Shown: piece by piece, positions 1 through 64,000 of the stretch | How positions within the stretch are numbered: the stretch's first letter is position 1 | Layout of the letters: each line of letters opens with the position of its first letter | NCBI GenBank assembly: GCA_026874595.1 | Contig: CM049313.1 | Span: forward strand, 53,555,659 to 53,619,658 | Origin: Sipunculus nudus | Lineage: Eukaryota; Annelida; Sipuncula; Golfingiida; Sipunculidae | Direction of reading: 5' to 3' | Length of the DNA: 64,000 bases | Program-made: the position numbers and the translations under genes | The notes under the pieces: generated by a model | The model's database searches: none | What the model was told of the DNA's origin: nothing | The model's input: the letters and a program-made list of their open reading frames with translations, nothing else

Positions 1-3000
1 GAAAAGGGCAACTTCACATAGAGTAATTAAGAACCGTTTTTCATGAGTCCCCTTGTCTATGTATTAACCACAAGGGGCGCCCTATCCTGTTAGAACGGTA
101 TGGGTACTGTTCATTGGCAGCAGGAAAATGTTGGGTGAAAGTACTCTCTATTTTGGCTGTTTTAATTGTGAGGTCCCAAGACAGCTGCCTAAACCTACAA
201 AAGGAAATAAGAAAAAAAAAAATAAAAGCAGCACAGGAAGTGATTGGGTAACTGCTTATTATGCGGCGAAGTTATCCAGGAGAGCAACGAAGCGTAGGGA
301 GGGATGGTGGGAGCCAGGTCTAGTGCTTGGAAACCTGTCTATGCAGTTCTATCATGTTCGTTAGCCGTTAAAATGAACGTGTCTTATATAGTTTACAAAA
401 CTTCTACGGTAGATTGATAAATACTGCACTTTTATGGCCACCATAAATTCGAAACAACCAGTCCCCCCCCCCCCCACGTGCCCACGATAATACACATTGA
501 TACCATGACAACGTGTGGCGGTACCAGGACGACAGCGCCTGTACGACTCCATGTGTGATGTGTTACGTAGTTCTGCCTGGGTTTGGCCGTGACATTACAC
601 AGTAACAATTCCGAGGGTTGCAAAGGTCATGAAAAACCATTGTGTTCATATCTGAGAGGCAACATTTCAGATAGTTGACATGTCTGTCAATTAACATCAT
701 AGACGCGTGGTCTGATATAGCCGCCGACGGCGACGTAACAGGTTTCAGTTTTCTGTTGCGTCGCCGGCCTATAGGGCTAACTGGAGTTATAGCACGATAC
801 GATCTGTTACTCTTAGAAAAGAATTTGAATGAAAATATTTCCTATGGTTTTAACAAACCAATGTTTACATAATGATGTATGTCGAAAGGCCTGTAATAAA
901 AAATAACCATTATGGAAAGCATGAAGCACCTGTAACATCAACAACTGATATTATTTGTCCAGAGAGAATTGAAGCATTAACAGACCCGGTAGACATTTTG
1001 CATTTAGTGGCAGTCTTGTATAAGGCTTTACGCCAGCGCTGGTCTCTGCAGGTAAACATTACTGAGCACATTTCCTCTTCCGGTCTGGGTACCAGGACCC
1101 AATTAATACACCTAAGGACCACCGCTGCTGAGTGCTCTGTTACCCGGTGTGTAAGGCTAATTGATATGAGTAATATATGTTTTGACCAGTCACAAAATGT
1201 CTTACTTACATTAGAATACGTATAAAAGAGGGGCTTTTAATGATGGCTCGCCGATTACAGATATCAATAGTCCGTTTCGTCCCCTTATGTCCACCTGTTT
1301 TTTTTTTTTTTTGTTTTTTTTTTTGGTTATAAAAATTTTTATCAGTGATATTTGAAGGGTTGAAAATGATAGTATAGGATGGAGGATTAACGGGCCTAAT
1401 TTTCATCAAGATGAATAAATACCTACCTTATACCTTATTTAAGAAACATAATTATTAAAAAAACATATCAGACCGACTTATGGCGGTCAAGGTCGATGGT
1501 CACTTGCGAAAACAGCCCCAGTTGGCAACTGCTGATTCGATGATGTCATGTAAAAACATAAAATATACCCAACTAAAACAAAGATGGCTAATCATCCGGG
1601 GACACATCATATCTGCCAACTCATTGTGAAGAGTGTAAAAAGTAATGACACATAAACATTGTTGGCGCGTCTAAATTTTCGCACTTTTTTCGATTTTTAC
1701 AGCTTTAGCGTGGTCCGAATTTTCGCGCAAATCAGTACGTATGGGGATTTCAATTTGTATCAAATTAATGAAATATTTTACGATCACATAAAAGATAGGT
1801 TTGTAACGCAACCTACCTTCCACTTAACAAGCTTCGGGTGACTGCGTACATGCTACGTCCTATAGTGAGTACCGTGAATGCACGGGGTAAACAAATCGTT
1901 ATTACCGGGACTAAAATGTTACGTTTGATGATGCTATGGTACTGCACCCAGACACGCTGTTTGACATATGAGTAAATTGTTGAATTGCTCAACAACAGCA
2001 ATTGTGATTATTAACTAGAAGCAGCTTGCTGTGTGAGCAGAGTCAGCTGACCGTAATCGCGGCTGTGGCCGGCTCTCAGTCGTACTTCAAAGACAATTTT
2101 TAGGGCGGTTCTAAAGGTTTTCACAGGCTATTTCTGTTTCACAGTTGTTTCTACAAATCACTATTTACTGAGGTGGTTTTTTAGCTGAGTTATCACTTGC
2201 TATGATATCTTATTACAAGCAAATGTACATGACTACTCTGACATCCTGATTGAAGAAGCCTAACTCAAGCGACCCCGCAGGGAGGATTACTAGACTCATG
2301 GGACTATGTGAAAACGAGAAATTTCAGTCAAGTTGCGAAAGATCGCATCGATCAGCAAGTGACATCACAACCTCCCAAGCGCTGCCGGCGTGAATACCAA
2401 AATTTCGATGAAAGCACAAGACTTTTGCGATAGAAAATAAATTTTGTATTTCAAACAGTGTTGTTCAATTTCTCATTGCCCCATCAAACATTAACGATCT
2501 ATATGACAAAGCATCGTCTATTCAATTCGCCATTGCTCTTTACTTGTATCAAACAATAGTGTCGGCACCTAACGGTAAAAAAAGTACACGGATGTCTTGT
2601 GTGTTTGAAATAACGCGTGTTCTTAATTTAGCGCAAGTCACGCTCCCGCGAAAAGCGCGAAAATAAAAACCTGCTTACAAAACCAATTCCACAGTATATA
2701 ATTATATTTTATTTGAATGCTTTGGTTATATATACATAGCTGTGAATCTCACTCAGAACACGTGATTCCGCTCAGTCATTAATTACTTGTCTGCTAAGAT
2801 ACCGGAATGGATAAGCAAAATTTCTGTTTGTTGCTTGATAATAACCGCCACATGCTGGACCGAAAATCTGTTTTAGTGGTGGTAACGGCGGACACAGGTG
2901 GAGCACTGAATCGTCGTTTATGAATAACGTTTATGCACACGTGTGTCCCCTTACGTTAGTGAGGGAATAATGAATGTGATAATTGCTGCCTTGTCAACGC

Positions 3001-4360
3001 CACAAAACTTAATATTACTTGCATATTATAGCCGTTCTTGCTTGAATGGGTCAACGCGACTTCGGCAGTGTTCGTCAGGGACGCATAACTCCCATTTGTC
3101 TATTTCACATGCGTAGTTTGTGTTATTTACGATAGATGACGCCCCGAGTGATCCTCCGGTAAATTCTCATTTGCTGCAGTAATACGGAATATCACCAACC
3201 CGAAACTCTCGTGTGTGGGGTAATTTACAATGCATATGACGAAAAACTTGTTAACGTTGTCTAAATGGCAGAAACTGCAAGTATAATATGGCATTCGTCC
3301 AGAAGCTCTTTCGGTTCATCGTTAGGGTTCGGCTCCCGTATAGGCATGGCTGCGTCTCCGCTGCTAGGATTGGCGGAGAAAATGCATGCTGCTTCTGCCT
3401 TTTTAGTCATTGGTGCCATGGCTTTCCTCATGTCACCGGTGCGGATAAAATGGTGGCGGTATCTCGGCTCTCGTTGACCTGGTTTGGTTGGCATCCCGTC
3501 TATTGGCTCATCAAAATAACGCTTAAGTGGCGCACAGCGTTGTAGTCTCGACTGCAACAACCTGTAGCTGAACAAAAAGCAGAAACATCTTCAGTCAGGC
3601 ATGGTCAATTTACATTCTGAAAAACTGCAGGCAAACAACAAATGCCTCCTAGCATCCAGCATGACCAGCACGTTCTTTCAACATAGCTGTAAGTGCAAGC
3701 GCAAATGTTCGAAAAATAAATTCCTGTAGGCATTTTCTGAAGAAAGCATGACACATGTCCAGCCAGTTAAATAATATCCTAAAGAACAAGAAAAAAATAG
3801 GTAACAGTGTGGTATCCACGTTTGAGTCAAATGGTAGCCATATTCCAAACTGGCTGTCGCGTAGTAATTTGTGACTTAAAAAGTGAAAGGAAGGTCAGAT
3901 ATTAATTGATTTTTGTACCCAAGTCTATGGGTTGTATTACATGTTACATAAAATGTGATAATTTAGATGTAATAAATCAACAAGATAATGATAAAGACTG
4001 AAATTTCAAGCATTTTAAAGCATACGATTTTGTAATATGCAAATTAGGCCCGCAATTGACAAAAAATAATATTTTCTTCAATTTCTCAAGAACTAACCAT
4101 GATAACTTTCTAAACATTATATTTTTTGGACCTGGGGTTTCATGGTCAAATATACCAATGAAACAATAATGACGACGATTTATTTCGTATTTTAAATGTA
4201 ATTATTTAAATGGAGGCCGTCATTGATGAAACTTCTACTTTCCTTGTTATCTCTCGAACTAATCAAGATAACTGGTCGATCATTGTGTCTTTTCCATGTT
4301 TTCATGGTCAAAGATTCAAAAGAAACCATGTTACGAACGATTTATTTTGTATTTAAAATT
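1..4360. other. no host gene seen; AT-rich intergenic DNA
   Basis: I see no exon with coding character plus splice signals here. There is a 13-base C run at 463-475 and T-rich runs around 1300-1325. The only stretch of distinctly different composition is at about 3260-3575 (listed separately). Open frames elsewhere are short and show no motif. Confidence 0.5.
3261..3575 (-). other. GC-richer open frame of unknown origin, possible transposon fragment
   Basis: A 104-codon frame on the minus strand in a patch visibly richer in G+C than its surroundings. The predicted peptide is basic in its first half (RCAPLKRYFDEPIDGMPTKP, then REPRYRHHF) and acidic or Pro/Asn-rich near its end (REPNPNDEPKELLDE). 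The opposite strand is open over the same interval, which weakens a coding claim. I see no convincing splice sites or neighbouring exon. It could be part of a transposase or a processed fragment; I do not recognise the family. Confidence 0.2.
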
Positions 4361-4365
4361 TTTAT

Positions 4366-6660
4366 ATGCAAATAAGGGCCGCCATTGATGAAAGGTCTAC
4401 TATCCTCGATAGCTTACAGGCGTGTCATGACTGGATTAACGAAGGGAGGCCCCGAGGGGATTCGGCCCCGTCCTTTCTCAATTATAAAAGGACAAAGAGG
4501 GAATTTAGGAGAGAAATGCGCCGTTTTAACTTAAACCAGGAACGGGGGATTTTTTGAAAAAAAAAAACCTGTGTAATAATCAAATTACGTAAAAGGAAAA
4601 GTGGGCATTAAACACATTGCATGAAATTCCCTGATATCTTAGTTAATAATCCTTAGTCCATTATGAGGAAATGGGCGAATTACTTCGAAAATTGTTTACC
4701 CAGAATGAAAGTCCAAATTTCGATCAAGAATTTTACAATTGCACAACAGCTGAGCTTTTCGAGTTGTCCGTCAGGTTGCTGGACAATGTAACACTTGTTC
4801 TCGACGTCCCAATTACACAATCCGTGATCACTGCCGCTACAAGGCTCATAAAGAAAGGGAAAGCAACAAGCTTTAATCAGATTAGATCAGATGAGAATGC
4901 TAAATATGCAAGTGGTGTTTTGTCAAACCTTCTACTGACCCTGTTCAATCTTATTTAGCGTCAGGTAAAGTTCCTGATAACATGAAACGAGGTCTGATCA
5001 TGACTTTTATAAAAAAAAAAATCCACTGAAAAGTCGCTCTAATTACCGCGGAATCACATTGCTGCCTTGTATATATAAACTACTAGAGCTTGCATTTTTT
5101 ATTAGAAATCAAAATTATATAAAATGGTTCAACGATTGTCCTTTCCTGATGAGGAGGAATTCGCTTTTAGATAGGGGTCAGGGGTTTAGGGTGCTTTCTT
5201 CTGTATCAGTGAATGTATAGCACACGCTGTTAAGAAACTCAAAAGTATTTGTATGCTTCCTCGAAAGTACCAAAGCTTTTGACCGCGTGTTGTATGCGGT
5301 ATTTTTCACTTTTCAGCTTTATGAATTTTGTATAAAAGGGAGTCTCTGGCGTTTGATTGTAAATGATTACAAAAAAAAATGCAAAGAGCGGTTTTGTACG
5401 AAGGGATGATTTCTGACTGGTTTGTTATCAATCAGTCTATCAGACAAGGGTGGCGTTCTCTCTTTCTGTACTTCTTGTACATAAATGACTTGCTAATTTA
5501 TTTTCTTGAAAATAAGCTAGGTGCTCTTACACTATATATACACAGGGTGTCCAACTAAAGCAGGTGACATTATATTATTGTCCTTTTCTCCGGGTGAACT
5601 GCAAAGAATGATAGACATAACGTTAAAGTACCCAAAAAACATGACGTTTCATTTTTAATGCCGATAAAACCAAGATTATAACATTTAGTGAATCTTTCCA
5701 GGCTTTTAATATCATGTCCTACAGGCGTCAATTGTCTCTAGGAGATCTGCAAATAGTCAATTTAGATCCCACAATCACCTGGGAATAATGTTAAAAGCTT
5801 CCTATAATTCTCTTGAAAGGACACGGGATGTGTGTCGTAAAGGAATGTGTATATATTTCTCTCACTTACAGAAGCTGGGCCAAGACAACATTGATTGGAC
5901 CCAACCATGAGCCTAAAGCTCTACAAAAAGGTTGTGCTTCTTGCAGTCTTATATGGAGCATTGCTATGGTGTTCCCTTTCAAGATAGGAAATTTTTTGTA
6001 AGAGCGCATACACCGTTTCTCTGTGTAAAAATTATGCAGATGTTGCACACGCGAACAACTTCTGACATCGCACTTTGTTTTCTTGGAGTGCCTAAGCTTT
6101 ATAGACCGGTTAAAACTGTTATTTGTTGGTAGGCTACTCAGAGGCAAAGCTTCAAGTCTCAGTAAACACATTTCTTAACCAGAGATTCTTAAGTTATAGC
6201 ATGCATCCCAGATCGCTTGGTCCGTCTGCAGACATAGTGGGTTTATTTGTAAACTATTGTTTAGTTAAATTCCTGCTTTACTTAACAATCTTATGCTACC
6301 AAATAAACGAGAATGGGAGGTAGTGATTTCAGAAACAAATGCTCGACACAAAGAGTCGCTGCCTAATGAGAAAAATTCAACTTGCAACAAAACTAAATGC
6401 TTCCTACTCTGTCATCCGCAGCGCTGTCAACACTCCGTGTTCTGGAGTTTTGCTCTTCGTATGCCTTATTGTCTGCGCGCGTGTTCTCTTGCGGTCAAGC
6501 TTGTTGCATGTTTTAAAAGGAGAGGCAGCTATCCATTCATGATCTTTTTCACTTTTGTGGCAACTTTTACCAGAATGCAATTTACCATGATGTCATTCAC
6601 TGCGATGCGTCCAGTTGTGGCCACGATTAGCTTTGGTGTAACATTAAGGATGTACAAGAC
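4366..6660 (+). pseudogene. decayed non-LTR retrotransposon (Jockey/CR1-like reverse transcriptase remains)
   Basis: Fragments of a LINE polyprotein occur in order but in changing frames. At about 4430-4557 there is a linker typical of the region between endonuclease and RT (WINEGRPRGD, then NYKRTKREFRREMRR). At 4671-4958 is the pre-RT region (SVITAATRLIKKGKATSFNQI). At about 5251-5307 is a motif-A relative reading FLESTKAFDRV, where the catalytic Asp of the usual FLDxxKAFD is Glu. At about 5560 the expected YADD box reads KAGD, followed by IILLSFSPGELQRM. At about 5800-6200 is thumb-like sequence. Stops and frameshifts break every block and both visible RT active-site positions are altered, so this copy is dead. 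Clade assignment within the CR1/Jockey/RTE group is tentative. Confidence 0.75.
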
Positions 6661-6669
6661 ATTATAACT

Positions 6670-8510
6670 TTAGCAGCACAAATTTAGCAGCCACTCTGTC
6701 ACAATATGTATAAACTAGTATGTACTTTAAATAGGTATAATAAACTAAATGGTATAAATAAACTATATATGTACTTTATTGTGTAACCATGGTAACAGCA
6801 AGTTTGGAGAAACTATACATCGGAAGAAAGGCCTTTGAATGACGATTAAAATGAGTTAACGTTGAAGTACATACGACTAATAGTGAAAAATACATGAAGA
6901 AAAAACCGTATTGCAAACTTTTGATAACCTTGACCTTAGTCCTATATTGACCAAAAACCCTAGGCTTCCAGGACTTTTGATTACCTAAGCTTTAAACCTA
7001 AGTAAATTTTTAAATTGAATTTAAACTTAAACCAATCATTTTCAAGCTTACACATTACTTGAAGAACAGTTACAACAGGGGCCTACCACCAAACAACGAA
7101 AAGCATGTGCCGGACATTGGAAACCAACAGGGTGATAAGGCTCATGATCCACTTATGTATCTAAAAACCCTGTTGTAGAGATCGCTAGAATTACTAGTTG
7201 CACACCTTTTGTATTTTCCATTTAAATCTTAAGAGCATTCTCGAAATATCACGGAAAGTACAAATATTTCTGCTAAGTTCTCTTGCTCTCTCGGGCAAAA
7301 TATCAATAAACGTTGTGTCCTTTGAGTATTTAGTATAGTGTGTTAGTATAAATAAAGTATGATGCACTAGTAAAACTAAAATTCTCTTTCGGGCTTCCTC
7401 ATTTACGTTTGGAAAATATTCGGCATGAGAAGCAAACTATAAAAAATATGTGTGTAATGTTTGCGCTCACAAGCGCATCTGCATGGTATTAATGAGACTC
7501 TGCTTGGTTGAAGTATACCTGCCATCAGGCGGTGGATTCTTTAACTAAATACGAACACATCGACCTTTCAACTTTATTTCTAAATGGGTCAGACTGACTG
7601 TATTACCCCCACAGGTTCGGTCAGTGTTTTACACAGTGAAGAGATCAGGCGCAGATCTCCCCTCCTATTCCCCGTGTGTGAAAATAAAGCATATTTCATG
7701 AATATTTAAGAAAATGCAAAACACCCGTTGGTACGCATTCTGTGTAACTTCTAATCCTATTCACTGGGGCCGGTTGCTTGTTGAATGTGGCCAGTGACAC
7801 TCTTTTGAAGCAGCAATAAAGAATGCTTAAGAAACAATCGTGGGCAATCAACTGTATTCCCAAGTATGTATCGTCCTCGAGACAGACCGGTTTTCATGGC
7901 AGGACCCTCGTCCTGAGAAATAAATCAACCAGAGAAACAAAGACGCCGTTAGAATAGAGGTTCCTTTGGAAGGTTCAGGTAGGGACGTTTTACTATAACA
8001 AGAAATATTCGAAATGATATTTCCGGAAGGCAGTCAGTTCTCCTTACCCATTTTAAGATTTTAATTTGGTGCTAAACATCAAAGTAATACTCCCACTATG
8101 TTGAGCCTGGTAGTTTATTGGTTTATATGCTAAGGCGTTGACGTAAAGACTGTAATTATATGAAAAGCACATGTGGAAGAAATTTTATATCCAGCAAGAA
8201 GAAAGCTCTATCAAAAGTAGCGCCTTCAAGTAAAATTAAAACGCTGAAGTTCAAATTTGTTTTAGAATATCCTATGGAAAAGACACCACGCCTAAAGGTT
8301 AACCTATTTTTTTTTAAAGTTTATTGATTAGTTTTACTTGCTCTATTCGACACATGCCCACCTTGCACAATCAGTAAGTCGTAAACGGATGAGGTGTCGC
8401 AAATGTTTAACTTCTTCCTGGGGCGTTTTCGTTATCAGGCCCTGTTCCTGTTCCACTATTGCTCCTTTGTTCTCCTAACCGAAGCTTGTTCTTGACGCAA
8501 CAGACAATCT
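6670..8510. other. no gene seen; upstream flank of gene 1
   Basis: AT-rich sequence without a supported exon. A TTATAA at 8518-8523 lies about 100 bases before the gene 1 start codon and could be part of its core promoter, but motifs this short are expected by chance in such AT-rich DNA. Confidence 0.4.
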
Positions 8511-8622
8511 TCCCCGGTTATAAGTTCAGAAAAGTTAAGAAAATCGTACCGTAAGATGATCCTAATCATTAAGTTGTATCATTATGAATTACAGGTAGCC
8601 TGAATAGTCTGTACCCGCCAAC

Positions 8623-8677
8623 ATGAGGTTAGTATTCGCCCTAGTAGTTGTCGGCGCGCTGGCGTGGACCGCCCAAG
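8623..8677 (+). CDS. gene 1 exon 1 (signal peptide)
   Basis: ATG in CCAACATGA context, 18 codons plus one base, ending CAAG before donor GTAAGT (8678). Encodes almost the whole signal peptide. Same length (55 nt) and phase as gene 2 exon 1. Confidence 0.85.
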
Positions 8678-11600
8678 GTAAGTCGTATTTTAATTATTTA
8701 AAATATATGAACAAATAAGCATATTCTCGGGTAGGTCAAATTTACTAGTGTGTAAATCTCTTTAAGTGAATATTATAACATTTAAATCTTTATTGGCAAT
8801 GTTAGTGTCGATGCCAATTGAAAGCACAATTCAGTTAATATACTGTCGAAACTCGGAAAATATTCACAAGAAGCTGTGAAAAATAAGTTTAAATAAAGAA
8901 AAGAATTTAAGGTAAATTGCCACATGAGGGAATAAGACGTGTGGTCCAATTATTTGAAAGCCTTGACCAATCCTTAGCATAAACTTATTTCCAGTATTTT
9001 ACATTTTTCTGATTGCGTTATTTTTAGATGGAAAATTTCTTAGGGGCCAGCTTCGCGGGGGTAACTTAGTGGGGGCATTTTGTTTTTGCGTGTTTTTGGT
9101 GGCTGTGAATGGTTATTTCCAATTAAAAGCCAGATTTTTTCCCCAGCAGTTTGGATATAGCAATTGTATGCAGCCGATCTAAAATATATCTAGTACTAGA
9201 TCACCTAGAATTGAGATTAAATGGAACAGAAGCTTTACTTAAATTACTATTGAGTGGTTATCATTTTGGTTTAAAGTTTGTAGTGCTCTATAGTATATAA
9301 ATATTTAAAAAAAACTGAAAACTGTCACAAATGATAAAAAAATTATCCGGCTCCCTAACTGTCCGCCGCTTGGTCTGTTGAAATGAGTTCAGCATTGTAA
9401 ATGACAAATATAGCCTGTACTTATTGCAGACAAGAGCTTATATTTGACCTGCAGTTGCCACTTTAATACACTCGGAAATCAATCACAGGTTACCACGTAA
9501 AGTGATATTGTTGAACAAAAGGATTCATGCTATAGAAACCTGAGCTAAACTGAATTGCACTTGGTAGCCAGCCAAACCTAATTGGAACCCCCAACCCCCA
9601 TTATTTTACGGATTCCTGTAAAAATTAAATCTTCTTAACTCCCGTGCTCTCATACTCATTTGGAAACCCATTTTCGTAGAATTTGTGCAGTTCAAAACAA
9701 AAACTTTTTTTATCTAACCGCCTCCATTTTTTATGCTCTCTTATCTTATTTTCGAAGTATGTACATCTGCAGTGTTCCATTTCGGGTTGGAACTACGTGG
9801 CAGGCGGTAACACTCGCTTCCTATAATGTTATGTTTGTATTCTGGCGCGCCCAAGTTCGGTGTCTACTGCACCTGCGGGTCCTCAGTGTGTAATCAACCC
9901 CATTGCTGGGTCAAAACACAGAACTCTACCGTGAAAATCTCACTGCCTCTTCTGAGATTTGAACTCACGACTTCCCGCCTTTACCCAGTGCTCTACCCCT
10001 GAGCCAAAGAAGCCGACAGTTCCACACAGGTTAATATTTATCGCGTAAACATGAGTCATCTATTGAATATTGCAGCTTGATTGGAAAAGATGAAGCTGGA
10101 TTGGAGTTGGGTTTAGTGTTTCAGTATAAGTGGATTTGAATGAAGTGACATTTTTGTGGTAATCCCATTGTATTTGAGCTGGTTAAATGAATTTGAATGA
10201 CGTGACATTTGTGTGGTAATCTTCACAGGCGGCAGCTTCTCTCGAGCTATCGGTGCGATCGCCAGGTCTTCCAAAGTACGTAGGCTTGAGAGCCTGATTT
10301 TCCACGGTCTGACCTTGGCGGACATCAGCATGGGGGTCACTCATATGGTCATGAAAGGCTGCGAATACGAACCGGAATTGTGTACCATCAGACCGGAAAT
10401 TGAAAAACTTGAAAAGCAGGTATGTGTAATTTGTGCAGGATACTTTACATAAATTGGAAAATATTGTCATAGAAATACAATTGTCAGTTTTGGGGTAATT
10501 TTCTCAGAACCTTTAACATTAAAAAAAATTCTGGAATAGTGTAACAGTTTCCGGAAGTATGTTAAACTTTCCAGAAATATATTGGAAATAAAGACATCTT
10601 GAAAATCATTATTGCAATTGTCTTTCGAAAATTATTTTTGCAATTGTCTTTATTTCCAATATATTTCTGGAAATTTTTATAAATATTTGACTTTCATGAT
10701 TTTTCTTTCATTTTTGGAATAAAGGAAAATTATGACCGTTAAGGGAAGACTTGATTCCAAAGACCACTTGGAAGCACCTTACTTAAGCTGAAGCCCTTTA
10801 CTCGTTTAAATTTCATTCTTCAGACAGTGGTCTAGGTAATGGTCGAAGTGCATGTGCTTAATGACAACTGCCGGAGTAAGGGGATTCTTAAATGAAAATT
10901 TTCACATTACTTGTTTAATTTGTCTATCGGGTTAACTAATTTTAATTTAATGCTTGATTCAAATATTGCTATTTTTATTGTATAACTTAATTCTTGGAAT
11001 GTTCATGAAAGATAAAAAACCGGGAACACTGTTAATAATAATATATAATGAATGGCAAATACGTATTTATGTGTATAATATTTAATGGGTTCTTATTTTT
11101 TATTTAAACTAAAGATTCTGATTAAATAGAAAATTTCATAAAGTATCAAAAAGTGGACATTGTACTTGATTTAGATCGTGTTAATACATTGGTGTTTATA
11201 CATTTGTACAAACTGGGTGTTGTGAACGCAATACATTAATAATCAAGCTTTTTGTCCCCCGCTTCCTTGGAAGGAACAGGCGCCATTGATTTCGGTTTGT
11301 CGGTCTGTCCCTCTGTCAGTCTTTCGGTTTGTCAAGCCGTTAGGTTTACGTTTCTGTGCGATAACTTTCCTTAATATTATCTGATTTCATTCAAATATGG
11401 GTCCGTGATTGCTCTCGTGCTTACCCTGGTTGGGATTTGTTTTGGTGTCTGTCTCACAAGATAATTATACAAAAGATATTTAATTTTTATATGATGAATT
11501 AGCGCATTTATTTTCACTTATCACCAATAGTTGTCGCTAGCGGTGGACATAAACTACTTAAATTTTGTTCAGTAACTGCCAGGTGCTGCCATCTTTTTAG

Positions 11601-14600
11601 CGTGATTAAAACTATTTGTAATTACTCGCCAAAGACTTTAAATCATCCCGGACTTGAAGCGGGAGACAGGCATTTCTTTAATTTGTTTTAGATTTATATT
11701 GTAGATCGCTCATTCTGTGGGTGTTAAATCTGTTTTATCTCAACTGGCATTTTTGTCAACTGACTTTTTTGTCAAAATACACTTGTCATTGCAATACCTG
11801 AAAATGAACAATGGATAGTTCCTTTTTAATCAAACGTTGTAGGTTGAAGATATTTCCAAAAATGTTAAGACCAAGGCGGACGAGCTGGAGGCGCTCGACA
11901 CCGCCAACAACGACATGTACACGTCCGTGAATCAAGCAAACCAGAACAACCGGGCCATCAGAGATATCCTGCTGCGCATCAGCGAGTTCTCCGTAGACCT
12001 GATGACAACACTAGCGGAAGTGACGGCGGTACAGAGCGTTGACGTGGACCAGGTGAAGCTTGACGCGTACAGATTGGGTACCAGCGCCGATCTGGCGAAG
12101 GATAACGTGAACGCATTAAAGGATGCTACGGAAAAATACTTCAAAATGTACAATACACATTTCCTAGCCTTAGACCTTGGCCCGACCTTGACCTACTACG
12201 CATATTTGGCGGGAGTTGAGATGAAGGCGTACAAAAAGAAGCATAACGCTAAACCTCCCAAGCTCGCGAATGTTGACAGTGGCATCCAAAAGTCTACTGC
12301 CAGCCTCGGCAAATCTGGGGGTGTTCTGAATAAAGTCCGCTCTAATACGAAATTGAAATATATGAAGGTTAGTAGTCTCAAATGTCGTTTAAATATAAAT
12401 ATCCAGGTGTTAATTTCATGTACATCAAATGTTTTTGTTGTAATAAAACCTGAATCCAATCTTTGTTTTGTCGATAACAACCTGAATGTGAAAAAAAAAA
12501 ATCCATTATCGTTAATCTATCGGTGTTTATATAAATCAGTTAAGGATGAAATACCATAAGTAATGCATTGAAGCGGTATTCAAGCGGATTCTTTATATTG
12601 AAATCTATTAAGTTTGGCAATGTTATATTGTCTGATAGTTAATTCTCATGAGAATAATACGCTAAACATAGCCTGACCAATTAACAAATTCATGTGAGGA
12701 TAATCGGTAGACAAAAGTTTATACAGACTGTAATTGTTTGGTAACATTTCATATTAGCTCCGCAAACTGTTAAGTCATCTGAGCTACAGCGATCACCCTT
12801 TGTCAGTCAACCGGCTGGCCGTCCGTCCGTTAACAGGGTACCTTTCATGGCATGACTGTAGAATAACTAGCTCAACTCCCTGAAGCACAACACTTCTGTA
12901 AACAGAAAACGTTTTGTTCAGCTGCTTGTATCTTAATTTTTTCCAACTTATAATTACCTGCCTCTTACCTCTCTAATACATGAATTCTAAACATCATACC
13001 GTCAGTTTAAGTTCATAACTTTATCGAGACCGTGATTCTCCAGTCGCTCTTAAATGGTAACCGTTATACCAAGAAACTTCAAACTGTACATCCAGGTAGG
13101 TCTCAGGCATCTTTTCTCCGAAACCCGAAATTAGGTTATGGTCACCCATATCCTCAAGACTGCAGACCGAAAACATGATTTTTTTAGCACCCTGAACGAC
13201 AGATGGGCACAAATCGTATGCATTAACCATGGAATCTTCTAACGCAATAAACTGAGATCCTTGGCAATTCTACTTGGAAACCTGAAACTAAGTCATGGTA
13301 ACCAGGTGGACTCGCCGCGAATGAGGCTTTACCTTATCTTCATTTACTAATTTAATATTTCATATTTTCCGAAATCATACATACGTGACCGAACATCTGT
13401 GAACATTACTTTTTAAAGCTCCAAATCTCAGAGATGCTGGATACACACCAACATCTAACCCTTTTTTTTTCTAGACCCATTCCCCAAATGCCCTGAAAAT
13501 TTCGGCTTAAGTTTTGGATAACGTTATGTTTGAGGACGCGCGCGAGCACACACACACACGAACGGGAATCAACGCTTACCTTCCGGGCGTAGGCAAAATT
13601 AGCCGAACGTCATGGCCCATGGGCCTCTTGTTTTTGTATTGTAATACAAAAGTTAATTGATGCAAGTCGGCAGAGGCGGTTCCAGTATTTAGGAACAGGA
13701 GGGGTCAAACCCAGTGCCAGCGCAATAACTTGTATTTAACATTAGGATGTAATTTTTTAAAGTATTATCTGCAGATAATCACTTAATTTGGTCACTCCAA
13801 TGTAGCAAAATTCTTTTCAGACTGCATTAAACGTCGCATTCAGAGGAACCTTGTACGCGGCCAGCATCGCAAACTTCGTGTTGACTGCTAAGAAGTCTGA
13901 AGAGATGTTGAAGAGCCTGAAAGAGACCAAGGCTTTACTGGAGGAGATTATCGCTAAAAATACTGAGGTAGGACTTTTTCTTCTATGCTTTCAGGAACGA
14001 GACTTGTTTTTAATCATACTGAATCAGGAGACGAATGTTCATGGAGTACGTGGTTGTACTAACACGCGATGATAAGGGAAGAAACTCGGGAGTTATGAAA
14101 GGAAATTAGGAACAGTTTACACAAAATGTGGTTTTTGGCCGAGCGTACTAAGTCATCTGAGCTACAGCGATCACCCTTTGTCCGTCGTCCGTCCGGAAAC
14201 TAAACTGTATATCCATAGAGGTCTTAGGCAAGACTCCTTTGAAAACCTTAACTTAGGTTCATGTTGACTTTTTTTATGACCTAACATGATTTTAAGCAGC
14301 CAAACAGTCAGACGGGGCACAATTTGTATCCATTCAGATCTGGAATTGTCTGACAAAAGTGCACGGAGGTCCTAGGAAAATGTCCTTTGAAACCGTTAAT
14401 ACGGTCACGGTGACCTATATTCTGCGACCTACGGTGACCTCATAGACTATTTTCTGAAAGCTATGAGCAATAAATATGAATTTGAGCACCCAGACAGACA
14501 GGGAACAAATTGTATCCATTTTCCTTGGAACCTTCTGTTGTAAAGTCCGGGGGGTCCTATGGGTAAAAAAGACAAGATTAAACGAAGCATCCTTGTAGCA

Positions 14601-17600
14601 CCTAATGAAAAAGGACTTGATATGATACTCAAAATCTTAAATCGAAGCTTTAAATATCTGGTTTTCTGTCTGGTTCTTTGGACCATGGTTGGAGACAGAT
14701 GGTTAATATTCAACTTAATAGAATGTGCTCATATATTTAAATGAAATCTTAGGTTTAGTGACAATTCCATTTTGATAACTTATGCCACCCTTTTTGAAAG
14801 ATATAGAAGCATGGTTTAAGTATAACTTTAAGAATGTTTACACTCCTGATGTTATTTTATGTCAAGAGTTGTTTTTTAATTCACATATAAAATTAGATAA
14901 GAAAACTGTTTAAGTAAAGAAAGGTAGAATGCTGGTGTCACAAATTTATAAGATTATAAAGAATAAGGATAGACAATACACATTCCTGTCAAATACAGAA
15001 CTGACAAAAAAAGTTAAAATTCGGCAAATGCAGTATTAAGTATAATTGACGCAATTCCAGTAACTTGGCAAAAATAGTTAAAAACATGTAATAATACACA
15101 TAATTACATTCCAGATAAAAAATGATATAATCATGAACTTTAGGAAAGTCGCTTAAAAGGTTTACAAAGATATAATAATGGATGTCTGCACTGAACCTTT
15201 AACAACTATTGATAAATTGACTAGACGCATGCAGTGTAACCACCAAGATTTTGTATATAAGCCTTTTAACAAGTAAATACATCAAAATATCTGAAATATT
15301 AAGAATGTTTTAATTTAATCTTTATTCACAGGACTATAACTCTCAATCCACTTTTAAATAGGGAAAGCAAGTAGTGTGCTCTGTTCACCTTGTAAAGTAA
15401 AGAAATAATCATACATCTGTTTATAATTGTAGGGAAGTATAATTGTCGGGGAAATACAACCCATTTTTTTAAATTGGTTGATGAGCAAACACATACCAGT
15501 GACGAAATTTTTTCAGTAAAATATTTATTTTTTAACAATTCTACCAAACCTTTTATAAATATGCTTATATATTGCATACCTTTTTTAAATTAAATGTGTG
15601 CAAATGTAAAGTTTAAGGCCAAACTTCTCTTTTTAATAATAAGCTCTATATTGAACAGATATATACCAGAGAAATATTACTTCCAAGAAAGGAAATATGT
15701 TAATAAAAAAAGTTATCCCCTTTTTGTAGAAAAATTTCATGTTATTCAGGTGAACTTGATGTACGGTAAACGATAATCATATTCTTTTAATGACCTGTTA
15801 TTATTTTTAATGCTATCTGGTTTTTCTATTCAGCAACCACTGTCATATTATGCTCAATGATTGTAAACGTACTGTTTCAAGCTTGAAAGGTAACCATTCA
15901 AGATGATATTTATACCTGGCGAAAATATACAATTTTTCACTGAAATTGGTCTCATTATATAAATATTACTACGCTTGCATTTTTTTTTTTTTTTTGCAAT
16001 TATGTAACGTTAGTCTCTTGTTAAGTGCTTTTGTCTCAGGTCTGATGTATGTGTGTTGTATCCAACATGGTATTGATGTTTATTTAAGCTGTTGTATTGA
16101 AAGGTTCCGGGGGGGGGGGATCCTTGTAAAGTCTCCTTTGAATACTGGAACTAGGTCTTTAATTCTTGTAATACATTACAAAATATAACACATTACAAAA
16201 TACAAAAAAAATGATTTTGATCAGTTTCCAACAATAACACTAGCCATAGGCTATTCCAACAGACAAAATATAACATTAATAAAGGAAATCCGCACCCAGA
16301 AAAATTCAGCTGAGCGTCATGGCCCATGAGCCACTTGTTTTATATACAAGAAGGTAGGATGCAAATGTCAACTGACAAGCCAGTTTTTCTTCAATTTGAA
16401 AAGTTTAATACGTTTAAATAGTAAATATTAGAAAGCGATTTAAACATGTTTATGTGTATTTATGGTGATACTTTCTATATGATACCACCTTCATAACCAT
16501 TACAATTTATACAACCATTGCATAATTCGCGTGAAATTGAATTCGTCCTGCTCTTGAAACTGATCTCCAAACTAAGACTCATCTAGACTAGTGGCCAGTG
16601 TCTGATAATTTTTGTCACATGGTCGCCAGAACAGGTTATGACTAACCTCGCAACCAAAATCGCGTAAGAGGAGATCTTAAGTGCGATTACAATTTTAATG
16701 TACTTAACCATTTAAAATTGCAGGTTATGACGAACATGGCCGACAACATAGCCTATGAGAAGACTGTGAAAGTTGATCTTGAGAATGATTACACAGAAGT
16801 GGCAGAGACTTAGGAAAATGGTACAGACTTTCTTAGGCAGATGCACGACTTCCCAGAGCATCTGTTTAGCACGGCCCCGACAGGGATGCCAACATTCAGC
16901 GTTGACGGTAGGTGGCCTAGTTTTAAATATGAATTAATGTTGTCGTAATAATACTTTTAAAAAAAAACTTCATTTCCAAACTTTATTTGCCTTGATCATT
17001 CAAATCAATTCTGGATCTTTTTAAGTAGACTCGAAAAATAATTTCGATGACGTCTTTAAAAAAATGGGAGGACCTGGAAAATAAGTTAACTTAAAAGAAC
17101 TAGGGAACCTGGGACCATCTGAAATCCGTTCGGTCTACAATCAAGAGCCTTTCGAACGAACAGAAATGAATAAGCGTGCCTCAGTATTTGCCTGTTTCCT
17201 CGCTGTTAATCTATTACTTAACGTATTCGGGATATTGAACCTAACAGGAGAATATTGAACCTTGTATGAGCAAACTATTAAATACTAATACGCTTAACAT
17301 TTTCAATTTACTGAAATTATACACAAATTAAGTCGTTTGACAATATGAATATAGAAATGTAGAACGTATGTAAATCAGGCTCTTTACTGTAAATCATTGT
17401 CTGGACACGCTGATCTCGTGTTATTATAGGAAAATTTATCTTTTCAACAGGCCTAGCTTTGTCGAACATCCTGCAGCGACAAGTTGAGACATTAACATTC
17501 CTTTTAAAGTGGGCAGAGACCTTGGACGGAGTCTACGACCGGATTGCGGCAGTCAGTATCGTAAAGAAGATGCAGCTGGATGTGACCAATATGAACTCTT

Positions 17601-17731
17601 ACATTGTGTTAAGTATTTGTCAGTCTTTGGACAAAACATTGGTCCACGATGACGTCTTTAGAGCTATAGCCTTCCAGTACCCGACGCTAACAGAATACGA
17701 AGGGGTAAATCTGGCAGGATACAAGAGTTAA
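8623..17731 (+). CDS. gene 1: six-exon gene for a secreted helical protein, interrupted by an in-frame TAG
   Basis: Exons: 8623-8677, 10229-10419, 11843-12367, 13821-13967, 16724-16907, 17451-17731, all with GT donors and AG acceptors. Joined they make 461 codons including the final TAA, with a TAG at codon 336 (16811-16813). Residues 1-19 form a clear signal peptide (MRLVFALVVVGALAWTAQG), so the product should enter the secretory pathway. Exon 2 holds the only close cysteine pair (CEYEPELC). Exon 3 (residues 83-257) is Ala/Asp/Lys/Asn-rich and looks alpha-helical, with a more apolar patch (GPTLTYYAYLAG) and then a basic linker. Exon 4 has a second apolar patch (GTLYAASIANFVLTA). The minus-strand paralogue (gene 2) has the same exon phases. 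I do not recognise the family; a membrane-active helical bundle is one possibility, unproven. If the TAG is real, the product is 335 residues and lacks exon 6. Start codon chosen because the signal peptide and the 55-nt exon match gene 2. Confidence 0.8.
9945..10014 (-). repeat. tRNA-derived repeat (SINE head) in gene 1 intron 1
   Basis: On the minus strand this 70-base segment has an A-box-like TGGCTCAGGGGTAGAGC and a B-box-like GAGTTCAAATCTC at tRNA-like spacing, with a pairable D stem (GCTC/GAGC). The anticodon arm and acceptor ends do not pair well, so it is not called as a functional tRNA. Confidence 0.5.
10229..10419 (+). CDS. gene 1 exon 2 (Cys-loop exon)
   Basis: Acceptor CTTCACAG, donor CAG|GTATGT. 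191 nt, residues 19-82. Contains RRLESLIFHGLTLAD and MKGCEYEPELC, both strongly conserved in gene 2. The two cysteines probably form a disulphide in the secreted protein (inference). Confidence 0.85.
10568..10673. repeat. perfect 29-bp inverted repeat in gene 1 intron 2
   Basis: Arms 10568-10596 and 10645-10673 are exact reverse complements (29 of 29) around a 48-base loop. The loop itself contains a direct repeat of GCAATTGTCTTT with the right arm. RNA from either strand could form a strong hairpin. Confidence 0.9.
11843..12367 (+). CDS. gene 1 exon 3 (large helical exon)
   Basis: Acceptor TTGTAG, donor AAG|GTTAGT (weak at +3). 175 codons. Long amphipathic-looking stretches, an apolar patch GPTLTYYAYLAG, then a basic Lys/Ser/Asn linker ending LKYMK; gene 2 ends the same exon LSYMK. 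Reading frame continues past the donor, so the boundary rests on the paralogue match. Confidence 0.85.
12773..13635 (+). mobile_element. dispersed element with conserved termini, copy a (gene 1 intron 3)
   Basis: Begins AGTCATCTGAGCTACAGCG with GATCACCC and GTCCGTCCG-type motifs, ends GTCATGGCCCATGGGCC. Interior segments match the units of copy c (31.4-32.9 kb) in reverse orientation. No coding capacity. Terminal style and tandem interior resemble non-autonomous, Helitron-related elements known from bivalves, but class is inferred. Confidence 0.65.
13821..13967 (+). CDS. gene 1 exon 4
   Basis: Acceptor TTCTTTTCAG, donor GAG|GTAGGA. 49 codons, phase 0 at both ends. Starts with the apolar segment AFRGTLYAASIANFV, nearly identical in gene 2, followed by a Glu/Lys-rich helix (SEEMLKSLKETKALLEEI). 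Confidence 0.85.
14151..16342 (+). mobile_element. dispersed element with conserved termini, copy b (gene 1 intron 4)
   Basis: Same 5' terminus (AGTCATCTGAGCTACAGCG) at 14151 and same 3' terminus (GAGCGTCATGGCCCATGAGCC) near 16337. The interior is disrupted or extended by unrelated AT-rich DNA between about 14560 and 16080, where family sequence resumes. No intact coding frame. Confidence 0.55.
16724..16907 (+). CDS. gene 1 exon 5, contains premature TAG
   Basis: Acceptor AAATTGCAG, donor GACG|GTAGGT. 184 nt, exactly as in gene 2. The frame reads DYTEVAET, stop, ENGTDFLRQMHDFPE; gene 2 reads IDISTTFRNITDFLKQMNDF at the same place, so the TAG (16811-16813) replaces a Phe codon. Skipping this exon would not restore the frame, since 184 is not a multiple of 3. 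Confidence 0.85.
17451..17731 (+). CDS. gene 1 exon 6 (C-terminal exon)
   Basis: Acceptor TTTTCAACAG. 281 nt ending TAA. Encodes SNILQRQVETLTFLLKWAET and, near the end, AFQYPTLTEYEGV; gene 2 has AFQYPKMTNYNGV. The frame is intact although it lies downstream of the premature stop, which suggests the stop is recent or allelic. Confidence 0.85.
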
Positions 17732-19004
17732 CTTTTTCGAATTGTCTCTAATGTGAAGCAAATTTTACTAATGTGCAGTAAATTTGTAGCCATGGTCAGT
17801 TCAGTCTAATTCAGTCAATACTGTGAAACATTTGTCCTTAAAGGTTTGTGATCTTCCACGAAAATCTAAACGTATGGTTTGTTTGTTAAAGATAAAATAT
17901 TAAGTGGCGTTGGCCCTTGCCGTTGTCTATAAGCTGTTAATTTCTCGTTCCTGTTACAGAAAACCTCTGGAAGTACGGATCTAATTCAGGGTGTTGTGAA
18001 ATAATACCTTGTAAAACTCCTATTGCTGTTTGTTTTCTTTACCAAGGTTACCTGAGATTTGTTAGAGAAGAAAGTTGACATACAGGCATAGATGTATGGT
18101 GTAAATTTGCCATTATCATTATCGTTCGAATACTTTTAAAAATAATTTTACATAACATTACCGAAACCTCTAGAACCATAGATATAATTTTAACACCCAA
18201 CCCGCTAGGTCATAAATTAAGTAGTATTAAACCTCCCATGGTGGTCATTATGCAATATTTACCTTTAATCTGAATCTTAGCATACAAAAGATCGTATACA
18301 CTACACGACGATCATACAGGAAATTTAATGGAATAGCCTCCCTTTATGACTTTTAAAAGGATTAGAATTGACTCAACCACATTTTGACTCGACTACATTT
18401 TACTCACTGTATCTAATGTAAATGACGCTTGAATTCTCTGGAATGAGGCCTTTCTCTACGTTTGTAATAAGCATGCACTAATTAGATAAGTCAGTGTAAA
18501 ATTCCAAAAACCTTGTTGATGAAAATGAAAATTCGAGAAATGGAGGCAACGTAACTTCATGTACAAAATAAGGTTAAAAATCAATGAGACAGGCTTAGTC
18601 ATTTATTATATGGTATGAACCAAAAAAAAGATAGGGATATTGTGAACAGCATCTTAAAGAAGCTCAAAATGGCAATAATCCCAATTACATTTAATTTTGA
18701 AGCGGCCCTACAACTGTCTGTGAAATTTTCTACGTCCAAGCAGTTTTGACATCCATCATCCCCCCCCACCGTAACTTTGAATTTAAACTAAACAAGCTAC
18801 CTACCCCACTGAAAAGAAATCCACAAGAATTACTCCCATACAAAAAGATAAAGGACCCAAAAAAGATATTAATAATTATCGGCCTTTTTCTGGGGTTTTT
18901 TTTTTCCTCATTTAGCATGCATATCTAAAACAGGTTCTACATGCTCAAAATTTATAACTCTTAAAAATTATTACCATTTTTAACATGACATAACTCATGA
19001 TCAG

Positions 19005-19510
19005 TATTGTCACACCACACACGCAGCGGACATATATTCCCGAGTTCTTTCACACAGAAAAGTCCAAAATACCACTCGTTGTCTGAACTGAAGAACACGG
19101 TTTATTCCGGTAACATCCAACAAGTGGCCACCGTCGTCGTTGACTGGTTCCAATCTTACAATAACAACGTCTTCAACAAATACCAATCACGTATATCTTC
19201 TAACGCCCTGATCGGCTGCAACTATATATATATTCTCTCCAGGACTAATACTGTCCTCGCGGAATTTATAACACACCCCGCTCAGTGTTCAACTATATAA
19301 CGACCCGTCACCAGTTGACGCTAGCTTCCAAAATCATACACCGCCTGACCGGCCTTGACACCGCCCTATTTATACCTGGGTAACCGAAACTTCTAGAGGT
19401 CTCTAGAATAATCAAGTCGTTCCTTGTCAAGACTAGCACCTACGGGATTTTCTAGAATTTACCTATTGGAAATTACACATTACCTGAATTCTCTAGAACC
19501 TTCTGTCATC
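19005..19510 (-). repeat. LTR-like or promoter-like block
   Basis: On the minus strand there is a TATA box (GGTATAAATAGGGC, TATAAATA at 19367-19374) preceded by several TTCTAGA-type motifs, for example TTCTAGAA at 19450-19457. GC content is higher than in the flanks. This arrangement fits a solo LTR or an old promoter. No second copy bounding coding DNA was found, so the call is weak. Confidence 0.3.
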
Positions 19511-20054
19511 TAATTATAATAAATCATGGTACAGTAAGTCCATTTACTTATATAATAAACAAAATACTTTAAAAAAAATTGGTTAAAGGTAAACTGGTGT
19601 TTTACTATATTTGTCCGTTTATGCCTTGGGTCCGCAGTCACTGTTGTATATTTAAGCCTTCCTGATACACTTGTACTCCTCGCGATTTCGTGTAAAATTA
19701 AACCTGAGACACAAGCACATTCATCCCGCTTATGCATCCTTCTCGCGTGTGTTTCTCTAACTATACTTTATTTTGTAACAAATTATTAGATTTTGTTACA
19801 AATTTAAGTTGCAAAGGGACTATTCTTTTAATCGCCAACCTCTACATTCCTCCCTTTGTTGGTTTTAACTGAATACTTCAGGTGACTATATAGCTTACTC
19901 CATATAAAGGACTACAAATCAGCGGGCCCGAATACAGGACTCCTATTAAGCGGGTCCGATGCTGTGTACTGAGTGATCAAAACGTGGATTTAACTATCTG
20001 GCTTCACAATGTATATTGTACTGTCAACTATAAAGTTCAGGAACATTGAATATT

Positions 20055-20200
20055 GTTGCGGGTAGCACATAAAAAGCGGACAGAACTGTCTCGCTGGTGA
20101 AGCTTGCTTTTCTAGCGAAGCGGTTGGTACCCCGGACATGGGCGCCATCGACATGGGTTCGAATCCGGGATCGGCCCCTGAGCAATTTGTATACGTAACA
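20055..20200 (+). mobile_element. tRNA-derived SINE, copy 1
   Basis: A-box TAGCGAAGCGGTTGGTA at 20113-20129 and B-box GGGTTCGAATCC at 20155-20166, followed by GGGATCGGCCC. Closely matches the minus-strand copies at 43001-43150 and 60793-60943 over about 140 bases. Confidence 0.8.
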
Positions 20201-21741
20201 ACATAAGCATGGGATATGGCTTAGCAACACTTCTACAGAAAATCTTAAGATATATATTAGAACTTCTCGTATATTTTCCGGGCAATCTAAGGAGTGCAAT
20301 CTTGCACTACACAGATGCTGCTTTGGTCATTGTTTGCATATTTTGTACTGAAAACCGGTTTGTGTATCAGTCTTTACGACGTGTATCGGCCTTGTCCTCT
20401 GACAAACCTCAAATTCATCAGCCTCGGTTCTGATGAACCTCTTATACATAAAATTTCGATCGAAATTCAGTATTGAGAAGAGTATTCACATGGTTGTGAA
20501 TTCCGTGTAACTTTTATCAACATACAGAGATTTTTTTATGGAGAAAACAGTCCGGGCTTTATCGACATGAAAGTCCAAGTCACTGAAGAGCATTTGACGG
20601 CAGCTGTCGGTTGTGGGCCCAAATAAACATGGGTCGCCTGGTTGTTTGCTGTAAACTATCACTATAAATCACACTCTCTATAATTGCTTCAGATTAATAC
20701 GGATTATCCTGATACTAAAGTTTGCTAGATTGAATAGGTATAATGATATTAATGAATCTGTTTTATTTATGAAATTAAATTAAAGCAAGTACACCGAAAA
20801 AAATGGAAAATCTCAAACTGTATTTATTTATTAAAGTAAGCTGTATGAACTCGTCATTTAAATGAAAAGGTATAAATTGATTCTTAGTGTTTGCTTATAT
20901 AAAAAAGTAATTTGATACGGGTGAATTTATGACCTGTATTTCATCTCCTGCTATGACTGGTGGCATTATTTTCCAGTCCTTAAATTACTAAGTCCGTATA
21001 TTTTTATCAGCATGAACATAAACAGTGTATTGAAGAAAGTATGTAAAAAAACGGGTTGCCGGGGGGGGGGGGGGTGTTATTACCGAAAGCAGTCTTGGAT
21101 TGGAGGCGTTACATTAGGTTTTCGCTTAAATCTAGTTCTGGGAATATAAAGGCAGAATTAACTGACAAATCTTTTGGTTTATTTTTCTGCAATTTATTTT
21201 TCTTTTGAAAAAACTTTTTAAGCAGTGAGGGGATGCTTGGGAAAGCTACCCTGCCCGTGTAAACTGACCAGCTGAGACATGGACCTTATCTGCTCGACGA
21301 TTGGGACATTCCAAAGGAATAAAGAAAGAAGCCCCCGTCCTAAGAAACACCCGCTCAAAATCCAACCTTATGAAAAAATCTTCCCAAAAAATCACATTAA
21401 CAGTCACATAATAAAAAGTTGCAGAAGACTTAATTTCCCCGATAGGTGTGAATGGGATATAGGAATAACTCCTTTATCGTTCCTCGCTTAAGGCTTATAC
21501 CCTATTGTTCCCTTAGTTTTCATAACAATACATCTTAAGCGTAAGATTAAGCTATAAGAGTCAAAGCTTTTCCATTACTCAGATTTTTGCACAATCCAAA
21601 ATCCTAAATTAGCAATTGCTAAATCAAATTGCTTTGCTTTTATTCACTGTTTTGTACCTTAATAACATGTAAATAATGCAAATTAGGAAATTTAATATCA
21701 CTGAATTTAATCTATTTTTAGAAGATTTTATTTTATCTTAG

Positions 21742-21920
21742 TTCTTCTTCTAGTAATTTTATCTCAGTGCTAGAAGAAGAAATGCATCTTTCATCAAAAT
21801 CATTAGAACATTAGAAAGAGTTCTTCTGATAAGTTCTAAAAGAGTTAAATACATCTTACATAAAAACATATTAACAGTTGAAGAGTTCTTCTAGTAATTT
21901 CTTTTTTAGTTCTAGAAGAA
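21742..21920. repeat. pair of short hairpins
   Basis: TTCTTCTTCTAG (21742-21753) pairs perfectly with CTAGAAGAAGAA (21770-21781). A related hairpin uses TTCTTCTAG (21886-21894) and CTAGAAGAA (21912-21920). Both are followed by similar AAAT(G/A)CATCTT sequence, so the hairpin is duplicated. Function unknown. Confidence 0.7.
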
Positions 21921-22105
21921 GAAATACATCTTACATGAAAGGAAATCATAAGACCAGTAGAACAGTATTTAATTAGATAATTGCGATCACAATTATTAGA
22001 TGTTCCTAAATCTCAGTATCTGTGACACAATGAACCAGTTTCGTGCTTTCAATATTCTCACCGTATTCCGGTTTTATCCATTGTCTGCATATAACTTAGT
22101 GTTCT

Positions 22106-22392
22106 TTAACCCCTGTACGTATCCATGACTACACCATTGTAGTTCGTCATCTTTGGATACTGGAAGGCTACTGTCTTCATCAGCATCTCGTTCGTTATTG
22201 CCTCATCCCTCGTGATGGTTTTAATGAGGTCGAGGACCGTTGCAGCGTTAAGCTTTGTGACATTTAACTTGAGATTCCCCACCAAGTTGACGGCAGATAT
22301 CCGCTTGTATACACCAACCAGTGTGTCAGCCCACTCGTCTACAAACTGTAGCGTCTCTTTTTGTCGCTCAACGATGTTGTCCATGGTGACAT
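22106..22392 (-). CDS. gene 2 exon 6 (C-terminal exon)
   Basis: Acceptor GTCACCACAG. 287 nt ending TAA. Encodes MDNIVERQKETLQFVDEWAD and AFQYPKMTNYNGV. An ATG lies near the exon start, but the upstream exons show that this is internal. Confidence 0.85.
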
Positions 22393-25300
22393 CTGTGGTG
22401 ACAATTTGACAATATATTACTCTAAATCGATATCTAAATAAAATAATAAAGGAATTATAAGATTTCAAACCACACCAGAGCAAAAATCAAACACTTGAAT
22501 GAATTAATATGTCTAAATATTGGAAATGTAAAATAATGTTTTACAAGTGTCAAAGCCAGCATCATAAACACATTGATGTATCCTAATTATTAAGAACGTT
22601 CGTGTGACCAGATGAACATTTAATGGAAAATCAGACAATCCCTAGACCACAATGTAACCAAACCAACTGCCTCTCCTCAATTTCCTTACAGCATTTTTAT
22701 ATGATACAATTGTAATAGGTCATTTACTTTTAAGTCAAGATTCATAAGATGAAAGAAAGAATGCCACTGCAAACACTGCACAGAGACACTTAATGACAAA
22801 TTAGTACCCGATAAGTGCAACTTCTGTGTCTTGGATATAACCAACTCGCTTAAGCGTTGGTTATAATTACATGCAAGTAATGTGATAACCGTGTCTACAA
22901 AATTTCGGAATGATTGGTGTAATGGTTCATGAGATAATTGGCAGGTGGACCATTTTAGTAGTCCACCCTCCTATATGCATTGGACTAATTAATCAGAGAA
23001 ATGGATTTATTTTTTTTTCCTTATTAAAGCAGACCCTTCCAAGTAGAAAATACACCTTAAAGCCAGCTATACACCTACCATTTCTGTAGAAGTCATGTTA
23101 TTTATATTTCTAGCTTACTCTGCATACATATAAAGTGACTTTATGTAACTCATGTTAGAAAATCATTTAACGTATGTATGAGCCTGTTTACAATGTGTTA
23201 GTAAACACGGAACATGCGCCAGTATAGACAAACAGAAAAACTGTGTAACCTAAGGCGGTGGGATGCATATTTGCGGAAGGTAAATATGTTATAAACATGT
23301 TATAGCACTTGGATATAAACAAAATAAACAGCTTGCGTGATATGGGATTGGAGTTTTCTGGCCTATAAATTGTTATAAAAGGTTAATGGTCTTCGCTTTT
23401 GCTGATAAACTTTAGATATCGAATATGCCCCTTTAAGCCCTGTAACCGGACTAAAACGACCATCAACGCAATTTTTTTCAACTAATTTGAAATCATTTTA
23501 ACAAAAGTACCGTAAAATCAGAACGTCAACAATGCGTTACTTACCGTCAGCGGTGAAAGCCGGGGTATTTGAAGGGAAGGATTCAAACAGGGTCTTAGGG
23601 AAATCATTCATTTGTTTCAGGAAGTCAGTAATGTTCCTGAACGTGGTAGAAATATCAATGTAGTTCTTATTCAGCTCAACCTTCGTCGTCGCTTCCTTTG
23701 TTATTTCTGCGTCCAGTTCAGTTATTACCTACGTGAGAAATTAAACGTGATGATGTTTGAGGTTAAACAGTATCATTGGTTCCAATTTTCGAACAACTTG
23801 TCTAAAGTTTCCCGATTTGTATTAACCTGGCCAGACAATAATTGGTCTTTTAATTGTTGAATTTTGAATTAAGTCATTTATTTAAAAGTTAACCTTTAAA
23901 TATGCGAATAAGATTTATTACATATATATATATAACAGAGACAGGAGTTACACATTAAGAAAGAGAAAGATCGGGAGAGGACGAGAGAAAGAATGAGAGT
24001 GAAAGAATCATTGGGAAAGAAAAAGAAATAGAGAGAAAGAGAGCGAGAAAGAGAGAGGAAGAGTGACGGAAAGAAAGAGAGAGACAGAGAGAAAAAGAGG
24101 AAGAGAGCGAGAAAGAAAAGAGAGAAAATAGAAAAAGAGGAAAGAGAGTAAGGGAAAGAGAAGGAAAGAAAAATGAAAGAGAAAAGACAAGATTAAGATG
24201 GCAATAGGAGAGAGACAGAACGTGACCCTGGGAGAAGGAGAGACAGAGTTAGAGAGATGGAAACAGAGAGAGAGACACAGACAGACTAAGAGATAAACAA
24301 CGAGAGAAAGAGAGAGAGAGAGAGGAGGGGGGGGGGGGCAGAGAACAAAGGCATGCTGATGGTTCGACATAACATACAAAGAGACCTGCCTGTGAGTAAT
24401 TAGCCAGTACAGAGTCCAAGTCACTTTTCCTTTCCTTCAGTGAACGCAACTGCTGTTTTGAGGACTGCACTGTAGTTACAAAATTTGCAATACTGGCGGC
24501 ATAGAGGCCTCCTCTGAAAGCGAGGCCCAGAGCAGTCTGTAAAGATTAATAAATAAAAAACTTCATACATCATAGAGAAAATATATAATATATAGAAACG
24601 TAATTGTCATTACTAATTCAATGTGATAATTTTCATTGATCTGGATTGTAATTAATGCATGGCCTTAAATATATATGTACAATACGCTATGGTTATCAAG
24701 CCCTACAAATATCTAATACGTTGTTTGTTTTCTTACAATTAATTCACAATGATGATTTTGGTGACTAGATATGATTGGAACCCTAAAGGTCCACAATTTG
24801 GGCCCCGCCATGACAAGTTCCTGAAAGGCTTACGGGATGTTGATGGATCTGGAAAACGACAGAGCACAACCTCTCATCGGTGTCAATCTTCGGTACAATT
24901 TTCATGGCAAATGCTTGAAAGATTCTTGTGACAATGCGCTTGTAAGGAATTCTTAGATCGCTGCCTGGTGGCCATATTTTATTTCTGATGTGTCTTAAAT
25001 ACGATTGTGCACATCCTCCCAGGGTTTCGATCGAAAAAGATTTTCCCGGCCATATCTTGAAAGATTCTTGCAACGATGAGCGCGAAAGAGCATGACGGAC
25101 GGACACGAGGATGGACAGACAGACAGAAGCAAAGAAAACCTGATTTTCTTAAGGGACTCGCATAGGCGGGGTCCTGATAAATGCTAGCTTATAAAATACC
25201 TGACTGGTGCTAATAAAATAACTACAATAGTAAAAAAAAATTGTAAAGGCTCGATTTAGTTAAATTCTACTTGCCTTCATATACGAAAGTTTTGAGGTTT

Positions 25301-28300
25301 TGGTGGACTTTGAGGTAGTGGAAGGCTCTCTTGAAATGCTGTTGCTCGCCTTGGCTTTACTATAAGCTTTGCTCGTCTTGGTTATACTCCTCTTGGGCCT
25401 TTTGCTTGTTGTGTCCACGACTTTAGAGGGCGGTTTATTCTTACTAACTGTTGGAGGTGATTTTGTCGGGGTTTGCTTGGAACCCATCAATTTAGTACCA
25501 GTAAGATAAGTGTAGTACGCCATTGACGGAGCAAGGTCAAAAAGAAGGAAATTTTTAGTATACGTGTCTGAGTATTTATCCAATTCTTCCATGGTGCTTT
25601 CCACGTTTTCCTTGGCAATGTTAGCTTTAGATAACAGTGTGTATGCATTCATTTCCGTTTGTTCAATGTCCACTTTGTCCACGTGCGTCACTTCCTGTTG
25701 AAGACCTATCTCCTCCACAGGGAAGGCCCTGATAGGCATTAAACGGCTGATCAAGTCTTTGTTTAGTCGGTTGGCCTTGACCAAGGTCATTGACATGTTG
25801 TTACTGGCGACGTGGAGATTTTCCAGTTCTTTGGTCTTTATTTCCATCGGTATGGATTTTTCTTCAACCTAAAAGATGTTTCATAAAATGAACATATACT
25901 AACGAAGCATATATATGCATTAAGTTTGCACAAGGAAACATATTCTAAATACTTATTTTGAATAAGCATATTTTAATTGATTTCAAAATATTCTCTCATT
26001 TAATGAAATAACAGTAATGACAAATCCATTGAGGCACTATTTCTGGATAAAGATGAACAACCAAATAAAGTTCAAATCTAAAAATTACCTATTTATAGAT
26101 TGGATTCCAGTAAAACAATGACACATCCATACTTAGAATAGCTGTATTAATAATTGTTTCCGTGGTTCGCAGAGTAAAAAAAAAGTTTTCCTGTTTTGGA
26201 GATAAAAAAGAAATGTTCTGTGATATGTTTGTTGCAACAACATATAATGTAATGATAGTTTTCATATATTTATATCAAAAGATATGGCATCTCTACTTCT
26301 AATTCTGTCCATTACTGTTTTATACTGATTGGTAGAAACATTTATGCATTCTCATATATATTATATTTAACGATACATGTACGGTTTGAATAATTATTTT
26401 CATACTTGGCATGAAAAAATAACATACATATTACAAAGTTAAATCTAGTTTTAGTTTAGCTGGCTCATAGTCATCGGAGCTGTAGCGATCACCCTGTGTG
26501 CATCGTTCGTTCCTTAACAGCTAGGCACAAGTCAAAACTGATAGACTTGGAACAGTTGTAAAAGAAATCAAAATTTATGTTACGGAACCTAATAACAACA
26601 GATCATGTAATCAGATGAAATGTCGAGGGGAATGAATAGAGAAGTCAGTGGTTTTTTGGTAACAAATAATTAAAATTTATTCTTAGAACAATCCTAAGAT
26701 TACAATACACAAAATTAATACGATTACACAGTATACCAATAATAAAAATGTACAGTACCAGAGTGTCCGGATCCTAGGCTTTGATTTCTGGTACCAACAC
26801 CGTCACAGCTCAACAAGAGTCCTTTAACATAATTTATCCATATGAACAGTTCATGTAAATCTTCTCAGAGAATAGTCCGAATAAATCTTGAAAACATTCT
26901 GTTGTATTCCAAAACTGAAGTTCTGGTAATAATCCCAAAGGCAAACTGAAGACAACCCGTATTTAATCTGTAAAAATCCGTAGAAGATCTGTGAGATCTG
27001 CAATTATCGGAGAGGTAAAAAAAAAAAACACTGACGAGAGAGTCACATTCTTCCGTGTCCGCTGGTTTTTTTTCTCTCTACCGGCTCTAAACACGGCCAA
27101 ATTTGGACTCGAGTGCTCGTGTATGAACATGCATATCTGAATATTACTACAAACTTACGGGCAGTCTGAAGGCCTATTTATTTATTATTGTAGTAATAAT
27201 CATACCGTACAGTTTATTTCGAAGGGACTTACATTTATGAGTTATATGCTTCCGAATCGATTTTTCCCACCCTGTTCAATTTTAGTATTTATATTTAATC
27301 CATCGTTGGGATCAAGGTAAGCCGTCCCGGAGTTAAAATTCATGAATATTTTGCATCGGTAAACAGATGTCCGTTTTATCCTTAGAGCGTTGCCGTGGTA
27401 ACGAGTACTCGAATCATAGTCGACTAAAGGTTATCGGGTACAACATTTTGTACCCGTTTACAGCCCTAGTTGGAAAGGTCACTGATTTTAGATAACATTT
27501 GTAGATGAGCAACACTGGTGATACCATCTACATTTTCTTCTGTATCACGTTACAAATTGTCTATATTGAAGGCACATATTAAAAGAATGTGCATCACCAC
27601 TGACATGTATTCATCACCTTGGGAAATTTTGCTAGAGTACGTTTATAAGTGTGGAGATAAATATCATATTTAGATATAGAGAGCGTTACTTTTTCTCCTT
27701 GGGTCGAGAGAAATATGATCAGAATAGCGTAACCTTTTCCCCAATTAGGGGGAAGATATGATCTGTAGCTGTAGATACGTTACTTTCCCTCAGAAGACAT
27801 AGTCGGTCATGTAGATAACGTTACTTTTCACCTGGTGAGGGGAACATAAATTATCTTTAGATGGAGATAGCCATACCTTCACCCGGTAATTAGGAGAAAA
27901 ATATGACCTGTAGATGTAGATAACGTTACTTTTCACCTAGTAAGGGGAACATAAATTATCTTTAGATGGAGATAGCCATACCTTAACCCGGCAATGAGGA
28001 GAAAAATATGACCTGTAGATGTAGATAACGTTACCTTTTCCCCTAGTTTTCCTAGTTGTGGTTTGATTTCACAGATCTCTGGCTCGTATTCACATCCTTT
28101 CATAACAACATGGGTGATACTCATAGCGAAGTCAGCGAAGGTCAGGCCATGGAATATCAGAGACTCCAGACGTTTGAGCCTGGACGCCGTGGTGCTGGTA
28201 TTGGTCCGTCCACCAAAGCTCCAAGCTTAAGTACAACAGATTTGATGACGTCTAAGCCATATGTGATGAGGCAGAAATAGATGAATATTAATCAGATTAA

Positions 28301-29154
28301 AAATTGTGTTTTTTTCCTGAGTTCCTTCGCTCCTTATCCAGAACATTAAGGATTAAATATGGGAAATCAAGCGTCATATACAACAAAGGAAATTAAAAGA
28401 AATACTAGAAGAAATTGGGTTAAAACAATACAGAATGTCGAATCTTAGGTTCGAGATTTAATTTTCACTCACAGATAAACATGGAACAGCTGTCACTACA
28501 ATTGATCCATTGTGCATAATAAAAAATATACACAAGCATAAAAAATCAGACACAATGCTTTCGTATGAGAATGTGCAAAAAATATTTTTCATAAACCGTC
28601 TGTTGCTTCATATATGAAGATATACATCCATACGCTCCTATTCTTTATCATGTTATGGCTTTGTTTTTACATAAAAGCGTTATACTGAGCAGTTTGTGCA
28701 AAATTTTTGATAAAATTCGTCAGCACATGTACAGCAACCTTAATTTCAATACGTTCTCTTGATTGTTGATACGTGGTTACAACATGGAACTAAATGAATC
28801 AGATCAGCATTCTTGTAATACCATTAAAGGTTCTCATTTTCTGTTTTACCTGGTGCCTTCAGCTTTACGTTATCGAATTAGTGAATACTTTGATATAACT
28901 TAAAAAATAAAAAAAGCACTCTATTCATACGATTAAAAATGTAATAGAATAGCAGCTGCAGTAACATATCATCAATTATAAAGAGAAATGTGACTATAAG
29001 CATACGTTTACATCATCAATTATACAAATTTAAAGACATGTGGAAGATTCTTAGAGCAATGCCAGCAGATGGGTTGATTAAAGAAAAAATCCAGGTTACC
29101 TTGAGACGGAAAAACAACCACAAAGATAATCATAAAGACTGTCAAAACCTTCAT
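22106..29154 (-). CDS. gene 2: six-exon gene for a secreted helical protein, paralogue of gene 1
   Basis: Exons (minus strand, 5' to 3'): 29154-29100, 28225-28035, 25868-25275, 24536-24390, 23728-23545, 22392-22106. Together 486 codons with one stop at the end, giving 485 residues. Residues 1-18 are a signal peptide (MKVLTVFMIIFVVVFPSQ). Exon 2 carries the cysteine pair CEYEPEIC. Exon 3 (83-280) is helical in character, with apolar patch APSMAYYTYLTG and then a 64-residue Lys/Ser/Thr/Pro linker (about 213-276) much longer than in gene 1. Exon 4 carries GGLYAASIANFV; exon 6 ends in AFQYPKMTNYNGV. Introns 3 and 4 start with GC, not GT. Gene 2 is the intact member of a tail-to-tail pair. Family unrecognised; no enzyme motif is visible. 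The regular helices and two apolar patches would suit a self-assembling or membrane-binding protein, which is speculation. Confidence 0.85.
23545..23728 (-). CDS. gene 2 exon 5
   Basis: Acceptor CACGTAG, donor GACG|GTAAGT. 184 nt, same as gene 1 exon 5 but without an internal stop (THR-THR-PHE-ARG-ASN where gene 1 has the TAG). Encodes NITDFLKQMNDFPKTLF. Confidence 0.85.
23950..24345. repeat. long GA-rich polypurine tract in gene 2 intron 4
   Basis: Nearly uninterrupted purines of AGAGA/GAAAG type over roughly 370 bases, ending in a G run at about 24328-24339. In the gene 2 transcript this reads as a long polypyrimidine (CU) tract within a GC-AG intron of only 661 bases. Confidence 0.9.
24390..24536 (-). 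CDS. gene 2 exon 4 (GC donor)
   Basis: Acceptor AATCTTTACAG, donor CAG|GCAGGT, a second GC donor. 147 nt as in gene 1. Encodes ALGLAFRGGLYAASIANFV and a charged helix (QLRSLKERKSDLDSV). The nearby GT four bases on would break the frame. Confidence 0.85.
25275..25868 (-). CDS. gene 2 exon 3 (large helical exon, GC donor)
   Basis: Acceptor AACATCTTTTAG, donor AAG|GCAAGT: a GC donor with otherwise ideal consensus. 198 codons, 23 more than in gene 1, the excess lying in the basic Ser/Thr/Lys/Pro linker. The frame ends LSYMK at the same place as gene 1 LKYMK. Confidence 0.85.
26469..26520 (+). repeat. terminal fragment of the dispersed element, copy d
   Basis: AGTCATCGGAGCTGTAGCGATCACCC matches (with changes) the 5' terminus of copies a and b. 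Only this end is present. Confidence 0.6.
26578..27120 (+). repeat. TTACGGAACC repeat family, copy 1 (gene 2 intron 2)
   Basis: Starts GTTACGGAACCTAATAAC and shares ordered blocks (GAATGAATA, AATTTATTCTTAGAAC, GGATCCTAGGCTTTGAT, GTGTCCGCTGG, CGGCTCTAAACACGGCC) with copies at 52.4 and 57.1 kb. Lacks the short TTCCGTAA-ending segment found in the others. No coding frame. Confidence 0.75.
27811..28034. repeat. 105-bp minisatellite abutting gene 2 exon 2
   Basis: GTAGATAACGTTAC recurs at 27811, 27916 and 28021, an exact 105-base period, with conserved internal text (ATCTTTAGATGGAGATAG). The last unit runs into the exon 2 donor. Weaker related units extend back to about 27620. Confidence 0.85.
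28035..28225 (-). CDS. gene 2 exon 2 (Cys-loop exon)
   Basis: Acceptor GTACTTAAG, donor AAAAG|GTAACG. 191 nt, as in gene 1. Encodes RLKRLESLIFHGLTFADF and MKGCEYEPEIC. The acceptor has a poor pyrimidine tract and was chosen because it gives the matching phase and length. The donor lies at the edge of a 105-bp minisatellite. Confidence 0.8.
29100..29154 (-). CDS. gene 2 exon 1 (signal peptide)
   Basis: ATG at 29154, 18 codons plus one base, donor CAAG|GTAACC. A longer upstream frame exists, but this ATG gives a clean signal peptide and a 55-nt exon identical in length to gene 1. Confidence 0.85.
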
Positions 29155-31356
29155 TTTCTTCTCTGAAGAATAAAACAATATTGAGATCATGAACTGATAA
29201 ATACTTCTCACCACAACATTGACGAGTCAAAAAATGTAACCTCTACATGTGCTATTCGAACTTGCGTTTTGTATTTACTGTGTAAAGGGTAGTTACAGCT
29301 AGCTGTGCGAATCCTGTTACCACACTGAGATCCGAACCAGTCAAATAAGTCCATTATATGAACGTAATTTTGCAGTAATTTATTATAAACATTCATTAAA
29401 ATACTAATTAAGAGGAGCAATAATTTGCAATACAAATACATATTTGCCGAAAATAATTTGAAACAGCTAACCATTTATTTACCTTTTGATAGTTGTCAGG
29501 TCCACATGTGTTTCTCTGCGTGCACTGAAATGCACCACAGGTACTTTCAGTGGATCCCTGCAGAGTGAAGTCGAGTTTCATAGACAAAGACATTTTAACG
29601 GTTGGATGGCTGCGCTCCAAAAACCACACAACATTTGTTTTTTACCTTTGTGTCGCTGTCAGCTTTCCTCCGTAAAGGAAACACAACATGTTGCAGGTCT
29701 AAAGGTAACGTTTTTCTAGTCTCCTGTTAAAAAAATTACGGTGAATGATTCTGGACACAGAAAAAAAATCTCTAGATCTCCAGGTAATGTCTCCACATAT
29801 GGAGATAAAATTTCACAGGAAAAAATGTTTTATTGAAGTCCCCTTTTGAGCTGTTAAAACCATTCGATAATTTTTTAGCATAAATAAAACCAAGATAAAT
29901 CGACCGGGTTTACTCTGGAACCGTTTATAAAAATAAACAAAAAGGGCGGTGTGCAGGCTTTCCATTTTGTTTATATCCACTTCTCTGTAGCAGGGAGGGG
30001 GGGGGGCGACCTATAGCAAGGACATCTAGTGGTAATTACCAGAGTTTTGTTAATGACAAAATGAAGAAGCTTTAGGATGGAAGTCTTAGACTACCTTTAC
30101 CAAGAGATGCTTGACCACGATCTTCAGTAAGTAAGTCAGACAAAATGTTGCGTTGCTTCAAATGCTCTCTCAAAATTCAACAAGGGGCTCTTTCAACGTG
30201 CTATCAACCACCTTCGGTCACATTTTTTTTTCAGTATGTCAACATTGGCTGCTGTAACTTGTGTTCCAATAGCTTGTAGATACCATTATAAGTCACAGGT
30301 GCCTTATAAGAACAATTTTTAGCTGATGTTAGATTAAGTTCCATAACATGTATGTCGAGGAAGTCGGAAATTCCATAAATTCTATAAACAAAGGATTCAA
30401 GTAAATAGTGGATTAATGATAAAAATACAGGGTTTACACGTTTCCCTCCTATGAAGTTTTATCACGAGATAAATCATTTTTTTCATGACGAATACCTTTT
30501 TGTCTCGAGATATTTTTTTCATGTGAAGTTTTATATCGAGATAAAACAGTTTTCACACTGAATTTCTTTTTTGTCTAGAGATCTCCAGGAATTATAGACT
30601 AGGTGTAATACACGGGATAAACCAAAGCCTTGCTCATGAGATGTGCCACATCTTTTTTTTTTAAATTAACAATAACAAAGACATTCATTTTAGGAAGCTT
30701 AGGCACTGATATGGACTAAATCGTCCCTAACTACCCCAGGTGAGATCAATTAATGTTAACGGTGTCGCTGTGTTTTGTCCAAGATCAACATTTAACTCGA
30801 CAAGATTTCCATCACATACATATGTTTTGGTTCGATCATGCCTTTTATTTTACTACTTACGTGTAATCTTAAATGTAGAATATCTTTGCCAGTGGATGTT
30901 ATGTAATAAAATATTTTGTTTATCAAATCCTGCATGTTTGGTTCAACAGTCTATACGCTATATAAAATTGTACACATGTTTATAATGAATAGGACAGAGA
31001 AGTACATATTTTTTCTCGTTTTCTTTTTTCTTGTACAGTATGTACACTTTCGTTCACCTCTAAATGATCTAGATGATTCTCTCTGCCTTCAATCTTTTCG
31101 AAAGGATTTTTATATCCATGTTCCATTAATCTTTATATCATTTGAATGTACCTTACCATCTCTTCTTTTAAAAAAATGGATAAAAAAGTTCATTTAAGAG
31201 TTTTGTTATCATAACATCAAAATGATTGGTCCCAGAAAAATGACCACAACAAATGCAAATTAATATACTTATCTTGTCGTTTATTTGAATCTGGATTGCG
31301 TATTTCTATTTTTTTATGAAAATTAAAATTATATTAATATATTTAAAATAGCAATT

Positions 31357-32937
31357 AAAACAAGTGGCCCATGGGCCATGACGCTCAGCTGAATTCAAGG
31401 AATGTTGAACAATGAGCAAAATGACTGCCAGAGTGGAAAAAATCATGAATTTTGTGAAAAGTCCTTAGAAATGGGTTTCAGTGGGCTTTTGGACAGATGA
31501 CAACTTCATTTGAAGGTCTCATAAATAGAAAAAAATGCGTAAAAATTTGATAAAATAAAGGGAGTGCCACCAGTCTGCAGGAACTGATGAAACACTCCAT
31601 GATCAATATATATCCAAAGAATCATGGCTATCAAGGCATTAGTTATTCAGATACTGGAGCTTTTGTTTGTATCAAATTTTTAATTATTCTTGGGGGTATT
31701 TATGAGCCCTATAGCTCAGGGAATATGGGTAACAGAAACCTAATTTCAGGTTTCCAAGGAGATTTTTCATTAGTCTCCCTGGATGTGAAGTTAGAAGATT
31801 CTAGGTTCAGCAGTTACAGTTTGTGCCATGTTAACAGATGACCACTTCATTCGAAGGTCACATAAATACAGAAAAAATGCCTACAAAATTGAAAAAAAAT
31901 ACAGGTGGCACCACCAGTTTGCAGGAACTGAAGGAACACTCCATGATCAATATACCTGCAAAGAATCATGGAGATCAATACATTGGTTATTCAGATATTG
32001 GAGCTTTTGTATCAAATTCTTAATTATTCTGAGGGGTACTTACTACGAAGGATATGGGTAACAGAGACCTAATTACATGTTTTTCCCACAGACTTTTCAT
32101 GGACCTCACTTGATGTCAAGTTAGAATTAAGAATCTAGGTCAAGCGGTTACGATTTGTGCCCTGTTAACAGATGACAGCTTCTTTGAAGGTCTCAAAAAT
32201 AAAGAAAAAAAAATCGTAAAAATTGGAAAAAAATACAGGTGGCGCCACCAGTTTGCAGGAACTGATGGAAAATCCAATGATCAATATTCATGCAAAGAAT
32301 CATGGTGATGAATGCAGTAGTTATTCAGATACTTGAGCTTTTGTATCAAATTTTGCATTATTCTGGGGGGGGGGGTACTTTGGAGCACCATAGCTCCAAG
32401 GATATTGGTAACAGAGACCTAATTTCAGGTTTTCAAGGAGATTTTTCATTGACCTCCCTGGATGTTAAGTGAGAAGATTTCAGGTCCATTGGTTACGATT
32501 TGTGCCCTGTTCACAGATGACAGTTTCATTGCAGGTCTGAAAAAAAAGAGAAAAAATTCGAAAAAATTGGAAAAAATACAGAAGGGGCCACCAGTCTGCA
32601 GGAAGTGATGGAACATCCCATTATCTATATTCATACAAAGAATCATGGTGATCAATGCAGTACTTATTCAGATACTTGAGCTTTTGTATCAAATTTTGCA
32701 TTATTCTGGGGGGGGGGGGGTACTTTGGAGCGCCATAGTTCAAAGGATATTGGTAACAGAGACCTAATTTCAGGTTTTCAAGGAAATTTTTCATAGACCT
32801 CCCTGGATGTCAAGTTAGAAGATTCTAGGTCCAGCGGTTACGATTTGTGCCCTGTTAACGGACGGCCGGACGGACGACGGACGAAGGGTGATGGCTATAG
32901 CTCAGATGAATTTAAGTCAGCTGAGCTAAAAACTGTT
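31357..32937 (-). mobile_element. dispersed element, copy c, with four ~340-bp internal units
   Basis: Reverse orientation relative to copies a and b: starts CAAGTGGCCCATGGGCC, ends with GACGGACGACGGACGAAGG and CAGCTGAGCT. The interior is about four tandem units (anchor CCACCAG at 31567, 31911, 32245, 32588; spacing 344, 334, 343). The matching position in segmental copy 2 (about 54450) lacks it, showing insertion after the duplication. No protein-coding frame, so non-autonomous. Confidence 0.75.
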
Positions 32938-33616
32938 ATACCAGTCAGAGCTAAATGTCACTGGATATATCAGAATGAATTTCTTGTTAATTCGTTAATT
33001 GTCACGCTATTAGTTATTAAAACATGCAGGGTATACACATAAAGTCTCCTGCATGATGATATAAACTATCCTCTTAAGCAAATCTGCTTGATACAGTGAG
33101 AAAGTTCTTTGACTGGTGGTGATTTAAATCATCCAAATCATAATCTGGTAATAATACTGATTAGACTCCAAGAACGTGCCCGATATCTATACAACCTGCT
33201 TTGACAATGATAATCCTAAACATTTTATCCACCTCTCCTAGCAATCGTCTTTCATATATAGACGTTCTCTGTCACTGGATTTAGGCCCTGGCAACGTAAA
33301 GCCTGTATTCACATAAGTGATCACAAGGATAGAAGTCAGTTATCATATTTTACTAGAGTTACCCTCCTACTGCTATAACACAATATAATAGTGGCATTTG
33401 ATAAACAACAACAAACAAACATATAAATATATAAAGTTCAATAAATCACAGTCAAAGTGCTAATAATGTACCATATATAGATCAAGATATTGTTCGAACT
33501 GTACACACATATTTGATCTTTTCAGTGTGTACATGAGGAGTGTGCATAGCTAAAACTGTCCTTTCGAAATGGTACTGTCGTACATTATTAAATATATTAT
33601 AGAACATAGATATGGT

Positions 33617-33620
<4 letters not shown>

Positions 33621-33688
<68 letters not shown>

Positions 33689-33764
33689 GATCTGCTAGAC
33701 TGCAGTCTTTCCTCCGCGTTAGTGACTCAATATATATACACACACACACACATATATATATATA

Positions 33765-33815
<51 letters not shown>

Positions 33816-33957
33816 TAATGTCGATCCCGGATTCGAAAACATTTCGGTGGAACACCAGTCCAGCGTTCGAACCACTTGCCCATACATCAAGTTTCAATGC
33901 CTAGCATTCATGCAGACCCGCCTCTATTTGCACCCAGTCAAACTATATTTGCATCAA

Positions 33958-34043
<86 letters not shown>
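33621..34043. repeat. compound (TA)n/(CA)n microsatellites with SINE remnant
   Basis: (TA)n at 33621-33683, a mixed TA/CA array at 33731-33814, a SINE piece at 33820-33890 and (TA)n at 33965-34043. Open frames of YIYIYI type across here are artefacts of the repeat. Confidence 0.95.
33820..33890 (-). mobile_element. tRNA-derived SINE fragment, copy 4
   Basis: GATCCCGGATTCGAAAAC followed by TTTCGGTGG and CCAGCGTTCGAACC is a degenerate version of the SINE B-box half seen at 43.0 and 60.8 kb. It abuts a (TA)n array on its 3' side, as does copy 3. Confidence 0.6.
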
Positions 34044-34044
<1 letters not shown>

Positions 34045-34324
34045 GAGGAAGGGTCACAAGCCATTGAATTGATTTGTTATCGATATTTATTATTCGAAGA
34101 AGATTAAATATATAATATGTTATCCAGAAATATCAGTGCCAAATACACTCCAGTGCCATATTTAGTTCATGTTTTGGAATGGAAAAACAAATTAAAAAAT
34201 CAAATGTTTAATACAATCGTTTTGTGATTCGTTTGATTAATCTGGACATATTTATTCATTATTTGTGCAGCCAGAATTATCCTGGTTTGTATTTTGGATA
34301 TTCTGCGCAAGATGTCTTAAGAAC

Positions 34325-34435
34325 TGACTTAAGAATTTTAAGTATGTACCCCCAGTGAGACGCTCTATAATACCCGCCATAAATTACTCCCATTGTGCCT
34401 TTTATGTGGAGCTATTAATCAAGATTTTTTTAATC
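34325..34435 (+). promoter_or_regulatory. conserved proximal promoter block of gene A
   Basis: CTATAATACCCG (CTATAATA at 34365-34372), ATAAATTACT and GGAGCTATTAATCAAGAT are kept at the same distance (about 170 bases) before the ATG as in gene B. A second conserved block, CAATAAAAGTGATTAAAAAA, lies nearer the ATG. The TATA role is inferred. Confidence 0.5.
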
Positions 34436-34536
34436 CTATGACACTCTCCGGATTTCTGCTGATATGTTCGTGTCAATAAAAGTGATTAAAAAAACAGGCT
34501 GCACAAACACCGTGCATTCGGCAACTAATCTCAGCC

Positions 34537-34570
34537 ATGACGTGTACGGTCTGGATTCTCCTCCTGTCAG
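34537..34570 (+). CDS. gene A exon 1 (donor not canonical)
   Basis: ATG plus 11 codons and one base, MTCTVWILLLS. The following bases are GAGGGG. No in-phase GT lies nearby: the next GTs (GTTTTA, GTTAAG) are in the wrong phase for exon 2. Confidence 0.55.
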
Positions 34571-37500
34571 GAGGGGTTTTAGGCATACTGGTTAAGGAAT
34601 TTATCATTTGAATCTTAACTTTATACCATGCATATAAGATGATGTTAATATCAGATAAGAAAAAGGATTTGCCAGAGTAAACATGGAGGTATGCGTTTTG
34701 GTTGGTGTTAGAAATAAGGTGTAATTTCGTGACCGATCATTAGTAAAATTCGTTTGACCTCTGCCGACCGATAATCGGAAATAATCAGTTGTTTAGAAGT
34801 ATGAACTTTCGGATCATATATAGACCGGTACATCTTCTCACCTGATATGTAGGCCCACATTACAGGCTTATAATGTTATAATTCAATAGCCTAAATGTCT
34901 TATAGTAACTTTGGAATTCAGTTCTTTTTGGTAAATACAAACTTTTCTCTAGTATACTTGCATAATGATATAAAAGAACACATTTCCTCATCACAAAGCC
35001 CAAGTTACACGCAAAACTTGCAATCGCTTATGGCACTGTAAGATCAGTCATCGGATCGGTTCCATCAACTCGACCAATCATTGATTATACTCGATCATCA
35101 GCCAATCACTAGATTTGGTAGAGATAAACTTTTTTTCATACTTTCATGACAATAAATCTTTATGAAAAAAAAACAATATTTCTGCTTCCTATAACAACCT
35201 GACAATATGAAGACAATATGTGGTAAACATTATTGGATACTTCTGGTCGACTATTCGTTTTTATTAGGCGACTCTTTGTTTAAAACTCAATTTTACATTT
35301 TAGTGAAGAATTTTCTCTCGAGAGTTCCTCAGAGACTGAAGGGTTTGGAAAATAATGGTCGACAATTGTACATTTACAATGGATTGTAAACATTTTAAAA
35401 TTGTAATTTTAATTTAAACCGATTACGTCATTGACGTTCACATTGAAAAAGTAATCCTGTCTATTTGACTTTTTTAAATGATACTATTGTATTAACTTAT
35501 TCACTTAAAAGTATACCCTTTGTTGCCAAAATCTCAGGTCTGAAGAATAGAAAAAAACTGATTATAAATACACGTAAAACTATTAATTTTTATCAATATC
35601 GTTCCTTTTAGTCACTAGCATTTTCGATGCAATATATGTGTGTATACAATAATTTAGGATGGAGATAAGATGAAGATTAGTTAAAACTTAGGTGAACTTC
35701 CCATTGAGGTATCTCTACCCATTTATTACCCTTTCCAGCTTCGCAGCCAGGAGATAAAATCGTTCAGGCAGATGCCACCAATATGACAGTTTTATTCAAA
35801 CCATAATGCATATTACAATTAATCAGTGTATACACTTTTTCAACCAAAAACAACTCTGGAAAATAGAAAAAAATTTACACCTAATACCGAAAAGCGGCGA
35901 TGGATGATGCGTTTTCTTCCCCATACGTCTGCATACTAAAGTTATATGTAAAATTCTACTAGCACTCTAGGCACACCTGTTAAAATTGTTAAAGGTGTTG
36001 AGTCCCCCCCCCCCCCCCCCCCCCCCACCCCCCTTATAAATTTTCTCAGAAATTCAATATAATAGTTGCTTAAGCAATAGGAATCATGAATAGCATTATC
36101 GAAACGTTTTTTTAGATAACTTATGTATCTCCGCCGGAAGCTTTCTCACACTTTTATCTGTGAAGGAAACCAATATTACGGTTCACCGGGCGGTTATTCT
36201 ACGTTAAAACAAAGCCGGCTTGTAAGCTGGCTCGGGACCGGAACTTAAAAAAAAATCCATATCTATAAATGGAATAGAATCCTTGAAATGAAATACATGT
36301 TCTTTATGATTCTGTTAACCTCTTAAATGTTATGTTAGTTCAATGCTTGGTATTATCCTAATCCTTACCAAAACATTATCAAATTAATTTTAAAAAATGA
36401 GTAAAGTTGGTAAAAACAAACCTGATAACCATGATGAAAAGACAAAGCCTTGCGACCTGGCAACGGTATAACAATGCAAAGCCATCGACACTGGCTGCTC
36501 TATGTCATCCAAACTTTAGCTAGATTGTGACGTTGTTAATACTGTTGTTTGTCCCTTGCATATAGGTTTAATACTCGGTGGGCCAAAAGGGTCTGGGCAT
36601 GCGTGGACGTGGAACTATGAAACAACCCCGTGGAATAACTTTCACAGGACAACAACGCCCGTGCAAAACAGAGATACATTTTCGACGCCCCCCCCCCCCC
36701 CCCCCCCCCCCCGTGAAGGGAGCACGCCATCCGAACCTAATGGTCACGACGGGTCAACAAGTGGTGTACCACCAGGTCCCAGTAACGGGTTAGAAAGTTC
36801 TTTCACTCAGTTCTTTGAAATCATGGCACATGTCACCCTTTTGCGATGAATTATTGACACAAATTTAAATGATTAACCATAAATTATACAACCATGAGTA
36901 CTTACACCAGCTTTCCGCACTTTTGTTTCTGTGCTCTTTGTGTGTTTGATTTGTCTCGGTGGTATGATAGAACAAATCCGGAGAGAGTGGTTAGGCCAGC
37001 AGGAGTTTAGGGAAGAGTTACTTAAGCAGGGCTCGAAATAAGCGCCAGAATACATATTAGATTTTGCCGGCATTTCTCGTGGCCAGTCAGTAAAATCACC
37101 CACTAGGCTAGAGAAAAACAGTAGCATATGTTTTGCTGTGTAGCAATAGAAACCTTTCTTGAATCTTAGATAACCAGTCTTGTAAAAAATATTTTAAATT
37201 TATTTTAATACGACAATCAGTTCAACTGCTCTGATCACGGAGTACTTCCTTCTAGAGCATTTATATTCTCAACTGAAGAAAATGTATGATCATTTTTGCG
37301 GCCGTTCTTTTTATACCAAGACTCAGATATACTCAGATTGTAAGTGTAACTGCTCCATACCTGTTTTAGCTATACTTGTGCCTCCCTTGAACCTCCCAAA
37401 ATGCAGCATAAGGGCATTTTCATGTCTACCTCCCCTCTGCTTCTCCTGTGCAACCAACGCGACCACTCTGCCTTCATTCTACAACCTCGGCCATGCTTGT

Positions 37501-37932
37501 ACCTCCCTTCTGCCATCTTTGAGCAACCTTTGAGCAGCCCACCACCTCGGCGACCTTTGTGCGATTGTTTTGAACATGTTCAAAAACTCACGGCGACCAT
37601 GGCGTCCATAGCGATGTCTGAAACTAATGTGTACGACCTTTGAACGACCTATAGGCAACCATTCTGCCTTCTTCGAGCCTCCTACGGCGACCTGGTAAAT
37701 TTTGAGGTCGCACACGGGAGACACAAAGGTCGCTCTTCTGTGTTAAGGCCCCTTTAATTGTGAAAGGAATGCAAATTCGCGATCACGAAAATACAGCGGT
37801 AAATCTTACTGGAGGATAGATTCTTTAAAGATAAAATAATGTAATGTAACCAAACGAGAAATTTCGATTCTTTGCAATCTCGACCAAAGGTCTCTCCGCT
37901 TCCATGTAGATTTAGCAATATTTCGTCATTTT

Positions 37933-37968
<36 letters not shown>

Positions 37969-37969
37969 G

Positions 37970-38007
<38 letters not shown>

Positions 38008-38391
38008 CATTGTGATCATTGGTAGAGGCCTCACAACTTTGCCAAATGTGTTGTGGGTTTCGCCCGATTTGCCTAGAGAAACTAATCGCAATCGATTGCC
38101 TCGTTCATATAGTAAATGAAATGGTCATAAAAGGAAAAATTTAGTGGGTCGGTAAAATTCTTTGAAGTAATTTTCTGCCCTGCCAGGCCCGTTGTCCGGT
38201 TGAAATTTGTTATTTAAGGGCCCTGCTCTGTGTAATATTTTACGGTATTATACAAACATTACGACTGAAACTGACAATATATTGTTCTGTTTTACAGTTC
38301 CGACATACACCTCATGAAAACGGCTATTATCATGTTGGCGCTGTGCGCATGCGCAGTATACTATCCTTGGAACAATCAAGACCAAATCTAA
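34537..38391 (+). CDS. gene A: short secreted Thr/Pro-rich protein with hydrophobic C-terminal tail; first exon donor lost
   Basis: Exons 34537-34570, 36566-36788, 38298-38391; joined they give 116 residues. Signal peptide MTCTVWILLLSG plus the first residues of exon 2. Exon 2 starts Trp-rich (HAWTWNYETTPWNNFHR), then Thr/Pro-rich with eight prolines from a C homopolymer, ending VPPGPSNG. Exon 3 encodes MKTAIIMLALCACAVY, a tail like a GPI-attachment signal or a short membrane anchor, followed by ten polar residues. Gene B has the same three exons and phases (1 and 2). Oddities: the exon 1 donor reads CAG|GAGGGG (no GT) where B has CAG|GTAGGT, and the stop lies ten codons later than in B. The gene may be damaged or the site misread. 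An AATAAA overlaps the stop codon (38390-38395). Role unknown; a surface or mucus mini-mucin is a guess. Confidence 0.6.
36005..36032 (+). repeat. C homopolymer in gene A intron 1
   Basis: About 22 C with one interruption before CCCCCC, 0.5 kb upstream of exon 2. Non-coding. Confidence 0.9.
36566..36788 (+). CDS. gene A exon 2 (contains 25-C tract)
   Basis: Acceptor TTGCATATAG, donor GG|GTTAGA. 223 nt. C homopolymer at 36688-36712 encodes eight prolines, and the frame downstream is in phase with exon 3 only for this C count modulo 3. The end VPPGPSNG corresponds to VPTGPNNS in gene B. Confidence 0.65.
36688..36712 (+). repeat. 25-base C homopolymer inside coding exon
   Basis: Uninterrupted C, 25 bases, between GACG and GTGAAG. 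Replication slippage here changes the frame of gene A. Confidence 0.95.
37330..37745. repeat. degenerate internally repetitive block in gene A intron 2
   Basis: Richer in C than its flanks, with recurring GCCTCCC, TTCTGCCTTC and GCGACCTTTG motifs. Open frames exist on both strands but none has splice support. It may be a MITE or other non-autonomous transposon, ending near GTGTTAAGGCCCC. Confidence 0.4.
38298..38391 (+). CDS. gene A exon 3 (hydrophobic tail)
   Basis: Acceptor TCTGTTTTACAG. Encodes MKTAIIMLALCACAVY then YPWNNQDQI and TAA. Nearly identical at DNA level to gene B exon 3 over the first 50 bases. Confidence 0.65.
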
Positions 38392-41300
38392 TAAAACAGA
38401 TCGCTTGGATTTTTTATTCATTTAAACAATTGTAAACTTTTTCCGACTTTGACATCACACCTACGCCATATAATCTCTGGAAAATAATAATGGCCAGGGA
38501 AAGTAACTAAGAAATCTAGACTCGGGTCAAATGATGACGCCATTTGTTGAGATTTCTATATGCCATTTTTTGAAAGGCCCAGTAAAAGGGCATCGGAGGG
38601 AATCAACGATACATATGGCTGAATAATTATGATCGGTGACGTTCACGCCGCCGTGATGATCCGAGGTTGGACTGGTCTCCACCAGGTGGCGCATTTCAAA
38701 AAGTTCTCAGTGTCTAAAACCGCAGTTTTGATAGTAATGGTTTATACAGATTAACAGCACTCGCGTTCTGACAGTCATGAGTGTGCAAAAACTTCAAATT
38801 GTCCGTTTTGTTTCAGACTGGCTTCGTTATAAAGGTTTATTTATATCATATTCGTATTTTCCATCCCGGACACGTACATATATATTGTAAATATATTCGT
38901 ATGATTGAAAATCTAAACTGAAATGCTTTATTGATAAAATTATGTTGTGACAAATAAAAGGAGTTACGATAAAAATGGAAATGTTTACATTAGCATATGT
39001 TTTTATTTAGAAGTTTTTCTTATCAAATATATCATACAATACAATGCTTTGTTGACATCTTTTCCCTGAAGGAAGAGAATATAACGGAATATGAGCAACG
39101 ACCCCTGAATTCGTGTGTATTGACTAGATATTAATTTTGGATTTTGCCTTGAGATGGTGCCTTCAACAACGTATATAGCATACCGCATTCGATATGAAAG
39201 TAACCTGCTGTCACCTGTCAATAGTGGGATCGCTCAGCTCAGTGCTTCAAGTAATATAGCGTCACCTTGTGTACTGAACAGGAACCTCCAAGCACATTCT
39301 CCCCACGTGAGATCTCTCTATTTAAGTCCTCCTGACATCATCCAATCCAAAATAACTAACAAAACGTATTTTTCCGTGAATCATATTTTATATATTGATA
39401 ATCTTTTGGATCTATTTTGCAGTGTAATATCCGGTATTGTTAATATAAACAGAAACTTATGCATGTACTTCTTTGGATAGTTTACGTGATACAACTGTTT
39501 CCAGAATTGTTGAGGATGTAAATCGCGGTGATAGTGCAGCGACACTTGTTGTGGTCTTTTCAACATTATGCAAAAGGATTACATGCATTGTTACGGGGAT
39601 TAACCATTATTGCATGCTGACATAAGACATGAGTGCCAAGGGATCGAGAGTCGCATGTTGGTTACATTTACTGATCATACAAGTGAGGCGGTGGCTGGGT
39701 CAAAAGTCAGGTCAAACTTTATGCAAAATACATACGAACGACATACCAACACCTTGCGCTAGGACTTGGTCTGATTATTCTAGTCATACATTCAGACACG
39801 CATGGTTTCATTTGATAGACACCGGTAGAATTATCCCTGAGAAATCTATCGAGATGTACCAGATAAGGCCAAAATACAAAAAAGGTATGGTTCTCAGGCA
39901 CTTTTTTACATATTTTATTTTTGACCTTTTTTTTGTCTGTTTCGATGAACATGTTATATGATTAGAAATGGAAATAACTGTTTTTTTTTGTTTTTTTTTT
40001 TGCTTATCAGGTAAAAGCACTACCTAACTTATATTATTTTATCTTTTTGAAAGATAAAATCTAAATAAAAATTTTTAATGCGGGCGTTTAAAATTGACGC
40101 GGGCGGTGCCTGAAAACCACACCTATTATGTTTTTTGGTTAAGTCAGCTGATATATTTGTCAGTTGTGTCTTTAAGCCTATCGCTTGTACCGGGACTGCG
40201 TGAAGCTGACATTTGACTTAAAGAGTCGGGAAAGTGTAAACATTCAAAGGATTATTAACAAAAAGAAAAACACTGATCTTTGGGTTATTTTCAGGTCCAT
40301 TCAAATATTAATTTTGATACAACGCATGACTAGAAACGTTTAATCCACGAACATTTTAACCCAATCAATAGTGTGTCAGGTCATAAAACATGAATTTAAA
40401 ACCCATGATTTTTTCTGAATCTTCAGTATCACCAAGCAAGCACATGCAAAAGTTTCTATTTATATTTTCAAAATTAAATGCCACGTCAACGATACTACAC
40501 CGCTAAGTAGGTCTATATCTAGATACAAATTGGCCGTGACAACCCGACTCAGTATGCCGGCAATCGGATAATTGGGCTGGTAATTTAGCCTACTCGAGTC
40601 GTGATACTGGTGATATGGAGGATTGTATCGCAGTTGTCTTGCATCAGGTTGCATTCGTATTGTGGTAAACGGCCCATAATTTCAATTTTATGCTAAGAAT
40701 GATGAATAATCACAACAGTATACATGGGAGCTCACAACCCAGTCTGAACATGGTCTCATTGACACGGGTCATTTCCTGTATCGCCTGCAAGCTGCCTGCG
40801 TCCTGTAACCCGTGCGAGCCTTGCTTATGTACATGCGGTCATAAATTCAACAAAAATGCCGATGGAGGGATTTACCAATGTGCTGGGTTAAACAGGCTTT
40901 TCTCGCTCATATTTGGTATTATTTGAAAGTATACAAAAACACTAACGATTGGTCTGGTTAAAGTTGATTGACACAGCACCTATACGCCATGAGGCGTTGT
41001 CAGAAATGACGAATAAATTTGCATCTTCATAAGGCTTTATGATGCGTTCCTCAAACTTAGATGTAATGACACTCTGGCGCCAGTAATCTGGTCGTAATGC
41101 CAAAGGGTCGATATGACACTAGGTACAAATAGTACGGCTTGAAACAAGCGGTTCAACGTGGTAAGGGGAAATTCTACCTCAAGTTTCGTTGGATAGAACT
41201 GTTCAAATACGTTTAGGTACATACTAGTATATCTTGTGTCTCATGAAGACACACAAAAAATGCATATAAACTTTAATACAGATGTTTAGACGCCATTGGG

Positions 41301-43000
41301 TCCAAAATTACTGCCGAATGATCAGTATGTTCGAAAGGATGGACCTTAACGGTAAATAAAATCGAGATATTGTTTCTTCTCCTGCCGCGCTCATAGTATC
41401 TTCCGGTCGTATAAGCCAATAAAAATATGGCATGGTTGTAAACACTGCGATGTATGACGGGAGGGACGTTTATGTAAATGAGGGTCTATCCAAGAAAATG
41501 AGCTGCTTATGCGGGGAGAGGTTCATTTTCATAATTTCCCAACCAAATGTGTATGGAACACCTAATGGATCTGTCCAATGAACTGTGAGGCAGAGTCTCA
41601 CCGTACCACTATGTAACGCTTGCACCCCTGATAGTGTCAACACTCGTGCAGTCTCCACGCATGACCAAGTTCTATCGTAACATATGATCAGCAAATGCTT
41701 CTTTTCTTTTAACACTTCATGTATTGACATCGAACCTGTATGGGTGAACATTTGTGAATAACATGAAACCCTACCTCACATGTTACCGGCATGATGTGAT
41801 GGTCACTCCGCCAATATTGTCCAGGAAATCAAGCATAACATTTAATGACTATGCAGCACAAGAATAAATGCGTGATCACACTGCATCTCCATCCGTTATC
41901 AATCTTGAAGCAAGTTTAATATTAATGGCCGTTGAAAATTTTACATCTACGTTAACATACTTGTGTACTATAAGTAGAAGACATTCCAAATATTTTAACT
42001 TATTAAGGGGGACTTGATCAGGAGTTTGGAGAAAATACCTTTTGTCCGCCTCACCCTTAGGCGGAAATGCATTATTTCAAACTAGGTGATTTGATTAAAA
42101 TCTTGAAAATGATTTAAAGTTTTCTCGTATTTCAATAGTCTTTGAATTATTTTCACTTTGAGATAATGCGTTTGTCAACTAAGGTGATATTCTGACGCTT
42201 TGTCAACTCTGTCCTAAGGGGGGCGGGGTCTTTAGATGGGCAATTGAGTAAAGATTCATATTACAGGGGTTTGAGGGAGGGGGTTCTCTGCGTACTCTTG
42301 TCTATTGTCCCACTAACATTCTTTTAGAAAACAAGGCCCGTGCCCTGTCTGACGGTTTTTAGTATCTCTAGATAAATCCACGGTTGCTGTCATTAAGTGT
42401 TAGATTCATATAATATCGCACATGCCAAAAAGCACTTGCTCTAGTTATTCTTTTTCTATATTCTAAATATTGGGTATTAATTTCATATTACAATGAAATT
42501 ATAATATGCCTTTGGTAACCTGTGCTCATAAAATTTTATTATCAGTCAGTCAAGCTGATGCGTGAATGCAGGGGCAAAAACTTATCATCCAAATCGTAGC
42601 CTAGGAGTAACTTATACGGACACAAAACGTGTTCAGTGACTCTATAACCCGTTTTATCAGAGTTAAACCTTATTCATTCCTCTCTGTCTCTCAGTCCGTC
42701 CCTAAGTATTAACTAGATTCAAGAAATATACGAGTTGTCGCAAGGGAAACCGGCCCTCTCCTCCCGGGGGAGGTTTAGAGAGTATTAAAATTTAAGTATA
42801 TAAGCTTTGTCATCACTACCCTGTGTCAGGGTTACCGCTCAAGTTACTGCAGAGATGCCACAAGCAGGGCATAATAATGGAAATTAAATAAGATTCAAAA
42901 GCTTTTGCTGAAAAAATACTTTTTTTATTTAACTCTTACTAAAAAATCAATTGGACACGCAAATTCTCAGTTTCATTTTATCTTTAATCGTGCATGTCTC

Positions 43001-43150
43001 GTTACGAAGACAAGTTTCAGGGGAAAATACTGGGCCGATCCCGGATTCGAACATATGTCGGTGGCGCACAAGTCCAACGTACAACCGCTTCGCTAGAAAA
43101 AGCATGCTTTACTAGCGAGACAGTTAGGTCCACTTTTATGTCACCCCGTA
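43001..43150 (-). mobile_element. tRNA-derived SINE, copy 2
   Basis: Minus strand: A-box TAGCGAAGCGGTTG and B-box ATGTTCGAATCCGGG, flanked by GGGGTGACATAAAAG at one end and CTTCGTAAC at the other. Same family as 20055 and 60793. Confidence 0.8.
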
Positions 43151-43448
43151 AAACATCCCTTCTTAAGAGCGTTCTGCTACCAGAACAAGACTAATTATCC
43201 CAGGAGTCACACTTTGGTGAGCTTATTCCCTGGGTCACAAAGTTTACCATCACGTAGGACGAGCCCTAATTTTTTTACTAGTTATAAAAAAATGTGACGG
43301 AGGTATACACACGGTCGTCTAATTTTATCAAATACCCCCTTCCCTGTTCATTTTTTAAGAAACGCCTGAAACACTTGTTATCCAGAGGACAAGTGCCTTT
43401 ATGTTATTTGACCCATAATGTCACGTGTAATTTCTTTCATCCGAAGAA

Positions 43449-43502
43449 TGTTTCATCTGTGCATGAACGTATAAATGTTTCATCTGTGCATGAACGTATA
43501 AA
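43449..43502 (+). repeat. 27-bp tandem duplication
   Basis: TGTTTCATCTGTGCATGAAC plus seven bases, exactly repeated twice. Confidence 0.95.
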
Positions 43503-43639
43503 TTTTAACCTTTTTATGTGTACTTGTATACAGTGGAGGCCGTTCATCCGACCACCGTTCATCCACAAAATCGTTAAACGTAATTGAAACTTGAGAAATT
43601 AAATTATGACCGTTTATCAGAATTAAGCCTATTTTTTAA

Positions 43640-43860
43640 AAAAGAAAGTCAATTGATGACGTCATGTGTCAAGATTTCCAACTGCTCATGTTGACACTTT
43701 CGAGAACCTAGAGGTTATCTACGTGTTATATGAACAGTGTATTGAATAATGTCTGCCCTTTTTGACACTGGAGGGATCGAATCAACAATACACATGGCTG
43801 AATAATAATGATGGGTGGTCGGACCGGTCTCAACAGGTGGCGAATTGAACATAGAACTCT
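43640..43860 (+). repeat. third copy of the A/B gene downstream segment
   Basis: GATGACGTCATGTGT, ATACACATGGCTGAATAATA, GGTCTCAACAGGTGGCG occur in the same order as behind gene A exon 3 (about 38528-38700) and gene B exon 3 (about 61470-61680). No recognisable A/B exon lies upstream of it. Confidence 0.65.
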
Positions 43861-43985
43861 TTAATTTTTATTTTAAAAAAGTTTTATTTTAATTTTCGAA
43901 TTTACCTGAAGGTGTCGCTTCCAACAAATTACTTTAATGGAGCAGTGCCTGCCTCAGAAAATTCTTGCACACATACACACACATG

Positions 43986-44019
<34 letters not shown>

Positions 44020-44485
44020 GCTTGCACCTGTGTTTAAAACCACATAATAGTCCATAAACTCCTATTGATCTACTTGAAAATTGATAAATTAATCAATTTG
44101 TACTTCCGATAAGGAATGCGTTGTAACCCATGACAAGGGTTGGCTGAATGAAGACATTAAATGCTTGTGTGATTGGTTGATGGTGTGTGTGTGTGGGGGG
44201 GGGGGGGGTGCGATGGTGTGTTTGTGCGTGTGTATGTGTGTGTGATGGTGTGGGTAGGTGCATGTGAGTTTCGATATGTTTAAAATATGTATGTGACATG
44301 TGTGTATTTATTTCATACAAAGACCTAAAAAAACAACACACACCGAATGACATCTGTCCTCAAAGCCAGAATTACGTATCACGTTGACAGGCCTGGCCGG
44401 CTGTAGACACTCGAAAGGATCGTAAATTATACTAACAGATGAGCGTCGGTTTCATGTTTGATTAATGTAATTGTTTTGTTCCCAG

Positions 44486-44633
44486 CGGTGATGGGTATGA
44501 CAAAGGCGCCCTGCCCTTTCGTTTAAAGATTCACATGTTGCTTCTGGCTCAGAACGTGAACGGTAACCCTTGGACCAGTTATTTATTCAGCTTGCATGAA
44601 CTAAACCTGCCTGCCACACCCGTGTGTCCACAG
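44486..44633 (+). CDS. gene X internal exon
   Basis: 148 nt, begins in phase 2, ends on a codon boundary at a perfect donor (CAG|GTAAGT). Frame open across the whole exon. Confidence 0.55.
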
Positions 44634-44704
44634 GTAAGTTATGATTTCAAGTGGAGTCAATTTATCTTCAAGGGTGCACGGGGGGGGGGGAACTTTATTT
44701 ATAA

Positions 44705-44772
<68 letters not shown>

Positions 44773-44866
44773 CATGGACAGTGCCCTGACTAGTTTAATA
44801 ACTAATTGTACAATTCATGTAAAATAGATAAGTTTATATATATTTATATTTATATTTATATATATA

Positions 44867-44907
<41 letters not shown>

Positions 44908-47169
44908 ATACTGAAGAAAAAAAACAACACTGTAAATTCACTACAGTCTGTTTCATGGGATGCGACCCGATCATCAGGTGAATGTTGTTAGAATGAAGCT
45001 GACGGCGTGGTTTGAAAAGCCGAGACTTTACGAAATTACAAGATTATGCATTGTGCATATCGGGGAGAGCATGTAAATGACTGACACTGATCCTATTGTC
45101 CTCGGGGCACAATAGGATTGGTCGTGGTACAAGTGCGATACTGGAACATAGCAGGGCAAAGAGTTTTGTTGTTGTATTAATGTTTATGTTTAATACAAAG
45201 ATATTACCAGGATGCCCATTTAGCATAATAAGCTGATATTTAATAGGGTTCTTGGTACAGTGAACATTTCAGTAGTACACACATATCATATAAAATACAC
45301 ATATATTATGAAAATACACAAAATAAAAGGCAAATAAACAATATCAAAGGCAAATATACTATACTCATACGAAGTGGACTAGACTCGACAAACTCACCAT
45401 GGGGAGTGGCAACGCCATGTCCCTCAACACTTCTAAGCAGTGAGAGAGCGACTACCTGAACAGGTGAGTCTGCCCAGTGGATCCTCGTGAGGGGGGGGGG
45501 GGGGGGGGCACGTAGAATATTTGTATGAATGCTAGGTTTTAAAACTTTTCAGAGTGAATTTGTTTTGATGGCGGCACTTGGAGAGAATTTCAGCCCTTGA
45601 GTTCAACAATGATCCAACAATTTAAATTCTAACAACATTCACCTGATGATCGGGTTGCATCCTGTGAAACAGACTGTAGTGAATTTACAGTGTTGTTTTT
45701 TTTTCTTCAGTGTGATATCGCTCTGGCCTAGTCTGTAGGCCATAGAGCTCTTTACAACGGAGGGTAACTCTACCTTCTATATATGTTTATATACATTTAT
45801 TGTCTGTGTGACACATTTCAAATATATTACATTTAAGTAAAAGGTTTTAAAAAAGTAAGGTACATTTTTTTCGCTAAAGGTTAATTCTAAACCAGGTTTA
45901 GATAGCTAATATTTCCTAGCAACACAGAAATGGAACCCAAGTCTATCCAAATCCGAAATGTTGCTTCTCAATGATGCGCCTTGTCTCAAGGGACATGCAG
46001 GGTCACGTTTTAGGAGGCAGCGAACAGCTGTTGTCCCCTCACGTTTAAAGTTGTAAACGCAAATGTTTTTAATCAAGCCATTTCTGTATAATTTGTCATC
46101 AAAATAGTTAATAGTTCATGTATCTTTAGTTCGCGCTAATAAAAACCAATAATGCCTCTCATATTGTGAAATGAAGGATATAGTGCAGGGGTCGAAATAA
46201 CGCGAAAACGAGACAGGCAAACACGCGCACGGAAAGGCATTTTCCATCGATCCGCTGAGAAGGTTAACTCATATGTTTTCAACATAAGTAGTTGATATGT
46301 AGTAACAAACATGACACAAAAATGAAATATTTTATAGGTGGTGTTCCACCGACTCCCTACATATTTCCCTATAATTTCTTATAGTTTCCAGCATATACAC
46401 CCAAATCTCCTTTATTTATTCTTTTGTACTCCACAGTCGTGTTTCTTATATCACAGTGCTACTATTGAAAACAGTCAGTTCTTTTTACATGTAAGCGTGC
46501 ATGTAGGATGACATGTAGGATGGCATGTAGAATGCAGAATCGGGTTTAATATGATGATCGGATGCATCTTTTGCGGAAAGGCAAATATTTCTGCGTAAAG
46601 GCAAACCTGTTTTAATGCCTTTCCGTTGGAAAGGTGAAAAATTTTAAAGTATTACGACCCCTGAACAGGGAACCATATGCAGTTGCCCCATTGAATGACC
46701 ATAGATGTTAGCCTGTTGTATGTTGTAGACCATTAAATAGAAATTATAATGAAAAAAAAAATAGAATTTATCTAAGGACAGAATTATCTTTAAAATATCT
46801 AATGACAAGTTAGTGAAGACCAAAAAAATCAAATATATACTTTAAAAAATACTTCATAGAAATCATTAGCAAAGAACCCCCTGCTTTGCCCGTTCCAGCA
46901 AAATTATAAGCGCTACATTGTCTCTACATTAAGAGCTTTATCAATACAGGCAGCTTGTCCATGCAGTTTCCCGGAGATGTATACGTATGTTTCCATGTTT
47001 TTCTGTACTGTCTCGTAAATAATCGGGAGACAATACAGCAGGTGTTTAGTTACTCTCAAGAGAGGATTATATGGTGGTTACATATCGTGCAGACATCACA
47101 ATGCTAAAGATCTTGTGACAATTGAAGTCGTTTATGGGAAATCCTCTTTTGCCTGTCTTTGACTGACCG

Positions 47170-47227
<58 letters not shown>

Positions 47228-50200
47228 CTTAAATACCCGTCATTTTTATCATGACATGTTGTTTGCACGCCTTTCCAGCTAAGTTAGTAATAAGTAATAA
47301 TAACAGCAGAGTGAATCATGCATGCAATGCAATTGCTGACAATAATCATTTCTGCAAGTACATTTTCATTCAATTAAAGTATGTATAATATACATGGACG
47401 TACAAAAATGTCAGCTTTTATGCCTGAAAAAATTCCTCTGGGTTGTAACCACATCATTCAATAATCTAAGTATGGCTATTGCCCAGTGAATGGATATGCA
47501 TCACGTAAGGTTTTATGAGGCGAGTGTCATGCATGACATTCCGAGGCGAAGCCGAGCGAATGCCATGATTGGCACACTCCAAGTGGGACAATACTTATTG
47601 GTACTTTTATTAAACTGGATGAGTCGGATACCTTGATTCAGCCATCGCATTTAGTGTATTGTTTTATCGATGGAGACAATACAGGATTTTTGTACATTTT
47701 TGAGACATCACAGAGACAATTTGTTATGGCTACAGGTCACTTTGACGCACTTACTTGGGACGTATAGCCTATAGGCCACCAGGACGCACGCACTGAGTGT
47801 ATCCAGAGAGGGCGTATTGGTAATACTAGGGTATAGGTATCAGGGCTTATGCAGCGGGCCCTACCGGTCACCATTCATTGTGTATATTGTACATCCTGCC
47901 TGCACCAATTTTATTGCACGTTCCGGTGAGAGGTATGTCTTAATGGGATGCGTCTTACCGAGTGCACACCGTTATGATTCTCGTTCTGTCTCTCTGAAAG
48001 GATGACACGCAAATTCGTGAAGCGTTCAATATTTTTTGGGGGTAGTGAGCGGAGACCTTCTCGTGGTGCCCCTGTAAGTAGGTCCGGTAAATCAAGTTTA
48101 CAGTTTACAGTGTTCCATTGAGGATGAAATTTGCTCCCAGGTGGGAGTACGGGACAGGAGTTTAGCAACTAGTGATTAGTCAAAACCGTTTCGGGGCGGC
48201 CGAACAATCATAGCTGCGTTTAGGAACACCATCATACCGGATCGAAAACTGACTTTATCCGCCCATCCGACCTGTCCTTAACAGGTCGTATTGTTGTTTT
48301 TGGAGTTGTTACTCAACACGTTTTGTTTATTCGTTTATGCCACTGCATAATCTGCAACTCCTGCGAGAACCACCTGTCTGACGATGCCTGTTGAAACAGA
48401 CCATTCCCCGGCCGGATTTGTCTGCGACATATGCCTTCGCTCCTTTACAGCCAAACGTGGTCTCTCAGTTCATCAAAGGAGAATGGGTATCACGCCAGGG
48501 CTGCCGACGATAACCAAGCGAAACCCAAGGCCTGATGGGACGAGGAGGAGAGCTACGCCCTTGCCTTCCATGAGGTCCAGTTACAGGCCCAAGGACTGTC
48601 AGCTACCCAGATCATCAATGCCTTGGCAGCGTCGCACCCGTCTCGCACCCGCGAGGCAATCAAGTGCCACAGACGCCGTTAGGACCATAAAGACCTCTTC
48701 TCCAGCTGAAGGAGTCAAGACCTGCCTCAGATTCCGATCAAAAACCACCCTTGGCCGGATCACCAAAAGAATCGCCCACTGGATGGAGTGCAGCCGACGC
48801 CGACCCCAGCGAGGAGTGTACGTCTCCGGGTAGTACTAGAGAAGCTTCCGTTCTTCCGACACCTGTAGTAGAGATGTCTCCCCAAGGGGCCACCGCAAAT
48901 ACTCCGCCAACGGCCGAAGCCATACCACCGATGCCAGCGATCAGCGCTCCCGGAACATCAAGTACTAGACGAGACCGAGCCGTAAGTCAAGTCGGAGGAC
49001 CTCAGCGAGACACCCAAGCGATGTCGTCTACCAACAACTGTACCCACCTATCACCCGAGTACGACCTGTGGAGGGATACCATGGATCGTGTGGTCAGCAG
49101 CGACATCCGGAGAGGTGTCCTCCCCAAGGCTCTGAGGGACATTTGGTTGACGGACAACGAATCAATCCGGGAAGCCGTGACCAAGGACTTCATCGAATGG
49201 CTGGGATGTCCCATCACTTATACGTCCAAGACTAGAACGCAATCCGGGATACCACCCGACTGCACTGGCCGCGCCAGGAGGAGGCAAGAATACCCTATCG
49301 CTGAAAAAAAGTTTAAGAGGAACCGCACCAAATGCGCCCGTGACATAATCAGCGGGCAACTTGGATCGAGTTGTTCTGTTCCCCTGCAGATACAAGAGCC
49401 CTTCTGGAGGAGCGTGATGGAGGGAGATTCAGGAACAACCAAGTCCATGGATATTGGCCAATCCAGCCACTGGGAGATTGTCGCACCGATAGCCGAGGAT
49501 GAAGTTGCCCTTCAATTGAAGTCTCTCAATAATGGATCCCCTGGTCCTGACGGGATCACTAAAGAAGACCTCAAAATATCAACATCCAGCAATTGGCAGC
49601 CAGATTCAACCTATGGCTTCGATGCGGCATCCCACCAAATCAATTGAAGTTCGGCATTACGGCGCTGATCCCCAAGGTTAAAGACCCAACCGAGCCTGGG
49701 CAATTCCGCCCCATCACGATGGGATCCATGGTCGGCAGATTATTCCACCGAGTTATAGCGCGTCGCGTGGAGACGCACGGGACGTTCAGTATCAACCAAC
49801 GTGCCTTTCTGAGAGGTGACGGGATAGCGGGAAGCATCTACTCCCTGCAGACGATAATAAAACAAGCCAAGAGGGACCTTAAGCCGCTGACCGTCGCCTT
49901 TGTTGATGTTAGGAAGGCATTTGATTCTGTCACCCACGACGCCATCCGGATAGGTGCCCTCCGATGTTGGATTCCGCGCCTGTTCGTGAACTACATCTCC
50001 GATCTATACGAGGGCTCCGAAACCAGACTCCGAGTTGATGGATCCTTCTCCGGCCCCATCAAAGTGACCAGAGGCGTACGACAAGGAGATCCATTATCAC
50101 CCCTGCTATTCAACGCAGTGGTCGATAGCGCCCAGGAAGGTCTGGACCCAGCGCTCGGATTCAACATTGGTGGTGATAAGGTAAACCATCTCGCCTTCGC

Positions 50201-53200
50201 GGATGATTTTGCCCTGACATGCAGCTCTCCCAATGGTGCCAGGCTGCTGTTTACACATCTGGAGACAAGTCTTGCCAATCTCGGCCTTTCGTTGAATGCC
50301 GCGAAATGCGCCACCATCCAGATCGATGTTCACGGCAGGAAAAAGAAGTGGTTCGTCAGTCCGAAGAACATCTTGAAGACCAGCAACGGTGAACAAGTAT
50401 CTGCCCTCAGTGCCAGCGCAACATACAGATACACGGGTACCCAGCTCCGCGGAGGACAAGCCAGCGGCCCCAAGTGTATCGTGGATCTTGAGGTGAAGCT
50501 CCAGGGCACTACAAGAGCGCCACTGAAACTGCAGCAAAGGCTATACCTGCTGCGGTATCACATCATTCCCTCGATCATCCATGAATTGACTCTCGGCCCT
50601 CTACGGAAGTCGACCCTCGAGTACGTGGATAAGCTGATTCGGTCAACTGTCCGATCGTGGCTGAAGCTACCGAAAGACACAACAACCAGTTACCTGTATG
50701 CCGACCCCCAAGACGGTGGGATCGGAATTCAGCACTGCGGGATCCAAATCAGTTTGCTGCGCCTTAGACAACTCGAGAGATTTGCCAGGTCTGCATGCAA
50801 CATCCAGCAGGCCATCTCGACCACATCCGCTTTCCAGGATGAGTTGGCTAGATGGGACGTTCCTCCGAAATACGCTGGTGTACCGATCACGAATAAGAGC
50901 ACTGCTGCAGCGGCTTTCCGAGACGTGTTACACCAATCCGTTGATGGGCGAGGGCTCAGTGAAACAACTCAGTGGGATCAACCAGTCTGTTGGATCAAGT
51001 TCCCCGGTGCCATGTCTGGCCGCAACTTCATCCAAGCGGTCAAGCTACAAGTAAATCTGATGCCTTCTGAGGTCCGATGTGCCAGAGGTCGCCCAGAGCG
51101 GAACACCCAATGTGACTGCTGCCGTCGCCCCGAGTCTCTCGGACATATCCTTCAGGTGTGCCCGAGAACCCACGCAGCCCGCATCAAACGTCATGATAAC
51201 ATCAACCTTTAATTGCCGAAAAAACTACAAAACGAGGGCTGGGACGTCGTTCGAGAAGCAAGCATCCCGACATCGGCTGGCAGCCTGACATCATTGCTCA
51301 TCACGCGGACAAAGGATGTCATATAATCGACACCACTATAGTTGCCGACAACGCCAGCCTCGCCGAATCTTACCAGCAGCAGGCGAGGTACTACCGCACC
51401 TAGGACATCTTCGACTGGTGCAGCCGTCGGTACGATGAAATCAAAACCTCCAGCGTTGAACTGAACTGGCGCGGCATCATTGCCGCTGACTCCGCGAAAG
51501 AGCTGTCCGAACTCGGCCTTGCCGCGGCGTAACCGAAGTGATATCACTTAAAAGCTTGGAGGGAGGCGTCCATGCCTGGGACGCCTTCCGGCGGGGAACT
51601 TTTCGGTCCCAAAACAGGTAGTCGTGCACGCGCTCGTCACACGCTTTCTCGCTGGGTCCTCATTTTTTGCAGCCTTATTGAGAGTAGTTCAACAAGTACA
51701 CAATAAAATGTAGCACATCAATCTTAAGTCTCCTGATAAATCTACTGGTCTATCACGAGAATAAATCATTGACGAAGGATTGATAAAATGGGGACGGTCA
51801 CCTAAGATTTCAATCAGTGCTGACACCATTTTAGTTTGTAGACATTCAAATATTAAAGTACACTTTAATGCCATTATTTAAGAATTCTATTAGCGTTTAA
51901 AATGTAGAAAATAATACTTGGGGGGAACCAAGGAAGAAGATGGGGGGGGGGGGGGGGGGGGGTAGTAAATGTTTCGACATCTGAGGGAAAAAATTTCACA
52001 GAAAAAAATGTATTATGGAAGTCCCCTTTGAGTTGTTACAAAAAATCGAGGAATAATTAGCGTAATGAAAATTAAAGATAAATTGACCCACTCTGATATC
52101 TGGTTATAAACATATCTGTTGAACCTTTTCAAAAATAAAGATAAATTGACCCACTCCAATATCTGATTATAAACATAATCTATTGAACCTTTTTATAAAA
52201 ATAAGCCGAAAAGCCCGATCGCCAGGCCGTTCTTTTTTGTTTATATCCACGAGCTATAGCATTTTGGGCGCCATTTAATCGAAAGACCTGCAACAGGGAC
52301 ATCTGGTGGCTATTACTGGAGTTTTGTAAATGACAAACGGTTGTGTTTGTGACAAACTATAGATGCTGTTACGGAACCTAAAATCAACAATAGTCGTGAC
52401 GAGCATAAATTTTGTTATGGAGATTTTAAAAAAATCAGATTCTGTAACACTAGGCAACGTGAAATGTTTAGGGGAATGAATAAAGAAGTCAGTGTTTTTT
52501 TGTTAACAAATAACCTGGATACCCCCACTGTCACAGCGACAAAAGTCTTTTAAAGCATATAATCAAGATGAACATTTCACACAAATCTTCTCAGAGATTA
52601 ACAATCCGGTTCAATCTCAAAATCAATTTGTAGTAATCAAAAGTGAAATTCTGATAGTGATCCCAAAGGCAAACTGAAGACTATATAAGATCCGTCACAA
52701 ATTCGAAGAAAAGCTATAACTGCCGCAATTATCGGAAAAGGTCCATAAACTGACTTACACTCTTCTGTGTCCGCTGGAATATCTCTCTCCTCTCTCCCGG
52801 CTCTAAAACACAGCCCCTTATCTATAACTTTTCAAATCCAGCCAAGAACTTTCTATTTCTCGAACAATCAAAGAACCCAATAGTACACACGTTGCAGGAA
52901 ACATCTAGAACAACGAATGCTGTGTTTCTATATATCAGGGTTTACACGATGGCCGGTCCGGCTCGGCCAGGCGAGAAAGCCCCAGACTAGCATGACCGCT
53001 GTGTTTACACGTCAGACCCCACGCGCGGGCCAGGCTATTCCGTCACAGCAACGGCCAATGCTAGCGCCGCACATACACATGTAAAGCCGCACGAACACAA
53101 CAAAAGAGACATCTGTAACAATGCTCTCACCTCAAACAACAACAGTAAGGGGCTCTTCCAATGTGCAATCAACCACTTGTGTAACCACTTGTAACTTGCG

Positions 53201-55503
53201 TTCCAATAGCTTGTAGATATAAATCATAAGTCACAGGTGCCTTATAACAACAGTTTTTAGCTGATGTTAATTTAAGTTCCATAACATGTATGTCGAGGAA
53301 GTCGGTAATGCATAAATTCTATAAATAAGGGATACAAGTGAATAGTGGTTTAATAAAAAAAAACAGGGTTTGCAAAATCATGTTGAACACGTTATCCCCT
53401 ATGAGGTTTTTATCACGAGATAAACCATTTTTTCATGACGAATACTTTTTTGTCTCGAGATATTTATTTCCTGTGACGTTTTATCTCGAGATAATTATAG
53501 ACTTATAGATAGAATTATAGATGAATTATAGACTACGTGTAATACACGGGATAAAACAAAGCCTTGCTCATAAGATATGCCAAATATTTTGATTTTTTAA
53601 ACATTAACATGGACTTTCATTTTACGAAGCTTAGGCACTGATATAGACTAAATTGGGCTTAACCACGCCAGGTGAGATCCATTAATGTTTACGGTGTCGC
53701 TGTTTTTTTTTCCAAGATCAACACGTAACTCGACAAGATTTCCCTCAAATATATATGTTTTGGTTTGATCATGGCTTTTATTTGACTACTTATGTGTAAT
53801 CTTAAATGAAGAAAATCTTTGTCAGTGAATGTTATGTATAATAAAATATTTTGTATATAAAATCTAGCATATTTTGTTCAATAGTCTATACACTATATAC
53901 AATTGTACACATGTTAATTATAAAAGGGACAAAGAATTACATTTTTTTTTTTCACGTTTTCTTTTTTCCTGTACAGTATATGTATACTTTCGTTCACCTC
54001 TAAATGACCTAGATGTTTCTCTCTGCCTTCGAATTTTACGTCAGCATTTTATATCCCTGTTCCATTAATCTTTATATCATTTGAATGTATCTTGCCATCT
54101 CTTCTTAAAAAATAGAAAAAAATGTTAATTCAAGAGTTTGGTTTTCATGACATAGAAATAATTGATTCTAGAAAAGTGACCACAACAAATGCAAATTAAT
54201 ATACTTATCTTGTCGTTTATTTGAATCTGGATTGCGTATTTCTATTTTATTTCATATTTGGTCGTATTGACATTATGTGAGTTAGCCACTCTTTAAATTA
54301 TAAAAATAGTGATCAATTTCAGACTGAATATACATCTTAAAGCACTTACATTCCACATTAAGGGTACTCAATCTGCATGCACGATTAACATTGTAAAGGG
54401 TGGTGATAAGCCATGTTTTGTATAAAAATTAAAATTATATTAATATATTTAGATAAGCAATTATTTAAGAAACCTGTAAAACCAGTTATTCAAATGTCAC
54501 TGGAAATTTCAAAAGGAATTTCTTGTTAGTTCTCCAAGTGTTACGCTTTCTAACATTAAATCTACAGGGTATATAGGGATTAATATACACCTGAACAAAA
54601 TTTTGTTTCACACACAACTCTCCTGCATGATTATATGAACTAGCTTCTTAAGGAAATCTGCTTGATACAGGGAGAGAGTTCTTTGACCGGTGGTGAGATT
54701 AAATCATCCAAACCATAATCTGGTAGTTACTAATATAGACACCGCGAACGTGTCCGATAACAATAAAACCTGCTTCAGGTCAGTGATAATCCTAATCATT
54801 TTATCCGCCTCTCCTAGCAATCGTCTTTCATATTAAGACGTCCTCTGTCACTGGATCAGGCCCTGGTAAGGTAAAGCCTGTACTCACATAGGTGGTCACG
54901 AGCGTAGAAGTTAGTTAATATATATGTATATACTATCAATGCAATACAAGTAATAGTTCAATATATCACGGTCAAAGTGTTTTTCCATGCAGGGGAACAA
55001 AAATAATGTACCATTAATATAGTTCATGATGTTGTACGAACTGTATATACATTGTACTCATATTTGATCATTTTAGTTTTTACCTGAGGAGTGAGCACAG
55101 TTAAAGCTGTCCTTACGAAACACTACTGTCGTACAAAATAATGAAGTGTAACTATATATGGTACATTATGTAAATATATATATATATATATTGATAGGGT
55201 AACGCGAATTTTGTGATTTTCCGTATCTCCTCTGATACCACTGTTGGGATTGCCGTGTTTTTCGACAAACATATGCTCCGGGTTTGTCCGAAGGGATTCC
55301 ACCGACTTATATTTCCAATATATTTGAATTACCTGCATAATTTAATAATTTAAATATTTTCCTCTGCCCCCCTGCTTTAGGCGTCCGGGAATGGTAACAC
55401 AACGGCCATAGAGTGTGTGATGGCGGGACCCACCTTTCCCTGGGGGCTCTATGCGGGGTTTTCGTGGAAGTCCTGGTCACTGGCCGTAAATTCTCCTCGG
55501 TGA
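44486..55503 (+). CDS. gene X: last two exons of an unidentified gene, joined across a ~10.7-kb intron
   Basis: Two exons fit in phase: 44486-44633 (acceptor GTTCCCAG, donor CAG|GTAAGT, one base plus 49 codons) and 55381-55503 (acceptor after a long pyrimidine tract CCTCTGCCCCCCTGCTTTAG, 40 codons, TGA). The joined peptide includes PFRLKIHMLLLAQNVNGNPW, ATPVCPQ, then ASGNGNTTAIECVMAGPTFP and WGLYAGFSWKSW. Codon use is more GC-rich than the flanks and splice sites are near-ideal. The first exon starts in phase 2, so upstream exons must exist but were not found. Between the exons lie a fold-back element and a broken R2-type retrotransposon. No family is recognised; Trp, Gly and two Cys suggest an extracellular domain, but that is weak. 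Whether the two exons belong together is inferred from phase only. Confidence 0.45.
44710..44769. repeat. (TA)n microsatellite
   Basis: Thirty TA dinucleotides, followed by an impure TA array at about 44835-44908. Confidence 0.95.
44911..45710. mobile_element. fold-back element with ~84-bp terminal inverted repeats (gene X intron)
   Basis: Arms 44911-44994 and 45626-45710 are reverse complements with three mismatches and one A-run length difference. The 0.63-kb interior shows no coding frame of note. A TA array adjoins the left arm. The long arms suit a fold-back or MITE-like DNA transposon; target duplication not resolved. Confidence 0.75.
47171..47226. repeat. (TA)n microsatellite
   Basis: Uninterrupted TA array of 56 bases, about 1.2 kb upstream of the R2-type coding region. 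Confidence 0.95.
48384..48530 (+). pseudogene. R2-type N-terminal zinc-finger region
   Basis: ATG at 48384. CDICLRSFTAKRGLSVH has Cys14, Cys17 and His30 of a C2H2 finger in the R2 style (KRGLxVH). The expected second His about four residues later is not present (HQRRMG), so the finger is incomplete. Confidence 0.7.
48691..49647 (+). pseudogene. R2-type linker and RT finger region in a second frame
   Basis: Open frame with a Pro/Ser/Thr-rich segment, then YDLWRDTMDRVVSS, and near its end LNNGSPGPDGI, the RT-proximal motif typical of R2. A frameshift around 49570-49600 moves the rest of the RT to the next frame. Confidence 0.7.
49593..51212 (+). pseudogene. R2-type reverse transcriptase and CCHC knuckle
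   Basis: Longest coding block in the window, about 539 codons open. RT motifs in order (numbered from 49593): GQFRPITMGSM at about 36-46, QRAFLRGDGIAGS at 69-81, VDVRKAFDSV with catalytic Asp105, TRGVRQGDPLSPLLF at 159-173, FADD at 202-205 (catalytic Asp pair). The C-terminal CCHC knuckle is C507-x2-C510-x7-H518-x4-C523 in CDCCRRPESLGHILQVC, followed by the R2 signature KRHDNI, then a TAA. The RT core looks undamaged, so this copy is young compared with the 4.4-kb LINE. Confidence 0.9.
51285..51532 (+). pseudogene. R2-type restriction-like endonuclease remains
   Basis: In a shifted frame: PDIIAHHADKGCHIIDTTIV resembles the PD-x(n)-D core of the R2 endonuclease, then SYQQQARYY, a TAG near 51402, and ELNWRGIIAADSAKELSELG before the TAA at 51530. 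Cut off from the RT by a stop and a frameshift. Confidence 0.75.
51940..51963 (+). repeat. G homopolymer at the junction after the R2-type element
   Basis: About 20 G preceding TAGTAAATG, just before the start of segmental copy 2. Confidence 0.9.
52075..52200 (+). repeat. two-unit 63-bp tandem duplication
   Basis: AAATTGACCCACTC with ATATCTG and TTATAAACATA repeats at 63-base spacing. Present once in segmental copy 1, so it arose afterwards in copy 2. Confidence 0.75.
52363..52923 (+). repeat. TTACGGAACC repeat family, copy 2, flanked by a 7-bp direct repeat
   Basis: Shares ordered blocks with copies at 26.6 and 57.1 kb. The 7-mer ATGCTGT occurs at 52363-52369 and again at 52917-52923, at the element limits, and may be its target-site duplication. 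No coding frame; could be a non-autonomous transposon or LTR fragment. Confidence 0.65.
55381..55503 (+). CDS. gene X terminal exon
   Basis: Strong polypyrimidine tract and TTTAG acceptor; 40 codons and TGA. A second frame across the same DNA stays open to 55598, so frame choice depends on joining to the 44.5-kb exon. Lies in a part of segmental copy 2 with no counterpart in copy 1. Confidence 0.45.
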   Translation, partial: ASGNGNTTAIECVMAGPTFPWGLYAGFSWKSWSLAVNSPR

Positions 55504-55693
55504 TCCCTTCTCAAAAGACAACCTCCGCGCGGGGACAGGTTCTATGGTGCACAAGGAGATCTCGCATGAGGAGAATGCTCAAAAGGGAGGATCTGTGAAA
55601 GAATCAACATAACCTAAATGGTATTGCAGGGGCGGAGAAAGTAAAGAGGGAGGGGAAAGGGCCACAATCAGCTTTGGATCCAGAAAATCGGGA

Positions 55694-55723
55694 GGTGGGG
55701 GGGGGGGGGGGGGGCGGGGGGTT
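55694..55723 (+). repeat. G-rich homopolymer
   Basis: GGTGGGGGGG-type run of about 25 G with a single C, non-coding. Confidence 0.9.
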
Positions 55724-56495
55724 GTTGCGCTTATATTTCGTTTGCGTTTGATGGTAGTTATGTAAAACTTAAGTTGTATACATATATATATATTTATATA
55801 CTACACTATGAATTTCAATGTATGAAAATTTATATATTTAAATTTCAATTATGAACCATGTTAATTGCATGAACACGAGGGAGGGTATAAGAGGGGGTAA
55901 CCCCCTCCCACATGGGGAAATATTTGAATACACCAAGGGGGACATTAGAGGGAATTTTCATCAACAAATTTATTAGGATTTTCTGTTCCCTTAGAATCCG
56001 CATAATGTAGTCAAACTATAGATGGGATGAATAATTCATATTTATATTTCTTCAAAATTCTAATATAAAGTTTCAGTTGTTTTCAACCTGCAATGTTTAT
56101 GGAATGTTAAAGTCTAATGCTAAACTTTCCATTATACTGTGATCTGTAAGCATACCTGACTTAACAGAGCACACATCGTGAGTTCGAGTAACGGCATTAG
56201 AAGGGAAGGCTTGAGATTGTATAGGGTCGACCCTGACCAGGGCCTGGCGCTCTGTTCTGCGGTTGTTTATAAATATCCTCGACTAATGAATTTGAAAGTA
56301 ATAAACTGTGGATAAGTTAAAGAAAAACTTATTGCTAATTAATAAAAAAGGAAACCTGTAAATGAAAATGAATCATGAAGTTGGGAAAATAAAAAGGTAA
56401 AATGAGAGATATTGAAGAACAGTGGGGAGGTGCCTGCCGCGGGAGTCAACTCACGATCCGCCACTGGTAATATATAGCAAAGCAATAAGATGCAC

Positions 56496-56538
<43 letters not shown>

Positions 56539-57035
56539 AGTGTGTGTGTGTACGTCTAAACACCTCACAATTATACAACACAAGATGCTCACTTAATTCC
56601 AATTCGGATCAAACATAATGAAATGTACAAATAAGTACCAAATCAACGGATACCAGTGATTGTATTTTAGAAAATATAATTATGACTAGACAAAGTGAAA
56701 TTCCGAGAGGACGGCGTGTACTCGCTGCATCCGGGGTTATGAGTCGGATGGGGGGGGGGGGGGGGGGGCGCAAGCTTAAAATACGACACAATGCTGAGAA
56801 AACAGAAGTTCTTCTAATTATATATAATTATATATACTATTATATATACCAGAGCCCGAGCGCTGGTTTAGGCGACAGAACAAATATAAATAAAAATGTG
56901 TCCGCACTTATTACGACGGTAACAGTGACGCCACGGTATGTCATTGTTTCATTTCAACTCCACCTCTGCCGAATGGACCCCCCACTGACACTTTTTTAAT
57001 TGCCGTTATGCTGAGAAAAAATATAACCCTGTTTA

Positions 57036-57042
<7 letters not shown>

Positions 57043-57098
<56 letters not shown>
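57043..57098. repeat. (TA)n microsatellite
   Basis: Uninterrupted AT array directly abutting the start of the TTACGGAACC repeat copy 3. Confidence 0.95.
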
Positions 57099-57102
<4 letters not shown>

Positions 57103-57995
57103 ACGGAACCTAAAAACAACAGATAATGTATTTTGCACAAATTTTGCATCGGAGATAAAGATAAAACCAGATTCCGTAACACTAGGCAGCGTGAAATGTC
57201 AAGGAGAATGAATAAAGAAGTCAGTGTTTCTTTTGTTAACAAATAATTACAATTTATTCTTAGAACTATCCTAACATTACAATACTCTAAATCAATACAT
57301 TTATATTGTATAACAATAAAAATATACAGTACCAGGGTGTCGGGATCCTAGGCTTTGATTGTGGATACCACCACAGGTAAACAAGAGTCCTTTAAAACTA
57401 ATAATCCACGTAATTAGCAATAATCCAAAGGCAAACTGATGAGAGTCCGGATTATATTATGTATTAAGTCCGATAAATATCTGACACCACTGCAATTACC
57501 GGTTGGGTCCCAAAACTAACGAGAAGGTTACACTCTTAAGCTGCGTGTCCACTTATGCGGTACGGATACGGATATGGATGCGGATGCGGACGCGTTTTAA
57601 ATCGCGCATATGGAATATAGAAAAAGTGTGTCCACTTATACGGTGCGGATTGCGTGCGGCGTGCGGAAACGGATACGTTTTTTGAAAACCGGACCATGTA
57701 GCCGCGCGTACGGAAACGCATGCGGAAACGCATGCGGAAAGTGCCATATTGTAGGGATGAAAGAGGGTGAACGAACTAAAAACGCACTTTAAACGTATCT
57801 AATGGACATACACGCACAAAATATCCGCGTACGTATCCGCATCAGTACAAGTGGACACGCAGCTTTAGTGTTCGCTGGTATTTCCCTTTCTGCCGGCTCT
57901 AAACACAGCCCCTAATTTAAAGCTTCTCAACGAAAATTCTTTAAATGAAAAATTCCAAAGAACAATACACACGCACATGAAACATCTTGAACAAA
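57099..57995 (+). repeat. TTACGGAACC repeat family, copy 3, split by a MITE
   Basis: Family sequence runs 57099-57538 and resumes at 57865 (GTGTTCGCTGG, CGGCTCTAAACACAGCC). The first 84 bases are bounded by TTACGGAA and TTCCGTAA in inverted orientation. Confidence 0.75.
57539..57864. mobile_element. 326-bp MITE with TTA target duplication
   Basis: Perfect 16-bp terminal inverted repeats AGCTGCGTGTCCACTT / AAGTGGACACGCAGCT, flanked on both sides by TTA (57536-57538, 57865-57867). Removing it restores CACTCTTAGTGTTCGCTGG, matching the uninterrupted family copies. A 3-bp TWA duplication is characteristic of PIF/Harbinger transposons. The interior is GC-rich with CGGATACG/GCATGCGG repeats and a second GTGTCCACTTATACGG box; no transposase. 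Confidence 0.9.
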
Positions 57996-58067
57996 GAACG
58001 GTGTTAAACAAGCTTCAATGCCGAGGCAGTATGCCTCTATATGCACCCCGTAATAATAATAATAATA

Positions 58068-58074
<7 letters not shown>

Positions 58075-58120
<46 letters not shown>
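58075..58120. repeat. (TA)n microsatellite upstream of gene B
   Basis: TA array corresponding in position to the longer arrays at 33.6-34.0 kb in segmental copy 1. Confidence 0.95.
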
Positions 58121-58124
<4 letters not shown>

Positions 58125-58574
58125 GTAAAGTCACAAGCCATGTATTTAATTTATTATCGATAATTAATTCCAAAAAAATCTTAAATTCGAAGAGATTAAA
58201 TATATTATATTTTATCCAGCAAAAACGGTGCCGAATACATTCGACTGCCGTCTTTGGTTCATGTTTTTAGAATGGAAGAACAAATTGAAAAAAAATTTTT
58301 TACTATCATTCTGTTATTCGTTATAATCCGCACATTAATATTAATAATTTGTGTTGCCAGAATTATCCTGGTTTGTATTTGGGATATTCTGCGCAGGATG
58401 TCTGTACGAATTAAAAGTATATTAAATGTAAGTCTGAGATCTTCAAGAAATTGAAACTACTGGTGTCATCATATAGTATGATAATCAAATAAAGTCACAT
58501 ATTTCTGACCATAACTTTGACTATTCAGACTACAAAAATGATTTAGTCTATCTGCATGATAGGTTGTCCTTCCT

Positions 58575-58685
58575 GACTTTAGAAATTTAAGTATGTACCC
58601 CCTGTGAGCGGCTCTATAATACCCGTTATAAATTACTTCTATTTCGCCTTTTATGCGGAGCTATTAATCAAGATATAGCTAAGCC
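58575..58685 (+). promoter_or_regulatory. conserved proximal promoter block of gene B
   Basis: AAGTATGTACCCCCTGTGAG, CTATAATACCCG and GGAGCTATTAATCAAGAT match the block before gene A at equal spacing to the ATG, then GTCAATAAAAGTGATTAAAA. Conservation against a diverged background suggests function. Confidence 0.5.
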
Positions 58686-58777
58686 TGCAGATTATACTCA
58701 GATAAGTATGTGTCAATAAAAGTGATTAAAAAAGACAGGCTACACCAAGACGGAGCATTCAACCACAAACTCCAGCC

Positions 58778-58811
58778 ATGACTCGCACGGTCTGCATGCT
58801 TCTTCTGACAG
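58778..58811 (+). CDS. gene B exon 1
   Basis: ATG after TCCAGCC; 11 codons plus one base; donor CAG|GTAGGT intact, unlike gene A. Confidence 0.7.
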
Positions 58812-60721
58812 GTAGGTTTGTATAAATACATTGGTTCAGGAAATTTATCTTTTGGACCCATAACTTCATTCCAGTGATCATGAATAAGATAACTAGCGGT
58901 TCATCCATCATTTTTACATGCCAACTGTAACATCCGGGCTTTAATTTGTCCGCAGATTAATTAGCAGTGAAACTTGGAGAAATAAACTTGATGAGGTTCA
59001 TTCAGGGAGCGGGAATGAGAAACGAAGGTACTGGATCTATATGCAGAGAGTGTTCGGTTGCAAGGGCATCTGTATATCTGCAAAGTTTAAAGCGGTATAA
59101 CGATGTTCTTGGACCACGCCCAAATACTTAAATTATAGTAGGAAGTTTGCTTGGACGGTTTACGTTCCAACATAGAGATACGCTCCAATCCATCAAAATT
59201 TTATATTATCTTTTAATGAAAATTTTAAACATTACAAAAAAAGCGATATTCTTGGCCTAGTAACAATTACGTTACGTAACAATTTTGTTACGAACGTTTT
59301 CTTTCCTTATTCCACCGCCCCCCCCCCCCCCCCCTTCCGCTCAAAGCCCGCAGTAACTGTAACTAGTTGGAATTGGTTACATATATGTATAATATATAAC
59401 ATATGTGAAAATATATAGTTGTAATTCTAATCAATTAAAAATTATCGTGATAAAAGATAGATATCTCAGTCTTTTTAAATATTTACTTAATATGTATTTA
59501 TATTATTTAAAAGGTAGTCTATGATGTTCTATGTGAAATATATACCTAAAGTCTGGTAAAACATTCCAGCTCCACTGATAAATCTATTCACTTTTATTAA
59601 GTGGCATTCATATAAGCCTCAAACAAAACGTTTCATATTGTCATGGCTTCTGTGGCCTGGGGGTAGAGCACAGGACTCAAAGGCAGGAGGTCGCCTCAGG
59701 CGAACCCCCCCCCCCCCCCCCCACACACACACACTATGTGTGTGCTCTGCAGGCTTTATGGGAAGGCCTTGTCCTACGGCCGTGGTTCACTAACAAACGG
59801 GTCCGCCTCTTTGGGGTTCCTCGGAGGTATGACTCAGGTATGTGGATGATTACAGAACCAGGTGCATAAGTCACCGGGCCTGGTTAACACTAGAATATAA
59901 ATTGAGAGAAAGCCGTGGGCTATTGCCCTGTCACGTTGTCTGAAACTGGAATGTTTTTCTGCAGATGTGCATATTCTAAGTTAAACTGGCATTAAAATTT
60001 GGAGGTGGTACCTAAATATTATATATTTTCGATGCATGGTTCATTTCTATATTATGTAGTTATGTAATGTTTATCATCTATATCAATGACTTTTTTTTAT
60101 TTATGAAATAGACATTTTGAAAATGAAATTCAGTGCATGCAAAAAGTAATTAAGTGACAATGGCAAATTTCATAATTTGCATCGTGTTTGGTTTTAATAT
60201 TCTTATTCTTTACACCCTTGTTCGAAACCTGAGCTAATTTGTGAAGTAATATAAAAAATTTAAACGTTTATATATACTTTTTTTTGCTATAGGTGTAATT
60301 CTGGCTTGGTCAAACGGGTCAGTGAATGCGTGGTACTATAGTTCAACCTCGTGGCATCACGAGACCACAGTGCAGCGTGAACGTGAACCGACCACGACAT
60401 CCGTGACAACTGAAATCGACGCAACGACAAGTAACGTACCAACAGGTCCCAATAATAGGTAACGAGGATGTTTCAAACAGTTCTCTGACGTCATGAAATG
60501 TACAACGACAAATTAATCAGCTTGATCAAGCACCATCATGTAATAATAACCTAAATTAAAGATTATTGATAAAACCTTGGTTAATTATACACAGGTACTT
60601 CGCATTTTTAAGCCTTGTACTGGTATGGATTACTGGCATGGAGAGGAAAACCAATCAGCTCAGAATTTCTTATGAAATGTTCTTTTTTTACCCCACACAA
60701 TAAACAATATTTTTTATTAAA

Positions 60722-60782
<61 letters not shown>

Positions 60783-61312
60783 ATATATATATGTAACGAA
60801 GACAAATTGCTCAGGGAAAAGTATTGGGCCGATCCGGTATTCGAACCCATGTCGGTGGCGCACATGTCCGGCGTTCAAACTGCTTCACCAGAAAAGCAAG
60901 CTTCACTAGCGAGACAGTTCGGTTCGCTTTTATGTCACCCCGAAACAATATATAATGTGAGAGATATAAGAATGATATAACTATGGTTAATTTTGCTTTT
61001 TGGCCATACTATTATTATATTTACATGTTAGGTATTGCGGAAAAGCAGGAATCAAGAAATCAAAAGTAAGACTTAAAAATAACGTAATACAACTAATGGG
61101 CCACGTACTCCATTCCTCCATTAGTACTAAGGTGATTGTATGGGAGTGTAGAGATTAACCTTGCTAATTCAATGTAATATGTCAAGATACCATACTAACA
61201 TTCCTATTATAAGGGAATCTTACGATATATAGTTTTGTTTTTCAGCGCCTGCAAACACGATATGAAAACGGCCATGATCTTGTTGGCGCTGGGCGTCTGC
61301 ACAGTGTACTAG
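58778..61312 (+). CDS. gene B: short secreted Thr/Ser-rich protein with GPI-like C-terminal tail
   Basis: Exons 58778-58811, 60293-60458, 61246-61312, all with GT donors and AG acceptors; 88 residues. Signal peptide MTRTVCMLLLTG from exon 1 continues into exon 2 (VILAWSNGSVNA), so the intron splits the signal. The mature part begins WYYSSTSWHHETT, continues Thr/Ser-rich with many possible O-glycosylation sites (TTTSVTTEIDATTSNV), then a short basic spacer and the tail MKTAMILLALGVCTVY at the very C-terminus. A hydrophobic stretch ending at the stop, after small residues (NNSAC), is what a GPI-attachment signal looks like; a short membrane anchor is the alternative. Tandem paralogue of gene A (24 kb upstream). 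Intact by every test available here. Biological role unknown. Confidence 0.7.
59645..59712 (+). repeat. tRNA-derived repeat head in gene B intron 1
   Basis: GGCTTCTGTGGCCTGGGGGT with TAGAGCACAGGACTC resembles the minus-strand element at 9945-10014. The B-box half is disrupted by a C run (59706-59722) and CA repeat. Confidence 0.45.
60293..60458 (+). CDS. gene B exon 2
   Basis: Acceptor TTTTTTTTGCTATAG, donor AG|GTAACG. 166 nt; no C homopolymer, 57 nt shorter than gene A exon 2. Confidence 0.7.
60725..60792. repeat. (TA)n microsatellite at SINE tail
   Basis: TA array with one phase slip, directly joined to the 3' end of SINE copy 3. Confidence 0.95.
60793..60943 (-). mobile_element. tRNA-derived SINE, copy 3 (gene B intron 2)
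   Basis: Minus strand: GGGGTGACATAAAAGCG, AACTGTCTCGCTAGTGAAGC, A-box region, CGACATGGGTTCGAAT B-box, GGATCGGCCC, then CTTCGTTAC joined to (TA)n. Confidence 0.8.
61246..61312 (+). CDS. gene B exon 3
   Basis: Acceptor TTTTGTTTTTCAG. 22 codons including TAG; hydrophobic tail right up to the stop. Gene A has TAT at the TAG position. Confidence 0.7.
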
Positions 61313-62264
61313 ATTGGGGAATAATTACACAAATGTAAATTGATATGACAGATATGACACTATAATTGTAAAATATATTTCTGGTTATGACGTCACAGGC
61401 GCCATTTTCATTTCCTGAAAACCGAGCCACAGAATAAGAGTGACCAAGAATCCAGGACTCGGATCAACAAATGACGTCATGTGTGGAGATTCCCATTTGC
61501 CTTCATTGATACCTGTGCGTAACTGTTGCAATACCCATGCATTAAATAAGTATTATTAAGCTGTTAGATTGCTTAATTTACCAGGCATAGGAGGACATCA
61601 ACGATACACATGGCTGAAAATAATGATCGGTGACGTTCGCGGCTCCGTGAGGATCCGAGGTCTCAACCAGGTGGCGTAATCTTAATAATATAGATAACTT
61701 ATGTCGTGCCATATTACTTACTATTAAAAGACAATAGTTAGGTGTTAAACATATCTACGGTGTCTAAAACTGCAAGATATAGCATTATGGCTCAATCCTT
61801 ACATTAATTGTGATAAATATTAACATCTCAACCTAACAGATTAATATTGGTGTAAACATTTGATCATATTGTCCGTTTCATGGTAAACAGCCTGCATGCA
61901 TGTACAAAGTTTCACCTCTGGAACCCTTGTATGGTTGATATAGATACATTATATCCCTGTGACTGAATATCGTTCAAGAAATGTTGGTTAAAATGATTGT
62001 GTTGTAAAATATTACAGACGATTAAAAGACAAATGCATTCAGTAACTTGTGTTATATATACTGTTAGAGTTTATCATATAAAAACTATTATACTATGCAA
62101 ATATCTGATTAAACAGTGATGAGAAGAAATCGGATCGTATTTCACGACTTAAGATAGGCCAATCTCTGGACTAGAGTTGTCCGAATTAAGTTATATTTGG
62201 ATTTTGCCTGAAGATAGTGTTATAAACACACATTGTGATATGATGTGCGGCCACATTTTTATAT

Positions 62265-64000
62265 TTAATTTTTAGCCGCCGCAACCTCTTTTTTGGGTTT
62301 CAGACTTTTTGCGGCCTGAACCCCATCCCCTCTTCCGGACTGGAGGACCTTTTTTTAAGGTTTTGTCTTCAGTTGTCCTGAGTTGGACCCCCTCAATTCG
62401 TGAATCCTGGATCCACTCCTGGACCCGACACAGAAACAAATATCTCCACTCATCTATTTTCTGAATTTTGTTATTTATGTATTTTCCCAAATGTTATACA
62501 TCAAAGAGGTCATAGTTATAAACAAAAGGCCCGCGAAGCTGTAGACGAAAGTTGATTACAAATAAATTATGAATTCATTCTTGGGCAGTTTGTGTATGTG
62601 TGTAGATGCTAAAGTAGTTTACAAAACATTCCTATGTGACATACAACAACACGTATAAGGATTAGGCGAACTACGACCAAAAAGGAGAGGGCAAATATTA
62701 ATCTTTGGCGGATTTCTTAAAATAAATATTGTTTCTAACTTTTGTGGCGTATCTGCAGGTATGCAACATAAAGATAAAGAAAAACTAAACAGATAATCAA
62801 AGGGCTTGTGTTGAAATTCACACAGCAGTCATTGTTCACTCATTGGTCAAACTGTAAAAAAGATGAATTGTTTAATACTTGACATATAACGAATTGATTG
62901 TAGTCAATCAAGAAGCCGCATACACATGAGGACATTCCTGCTTGAATAAGTGTGTGTATGTTACTAACTGAACTATATGTGTATTCTTTCCTTGCATATG
63001 TACATATAGGTTCAGCCAGACACACACAAAAAAAGTGTCAACAGTGTTTTGGAAGCAAACCTCGAATGCAGTGAGCGGGTGATTTTGTGTTTCTTTTTCT
63101 TTAACGGGAGAGACACAATACATGTATAAAATGTGCCAGGGTGTTTAGAAAACTTTTAAAATTTTCAAAAATTCTTTAAAGGTGCTCATTCACCTACCTT
63201 ATGAAAAAGAATGTGTGATTTCTAGCCTCCTCTTGGTGTATATTAATGATCTGAGGGTTATTTTGGCTGTGAAAAGTTCTCACAAGGCCATCCTTAAGAA
63301 GGTATGAACTTGTTTATCAACTACATTTTTTTGTAAACACAGCAATGTTGACAAAAGGGAAAACATGTAACCTAGGCTGGTAGGTTACAGATATGCGGAG
63401 GTAGAAAGGTCACTTGTTGCAAAACGCCATTTGCAAGGCTCTTGCTTATCTGACTTGCTCGGAGATGCCCTCGTTGAATTTGTTTTATTTTGGCGGGCCC
63501 ACATATATAATAAACACAGTGTTATCAACAAGACAAGCAGTCATTTATCAGGAATATCCACGTTTTCTGTCCCTTTAGTATAAAAGCTCCAATGGATTAC
63601 CTTTTAATTGAATAGGCCATTTAGGTGATTGGGCTCCTTTAAATCGTATATATGATCAATAATACATTAAGTCTATTTTCACATACTTTTGAGCATTATC
63701 TTAGGGAATGTGTGCCATTGCACAAGGCAACAACATTACAAAGGACTTGGTCTATATTTGCAAAAATAATTAATCCTTGAAAGATAGGAGCGGCGAATCG
63801 GTAGAACAATAATGTTAATTGTGTGGCCTTACTAGGACAACGCACCGAATGACACGTGCCACCTGTCGGGCCCTCAAGGTGCTTTTTTTTGGAGTAGATA
63901 GTGTCGGGGCATATGTCACCAAGATTTTTTTCCCTGAAAAAAGTGGACACCCTACATTTTTGTGATCCTTAGACCTTAACTTTTACCAAAAAAAATATGG
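62265..64000. other. no gene seen at the 3' end of the window
   Basis: AT-rich sequence with a more GC-rich patch at about 62275-62420 that looks like dispersed-repeat material (GAATCCTGGATCCACTCCTGG). Open frames are short and have no splice context. Confidence 0.45.

Follow-up and report, generated by a model that had tools for sequence, protein, structure and literature searches.

An old inverted gene pair for predicted secreted helical proteins in Sipunculus nudus, with an in-frame stop in one copy

Two neighbouring loci in a 64,000-nucleotide stretch of the Sipunculus nudus genome (the window) are almost certainly old paralogues forming an inverted, tail-to-tail pair (probability about 0.97), as judged from their sequence. 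Gene 1 is located on the forward strand (8623-17731) and gene 2 on the reverse strand (29154-22106), leaving their stop codons (17731 and 22106) about 4.4 kb apart, as the original prediction had placed them (Table 1). The similarity of the two proteins is far beyond chance (BLASTP, 366 bits, E 3e-127) and covers their full length, with 185 identities among 460 aligned residues (484 columns), in agreement with the moderate identity first proposed. Four of the six exons (1, 2, 4 and 5) are equal in length in both genes, at 55, 191, 147 and 184 nt, while exon 3 differs by 69 nt and exon 6 by 6 nt, and the intron phases (1,0,0,0,1) match at all five positions. Similarity between the loci at the DNA level is limited, at E 1e-3, to two short stretches of 116 and 68 bp (72-74%), so that the introns are unalike, as had been claimed. 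Full-length protein similarity, shared intron positions and phases, and adjacent loci in opposite orientation are combined in this pair, and the exon grid, the phases and the protein match support the proposed old inverted duplication with a preserved grid. No further copies were found up to 100 kb on either side of the gene pair, and a weak match at positions 338-252 of the window (E 0.75; an open 29-residue stretch) is taken as chance. The duplication is an ordinary one, of a gene that is unannotated here.

Table 1. Exons, in-frame stop and intergenic spacer of the gene pair (positions within the window).
Feature	Position	Strand	Length (nt)	Remarks
Gene 1, exon 1	8623..8677	+	55	signal-peptide-like; donor GTAAGT
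Gene 1, exon 2	10229..10419	+	191	carries C-x6-C loop; 53% identity with gene 2
Gene 1, exon 3	11843..12367	+	525	predicted helices; first apolar stretch; polar linker begins
Gene 1, exon 4	13821..13967	+	147	second apolar stretch; 55% identity with gene 2
Gene 1, exon 5	16724..16907	+	184	interrupted by stop
Gene 1, in-frame TAG	16811..16813	+		codon 336; 94 nt before exon 5 end/last junction
Gene 1, exon 6	17451..17731	+	281	includes terminal stop
Intergenic spacer	17732..22105	no strand		between both 3' ends
Gene 2, exon 6	22106..22392	-	287	includes terminal stop
Gene 2, exon 5	23545..23728	-	184
Gene 2, exon 4	24390..24536	-	147	followed by GC donor
Gene 2, exon 3	25275..25868	-	594	followed by GC donor
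Gene 2, exon 2	28035..28225	-	191	carries C-x6-C loop
Gene 2, exon 1	29100..29154	-	55	signal-peptide-like

Gene 2 shows an intact open frame through six exons (485 codons), with a coding capacity of 485 aa and a signal-peptide-like start. Its introns 3 and 4 require GC donors, and these two GC-AG introns are absent from the original prediction. In gene 1 the frame is broken by the TAG in exon 5, overlooked in the original prediction, and as assembled the six-exon model consequently encodes no full protein; of the two six-exon genes that had been proposed, gene 2 stands whereas gene 1 is not intact. The splice sites of gene 1 are all canonical, the frame beyond the TAG is open and retains 42.7% identity with gene 2, and the changes found only in gene 1 after the stop are not in significant excess (16 vs 11, p = 0.44, with the third family member described below as outgroup). 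Apart from the TAG, no sign of decay is found in the features tested. The stop may have arisen recently, be polymorphic or reflect an assembly error, in a gene presumably constrained at the protein level until lately, and a message containing it could be subject to nonsense-mediated decay.

There is an appreciable, though less than even, chance that gene 1 is instead a fixed pseudogene, making the pair a functional gene beside a relic. The in-frame TAG, lying ahead of the last junction, fits such a relic, whereas the canonical splice sites, the open and conserved remainder of the frame and the lack of a significant rate excess argue against it; however, this only shows that decay is not old. 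It is improbable that gene 1 generates a shorter working product, whether a 335-aa protein that stops at the TAG or one made by splicing at an in-frame AG (16814, 16841 or 16859) that coincides with or follows the stop. Such sites exist, as three of the nine AGs from the stop to the exon 5 end are in frame, but this is the chance rate, the sites show by eye no good pyrimidine tract, and the sequence stays conserved past the stop. A recent, polymorphic or erroneous stop is preferred here, and its presence is a caution for any claim of a working gene pair.

Judged from its coding sequence, the gene pair looks conserved. The comparison of gene 1 with gene 2 over 459 codons gives a dN of 0.52 and a dS saturated near 2.2, and in a relative-rate comparison that takes the third member as outgroup (50 vs 37 unique residues, p = 0.20) the two lineages do not differ significantly. 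With dS saturated and the rates not significantly different, the suggestion of changing selection is left without support.

The proposed check for further copies in the genome returned one, located on another chromosome-sized contig (C9), in which the region of exons 2-6 is contained in one exon. This third member is 23% identical to the genes of the pair in alignments of 434 columns (E 9e-29) and 459 columns (E 4e-29), and its similarity reaches a z of about 37 against 500 shuffles. It retains the G-C-x-x-x-P-x-x-C motif and the C-terminal YP..xY.G.....Y pattern, and its plausible signal-peptide exon agrees in phase with that of the pair. Intron 1, which follows the signal peptide, seems to be common to all three genes, but introns 2-5 are missing from the third member, leaving a single coding intron. 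Three family members are thus detected in the 1.43 Gb genome, two of them intron-rich and one intron-poor; a match on contig C16 was dropped (E 2.65, two stops). Introns 2-5 of the third member may have been lost in one cDNA-mediated event. A gain of these introns by the pair's ancestor is unlikely, as four gains would be needed against one loss event, and the joint loss of adjacent introns is on record (PMC3296678, in excerpt). The family lends itself well to the study of intron loss and to the dating of an interrupted copy. As to the related molluscs named in the original prediction, a mollusc haemocyanin model gave no match in this genome, nor in any of 14 control genomes, so that it is uninformative on a mollusc source.

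The products are probably secreted, mostly helical proteins. Both share an apolar, signal-peptide-like N-terminal stretch (by eye and hydropathy only), consistent with the predicted signal peptide, and each contains the expected single CxxxxxxC loop (C63-x6-C70). The two apolar patches are a more mixed case. Their places match in all three members, but their apolarity is at chance level: when each mature protein is shuffled 2000 times, the most apolar window of 19 residues equals or exceeds the stronger patch in 54% of shuffles for gene 1, 40% for gene 2 and 49% for the third member, and the weaker one in 84%, 82% and 86%, respectively, so that no apolarity beyond that of shuffled sequence is found in the three members. 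No apolar stretch scores as a permanent membrane span on the scale applied, one of the hydropathy, insertion and helix scales used. Long helices are predicted in the exon 3 model for the pair (residues 8-47 and 68-105), but at low confidence (mean pLDDT 57), residues 126-198 falling below a pLDDT of 50. Structure prediction on single exons gives low confidence throughout (mean pLDDT 57 and 56), and in these models there is no confident fold to support the claim of a conserved one.

The view that the proteins fit no nameable family holds against Pfam, in which no cut-off is reached by gene 1, gene 2 or the third member, against NCBIfam (gene 2 only), again with no cut-off reached, and against PDB sequences, in which no chain scores better than E 0.18. 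Matches below the cut-off, BAR_3 for gene 1 (E 0.00044, 20.4 bits vs a cut-off of 31.7), ATG16 for gene 2 (E 0.0039) and COX14 for the third member (E 0.00077, 19.6 vs 25), are taken as coiled-coil or composition matches. Scans with two short patterns each gave 39 and 165 pattern matches in bacterial contigs and 61 in viral contigs, with none confirmed, and the plasmid collection gave no match at E 1. A Foldseek search with the low-confidence exon 3 model returned 258 matches to E 10 and none at 0.001, the best being PI3K subunit chains (E 0.83), and was treated as meaningless. No matching family was found in the abstract openings of the papers retrieved. The SE-cephalotoxin-like proteins are a lead at most, and no likeness to them is claimed. 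These proteins are reported from marine invertebrates, with their biochemical function given as unknown (PMC4986456, in excerpt). The result is a predicted secreted family, unannotated here, without a named relative in the searched libraries.

A tentative function is that of a secreted protein of bundled helices that may bind membranes or lipids and serve in body fluid or defence. The product would be soluble and extracellular, its long helices forming a bundle with one disulphide in the C-x6-C loop; between the two position-conserved apolar stretches, this bundle would be broken by a flexible polar linker whose length varies. The likeliest action would be contact of the apolar pair with membranes or lipids. 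This is weakened by apolar stretches that do not exceed shuffled sequence or resemble a permanent span, and the searches of Pfam, NCBIfam and PDB sequences gave no family or structure match suggestive of an action on lipids or membranes. The chance-level apolarity would also suit structural proteins of an extracellular coiled coil or matrix (in mucus, shell or tissue), with helices that assemble mutually and apolar stretches that are ordinary core positions. This possible but doubtful role is favoured by sub-cut-off matches solely of coiled-coil type and by best, non-significant Foldseek matches that are long helical hairpins. However, the region of the second apolar stretch (exon 4, in which genes 1 and 2 are 55% identical) ranks with the best conserved ones, beyond the need of a generic coiled coil.

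Among known systems, ClyA-like alpha-pore-forming toxins form a five-helix bundle with a membrane-active region between helices 4 and 5 (PMC6162564, in excerpt). The likeness concerns topology only: the proteins described here read as helices, an apolar-linker-apolar insert and helices, an order resembling the published one but drawn from low-confidence exon models and a propensity plot. That they are pore-forming effectors of this layout (three helices, a membrane-entering apolar insert, two helices) is nevertheless improbable, given an insert matched or beaten by 40-54% of shuffles at its stronger stretch, no confident fold, and no sequence match in Pfam or PDB chains, although the latter is a weak test for so diverse a family. 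In addition, these genes are animal-type and spliced, and the models are exon-wise only. It is also a long shot that these proteins represent an animal lineage of secreted membrane effectors, built as helical bundles with the ClyA-like order of helices and apolar insert. In that case the few, fast-diverging copies would include one that is polymorphic or was lost by way of its stop codon, and another rebuilt from cDNA with the simultaneous removal of four introns; if the membrane reading is true, a helical-bundle effector family would be added to animals. Compared with tail-to-tail tandem paralogues in general, the pair shows the same combination of conserved exon lengths and phases with diverged coding sequence and unlike introns, and differs in the in-frame stop of one copy; otherwise it is an ordinary example of its kind.

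The predicted proteins of genes 1 and 2 align over their full length (E 3e-127 in a single comparison), with 185 identities that amount to 40% of the 460 aligned positions and 38% of the 484 columns; 23 of the 25 gap columns fall in the linker encoded by exon 3 and the other two in exon 6. The exon models, for which the window was spliced at GT/GC-AG sites, have phases 1,0,0,0,1 after exons 1-5 in both genes and equal lengths for exons 1, 2, 4 and 5. The matched exon grid described in the original prediction is real, is accounted for by homology and goes back to an old inverted duplication. DNA similarity between the two loci at E 1e-3 is confined to one stretch of 116 bp and another of 68 bp. 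Over 459 codons, dN is 0.516 and dS, which is saturated, 2.17 (Nei-Gojobori), figures compatible with purifying selection since the duplication; the changing selection also proposed leaves no sign in this pairwise estimate, in which it could escape detection at single sites. The signal peptide exon is the least conserved (11% identity over 18 codons).

Features in the window (plain positions), in its surroundings and at the third-member locus
Feature	Position	Strand	Remarks
Gene 1, exons 1-6	8623-8677, 10229-10419, 11843-12367, 13821-13967, 16724-16907, 17451-17731	+	GT/GC-AG splicing; 55/191/525/147/184/281 nt
Gene 2, exons 1-6	29154-29100, 28225-28035, 25868-25275, 24536-24390, 23728-23545, 22392-22106	-	GT/GC-AG splicing; 55/191/594/147/184/287 nt
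In-frame TAG, gene 1 exon 5	16811-16813	+	codon 336/461 (terminal stop counted)
Third-member locus L036	C9:20824000-20833999	-	open frame 433 aa
Third member, likely exon	L036 5204-3973	-	409 aa
Third member, candidate exon 1	L036 9173-9113	-	GTAAGT donor; 3.9 kb upstream
tRNA-Phe call (anticodon aaa)	9944-10013	-	within gene 1 intron 1
105-bp tandem array	27809-28047		2.3 copies, 94% matches
345-bp tandem array	31493-32859		four units, 81% matches
29-residue open stretch	252-338	-	weak likeness to gene 1 residues 187-215, E 0.75; no neighbouring exon matched
GC-rich stretch with retroelement frames	48351-51212	+	52-53% GC in 2-kb windows; 549-aa frame matches RVT_1, E 1.3e-29
LTR-type retroelement, L021/L022	C8:53699659-53719658		L022 frame with RNase H and integrase domains
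Long open frame	L012:6610-7809	-	about 92 kb upstream of window; matches major facilitator superfamily, E 8.2e-16

The frame of gene 2 is open across 485 codons, and its introns 3 and 4 start with GC donors (GCAAGT and GCAGGT), a known minor class. In gene 2, the 3' end of exon 2 lies within the edge of the 105-bp array, in which a donor-like sequence, judged by eye, is repeated. The tRNA-Phe call in gene 1 is perhaps a tRNA-derived short repeat.

Two intact genes had been predicted; the assembled sequence disagrees, as exon 5 of gene 1 is broken by an overlooked in-frame TAG. This codon lies 94 nt ahead of the exon end, a distance that under the usual 50-55 nt rule would make the transcript a potential target of nonsense-mediated decay. 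Downstream, the frame is open until the terminal stop, and identity to gene 2 is 42.7% after the TAG (124 codons) versus 39.4% before it (335 codons), with dN of 0.486 and 0.528, respectively. When the third member described below serves as outgroup (386 columns without gaps or X), 50 residues are unique to gene 1 and 37 to gene 2 (p = 0.20), of which 16 and 11 follow the TAG (p = 0.44), small counts that leave room for mild decay of gene 1. The TAG probably arose recently, is a polymorphism or reflects a mistake in the assembly. Three of the nine AG sites between it and the exon end are in frame, which is the chance rate, and one in-frame AG coincides with the TAG itself.

The search for further copies suggested by the original prediction covered 1,426,538,692 bases in 153 contigs and yielded a third member, on the chromosome-sized contig C9. 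To E 10, the gene 2 protein matches 13 places: five exons of gene 2, five of gene 1, two parts of one C9 frame, and a place on C16 that was dropped (E 2.65, two stops). Gene 1 exon 3 matches itself and gene 2, exon 6 also the C9 frame (E 1.22), and the third member itself and gene 2 exon 6 (E 0.51); these counts are lower bounds, and more distant members may exist. No further copy was found within 100 kb on each side at E 1. The third member shows 23% identity to both gene 1 (434 columns, E 9e-29) and gene 2 (459 columns, E 4e-29), its alignment has a z of about 37 against 500 shuffles, and it keeps the Cys loop and a C-terminal pattern. In all three members the start codon is preceded by an acceptor-like sequence, at a distance of 28 nt in gene 1 and of 8 nt in both gene 2 and the third member; an intron in their 5' untranslated regions is therefore likely.

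When some 14.8 kb upstream of the third member were scanned for signal-peptide-like exons that end in phase 1 before a GT, six rows resulted from four start codons, among which candidate exon 1 was picked by eye. If this exon is right, the third member would share intron 1 with the pair and lack introns 2-5, leaving one coding intron at most. A single reverse-transcriptase-mediated event could strip four adjacent 3'-side introns; the alternative is four intron gains in the pair. A Drosophila study reports joint loss of adjacent introns as more frequent than chance, but no sign of the 3' bias that would be expected (PMC3296678).

The statement that the products fit no nameable family holds for the libraries searched: none of the three proteins reaches the cut-off of a Pfam model, nor the gene 2 protein that of an NCBIfam model, the best match among PDB sequences is no better than E 0.18, and bacterial contigs, viral contigs and plasmids gave no confirmed relative. 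The family is without a name in these libraries. AlphaFold2 models the exon 3 pair with helices at 8-47, 52-58, 68-105 and 107-123 (mean pLDDT 57, below 50 at residues 126-198) and the exon 6 pair (mean pLDDT 56) with one helix at 3-39 beside some shorter elements; Foldseek with the exon 3 model returned nothing at E 0.001. From sequence and models, the proteins would comprise a signal peptide, a C-x6-C segment, long helices, an apolar stretch and a polar linker of variable length, followed by a second apolar stretch that is well conserved, then a long helix, a turn containing proline and C-terminal helices.

Against a ClyA-like frame, the apolar stretches are at chance level: in gene 1, gene 2 and the third member, respectively, the stronger is equalled or beaten in 54%, 40% and 49% of 2000 shuffles, the corresponding figures for the weaker being 84%, 82% and 86%, and none reaches the score of a permanent membrane span on the scale used. 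The remaining support is their position, which is conserved in the three members. Contact of the products with lipid or membrane is a tentative reading (probability roughly 0.3), and a structural role is equally probable. The predicted layout recalls in outline the topology of ClyA-like alpha-pore-forming toxins (PMC6162564).
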